A stretch of 22,692 nt of DNA from Chromera velia (lineage: Eukaryota; Sar; Chromeraceae), in NCBI GenBank assembly GCA_018398765.1, contig JAHBMJ010002095.1, positions 1 to 22,692 on the forward strand, read 5' to 3'. Shown piece after piece: positions 1 to 22,692 of this stretch; the first letter of the stretch is position 1, and each line of letters begins with the position of its first letter. The translations under genes and the position numbers were made by a program. The notes under the pieces are model-generated. The model saw only the letters and a list, made by a program, of their open reading frames with translations, did no database searches and had not been told where the DNA came from.

Positions 1-11
1 CACACACACAG

Positions 12-60
<49 letters not shown>
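1..60. repeat. (CA)n microsatellite at window edge
   Basis: Nearly pure CA dinucleotide repeat with one interruption (GTTA near position 11). It probably continues outside the window. A very similar CA tract with the same GTTA interruption lies near 11120-11159. Confidence 0.95.
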
Positions 61-63
<3 letters not shown>

Positions 64-869
64 ACCTACAGGCATGGCACGCAGCTGACCTCAACAACAG
101 AGGGGGGGAGCCACCGAACGAACTGCTTTCCGGGGACAGGAATGATCACGTCGTTGAAGCTCTGCGGTGCGACGGGGGCCTGCTGCAGTGAAAGGACTTT
201 TACGTAATGAATCGCATCGATTCAGTGTTTCCTGAGGTCCAATGGTTCCTAGTCTTTGTTTCTTTGAGCAATAGACTCTGGACATGCAGTGTTGTTGAAT
301 GAAGGTCAGACGAATTGTCTCATATATGTTTGTTTCTCTCACTTGAACGTTTTCCTTGCGAAAAGAATTGCAGTCTCTCACCTGATTGGAGTGAAAAGCT
401 GCGCCCTGGGTAAATTGAGGGGAGCTGCAGTCGAGGACAGGGCACAAGGAAAGGAGAAACGTCTTGTCAATTAAGGGGGGCGTTGTTTGAATTCGCTTTC
501 TGCTCACACACAAAAGTGTCCCATGGTGCAGTGAGGCATGCCGTGGCCCACCTTGTCATGAGGCCTCCAGGAGAAGAAACTGAGTGGCCTGACACCACGG
601 GAGAATGCGCGTTTGGTGCTACGGGGGCTGGCTGGAAGTGCATTGTCTGCATGCAAGTAATAGTGAGACGTCGGAGAAGCTCCAGAATGTTAACAGCAAG
701 TGTTGTTTGTGATAATTTGAAGCAACAGGGACGAACGAAATCTGGTCAGTCCTGCAGTCGTATAAAACCCAAGCAGAGAACAGAAAACCTATCAGCGCTC
801 CGCTTCGTGTCACGAATCGGTGGGGCATGCATGGTCTCTTTATACATGCAGTGAGCCCCATGCATTCAT
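61..869. other. Stretch without a supportable gene
   Basis: Open frames exist on both strands (the longest about 140 codons, minus strand 91-513), but none has family resemblance, a convincing run of exon-like composition or matching splice sites. The sequence is of middling GC with scattered GCATGC words. A TATA-like word (TATAAAA) lies at about 761-767, but it is more than 500 bp from the next start codon, so I do not call it a promoter. Confidence 0.5.
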
Positions 870-1060
870 GGAGTTCAAGGGCAGCATGCCGCGCGACCCC
901 GCGGCCCGTCAACACCCCGGCCGGCCGGGTCGGACCCGGCGATGGGACCCGGCACGATGCCATGCAGGGCCCCGGCATGCAATGGCGGGCCCGCGGCGCG
1001 CGCTTTCTGGGGCCCCACGGGCCACGGGCCCCCAGCAAATCCGGGCATGCACCTCGCGAA
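870..1060. promoter_or_regulatory. GC-rich island upstream of the plus-strand ankyrin gene
   Basis: About 190 bp of strikingly GC-rich sequence, with nested GGCC/CCGG palindromes, GCGCGC runs and four GCATGC words (about 886, 976, 1046 and nearby). It ends about 230 bp before the ATG at 1291. Position and CpG richness suggest a promoter-proximal island or 5' untranslated exon of the gene that follows. TGCATGC-type words are known binding sites for AP2 transcription factors in apicomplexan relatives; whether they act here is inference. No transcription start can be read from the sequence. Confidence 0.4.
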
Positions 1061-1290
1061 AAAGATCAAAAAGTCTCATCTAATTCTCGAAGTCAAAGAG
1101 ACAAATCAGCGGAGACCATTCGATCGCGGCGAGATCCGGTTTTCCCAACAATACAAGTCGTTTTGGTCCAGTGTGGAAAAAGAGCAATCGTCGAACTTTT
1201 GGATACAAACCTCTCCTGCGATTCTTAGAGTCGGTACGTACGTGCGCGTCTCTCTGTCCGTTGGGAGACTTGTAAGCTGAGTTCACCATC

Positions 1291-2123
1291 ATGACTCAGC
1301 CCGGTGGTTCTTCCTCGTCCTCAGGGGTTGCCTCTGCGGCCCTCACGCCTGTGAATACACCCCCTGCTCAAGGTTGCGCGCTTGCGTACTTGCTTCTCTT
1401 CGCGCAGTACTTGAAAAAGGTGTGTTTTCTTTCGAGTTACTTATTTCCCGTCTCCTTGTGTGTGGAGTTTTCCCTTCTCACCTTTTGTGACCCGATGCAT
1501 GTCACCCACCACTGCAGAAAGGCTGGGGTCCTGCAAAGGCCAACCAGCATGCCGTCTCCTTTGTGCTGGGCTCTTCGACTCCCGGTGGAGGAGAGGACCT
1601 ATTCGGGAAGTATATGGTCCCCGTCTCCCTGAATTTCTACAAGACCGTCGCTTTGACAAGAGAGGAGCATGGACAGAAATTCAACCAGGTCTGTGCGCTT
1701 TTCGGATCCAGACAGACACTTCTGCTCCCATCTCTTCCTTCCGCGTACCCCCTCTTTCCAAGCATGCATTTGTCTTACTCCGATTCTCACTTACGGGGCA
1801 TAACGTGCTCAGTCTGTTTTTTTAATCTGTTCGCCTTTTGATTTCTTTCCCGGATGCAGCTGATAGAATTCTACAGAAACAAGCAGAAGGAGGGGGCAGG
1901 GAACAGCCAGAAGGACGAAGCCCTCGTCATGAGAAGGGCAGTGAGAGACCTGGCGTCCCACAAGGCCCTGGAGTGGCTGCGTGCACATGGGTACCTCACG
2001 AAGGTCTGTCCTAGTTGGGGGAGTGCCCCTCTCCTCGAGTGACTGCAGTACCCCTAGCTGTCTTCACCTCTCCGTTCGTTCCTCTGCAGGCACTCCACAC
2101 CTTTCTTCCTTCTTGTCTCGACT

Positions 2124-2159
<36 letters not shown>

Positions 2160-2744
2160 TCGACCTCTGTTCCTAGTCTGTTTTTTTTCTTTCTTGCTGC
2201 CACCGCGCCCCTTGGCCCGGACTCAGACCTGTATTTTTCTGCACTCTTTATTCCTCAACGGCATCCCATCTAATGCGCCTCGCAGGATCAGGAGGCACCC
2301 GGACAGGAGGCATTGAACGACTCCTTCGAGATGCCCTTTGAACTCCCTCACGAATGGGCCAGAGGTCAGTCAGGAAAACGGGGGGGGGCGGTGCCCTGGA
2401 GGCTCCCGGAGCGCCAAGGCAACTACAAAAGCTCCGTTCGAAGCTTCTTCACTCCATTCCGATTCATGTTCGTCACTCTCGTGTCGTATTGATCTTTCTT
2501 TGTGTCTTTCTTTCTTTTCTTTGTTTCGTTCGTTCGTTCGTTGTTTCTTCTTTTCTTTCTTTCTTTCTTTCTTTTCTTTTCTTTCTTTCTCTCTCTTTCT
2601 CTTCTCTTTTTTTTCTATTTTTTTCCTTTCTTTCTTTCTTTCTTTCTCTCTTTCTTTCTTTCGTTCGTTTTCTTTCTTTCTTTCTTTTTCTTCTTTCTTT
2701 CTTTTTCTTCTTTCTTTCTTTTTCTTTCTTTCTTTCTTTCTTTT

Positions 2745-2788
<44 letters not shown>

Positions 2789-2874
2789 TTTCTTTCTTTC
2801 TTTCTTTTTCTTTCTTTCTTTCTTTCTTTTTCTTTCTTTCTTTCTTTCTTTCTCTTTCTTTCTTTCTCTTTCTT

Positions 2875-2943
<69 letters not shown>

Positions 2944-5900
2944 CTCTCTTTCTTTCTTTCTCTCTCTTTCTTTCTTTCTCTCTCTTTCTTTCTTTTTTTC
3001 TGCGCAGACGTCCTTAGTTTTGGTGTCTCGCAGGCGTTTTGCAAGTTCGGTGCTTCTCTGCTTTTCGTTGAACTGTCCTCCTTCACTTCCTCTTCCTCTG
3101 CATGATTCGGATGTGTGCAGAGAGGAGAGCCAAGAGGCAATCGACTCGAAATGGGGTGAAGAATACGTTCATTGACGTCAAGCCGGTCAGCGATGCCCCT
3201 CTGGATGCACCGCTGAGGCGCTGCAGGTCAGCTGATGCGCTTCGTTTGGAGGACCGAGAGGAGGATCTCTCTCTGGAGCCTCTGGTAGAGAGAGACGACG
3301 ACGAGGTCTCGGTGTTCTCTATTGGTGAAGACTCTTTCCTGGCTGGAGATGCGATGGACTCCTTGCTGGCTGGAGATGCAATGGGTTTCGCCCCTGAGTG
3401 GCAATCTCTGGAGGAGGAGGGGGGAGATCAGGAGATGGGGACAGCACGCGACCCCGCACAGGACGTCAGGGGCGTCAGGGGCCAGCAGCAGGACAGCGAG
3501 TCGAACGAAAAGGCAGATGATGGTCTGCCTGCCTGCCTGTCTTGAGTGCTCTAAAAGGTTTCTGTTCAACTCTAGCTTTGCGGTCTCGCAGGCTTTCTGC
3601 GACTTCGTTTCATTTTCTTCGTTGACGGGGTGTTAAGACTTGCCCTTTTATTATCTTCTCTGCCTCTTTTGCCCTCAATCGGACTTAATCCCATTCATCA
3701 TCATCATCATCATCAGTTTCTTCCGTGTTTTACCTCTGTCACTTTTTGGCAAGAAGTCTGCAAGGAGTATCGTGTGAGTGGCTACGTGACCGTCTTCTTT
3801 TCTGCTGTATGACAGGCTTGGCAATTTCGGCTGCCTGGTACTCTTATCATGTAAATCCTCTGACTGCTGTTTCGACATGAAAGCTGGAAAACAATTCTGT
3901 TTCCCCTCTCCCCTCCCCGCATGCATGAGGCAGCTCCTGGGCGTGGGGTACCGCTGGCCGAGAACGACTCGACTGGCGGACCCGCAGCACTCAACCGCGG
4001 CAGCGTTGCCGCTTTGGTCGAAGGCGAGGATGACAGCGAGGGCGGGAGAAGCAACGATGGTCAGCCTCTTTCGGCTGCTTTCAAGGGTCTCTCTCCTTCT
4101 CTCCTCTAGGTCTGCCGTCTCTGACTGAGGCTTTGTGCGGGTTTGTTTCGGTTTGTCGGCATGCAAGAGCAAGAATTGTCTTTTGATTCATTTTGTGCCT
4201 CCCGTGCCCTCAACCTCCCCGTCCCCCGCTTTCAATCTTGTCGGTGCATGGATGGCGGTAGGCTCTGGGCACAGTGATAGTACCGGGAGGGAGAAACAAG
4301 AGGGCACACGTGTATCTTCTTTCCTGTTTTTTCTCTCTGTTGGCTCAGAAGTCGGCATGGAAGGTCTCTCTTGCAGTATTATCATGTAAAGCTTTTCACT
4401 TCAATTTTCAGACACACAAAGGAATGAATATGTTTGGGTTTCCCTCCTTTGATACATGCAGCCCCTGGCAATGTCTCTGTCTCTGTGCTGCCGCCGGCCG
4501 AGAACCACTCGACCGGCGGACCCCCAGCACTGACCCGTACGATGGCAGATCTCCTCAGGTGAGACAACGAATGGAATGGTGTACAGGGAGGGGGGCGGAG
4601 GAGCAACGAGCTTACGCATAGAAGTCTCTCTCTCGTTTGCTTCAATCCTCGTATCACGTGGAGTGTCTTCTATTTTCCTTCTGTCTGTATTCGAGTGCAT
4701 GAGGTACCTATCTTTATCTCTCTGAATTCCTGTTCTTCTGCCCACTCCCGGAATCCTTCTGCATGCATGCAGGTTCTATGCCATTGAGGAGATCACGAAC
4801 ATGCTCTTCGCTTCCCCTTCGGGCACCACTGCCGTCTCGATCCTGCAGGTCGTCAATCGGCTGATGGAGACTGCCTCGGTGCCTGAGATGCTTGCTGAGA
4901 GGCTGATGGGGCATGAGGCTCTCTTCCGCATGATTCGGAACTCCCCGGAATTCTTCGAGGTGAATGAAGAGCTGAGGGCAGTGACGCTCCGAGGGCTCTC
5001 CTTGGCTCCAGAGGGGGGGTCTGGTATTTCCCCTCCGGTGCTCGGACTTGACTTTCAACCTTCAAGTTACCCCCCTCAGGGCACGGTGTCTGCCCTGACG
5101 GGCTCCTTCCTCCAGATCACTTTTGACGCCCGGCCTCTGTCTCTGTGTGTGGTCTCTTTTGAACATCGTGAGGGCCTTGTGGTGGGCACCGTGAGGGAGG
5201 GGGCGCGTGTGACTCTGATGCGCTTCCCTGAGGAGGGCGTGCTGCTGTTGGTAGACGAAGAGGAGGAGGAGGATCACGACGGAGACGGGGATGAGGATGA
5301 GGATGAAGATGAGGAGGGTTGGGAAGATGAAGATGGGTTGGGGGAGGGGGGGGAGTGGGAGTTCCATATGGACGGGTGGGACTCCGATTGGGACTCTGAC
5401 TCAGAAGGGGAAGAGGAGGAGGGGGAGGGAGTGGAACCGGAGGAAGAGCCGGAGCCCCAGCAGGAAGAGGATGGCAGGCAGGAAGGGGGGAGGGGGGGAG
5501 AGCGTCACGAGAGAGGGGGAGAGAGAATCATCACGATCATCAGGGTAAGTCAACAAGTGTACTGACTGTACGGGGGGCGTGTTACTGGGAGTAGGTAGGT
5601 GTGCGTATGGGTGTCGCGCATGTGGCTGCCTGCATACCATACAATCATTGAAAGGGTGGATCCCCAAAGTGGGTGTAGGCACTCACTCATTCCGCCTTTC
5701 CAATTAATGCGCTGACTGGAAGGCTTCCGCCTTCAGCTTTCCTTCCCGTCACCTCCAGGTAGCGCGTCTATCTGATTCTGTCGAATTTCCAGATATGATT
5801 TCTATCACCCTTCTGGGTTTCTGCCTCTCTCTCCTCAACTGATCTGGAGAAGACTTTGAAGCAAGTCTTCTGTCGTTCTCTACCCCCCCTTCATTTCCCA

Positions 5901-6165
5901 CTGACTGTGAATCCTCTATCCTGTCCGCCTTTTGCAGGACCCCCCAAGTGCCCTCTGGCTGGCTGCTGAGGGGGCAGACCTGAACGCTGTGAGAGCTCTG
6001 GTGGCAGGGGGGGCCGGTGTGAACGAGGCAGACGCCTCTGGGGACACGCCGCTGGACATTGCAGAGTACTGGGCCGAAGTCTACTGGAATGACCCTCCCC
6101 GTGCGAGGGTGTACCAGCGCATTGCTACCTTTCTGGAGGAGAATGGGGGCATGAGGGAGGAGTGA
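1291..6165 (+). CDS. Nine-exon gene: ankyrin-repeat protein with acidic domain, function unknown
   Basis: Proposed exons: 1291-1419, 1518-1688, 1860-2003, 2286-2364, 3121-3522, 3934-4059, 4462-4558, 4773-5544, 5938-6165. All introns are GT/AG, all phases agree, and the join is 2148 nt (715 residues plus TGA). The ATG has A at -3. Residues about 29-50, across the exon 1/2 junction, weakly resemble a LisH motif (YL, then GW, then A), unconfirmed. Exons 2-4 are not recognised. Exon 5 encodes a twice-repeated 9-residue unit ending LAGDAM. Exons 6 and 7 are homologous (AEN-x-STGGP-x-AL). Exon 8 encodes a globular part (about 383-543) and then a strongly acidic D/E/G run (about 544-625). Exon 9 (641-715) reads as one to two ankyrin repeats: LAAEGADLNAVRALVAGGAG, then a GDTPLDIA core and a helix ending FLEENGG. 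Ankyrin repeats bind proteins; the partner is unknown. Likely cytosolic or nuclear. Exon edges of 1 and 5 are the least certain. Confidence 0.8.
2127..2154. repeat. (CT)n microsatellite in intron 3
   Basis: About 14 uninterrupted CT dinucleotides inside the intron between exons 3 and 4 of the ankyrin gene, giving the sense strand a long pyrimidine stretch. Confidence 0.9.
2493..3002. repeat. TTTC-type polypyrimidine tract filling intron 4
   Basis: About 510 bp of almost pure C/T on the sense strand, mainly TTTC with TTTTTC, TCTC and TTCG variants and almost no A. It lies wholly inside the intron 2365-3120. Long open frames through it on both strands (F/S/L-rich on plus, K/E/R-rich on minus) are artefacts of the repeat. 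A homopurine-homopyrimidine mirror-like tract of this length could form triplex DNA or R-loops; that is inference. Confidence 0.95.
3010..4560 (+). repeat. Tandem segmental duplication spanning exons 6 and 7 (period about 535-540 bp)
   Basis: Corresponding landmarks recur at a near-constant offset. GGCTTT-x-TGCG occurs at 3591 and 4129, TGCCTC...GCCCTCAA at 3661 and 4196, ATCATGTAAA at 3846 and 4381, and the 41-nt exon core at 3951-3991 and 4491-4531 (37 of 41 identical). A third, more diverged copy of the intron landmark (GTCTCGCAGGC) lies near 3025-3070, so exon 5 may sit in an older copy. The copies have diverged more in introns than in exons. Confidence 0.75.
3330..3383 (+). repeat. Two 27-bp in-frame tandem units in exon 5
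   Basis: Units 3330-3356 and 3357-3383 encode DSFLAGDAM and DSLLAGDAM. The three nucleotide differences preserve the frame, so this is a small in-frame coding duplication. Confidence 0.85.
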
Positions 6166-6960
6166 TCCGTAGTAGCAAGGGGAAGTGGAGCTAGGGCTTC
6201 TCTCTCTGAGACCCAAGAATCGAATTCCCCAAACAATGAACGATGGATGCGGCAGAACAGAGAGAGAATCTTGTGCGCAGATGCAGATGCAGGCATGCAG
6301 GTCGAGACAGAGGGTGCATGGGGGTTGAGAGAAAAGGAAAGAAAGGTGAGGGAGGGAGAGCGGGGGCTGTGGAAAGGTGTAGTCGAGAGACGAAGTTCTC
6401 CTAGAGAATGACGTCTCTCTTCCGCGCGTTTTTCGCATCTGCGCTTTCTCAAATTCCCCGACCTCATCAGCATGCAACGCTTTGGACTTACCCCCTTCAC
6501 TGCCCTCCGATCGACCTGCAGTGTGCTGCGGCCGGGGAGTGGTTGAATGGTTCTTTCTTTGGTATCATCAAGCAAAAGACATGCAGTCGCATCATTAGTC
6601 ACATATAGAAGGATGCAAAGCTGGCAGTGTCGCTGTTTTTTCTTTCGTGTTGGTGTCTACTTGTATGCCTGCCTGGTTGTATGCATTGAATGACCGGCGC
6701 TGTGTCGTTCATTTTTGGGTCGGTGCTTTCTTCGAGGAATGTTCGGTTTGTTCAGCCACGGCTGGGAGGGGTGAATCGATGCCTGACTTCTTCTACAGAA
6801 AGGAAGAGGGAGACGACCGTGTGTCAGCGGCGTGTGACAGCTAGGTTTGGAAAAAGATGGTGTGAAAATCCTGTGGAAAACCCTAGGGAAAACCCGATTT
6901 GCCCTGCATGGGATTTTCGTTCGTTCTAGCGTTCGTTTGACAAAAAAATGTTCAACCACA
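6166..6960. other. 3' flank of the ankyrin gene; no further gene seen
   Basis: Begins right after the TGA at 6163-6165. Short open frames on both strands lack exon-like character. It presumably contains the 3' untranslated region and polyadenylation site, but I cannot place them. Confidence 0.5.
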
Positions 6961-7740
6961 ATTTGTCTCTTTAATTAGTTAAGTAGTTTCTAGTTTAGTT
7001 TAGTTTAGGACTCCCAAAAGCTAGCCAAAAAGAACTAATTAGCTATTGATTGATTGATTGATTGATATGTTCCGCCCTAGGGCCTTCCCGCTATGTCTAT
7101 CTGTCGCATTAAACTAATTAAACTGAGTAAACATATTTGACTAATATTAATTTGCACTGGCACCTCTCCCCCCCTTTTTCTATAAGTAGGTCTAGAGCTA
7201 GCTCCTTGGACTCATCATAATCATCATCATATATGCGCTATCACCATAGGCCTATGCTCTTAAGACTAACTCAGACTAACACAGTATGACTCTAGGTGTC
7301 ACTGTTACTAGGATATGATATGATTTGTCTTTCGGGTGCCTCCCGCGGTCCACTAACCCAGACATAGGCTCACATAGCAGATAATAAATGATCAAACATC
7401 ATCAAACCCTTTTCACTTTAAAATACCCAAGTTGTACTGTACACTGTAACCCAACTAAGCTAAGTATAAATGACTAAAAACTATGGCTCCAGCTAGAACT
7501 GTAGCAGAACTCTAGCCCTAGCCCTAACCGTGACCCTAGCCATGAGTGGTCCATAAGTAGTCCATAGTTCAGTAAGTTGCCAACACTAACTTCAGTTTAT
7601 GCAATCTTAATTTAGTTAAATTAATTTTTAATAGTTAGTTGTAACTAAGTTGTTATACTAGTTATTATAGTTAGTTTAATTAGTTTAAATTATAGTAAAA
7701 TATAAACTAACTAAAAAAGTAAGCCAACTAAAGACCGTAT
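6961..7740. other. AT-rich intergenic block with short degenerate repeats
   Basis: Composition drops sharply to AT-rich. The block holds (TTTAG)-like runs near 6992-7010, an (ATTG)n run at about 7046-7066, TCATCA repeats near 7212-7228 and a short CCCTA-type cluster at 7511-7540. It also has many TTAGTT/AACTAA words (7560-7720). No coding frame of note. Confidence 0.7.
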
Positions 7741-8355
7741 CACCGCGCCTCTGGCAGGAAAGATGACCCATGATAGTACTAGTCTACATATTCTGTCATC
7801 ATTAAAAGGACGAATTAACTTGAAGTTCACACTTATGTTATGTACACACATTGACACGAGTCCAAGTTGACGGATGAGAAACTTTTCAGCATGCCTTTTT
7901 CCGCCCTTTTTTACACGTACTGCCGCATCGAAGTTATGATCGAACTCTCTCTCCGATTCTCTCATGCAACCGTAGAAAGACTAGGCAGAAAGAATGGCAA
8001 AAGAGAAAAAAATTAGGAATATGATGAGTAAGAGATTTTTTTCTTTCGGTCAAAATAGATCTGCTGGTGTGACTCCCCTGATAACCTTCGATCCCCTCTG
8101 TGAAATAAGAGAGGCAAGAATGCATGAAAAGATTTTTTTCGCAAAGAACAACCCTACGACGCATACTGTGCGGTGCTGTGTTTGGAAATTTCTAGTCAAG
8201 ACAAAGGAAAAAGGAAGCCTTGGGGCAGCTGCAATTAGTTGTCAATGAATACTTCCTTTCCTTCTCTGGAGCACAAACTTACTTGTCAACTTGAAAATGA
8301 TAGCGCGATTCCAGTGTGTCCGACGTTCTCCAACGTGCCGCGAATAGACGGGGAC
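7741..8355. other. Stretch without a supportable gene
   Basis: Only short frames in both directions, with no recognisable protein or paired splice sites. Confidence 0.5.
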
Positions 8356-8359
8356 TCCG

Positions 8360-8548
8360 ATGGATTGAAGAAAGGAAGGGAGGAAAGGAGGAGGAGAGGA
8401 ACAGAGAAAGAAAAGAAGAAAAGGAGCCAGAGAGGGAAATAGCGAGGAATACAGGAAAAAAGGGAGTACGAAAGGGAGACAGGAGAAAGAAAAGGGGATG
8501 ACACTATGCAGGAAAGAAAAAAGGGAGAAAGAAGGGGAAGGAAGCAGT
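8360..8548. repeat. Purine-rich (GA/GGAA) tract
   Basis: About 190 bp strongly biased to A and G on the plus strand, with irregular GGAA, GAAA and GGAG words. The overlapping frames (minus-strand F/S/L/P-rich, plus-strand K/E/R-rich) reflect composition, not coding. Confidence 0.75.
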
Positions 8549-10146
8549 GAGACGTGAGGTAAGGATTCAAACACTCTGTTTGTTTCTACTTTTGAAAGAG
8601 ACGTAACTGTCAACGTCCCGCTGTAATCATCAATTCAACGTACACATCTGCATGTGCCCATACATGCATTTGATTTCTGACCCCCCACACTCATATGACA
8701 TCGGGTGAGAGGATCAGCGACGTACTCCCTTGATCGTATTTGGAAATGTACAGCGTGATGGAAATAATTTTGGAGCGATGCAGTCTGTTTTATTGAGGCG
8801 AGTTTTTGATTTTCAAACGAAAATCAAATTGAAGAAGGAACAATACAGAATGATGAGGGGCCGGAAATCAAAGAAGCGAGCATCGTCCGGGAAAAGGCAA
8901 AAAGTGATTTTCCCTCAAATGCCCTGTCTGTTTCTGGCTGATGAAACGCACGAATGCAAGCAAACGATCACGCAGCTGACCTACAAAAGAATCTGTCTGT
9001 TTTTTCTCTCTGCCTCTTTGACTCTTCTCCTCCTTCTCTCGCCGTCTCGATATGCACTTCCTGCTGTCGACTACACTCAATTCACGAGTGATTCGAATCC
9101 AAGACCTCCATTCGACTTTCCCTAAATAGACTGCCAGCCCCCCCAAGGGGTCTCTCCCCTTCTCTTTTGTCTGTCACTTTTCTCTCAGTTCTACCATTTT
9201 TCGCCTGCTGCCCTTCTCTACCCACTCAGTCATATAGCTATCGACACTTTGAGAGATACACGTTCAAAACGACACTGACACACACTCACCACCTTCATTC
9301 TGCCACCTCTTTTCTAAGATTCATACCCACACTCGCTTTTCTCTCATTGACTCTCCTCACTGCTTCCGTCTGTCCCCCTCTCTCGTCCACGTGTCTGCTT
9401 ACTTACTTGAGCACTGAAAAGTTCCTACCCACCCACCCACCCCCCTCACAAAACGGCCGGAATGTGAAACAACAACTGTGCAACAAACTCCGTACAGAGA
9501 GAGAGAATCACGCTCCCCTAGTATCCTGCAGAGACGGCAAACAGAAGAGAGAGAAGAGAAACGAAATCAAAGCCACACAACTCACCATGCACTCACGTAC
9601 GATGCCCGTGCGATAGTGACAAGCCCAGTGACTCAGAAAGAGAACTTTATGGAAATGAACTGAAAGCAAGACAAGGCAAGGGGACCTGTGCTTGCATGCA
9701 TGGATGTTCCCTTTTCGTTTCACATGCACGTAGACACGTCCTTGTCATCTTGAACTGAATAAACCGACGTCTCACTCAGTTTGTCCAGCTTTTCCCGTCG
9801 TGCTGCGAATATGCCAGGACAGAAATGCATGCAAAAAAGCAAAAGACGGAGAGCTAGAAGGAGAGGCGGAACGACCACCAGGGTCCAGGAAGCAGACAAA
9901 ATTGAGGGATCGATGGAACGGAGAAAGAAAATGAGGAGGAGATCTAGTCAGTGAGTGAGCCTGCTTCTGCCTTTCTGATAGTAATGTATTATTCAACGTG
10001 TGCGAACGTATCCATCAATTTCAGTCACGAATTCATCCGACGTGCATTTCCCCAAAGTCTCCAGGCGCATATATGCAGATTTGAAGTTGGGGAGCAGGAT
10101 GCGGACACACTCTTTTTGACCCACCTTTGCCAATGAGAGGATTCGA
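8549..10146. other. Intergenic stretch; no gene I can defend
   Basis: Contains a 131-codon frame (8730-9125, plus) with a basic middle and a hydrophobic segment, and a pyrimidine-rich zone with a 149-codon frame (9167-9616, plus). Neither has homology, repeat structure or splice support that I can see. TGCATGCATG words occur near 9694 and 9826. Confidence 0.45.
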
Positions 10147-10344
10147 TCACAATTGCTGACCACCGTTCACCTTCGAAGTGATGTATGCCTCGACCCCATT
10201 CCTAAATTCAATCGCAGCCTCCAGTGATGGCAGACACTGCTCGATGCCGCTGTTGTATGAATCCCTCAGGCCTTGCTCCAGTTTCTGCCGGACGACCCAC
10301 GGTTGGGAGAGCTTCTCAGAGAACGTTATTTTGTAGATTTTGAG
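10147..10344 (-). CDS. Candidate terminal exon of the minus-strand gene
   Basis: Preceded on the minus strand by an acceptor (GTGCAG, AG at 10346-10345), then 65 codons in phase 0 ending in TGA at 10149-10147. The peptide has a balanced, protein-like composition (ITFSEKLSQPWVVRQKLEQG near its start, EAAIEFRNGVEAYITSKVNG near its end) and is predicted helical. No family recognised. It could be the C-terminus of the gene containing the DH/AT exon upstream (12491-14093) or belong to a separate small gene. Confidence 0.5.
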   Translation of the reverse strand, partial: LKIYKITFSEKLSQPWVVRQKLEQGLRDSYNSGIEQCLPSLEAAIEFRNGVEAYITSKVNGGQQL

Positions 10345-10684
10345 CTGCACGCATTGCCAAGAAAGAGGAAAGGGGAAAGGGAGGGAGACAAAAATCAGAT
10401 TTTTAACGGTATATCACCTTTTATCAGAGACTTAGGGATCAATCATGTATCGAGTGAATAGCGTCGAATTAAATCCGTCCGTCTAGAGTCCGTGACAGAG
10501 AAGCAGAGAAGACAAAGGCTGTGCCAAACTGCTGCTTCGGATTACTTCATCTTTCCGCGGAAGTTTCTCTTGTAGTGTCAGTCACTGCTTTAATGCCTTA
10601 CAAGCCTTACCGTGAGGCGAGCGTGAAAGAGAGGGATCTGGAGCACAATCACGAATGTCATGCGAAAAACAAACAGGAACTGAC

Positions 10685-10746
10685 CAAATCGTCTGCAACC
10701 CTCGTTTTCAACATCTTTCCGCCCAGTGTGGGTTCCTCCACAAGAA
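10685..10746 (-). CDS. Candidate small internal exon
   Basis: Bounded by a good acceptor (TTTGCAG) and donor (GTCAGT) on the minus strand. Read with one carried-over base it encodes 20 residues (LVEEPTLGGKMLKTRVADDL) and exits in phase 0, which matches the exon at 10344-10147. Its entry phase does not match the proposed exon 11967-12070, so an exon is missing or one boundary is wrong. Confidence 0.3.
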
Positions 10747-10774
10747 CTGCAAATACGCAGAGCACAGAAGCATA

Positions 10775-11124
10775 CCCATGCGCACACACATACCCACACG
10801 CACACACATACCCACACGCACACACACGCAAACACACCCACACGCACATACACCCACACGCACACACACCCACACCCACCCACCCACACACACACACAAG
10901 GGACGCACGTGCATGCACACACACGCCCGCAACCATCTACACATTCGCATCACACAAAAAGCCACACCCATACATACACTAATACACATAAATAGCGTAC
11001 GTACGCAGCCATCCAAGCGCAGCTACACACGCATACACATACACACATACACACGCACGCATACCCACACACCCATTNACACACACACACACACACGCAC
11101 ACACACATACACACACACACACAG

Positions 11125-11161
<37 letters not shown>

Positions 11162-11165
11162 CACA
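10775..11165. repeat. CA-rich microsatellite region with one ambiguous base
   Basis: Imperfect CACACG/CCCACA/CATACA repeats, passing into pure (CA)n at about 11120-11159. Position 11078 is N. The histidine/threonine-rich and cysteine/valine-rich frames across it are repeat artefacts. In the minus-strand sense this would be intronic (TG)n. Confidence 0.9.
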
Positions 11166-11361
11166 GTGTCACGCGCACCCACAGAGTGAACTGTTGGAAG
11201 CACGCAAGATTAAGTCGCTCTCAGAGTCCTGACCCTTCAGAATTCGGCGGACCGCCTCCGCTTCCTCTCGGTGTTTCTCCCCCGGTCTCTGCGTCGAGAG
11301 ATTGGACAGGGAGCAAGAAACGCATTGAAGTTTATCTATGTATTGCTTACCAGTTCTGCTT

Positions 11362-11870
11362 GGAGACGAATGAATGAATGATTAAATAAATGAAATATGA
11401 GTGAGTGAGAGAATAAGTGAATAAAGAAATGAGTGAATGAATGGATGAATGAATGAATAAACGAAGGAAGGGAAGAATGAATGAATGAATGAATGAATGA
11501 ATGAATGAATGAATGAGTGAAGGAAGGAAGGAAGGAATGGAAGAAAGAAGGAAGGAAGGGAGGAAGGAAGAAAGGCAGGAAGGAAGGAAGGAAAGAAGGA
11601 AAGCAGGAAGGAAGGGGGGAAGGAAGGAAGAAATAAATGAAGAAAGGAAGGAAGAGAGAAAGAAAGAAAGAAAGAAAGAAAGGAAGGAAGGAAGGAAGGA
11701 AAGAAGGAAGGAAAGAAGGCTAGAAAGAAGGAAGGAAGGAAAGAAGGAATGAATGAATGAATGAATGAAGGAATGAAGGAAGCGGAAGAAGGAAGGAAGG
11801 AAGGTAGGAAGAAAGGGAGGAGAAAAGGGAAGAAAAGGAGAAGAGAGCCAGAAGAAAAGAAAGACCAAAG
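11362..11870. repeat. GAAT/GGAA tetranucleotide purine tract
   Basis: Begins as (GAAT)n with variants (about 11370-11520), then (GGAA)n and (GAAA)n, a short GAAT return near 11745-11770, then purine-rich degenerate sequence. On the minus strand it is pyrimidine-rich and falls between candidate exons of the minus-strand gene, so it is probably intronic there. The S/F/L-rich and K/E/R-rich frames are artefacts. Confidence 0.93.
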
Positions 11871-11966
11871 CAAATCAAAAGAATATGAAAGGCTGAGAAA
11901 GGGGAAAAGCTTTGTCCATATCTTCCAAAATGCACGTCGATTATGGTAATTAATTCCAACACTGAC

Positions 11967-12070
11967 CACAAGTACTGCTGGGTCAACGCCTGCACAGCGA
12001 ACCTCTGCCAGCTCAAATCCTGCTTGGTACCACTTCTTCCTCTCAGCGTGACCGTCAGTTGTCGAGGCCT
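11967..12070 (-). CDS. Candidate exon directly downstream of the DH/AT exon
   Basis: Acceptor TGTGTGCAG (AG at 12072-12071), then a frame that completes the split codon left by the donor at 12490 (phase 1 to phase 1). It reads EASTTDGHAERKKWYQAGFE and continues LAEVRCAGVDPAVLV to a GTCAGT donor at 11966-11965. Phase agreement and composition support it; the exact 3' boundary has alternatives (GTACTT, GTTCGC). No domain recognised. Confidence 0.45.
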
Positions 12071-12490
12071 CTGCACACATACAGATAGGTCGACAGATGG
12101 TACATGCCGTTTTATCGCTGAGTGATGCAGGCCCTTGGGGGAGTTCAGAGCGTCCTCTTACCTGTGATTTTATTTTTGCTTATTCTCAGCTTTCTGAAGG
12201 CAGAAGCAGGATCGACACAGCTGCACATGAGAACCATAGATAAACAAACACACACGCATGCATGCATGCACACAATCTGACAGACGCTCAAACCTATATG
12301 CTGTAATCTGAGGTCTGTTAAGGCCTCTTACACCTGGGCAGACGAGAATAGATCCTAGGAGAGCAGAAAAAAAAGTGAGTGCACACAGAAATTTGTCATT
12401 TTTGTCATTCTTTCAGCGATTCAGACGACAAAGCCTCTGGTGCGGTGACTCTCCATTGGCAAGTGAAAAAGCTTGGCGGAATTTATTCAC

Positions 12491-14093
12491 CTGGCTTCTT
12501 GAAGGCACTTCCGTCAAAAATGTCCACGAGGCTTTTCGTCACCGCACGCGTCTGCATGATGGAGGCGAGGAAAAGCCGACCCCAGTCTGGGGGTGCGACG
12601 AAGACACACACTCCCACCTCAGTCATGCAGACTTCCACCGCCCTCAAAACCTGAACTGGCCGCTCAAGCATCTCTTCCCAATGTGTACGAGCAGTGACTT
12701 CCTCGTGAAGAAGCCCCCCGCTGCTTGTCGACACGAAAAGGATTTCTCCAGATGGAGTGCGAAAATCAGAGGCGAGACCGTCAATCATTGGCGAGAACGT
12801 CCCCCGAGACCCCCTCAAGGGAGCCATCATAGGTGTTTGCAGAGGGTGACTGGCGCACTTGATTCCGAGCCGTCCTTCCTTCTCGAACCAGGAAATGGCT
12901 ATCTCGACACCACTTTTGGGACCCGAGAGGGAAATCAACCGGGGACGGAACACTCCCGAAATTTGCACTCCTGAAAACAGATTCACATCTTCGAGATCTT
13001 TCGTCCCCCTGATTTCCTCGAGACTGTCATTCACCTCAATCTCTGACCACTCCCACAAACACACCGCTGTCTCCTCCCCAAATTTCATCCTTTCCATTGC
13101 TGCCCCCCGTACCTCCACCATGTGTAGGGCATCTTCGAGCGAGAGGGCGTCTAGCGCCACTGCCGCGGAGAATTCACCGACCCCATGGCCCACGATGGCC
13201 GTCAACTCAACCCCCCCCGACTGCCACACAGAGATTAGCCCGCACTCAACCACGAAGCTTCTGACGTGGATCGTCTGCATTGCGATCTCCGTCACATCGT
13301 GCAGCGGGACGCTTCCCCGGAGGAGCCTATCGCATTTGTCCACAGTCTCTTTGAAGATTTCGTTCGAGGCGTACATGACTGGAAGCATCTGCGCATACTC
13401 ATGTGCGGCATCTTCACCCGCGAAGACGATCGCCACAGAAGGGGGCAGAGGGACCAGGTCGAATGAGTACAGCTCCACCAAAAGAGATCCCCTCAAATCG
13501 AACATTCTGATGTCGAAGGACGAGAAATTCTCTGTTGAGCAAAGGAGACGAACATGTGCCCATACCTCCAGGGGAACGCATACGTTTTCCTTCTGCCCCT
13601 CCCGACCCTCTCTCTGAATGGCTGCGTTGACCTCAGCTCCTCGCACTGGCTCCATGCTCGGAGCAAATCTTCCAAAGGAGTTCTTGGAGGATTCAATTTG
13701 GGCCACCAGTACACCCGCAACCTGAAAGGATGCATCGAGAAGCGCAGGATAGACTCTCAGCGACTGAGCGACCCGCTCGTCTTTCAGGGACTCAGGTAAC
13801 TGAAGGTGTACCAGCACCTCCTTCTGTCCAACCCCCCCCTGCCAGACTTCCCTCACTGAAGTCAGTCGAGGGTCGGAGAGGTCGATCTCCACGGTGTCCT
13901 CATTCTTCCTAAACTCTTCCTGAAGCTTCACCAAGGACTGCCCAATCACGACCTTGGGGGGCTCCTTTGCAGAACGACGGGCTGCGGCAGCTTCTTTTCT
14001 GGCTCGAAGACGCGCCGACACTCTCTTCTCAGGGACACTTTCAGAGCCGAAGGCTGGCGGCGCGGTGCACTCCCATTTGTCGAGGAGCGCCTT
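12491..14093 (-). CDS. Large exon: half dehydratase plus degenerate acyltransferase of polyketide-synthase type
   Basis: Bounded on the minus strand by acceptor TTCTTGCAG (AG at 14095-14094) and donor CAG/GTGAAT at 12490; without that splice a TAA follows at 12485-12483. About 534 codons. After a basic, Ala/Arg-rich helix comes the C-terminal hot-dog of a PS-DH domain, with the YPALLDAS motif (Asp codon 13736-13734) and a closing FDLRGSLLVELYSFDLVPL strand. The rest aligns with a malonyl-CoA:ACP-type acyltransferase: FAGED (family FSGQG), IVGHGVGEFSAA (family GHSxGE), VEVRGAAM, SHPLQTPMM (family SHAFHSPLM) and FVAPPDWGRLF near the end. The nucleophile Ser is Gly (13184-13182), the catalytic His is Gln (12839-12837) and the oxyanion Gln is Glu (13415-13413). 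In active enzymes this fold loads malonyl units onto an acyl carrier protein; here it is probably non-catalytic. The N-terminal DH half (HxxxGxxxxP) is absent from this exon, and DH before AT reverses the usual order. Confidence 0.85.
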
Positions 14094-14411
14094 CTGCAAG
14101 AAAAGGTGCATGGGGAAATTGAGAGGCTAGTTGAGAGGCGAGATGCAGCATCCCATTCAAATATCAAACCGTACATGCAATCCGACAGGAATCCAAATCT
14201 GACTTCGTTTACTTTCCGCGAAGCATGCAATGCCATTACTTCCAGAAATAAAAGAACTCAAAGCGGGGTGTATTGCAATGGTCAATGAAGGTCCACGCCA
14301 AAAGCGAAAGTGAATGGAGAAAAACTGCCAAAAAGCGGATCGACTTTCTATCCAAAAGACCCAGAGGGCAAGGCAGCTAGATGGAAAGAGACGTGCATCA
14401 GCGAGTCGGAC

Positions 14412-14480
14412 CTGAACGAGGGAGAGAGCGTTGCGTAAGAACTTCGAAGGCACATCCCTATCCTTCGCACCATTCTTTCT
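14412..14480 (-). CDS. Weak candidate exon before the DH/AT exon
   Basis: A minus-strand frame ending in SKFLRNALSLVQ at a CAG/GTCCGA donor (14411-14410) would join in phase 0 to KALLDKWE of the large exon, forming one continuous amphipathic helix. The 5' edge is unclear: the AG sites available (within about 14480-14440) have poor pyrimidine tracts, so the start given is only an upper limit. Confidence 0.25.
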
Positions 14481-14645
14481 CACGATTCACTTTCTCTCCT
14501 GCAGCTTCTGCCGGCTTTCGATGTCCATGTGTAGTGTACGTGACTGCCATTTCATTCTCTGCAATCCGTTTCTTTTGCAAGCTCTTTTCTCTCCCGCTCG
14601 TGCACACCACCGCATGAGGCCCAAGAAACACCCTTCCAAACTCAC

Positions 14646-14675
14646 CGTCTGATTTTCTGGGCCTGTCATGTCGTC
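14646..14675 (-). CDS. Candidate 30-nt mini-exon
   Basis: Minus strand: acceptor GATGCTTGCAG (AG at 14677-14676), ten codons DDMTGPENQT, donor ACG/GTGAGT (14645-14644). Both splice sites are close to consensus and the length keeps the frame in phase 0. No homology can be read from ten residues. Confidence 0.35.
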
Positions 14676-15071
14676 CTGCAAGCATCCATTAAATCAAAAA
14701 TTTGAAGAATTGGACGGGGGACGAGACGATTGTCGCGTTTTCCTTACTTTGGCGCAAAAGAGAAGAACATGCAGTGCCGATTGTCCACCTCTCACCCTCC
14801 ATCAAGTGTCAATACAAGGGAAAAGAAGAGACAGAAAGAAAGCGTGCAAAAGCAGAAGCTCACAACGACAAAGTAAAAAGACGAAATCCGATCTTTCCAA
14901 ATGAGATCGTGGGTGATCAGCATGCATGCATGCAGGCAGGCAGGAGAAAGAAAGGTCACGTATGCAGTGACTGTCAGGGATGAGTGAAAAGCGACAGCGG
15001 GGAAAGCTCAGCGCAGGTATGTACAAGTGTTGGAGGCGTGCAAAAGAACCGTGAGCGACAAAGCGAATGAC

Positions 15072-15368
15072 CTGTGTCTGCTTGTTCTCTCTGTCCAAAT
15101 CGACCGTCTCCAAAATGGAGCCCACGATGCCTCCAAGTGAGTGCGATGTGAAGCTCTTCCCCACTGGCCTCGCCTTCGCCTCGTTCTTGTTCTTGTGGAT
15201 ATCACAGAGTGATTTTCGAAGGAGGTTTACCCCTGCCATCTGCGATCCTGTGCGGGAAGATGATCCGGACCTGCCGGAGAGGCGAGGCTGAGAAGCTCCC
15301 AGGGAGGCGTCTGCCGCAGAGAGGCCTCCCCGAAAATCCCCTGGCACTGCGTCACCCTCGTGCCGCAT
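15072..15368 (-). CDS. Candidate first coding exon of the minus-strand gene
   Basis: ATG at 15368-15366 with G at -3, 99 codons in one open frame, ending at a CAG/GTCATT donor (15071-15070) in phase 0. This agrees with the following mini-exon and the large DH/AT exon. The first half is low-complexity Ser/Gly/Ala/Arg; the second half is helical (VNLLRKSLCDIHKNKNEA, SFTSHSLGGIVGSILETVDL). If correct, the gene starts here and has no ketosynthase. An overlapping frame (15227 upward) with a strong GGGGTAAAC donor is the competing reading. Confidence 0.35.
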
Positions 15369-15518
15369 TTCGACAAAAATAGAGGAATCTCACGCTGAAA
15401 CAGCCTGAAAGATCCGAAGGAGAGTAATGCAAAGCACGTATAAAGATCAAAGACTTCAAGGTATGCGGACACGACAGATACGTTCGAAGGGCCAGCTTCG
15501 AAGAGAAGTGCTATGGTT

Positions 15519-15655
15519 GATTGCATGAAGCACACTATAATTACATGCATGATATTAATATATTTCCGTCAATATATTGCATGCATAAAAAAATGCATGC
15601 ATGTTCGCGCGCATACGTGCGCGCGCGCCGTACTGCATGTTTAAGTTTTGTGCGG
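15519..15655. repeat. Palindrome and alternating purine-pyrimidine cluster at the satellite border
   Basis: AT-rich ATATTAATATAT and CAATATATTG words lead into TGCATGCAT-A6-ATGCATGCA (9-bp stem) near 15579-15602. A GCGCGCATACGTGCGCGCGC run follows (about 15606-15628), with strict purine-pyrimidine alternation of the kind that favours Z-DNA. No gene. Confidence 0.75.
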
Positions 15656-15670
15656 TCATGTCTGTTTTTC

Positions 15671-17266
15671 TTGAAGGTTGGTGGGAAAAACGGGTTGCAA
15701 ATAACTTTTGAGGTTTAAATCACTTGAAGGTTGGTGGGGAAAACGGGTTGCAAATCAACTTTTAGGATTGAAATCACTTGAAGGTTGGTGGGAAAAACGG
15801 GTTGCAAATGGCTTGTGGGGTTTAAACCACTTAAAGGTTGGTAGGAAAAACGGGTTACAAATGACTTTTGGGGTTTAAATCACTTGAAGGTTGGTGGGAA
15901 AAACGGGTTGCAAATGGCTTGTGGGGTTTAAACCACTTAAAGGTTGGTGGGAAAAACGGGTTGCAAATGACTTTTGGGGGTTGAAATCACTTGAAGGTTG
16001 GTGGGAAAAACGGGTTGCAAATAACTTTTGATAGCTAAAATCACTTGAAGGTTGGTGGGAAAAACGGGTTGCAAACAACTTTTAGGATTGAAATCACTTA
16101 AAGGTTAGTGAGAAAAACGGATTGTAAATGACTTTTTGGGTTGAAATTACTTGAAGGTTAGTGGGAAAAACGGGTTGCAAATGACTTTTAGGGTTTAAAC
16201 CACTTGAAGGTTGGTGGGAAAAACGAGCTACAAATGATTTTTAGGATTAAAATCACTTGAAGGTTGGTGAGAAAAACAGGTTGCAAATAATATTTGGGGT
16301 TTAAACTACTTAAAGGTTGGTGGGAAAAACAGGTTGCAAATGATTTTTGGGGGTTGAAATCACTTGAAGATTGGTGGGAAAAACGGGTTGCAAATAACTA
16401 TTACGATTGAAATTACTTGAAAGTTAGTGGGAAAAACAGATTGCAAATGATTTTTAGGATTGAAATCACTTGAAGGTTGGTGAGAAAACGGGTTGCAAAT
16501 AACATTTGGGGTTTAAACCACTTAAAGGTTAGTGGGAAAAACGGGTTGCAAATGACTTTTGGGGTTTAAATCACTTGAAGGTTGGTGGGAAAAACGGGTT
16601 GCGAATGACTTTTTGGGTTAAAATTACTTGAAGGTTGGTGGGAAAAACGGGTTGGAAATGACTTTTAGGGTTTAAACCACTTAAAGGTTGGTGGGAAAAA
16701 CGGGTTGGAAATGACTTTTGGAGTTTAAATCACTTGAAGGTTGGTGGGAAAAACGGGTTGCAAATGACATTTGGGGTTTAAATCACTTGAAGGTTAGTGG
16801 GAAAAACTGGTTGCAAATGACTTTTGGGGTTCAAACCACTTGAAGGTTGGTGAGAAAAACGGGTTGCAAATGATTTTTGGGGTTTAAACCACTTAAAGGT
16901 TGGTGGGAAAAACGGGTTACAAATAACATTTGGGGTTTTAATCACTTGAAAGTTAGTGGAAAAAACGGGTTGCAAATCAATTTTTGGGGTTTAAACCACT
17001 TAAAGGCTTGTGGTAGCTTATGGGAAAAACGGGTTGCAAATAACATTTGAGGTTGAAATCACTTGAAGGTTAGTGGGAAAAATGGCTTACAAATAACTTT
17101 TTAAGTTAAAATTACTTGAAGGTTGGTGGGAAAAACGGGTTGGAAATGACTTTTGGGGTTTAAACCACTTGAAGGTTGGTGGGAAAAACGGGTTGCAAAT
17201 GACTTTTGGGGGTTGAAATCACTTGAAGGTTGGTGGGAAAAACGGGTTGCAAATAACTTTTACGAT
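15671..17266. repeat. 53-bp satellite array, about 30 copies
   Basis: Direct tandem repeat, core GGGAAAAACGGGTTGCAAAT followed by a variable AAC/GAC-TTTT-GGGGTTTAAA segment and CACTTGAAGGTTGGT. I count about 30 units at near-regular 52-54 bp spacing, with one longer unit near 17008-17030. Since 53 is not a multiple of three, the minus-strand frames with repeated ATRFSHQPSS motifs are by-products. There are no unique spacers, so this is not CRISPR-like. The left edge shares TTTTTCTTGAA with the 243-bp repeat further right. Confidence 0.95.
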
Positions 17267-17268
17267 CG

Positions 17269-18666
17269 CACGGACGTAGGCGGGCGGGACATGAGGGGGA
17301 TCCTAATCAAACCGGACCCCGCGGCCACCCACACTGCACGATTTTGGCCTCATATGGGGAAAGGAGAAGAGAGCCCTGCCTTCCTTTCTTTCCGCTTTTG
17401 AACCTCATCCAACTCACCTAGGAGACGTCAGTTCGCCTCTCTAGACTCTCTCTAGCTGCTTGGTGCAGAAAAAACGACTCCAATACACATAGGGAGTACA
17501 AAGAACGGACGTCTGAGCTCTGACACCTGTAGAGGCCAAAGAGGCCTCCCTGGACTCAGAAGTGAATAAAAGGCTGTGATGCATCAATGATGATAAAATG
17601 TATACCGACACACTCCATCTGGTCCAGGTAACTTAGTTTCAACAGGAGATAACGAATGGTTGGTGCACTGTGGACTTTAAGTGACAAGTCTGCCCAGGAA
17701 CAGAAAGATACACTCCAGGGGGCAGCCTATGTGAAATCGCCGGAAGACCTTTCTCTTTCTTGAGTGCCTCCAACCTGCATCCAGCGCACAGAGGTACTGC
17801 TCTAGAGGGAATGAGCAAGACAGAATGACCTACCCGGGGAAGTGGAAGTCGATCAATGCTCCAGAGACGTCACTTCACCACAACAAAGACACAAAAGAAT
17901 TTCACCTTCCCACAACCAGCAGACACACCAGCAACCCATCCCACTGCCCTGGAAGGATATTAACTGATAAGAGGCACTGGGCAAAATTGTCGAGAATCGA
18001 TTTTGGGCCTCCTGGTGAAAAGAAGGAATGTTGCTCAGGAGGCCAGAAGGGCCAATTCCTGACTGTTCGTACTATGAACTGCCAAACCCATCCAAGCAGA
18101 CCAGCGGTGTAACAAGACTTCACCCTGACACAGACACAAGCTGTCTGGTCTTAAAGGAGGGGAATGGTGCGACTTTTACCACCAATACTGCTCTGGACAA
18201 CAAGAAGGAAAGCAAGGCAAGAGGGAACGAACTTGGCCCTCTGCAGACATCTGTAAGCTTTCTGAGGTTTTTTCAGATATTTTGGTGATTTTGAGGGTGA
18301 CCCCGGAAAGTTGCGGTCAAAATTTTGTCAGATTTGAAATGCCGGGGTCTTGACGATCATTTTGGTCCAAGTTCTACTCTACCGCCGCTTGAGAAATAAG
18401 CCGCAGTAAAAGTGATCAATGAGCAGTGTTCCTAGATTCAGAACAGACGGGACGAACCGGAACCTTTTGACAGACTAGGCTAGACCCGCCCCTCATACAC
18501 GGAGACGCGGCATGCATAACAAAAACCTCAATCAAATTTTGGTAGGTCGCGGGCCTCTGGGGCCACCGGGGCCGCCAGATAAGGCCATACTGCACGTTTT
18601 TGGCTTCGTATGGGTTCCTACCGTTTGATTAAGACCCCCCTCATGTCCCGCCCGCCCACGTCCGTG
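17269..18666. mobile_element. Non-autonomous inverted-repeat DNA element (1398 bp)
   Basis: Ends are 44-bp inverted repeats: 17269-17312 and the reverse complement of 18623-18666 agree at 41 of 44 positions, starting CACGGACGT and ending AATCAAAC. The element interrupts the satellite: GAT occurs at both junctions (17264-17266 and 18668-18670) and may be a 3-bp target duplication, though one or two extra bases at the ends leave the exact boundary open. Inside the inverted repeats lies a 26-bp direct repeat (17333-17358 and 18589-18614, 23 of 26 identical, starting ACTGCACG). No transposase-like frame is visible; the longest is about 95 codons. Family not assigned: the CAC terminus and possible 3-bp duplication only loosely recall CACTA elements. 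Confidence 0.8.
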
Positions 18667-18701
18667 TGATTGAAATCACTTAAAGGTTGGTGGGAAAAAC
18701 G
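18667..18701. repeat. Satellite remnant between the two elements
   Basis: Thirty-five bases of satellite unit (GATTGAAATCACTTAAAGG then GTTGGTGGGAAAAACG). They complete the half unit left of the first element and continue into the half unit right of the second. Confidence 0.85.
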
Positions 18702-19859
18702 CATGTTGTCTAAACCTTCAGAATGACTGCCTGCGCTGCCTTCAGGGTCTTATGTATGACCTTCCCCAGGCGGTCCGTAAGGACCGCCTGCGGCACCCCA
18801 GGCAGTCAGGGGGTCTTTTTGCATTCTCTTTATAGTATGAAAAACGTTGAAAAAAGTTTAAAAATGCCTTTATTCTGGGATTTAGTATCTGAACGCAACT
18901 TTAAAGATTCATTTACAATGCTTCAAATTGAATCAATAAATCAAAATTTTTATATAATTCTAGATATTATTTTATAGAAAAGAATTAAATCAAATTTTCT
19001 GAATAATTTTCCACTCTGCGATAAGTTTATAAACAATGCAAAGTTGCATGTGTCACTTTTTGTTTACTTGGATTGGCACCTCCCAGACAAGCTTCCCAGA
19101 CAAGCTTGAAATCTTCTACCTTATCATGGTGGTGAGGGACATAGGCATCGATTGCCTGTCTGAATGTTCTGCGGCGGTTCTCTTCAGCTACGACCTGTTC
19201 TTCTGTTATGTCCTCTATGTGAAACACCTCTCTCTCTTCCTCTACCTCTTCCCTCTCAAATTCTTCTTCTGCCTCACCCCCCTCCATTTTTTATCTCTTT
19301 GCGGGAGGCTTGCCTGTAAATCCGAAGGCTTACAACCTACTCTGCTGCATTGCAGTTAGCTAGGCAGGCAGCAAACGGGAAGGCCAAGTGTGGAATTATC
19401 AATCAGTGCAGTCAGTAAGCGGGAAGGCTAAGTGCAGAATCAATCAGTGAGTCAATCAATGGATGTATAATGATGTGCAATGATGTGCATCTCCAGTAAT
19501 AAGAGTGAAAAGAGACGAAAGTTGAAAGCAACCGTCAACTTAATATGTATCCACTGGTATCTATCGCTAATCACGACCGCCAAACAAAAAGTTGCTGCCG
19601 GTCTGCATGACCCGGTCGGACCTTTGATGCATGGTATGCATGTATAGATTGCGAGGTCGTGTCGGCGCATCCCTCACGCAAACCTGGTCAGGCATGTGCA
19701 CCGTGGTTCGTGACGACAAGGTCGGTGCCGAAGGTACCGACCTTCACCCCAGACAACTCTCAACAACTGCCTGGGGCTTTGCCCCAGGCAGCTCTATATA
19801 AACTTAGGCAAAACCACCTGGGGTCACCCCAGGCGCCCCAGGCAGGTTTAGACAGCATG
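18702..19859. mobile_element. Inverted-repeat DNA element with 8-bp target duplication and terminal hairpins (1158 bp)
   Basis: Terminal inverted repeat CATGYTGTCTAAACCT (16 bp, one mismatch) at 18702-18717 and 19844-19859. Both flanks carry the perfect 8-bp direct repeat GAAAAACG (18694-18701 and 19860-19867), which is part of the satellite unit, so it is a target duplication. An 8-bp duplication is typical of hAT and also P superfamily elements; the CATG terminus is closer to P than to the usual hAT CAG. Next to both ends lie stable hairpins: 18767-18790 (10-bp stem, GTAA loop) within an outer 10-bp pairing 18724-18733/18799-18808; 19718-19744 (12-bp stem, GAA loop); 19767-19791 (11-bp stem, TTT loop); and 19817-19833. 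No transposase recognised, so it is probably non-autonomous. Confidence 0.85.
19027..19287 (-). CDS. Hypothetical acidic protein inside the second mobile element
   Basis: 86 codons from ATG (19287-19285). The first 40 residues are very rich in Glu (EEEFEREEVEEEREVFHIED), then a mixed segment with TFRQAIDAYVPHHHDKVEDF and KLVWEACLGGANPSKQK. Composition is more protein-like than the opposite strand's Phe/Leu-rich frame. No transposase motif or known domain. It could be an eroded internal fragment of a parent element's gene, or chance. Confidence 0.3.
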   Translation of the reverse strand: MEGGEAEEEFEREEVEEEREVFHIEDITEEQVVAEENRRRTFRQAIDAYVPHHHDKVEDFKLVWEACLGGANPSKQKVTHATLHCL

Positions 19860-20017
19860 GAAAAACGGGTTGCAAATCACTTTTGAAGGCTGAAATCACT
19901 TAAAGGTTGGTGGGAAAAACGGGTTGCAAATGACTTTTGGGGTTTTAATCACTTGAAGGTTAGTGGGAAAAACGGGTTGCAAATGATTTTTAGGACTGAA
20001 ATCATTTGAAAGTTGGT
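19860..20017. repeat. Satellite array, continuation right of the second element
   Basis: About three more 53-bp units in the same orientation and register as the first block, starting with the right copy of the 8-bp target duplication. Confidence 0.9.
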
Positions 20018-20550
20018 GGGAAAAACGGGTTGCAAATAACTTTTGGGGGTTGAAATCAGTCTAAATCACTTAATGGAAGGTTGATGGGAAAAATTGGTTG
20101 TAAATGACTTTCCGGGCTGAAATTAAACTGAAATTGCCGCTGAATCACTCTTATTGCATTTTTGAAAGTTGAAAGCAAGTAAATAAATATAAACAAACTT
20201 TTTTTAAAAAATTGTATATACGAACACGTTCATCTGGGTCCGTTTTTCTTGAAACTTAGTGGGAAAAACGGGTTGCAAATAACTTTTGGGGGTTGAAATC
20301 AGTTTAAATCACTTAATGGAAGGTTGATGGGAAAAATGGGTTGTAAATGACTTTCCGGGCTGAAATTAAACTGAAATTGCCGCTGAATCACTCTTATTGC
20401 ATTTTTGAAAGTTGAAAGCAAGTAAATAAATATAAACAAACTTTTTTTAAAAAATTGTATATACGAACACGTTCATCTGGGTCCGTTTTTCTTGAAACTT
20501 GGTGGGAAAACCGGGTTGCAAATGGCTTTTAGGGCTGAAATCACTATTAG
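20018..20550. repeat. 243-bp higher-order repeat containing a satellite unit
   Basis: Copies 20018-20260 and 20261-20503 are in exact 243-bp register, with only a few substitutions and no visible indel. A third copy starts at 20504 and breaks off after about 45 bp. Each copy has a satellite-like unit, a second diverged unit (GGAAGGTTGATGGGAAAAA), and about 130 bp of unrelated AT-rich sequence with a T7A6 run and GTATATACGAACACGTTCAT. Confidence 0.92.
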
Positions 20551-20595
20551 TCTAGCTTAGTCTAGCTATTGGTACTAATTAAGTACATTAAATCA

Positions 20596-20619
20596 GTATA
20601 TTTTTTTAAAAAAATATAC
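20596..20619. repeat. Perfect 24-bp AT palindrome
   Basis: GTATA-T7-A7-TATAC, perfectly self-complementary. Related T7A6 runs occur at about 20193-20206, 20437-20450 and 20646-20660 in the same repeat region. Confidence 0.9.
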
Positions 20620-20654
20620 ATGCTAACATGTGCGTATATGTGTTTGTTTTTTTA

Positions 20655-20710
20655 AAAAATTGGTAGGGCCGGGGAAACCGGGTTGGAAATGACCTTTACG
20701 ACTCACATCA
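20655..20710. repeat. Diverged last satellite unit
   Basis: GGTAGGGCCGGGGAAACC followed by GGGTTGGAAATGACCTTTACGA is a decayed 53-bp unit and marks the right edge of the satellite domain. Confidence 0.65.
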
Positions 20711-21400
20711 CTACATTGAAGAAATGCACTGCAACAGTGTTCCAACATGCACTTTTGATTATAATTGCAATACTGTACAATATATATGCATAACAAAAAC
20801 TGATGATAGAAGGTTTTATCATGCATGTTGCGTCCCTACTAGTATATATATGGGGAACAGATATAGCTTAGTTTGTCAGAAGGTTCCCCTTTTTTCTGTT
20901 AGTCTCGTCTGTCTCGATTCTAGGAGCAAACTTATCGATCCCTTTCAATGCGCAGCTTATCACTCACCACTTTGTACAACATTGTTGCATGAAGCACGTC
21001 TGCGTTTGGAGAATTAAAAAGAAATGCCACCTACAAAAAAATGTACGGAGCAGAAGAAGAACCGAATGAGAGAAATAAAATCAACATCGGACTGTATCCA
21101 CAACCGATCGATGCGGGCAGGAATAAACAAAGACACAACGTTCATGCATGCACGCGAGAGGCCGGGAAAGTTTTCGACCTACTGTCGCATGAATTTATAA
21201 TTATCAATTTCTCAACTCTGCAGGGCGCCCTCCCTCTCCGTCTCCCCGTTTCCTTTCAAGCGCATCGATCTCAGCAGTCAGGTGGATCGACAGACCCTAC
21301 CTCAACGAAAGAAAGAAAAAGGAAAAAAGGAACTAAAACAAACGATGCAACGCCCATGCATCCACCGATCGACCGATCGATCGATGTATCCATCCACATT
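20711..21400. other. Stretch without a supportable gene
   Basis: Short plus-strand frames (97 codons at 20724, 134 codons at 21041) show no domain or repeat-free conservation that I recognise. Includes GATCGATCGATCGAT-type words near 21366-21386. Confidence 0.45.
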
Positions 21401-21402
21401 CC

Positions 21403-21500
21403 CAGACAGACAGACAGGCAGGCAGGCAGGCAGCCAACGAGCTAGACAAGCAGCTAGGCAAACAGGCGTAGAGGTCAGCAGACAGACAGACAGGGAAAAT
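21403..21500. repeat. CAGA/CAGG tetranucleotide repeats
   Basis: (CAGA)n passing into (CAGG)n at about 21403-21433, then GCTAGACAAGCAGCTAGGC-type degenerate repeats and a second CAGA run near 21478-21494. The D/R/Q-rich frames across it are repeat artefacts. Confidence 0.85.
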
Positions 21501-21574
21501 TGCATGAAGCAGAAAGGAGACGCATGGGTGTTTGACGAAAAGACCGGCAGTGCAGGACGTTCGAATCGGTTCGT

Positions 21575-21618
21575 GAATGCATGCGTGCGTGCGTCAGTCA
21601 GTCAGTCAGTCAGTCAGG
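21575..21618. repeat. GCGT then GTCA tetranucleotide repeats
   Basis: ATGCATGCGTGCGTGCG followed directly by about six GTCA units (21593-21617). Confidence 0.9.
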
Positions 21619-21797
21619 CTCGTTACTCACCTTCCTTTCTGTCTTTTGTTTGCATGCATACACGCTCGATCGATCGAAGGATCGTTCAACCAATCGACGT
21701 CCAGGACCAACTCGGTCTCTTTCTTTCTCACACCTTCCCCCCTCTCTGTCACTCAGTCCTCCCGTCCCCGCATTCCTCCCCGTGCATCTAGGTCTCC

Positions 21798-21908
21798 AGC
21801 TGCTACAGATAGAGTCAAGCTGAAGCTGAACGGCAAGCAATGCCCTTGACGCACACAGCTTCTACACATAGAGTAAGTCAACCTGAACGGCAAGCCATGG
21901 CATTGCCC
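21798..21908. repeat. Imperfect tandem duplication (about 59-bp offset)
   Basis: CAGCTGCTACAGATAGAGT to GAACGGCAAGCAATGCCC (21798-21845) recurs as CAGCTTCTACACATAGAGT to GAACGGCAAGCCATGGCATTGCCC (21857-21908), with small indels. Confidence 0.75.
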
Positions 21909-22054
21909 TGTCGGCCAATTTCTGCAGCTGTCTACTGGTCTCTCTGTGTTGTGTGTTCAGGGCCTGTCTACTACTTTTTTCAAGGATGTTCGTTCACGCG
22001 CTGGTACGGCACCTCCCATACGCCCTCACTCTCACCCCTCTCTCCCTCCTCCTT

Positions 22055-22393
22055 TTACTCTTTGGGTGAGATCTTGACGCTGGAGGGGAACTCTGGCGCG
22101 TCCCCGTCTCCGAAGCTGGGGGGGATCTTGCACTCGCCCTCCTCTGTAGACCCCATCACTGCCACCTCCGAGAAGGCTTCCTCGTACGTGTACGTGCAGT
22201 CGTTGCCCCCGTCTCCTCCGTGGAACATCGAGACGACCAGCATCTTGTTGAGGTCCTCGAAGTAGTCAACCACCATCGCGCCAGAGTTATCGTCATCGTC
22301 CCCCCCCTCCTTGTGGCACTCAGACATCTCCAGGCAGCCGTCGTCCTCCTCTGCGCACGCGGCGTCCTCGAATCCGCATCCCTTCAGGCCCTT
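22055..22393 (-). CDS. Terminal exon of an acidic cysteine-containing protein, function unknown
   Basis: Minus strand: pyrimidine-rich tract (C-run then TTTCTTGATTGTGCAG, AG at 22395-22394), then 112 codons in phase 0 to TAA at 22057-22055. The peptide starts KGLKGCGFEDAACAEEDDGC and carries six cysteines, a run of four aspartates (EGGDDDDNSG), MVVDYFEDLNKMLVVSMFHG and a TYTYEEAF segment. GC-rich wobble positions and even composition support coding. Upstream exons should lie at higher coordinates, partly beyond the window; a donor-like GTGAGA near 22506-22511 does not give a matching phase in any clear frame. No family recognised. Confidence 0.65.
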   Translation of the reverse strand, partial: KGLKGCGFEDAACAEEDDGCLEMSECHKEGGDDDDNSGAMVVDYFEDLNKMLVVSMFHGGDGGNDCTYTYEEAFSEVAVMGSTEEGECKIPPSFGDGDAPEFPSSVKISPKE

Positions 22394-22692
22394 CTGCACA
22401 ATCAAGAAAGGGGGGGGGGGAATATGGGAAGCAGGCCAATGCAATGTGTTGCAAACATGAACACGCAAGCAGACAGGTAATCCGACAAAACTACACACAC
22501 CATCTCACTTGCTCTTTCTGAAGGTACACCCTGATTCACATCCAACCAGCAACACCCACATAGCGAGAGAGACCCCGTATATATGTAGACAACTGAATGA
22601 GAGAATCAGACGAAGATGCCAGAAAGGCGACCATCCAGGCAGGCGCAAGAAAGTGCCGGGCGGGAGAGAGGGAAATGCCCCCCACCCCCCCC
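22394..22692. other. Presumed intron or 5' part of the minus-strand gene
   Basis: Contains G runs (about 22409-22420) and ends in a near-homopolymer C tract (22678-22692). No exon can be assigned with confidence. Confidence 0.4.

Follow-up and report, generated by a model that had tools for sequence, protein, structure and literature searches.

The window analysed here is one whole contig (C2087) of the Chromera velia genome, 22,692 bases long; the genome searched comprises 177.8 Mb in 4040 contigs, and names such as C608, C3391, C409 and C781 denote contigs of this same genome. An open reading frame scan of the window revealed a minus-strand open frame of 547 codons (14126-12483), within which lies an exon encoding half of a polyketide synthase (PKS) dehydratase (DH) and an acyltransferase (AT) domain with a replaced active site. 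About 8.6 kb of contig lie upstream of the exon and 12.5 kb downstream.

14646..14675, minus strand: candidate first coding exon, assigned by eye (ATG at 14669-14667, MTGPENQT)
5' side of exon 14093..12491, minus strand: splice acceptor CTTTTCTTGCAG, pyrimidine-rich and ending in CAG, assigned by eye
12491..14093, minus strand: exon with half DH and dead AT, 1603 nt, 534.3 codons, phase 0 to 1
3' side of the exon, at 12491, minus strand: splice donor CAG/GTGAAT, assigned by eye

The candidate first exon ends in phase 0 before GTGAGT, and its phase fits the main exon. The initial annotation had placed an AT domain at 12491-13450 within a frame intact over about 530 codons. The frame is indeed stop-free across 534 codons, and the span covers the AT part, but the exon runs to about 14093 and the half DH upstream had been missed. 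The GC content at third codon positions is 0.633 (0.589-0.647 in six PKS exons of the genome), that at second positions is 0.427, below the same six exons (0.473-0.492), and the codon-usage score gives the true frame a modest edge (0.065 versus -0.036 to 0.038 in the five other frames). Bacterial contamination was rejected, as the closest relatives are found in the same genome (up to 36% identity, versus 22-30% for bacterial ATs); it is also countered by the PKS-exon-like base composition, the satellites on the contig and the splice-like sites.

Elsewhere on the contig, a 53-bp tandem satellite occupies 15670-17261 and 19859-20543, upstream of the gene; the eight genome matches listed for it, in a search that scored three candidates and skips common words, all lie on the window contig. 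Simple repeats (TCTT, CA and GAAG/GAATGAAT) at 2493-3001, 10783-11159 and 11368-11859 produce long spurious open frames. On the plus strand, a 279-codon open frame with an acidic tail (4726-5565) looks like another gene, and just after it lies a weak ankyrin-like match (5938-6061, plus strand, E 0.01, under the cut-off).

The AT domain was delimited using Pfam, blastp and tblastn, AlphaFold2 (AF2) and Foldseek. Window residues 250-509 match Acyl_transf_1 (PF00698) at E 1.8e-15, scoring 57.7 bits (cut-off 32.7), and residues 220/230 to 510/521 align with the ATs of C608 (33% identity) and C3391 (31%). The AF2 model of the AT part (pLDDT 81.3, pTM 0.83) has an AT fold, with the ketosynthase (KS)-AT of CurL as its best Foldseek match (E 4.1e-16, TM 0.73), although its alignment consisted of intact relatives (50 of 80 bacterial ATs), and such alignments pull AF2 towards the known fold. 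Two of the checks that had been proposed with the initial annotation, a Pfam alignment and a structure prediction, both returned an acyltransferase, the second with this qualification. A joint AT and DH alignment for one full-length model was dropped because the DH rows landed on the AT part, and the halves were modelled separately.

Active-site columns were compared with 93 reference ATs, comprising 79 bacterial ones (of 80 loci) and 14 from this genome; the counts leave out C1139 and the split-piece ATs of C612, C3834b, C1305, C3434 and C675. The GQG and HAFH columns are biased, because the bacterial references were fetched by patterns holding these motifs, while none of the fetching patterns touched the columns of Ser, Asn, Arg and His/Gln (485).

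12561..13436, minus strand: acyltransferase domain
13413..13415, minus strand: Gln of GQG replaced by Glu (GAA), the next Gly being Asp; references Gln in 93/93 (biased column)
13182..13190, minus strand: GHG, nucleophile Ser of GHSxGE replaced by Gly314 (GGG, 13182-13184); references Ser in 93/93
13107..13109, minus strand: Arg339, kept; references Arg in 93/93
12948..12950, minus strand: Asn of AAxNGP replaced by Phe392; references Asn in 93/93
12837..12839, minus strand: catalytic His of xAFH replaced by Gln429 (CAA); references His in 92/93 (biased column)
12669..12671, minus strand: His/Gln of WxxH/Q replaced by Met485; references His/Gln in 92/93

The replacement of all three key positions, claimed at the outset, was borne out: the Gly (13184-13182), Gln (12839-12837) and Glu (13415-13413) codons are all in frame, and two more pocket positions, Phe392 and Met485, are changed as well. 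Met485 replaces the hydrogen-bond partner of the catalytic His, and the conserved Arg339, which is kept, is the substrate-carboxylate Arg. Neither the Ser nucleophile nor the catalytic His of an active acyltransferase is present (Gly314 and Gln429). The GHGVGE motif holds no Ser or Cys, and in residues 306-330 the nearest Ser is Ser 319, five residues on. With the nucleophile, the base and the oxyanion-side residues lost, the domain should, by established AT chemistry, be unable to perform Ser-ester acyl transfer. In PfaB, exchange of Ser for Ala was reported to abolish transfer in vitro (PMC12895367). The window AT keeps 38 of the 75 columns in which 85% or more of the references agree, versus 62 to 74 in the motif-intact ATs of the genome; the distant AT of C1139, whose motifs are intact, also keeps only 38.

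Upstream of the AT, the exon encodes the following part of a dehydratase.

13446..13871, minus strand: second half of the double hot-dog of a PKS dehydratase (PS-DH), reaching the C-terminal edge of the DH
13734..13736, minus strand: Asp of the DH motif YPALLDASFQ, kept; invariant in 23/23 aligned rows

PKS dehydratases are double hot-dog enzymes, with the catalytic His in the first half and the Asp in the second. Window residues 98-143 match PS-DH (PF14765) at E 4.5e-5 and 23.5 bits, the curated Pfam cut-off being 23.7, and the half is absent among the matches listed by a genome-wide PS-DH search at E 0.001. Both blastp and tblastn tie it to the PKSs of C3391 and C608; by blastp, residues 85-226 correspond to the second DH half at residues 1965-2102 of C3391 (32%) and 2056-2196 of C608 (29%). 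The AF2 model (pLDDT 79.8, pTM 0.77), built on aligned intact relatives (22 of the 26 bacterial loci in which a DH was matched), retrieves PKS dehydratases in Foldseek, with CurK at TM 0.62. Only this second half was matched, so the double hot-dog is incomplete, and tblastn with six PKS exon proteins revealed no His-bearing first half on the contig.

The two matches abut in the exon with no gap, as judged by blastp against PKS exons of the same genome, and their order is DH and then AT, whereas in the paralogues AT precedes DH. When the AT and DH matches of the genome search were paired by eye, 18 ATs were followed on their own strand by a DH no more than about 3 kb away, and the window reverses the order of all 18. 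Where a DH does lie upstream of an AT elsewhere, a KS match stands between them (e.g. in C133, with DH at 955-1446 and AT from 6249); among the AT, DH and KS matches of the search, the window is the sole case of DH followed by AT without an intervening KS. The 53 KS matches listed for the genome all lie on other contigs, and tblastn together with Pfam found no KS, ketoreductase (KR), acyl carrier protein (ACP) or first DH half on its 22.7 kb. Beyond the exon, tblastn of six PKS exon proteins against the whole window gave nothing at E < 0.001, and the Pfam scan of the minus-strand stretches 2800-12600 and 14200-22692 gave no other domain with E up to 1, positions 1-2799 being covered by tblastn. 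The window thus does not contain the KS, AT and ACP in one chain that make up a type I PKS or fatty acid synthase (FAS) module. The best other tblastn match, of C608 residues 1781-1843 to 4969-4778 (E 0.053), is antisense to a longer plus-strand open frame and was taken as chance.

Both the DH half and the AT are nearest to the PKSs of C608 and C3391, at 29-36% identity. A first AT tree (C675 left out) placed the window near C608, in a five-row group with support of 84/96; in a second tree (C675, C1139, C1305 and C3434 left out) the pair of window and C608 had 41/21 and a six-row group 92/93, and none of the supports near the window AT is starred. Among 23 readable ATs, a count that leaves out the AT of C3973, three carry Gly as nucleophile, namely the window AT and those at C409:118k (GHGVGE, 118016-118879) and C781:24k (GRGVGE, 24108-24968). 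The latter two are a duplicate pair, each lying on one long exon with a KS (DTACSS motif) on one side and a DH on the other, and they keep 53 and 52 of the 75 conserved columns versus 38 in the window AT. The trees favour the window AT as kin of C608, but a single clade with this pair is not rejected (p-AU 0.40), and the window AT may share one Ser-to-Gly event with the pair.

For the duplicate pair, Nei-Gojobori (NG86) dN/dS is 0.049 over the dead AT (dS 1.44), 0.040 over the KS and 0.063 over 1269 codons, values that are rough because dS beyond 1 approaches saturation. Pairs of live ATs, taken as controls, gave 0.064 and 0.034 at similar dS and 0.278 in a very recent pair (dS 0.056); NG86 and maximum likelihood values were obtained in all seven dN/dS comparisons. 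The low dN/dS points to strong purifying selection on the duplicate pair, so that in this genome selection does maintain an AT with Gly for Ser. The matches on C781 follow each other as KS-AT(dead)-DH, KS-AT(live)-DH and KS-DH without a detected AT. A further stretch, at C24:113471-113566, encodes 32 residues that are 63% identical to window residues 355-386 (window 12966-13061; genome-wide E 7e-5); its DNA match scores 50 versus a maximum of 45 in 50 shuffles, and it lies inside a 202-codon open frame in which no other PKS similarity was found. It is possibly a remnant of a closer relative of the window gene, or possibly chance.

The open frame of the window exon was compared with random sequences and with simulated neutral drift. 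In 2000 Markov sequences of the exon's composition the mean number of stops was 15.8 and the minimum five, versus none in the exon. Simulated neutral drift, with substitutions only and starting from one paralogue (C608), gave a mean of 12.6 stops at 34% identity, with at least two in each of 300 runs, and a mean of 7.9 stops at an equal loss of conserved AT columns, with none of 1000 runs stop-free. Identity to C608 is retained at 37 of 66 columns that are at least 85% conserved versus 36 of 145 under 60% (Fisher p 1.9e-5), a test that excludes the middle class (20/58) and conserved columns where C608 itself departs. Within the conserved class, retention was lowest in the most conserved columns (22/44 at 95% or more, versus 15/22 at 85-95%). 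The open frame, the composition and the preferential keeping of family-conserved residues together argue against neutral decay, and from this one sequence we infer that the window copy is maintained. The window AT sits on a very long branch (3.1 and 3.5 changes per column in the two trees), which, together with the 38 of 75 conserved columns, also fits weakening constraint.

The exon could also be read as a recent pseudogene or gene fragment, that is, a duplicated PKS piece that was long constrained, has lately become functionless and has yet to accumulate stops. We consider this unlikely though worth serious attention: the KS, KR and ACP are missing from the contig, only half a DH is left, the branch is long, about half of the conserved columns have changed, and the C24 stretch suggests that scattered remnants of window relatives may exist. 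Set against these points are the failure of every one of the 1000 neutral runs to reach the same loss of conserved columns without a stop, the acceptor and donor, which are well formed by eye, and the conserved positions that are still preferentially kept. It is more doubtful that the exon is one part of a bigger split gene, the remaining domains of which are missing or unrecognisable on the contig, the dead AT sitting idle in a multi-domain synthase as in C409 and C781. Dead ATs between KS and DH do occur in the genome, the ATs of C3434, C1305 and C612 are in several pieces, one PKS begins at a contig edge (C1549:14), and the exon itself starts at an acceptor-like site and ends in the donor-like CAG/GTGAAT; the contig, however, is complete, the minus-strand stretches scanned hold no Pfam domain at E up to 1, and the DH-AT order is unlike a standard module.

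Two further explanations carry little weight with us. A pocket re-tooled for other chemistry, or for binding of coenzyme A (CoA) esters without turnover, would account for the substrate Arg being kept while most catalytic positions changed, but it is very improbable given a nucleophile motif without Ser or Cys, a nearest Ser at 319, and conserved columns now occupied by Glu, Asp, Phe, Gln and Met. That the assembly has fused two unrelated PKS pieces, as the unusual domain order and the 4040 contigs of the genome might suggest, we find hardly credible: the open frame runs across the DH/AT junction, and with identities of only about 35% to the nearest relatives found in the genome, neither the DH half nor the AT copies a known locus.

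We therefore favour, with a probability of roughly 60%, the reading that the exon belongs to a maintained gene for a non-catalytic AT-like protein that descends from a type I FAS/PKS of this genome. The pseudo-enzyme as opposed to decayed pseudogene that the initial annotation had proposed is thus the best-supported reading, its frame and conserved sites being unlike simulated neutral decay; the half DH, the inverted order and the Ser-to-Gly change in other ATs of the genome had escaped it. The exon would be part of a divergent nuclear gene, in whose origin a recombination or deletion between module copies of a type I FAS/PKS of this genome may have joined the second DH half directly to an AT, yielding a product without KS, KR and ACP. 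The AT would then have lost its nucleophile, base and oxyanion-side residues while the fold and the reading frame were kept, as the frame, the conserved sites and the models suggest. Its folded surface might bind a synthase partner (an ACP, a KS-AT linker or another AT), or alternatively a CoA substrate could be bound through the kept Arg, so that the protein might serve as a docking, scaffold or sensing part.

A broader proposal, which we consider speculative and rather improbable, is that the free half-DH/dead-AT protein acts in trans by docking to or gatekeeping synthase modules, and that the dead ATs of C409 and C781 are a kept intermediate towards AT loss in algal FAS/PKS; the idea of an intermediate comes from C781, where dead-AT, live-AT and AT-less stretches occur in succession. 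The loss of built-in ATs, with carriers loaded in trans instead, has been proposed for algal synthases (PMC4661987). An AT that is dead yet conserved would stand midway between one that works and one that is gone, and would mean that its scaffold does something besides catalysis. With the C409/C781 pair this idea can already be put to the test; a free half-DH/dead-AT protein would be an uncommon product of the same loss of ATs.

Within the genome, the PKSs of C608 and C3391 are the best matches to both the DH half and the AT of the window, but they have live GQG, GHSLGE and SHAFH motifs, a KS and the order KS-AT-DH, while the window has no live motif, no KS that we could find, and the DH first. 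The ATs at C409:118k and C781:24k share with the window FAG at motif I and the Gly nucleophile, but they keep GQG, the catalytic-His position and the Asn and are sited between KS and DH. Starter unit (SAT) domains belong to the AT superfamily. In the GXGXG SAT domains described for atrochrysone carboxylic acid synthases the nucleophile, a Cys, is likewise now Gly, but these are fungal and stand in the order SAT-KS-AT-PT-ACP (PMC11149221). The AT of irumamycin PKS module 12 shows the same change of GHS to GHG with poor similarity to all AT motifs and is regarded as inactive by its authors; unlike the window it is bacterial and lies in the last module of an assembly line (PMC11672594). PfaB of bacterial polyunsaturated fatty acid (PUFA) synthases also joins a dead domain to an AT, but there the AT is active and the dead partner is a pseudo-KS (PMC12895367).

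In the algal PKSs of PMC4661987, whose AT domains are displaced in trans, built-in AT function has also been lost, but the built-in ATs are absent, and the main text of that source contains neither 'inactive' nor 'Chromera'. For a chromerid, 29 AT-domain genes have been given (the species is ambiguous in the source), and C. velia is described as having two FAS-I-like genes with a fused AcrB-like or sterol-sensing part (PMC7464705). In our own searches a weak sterol-sensing match (E 3.2e-4) that contains a stop precedes the PKS of C3434 by about 4 kb; it is one of 20 in the genome, and none among the matches listed lies on C1305, the sister of C3434. A literature search on dead ATs and Chromera PKS found no report of the half-DH/dead-AT order; 'inactive acyltransferase domain' combined with 'polyketide synthase' had no match, whereas 'inactive AT domain' did. 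The dead AT itself is of a known kind, since both a Ser-to-Gly AT and a Cys-to-Gly SAT are already in print.
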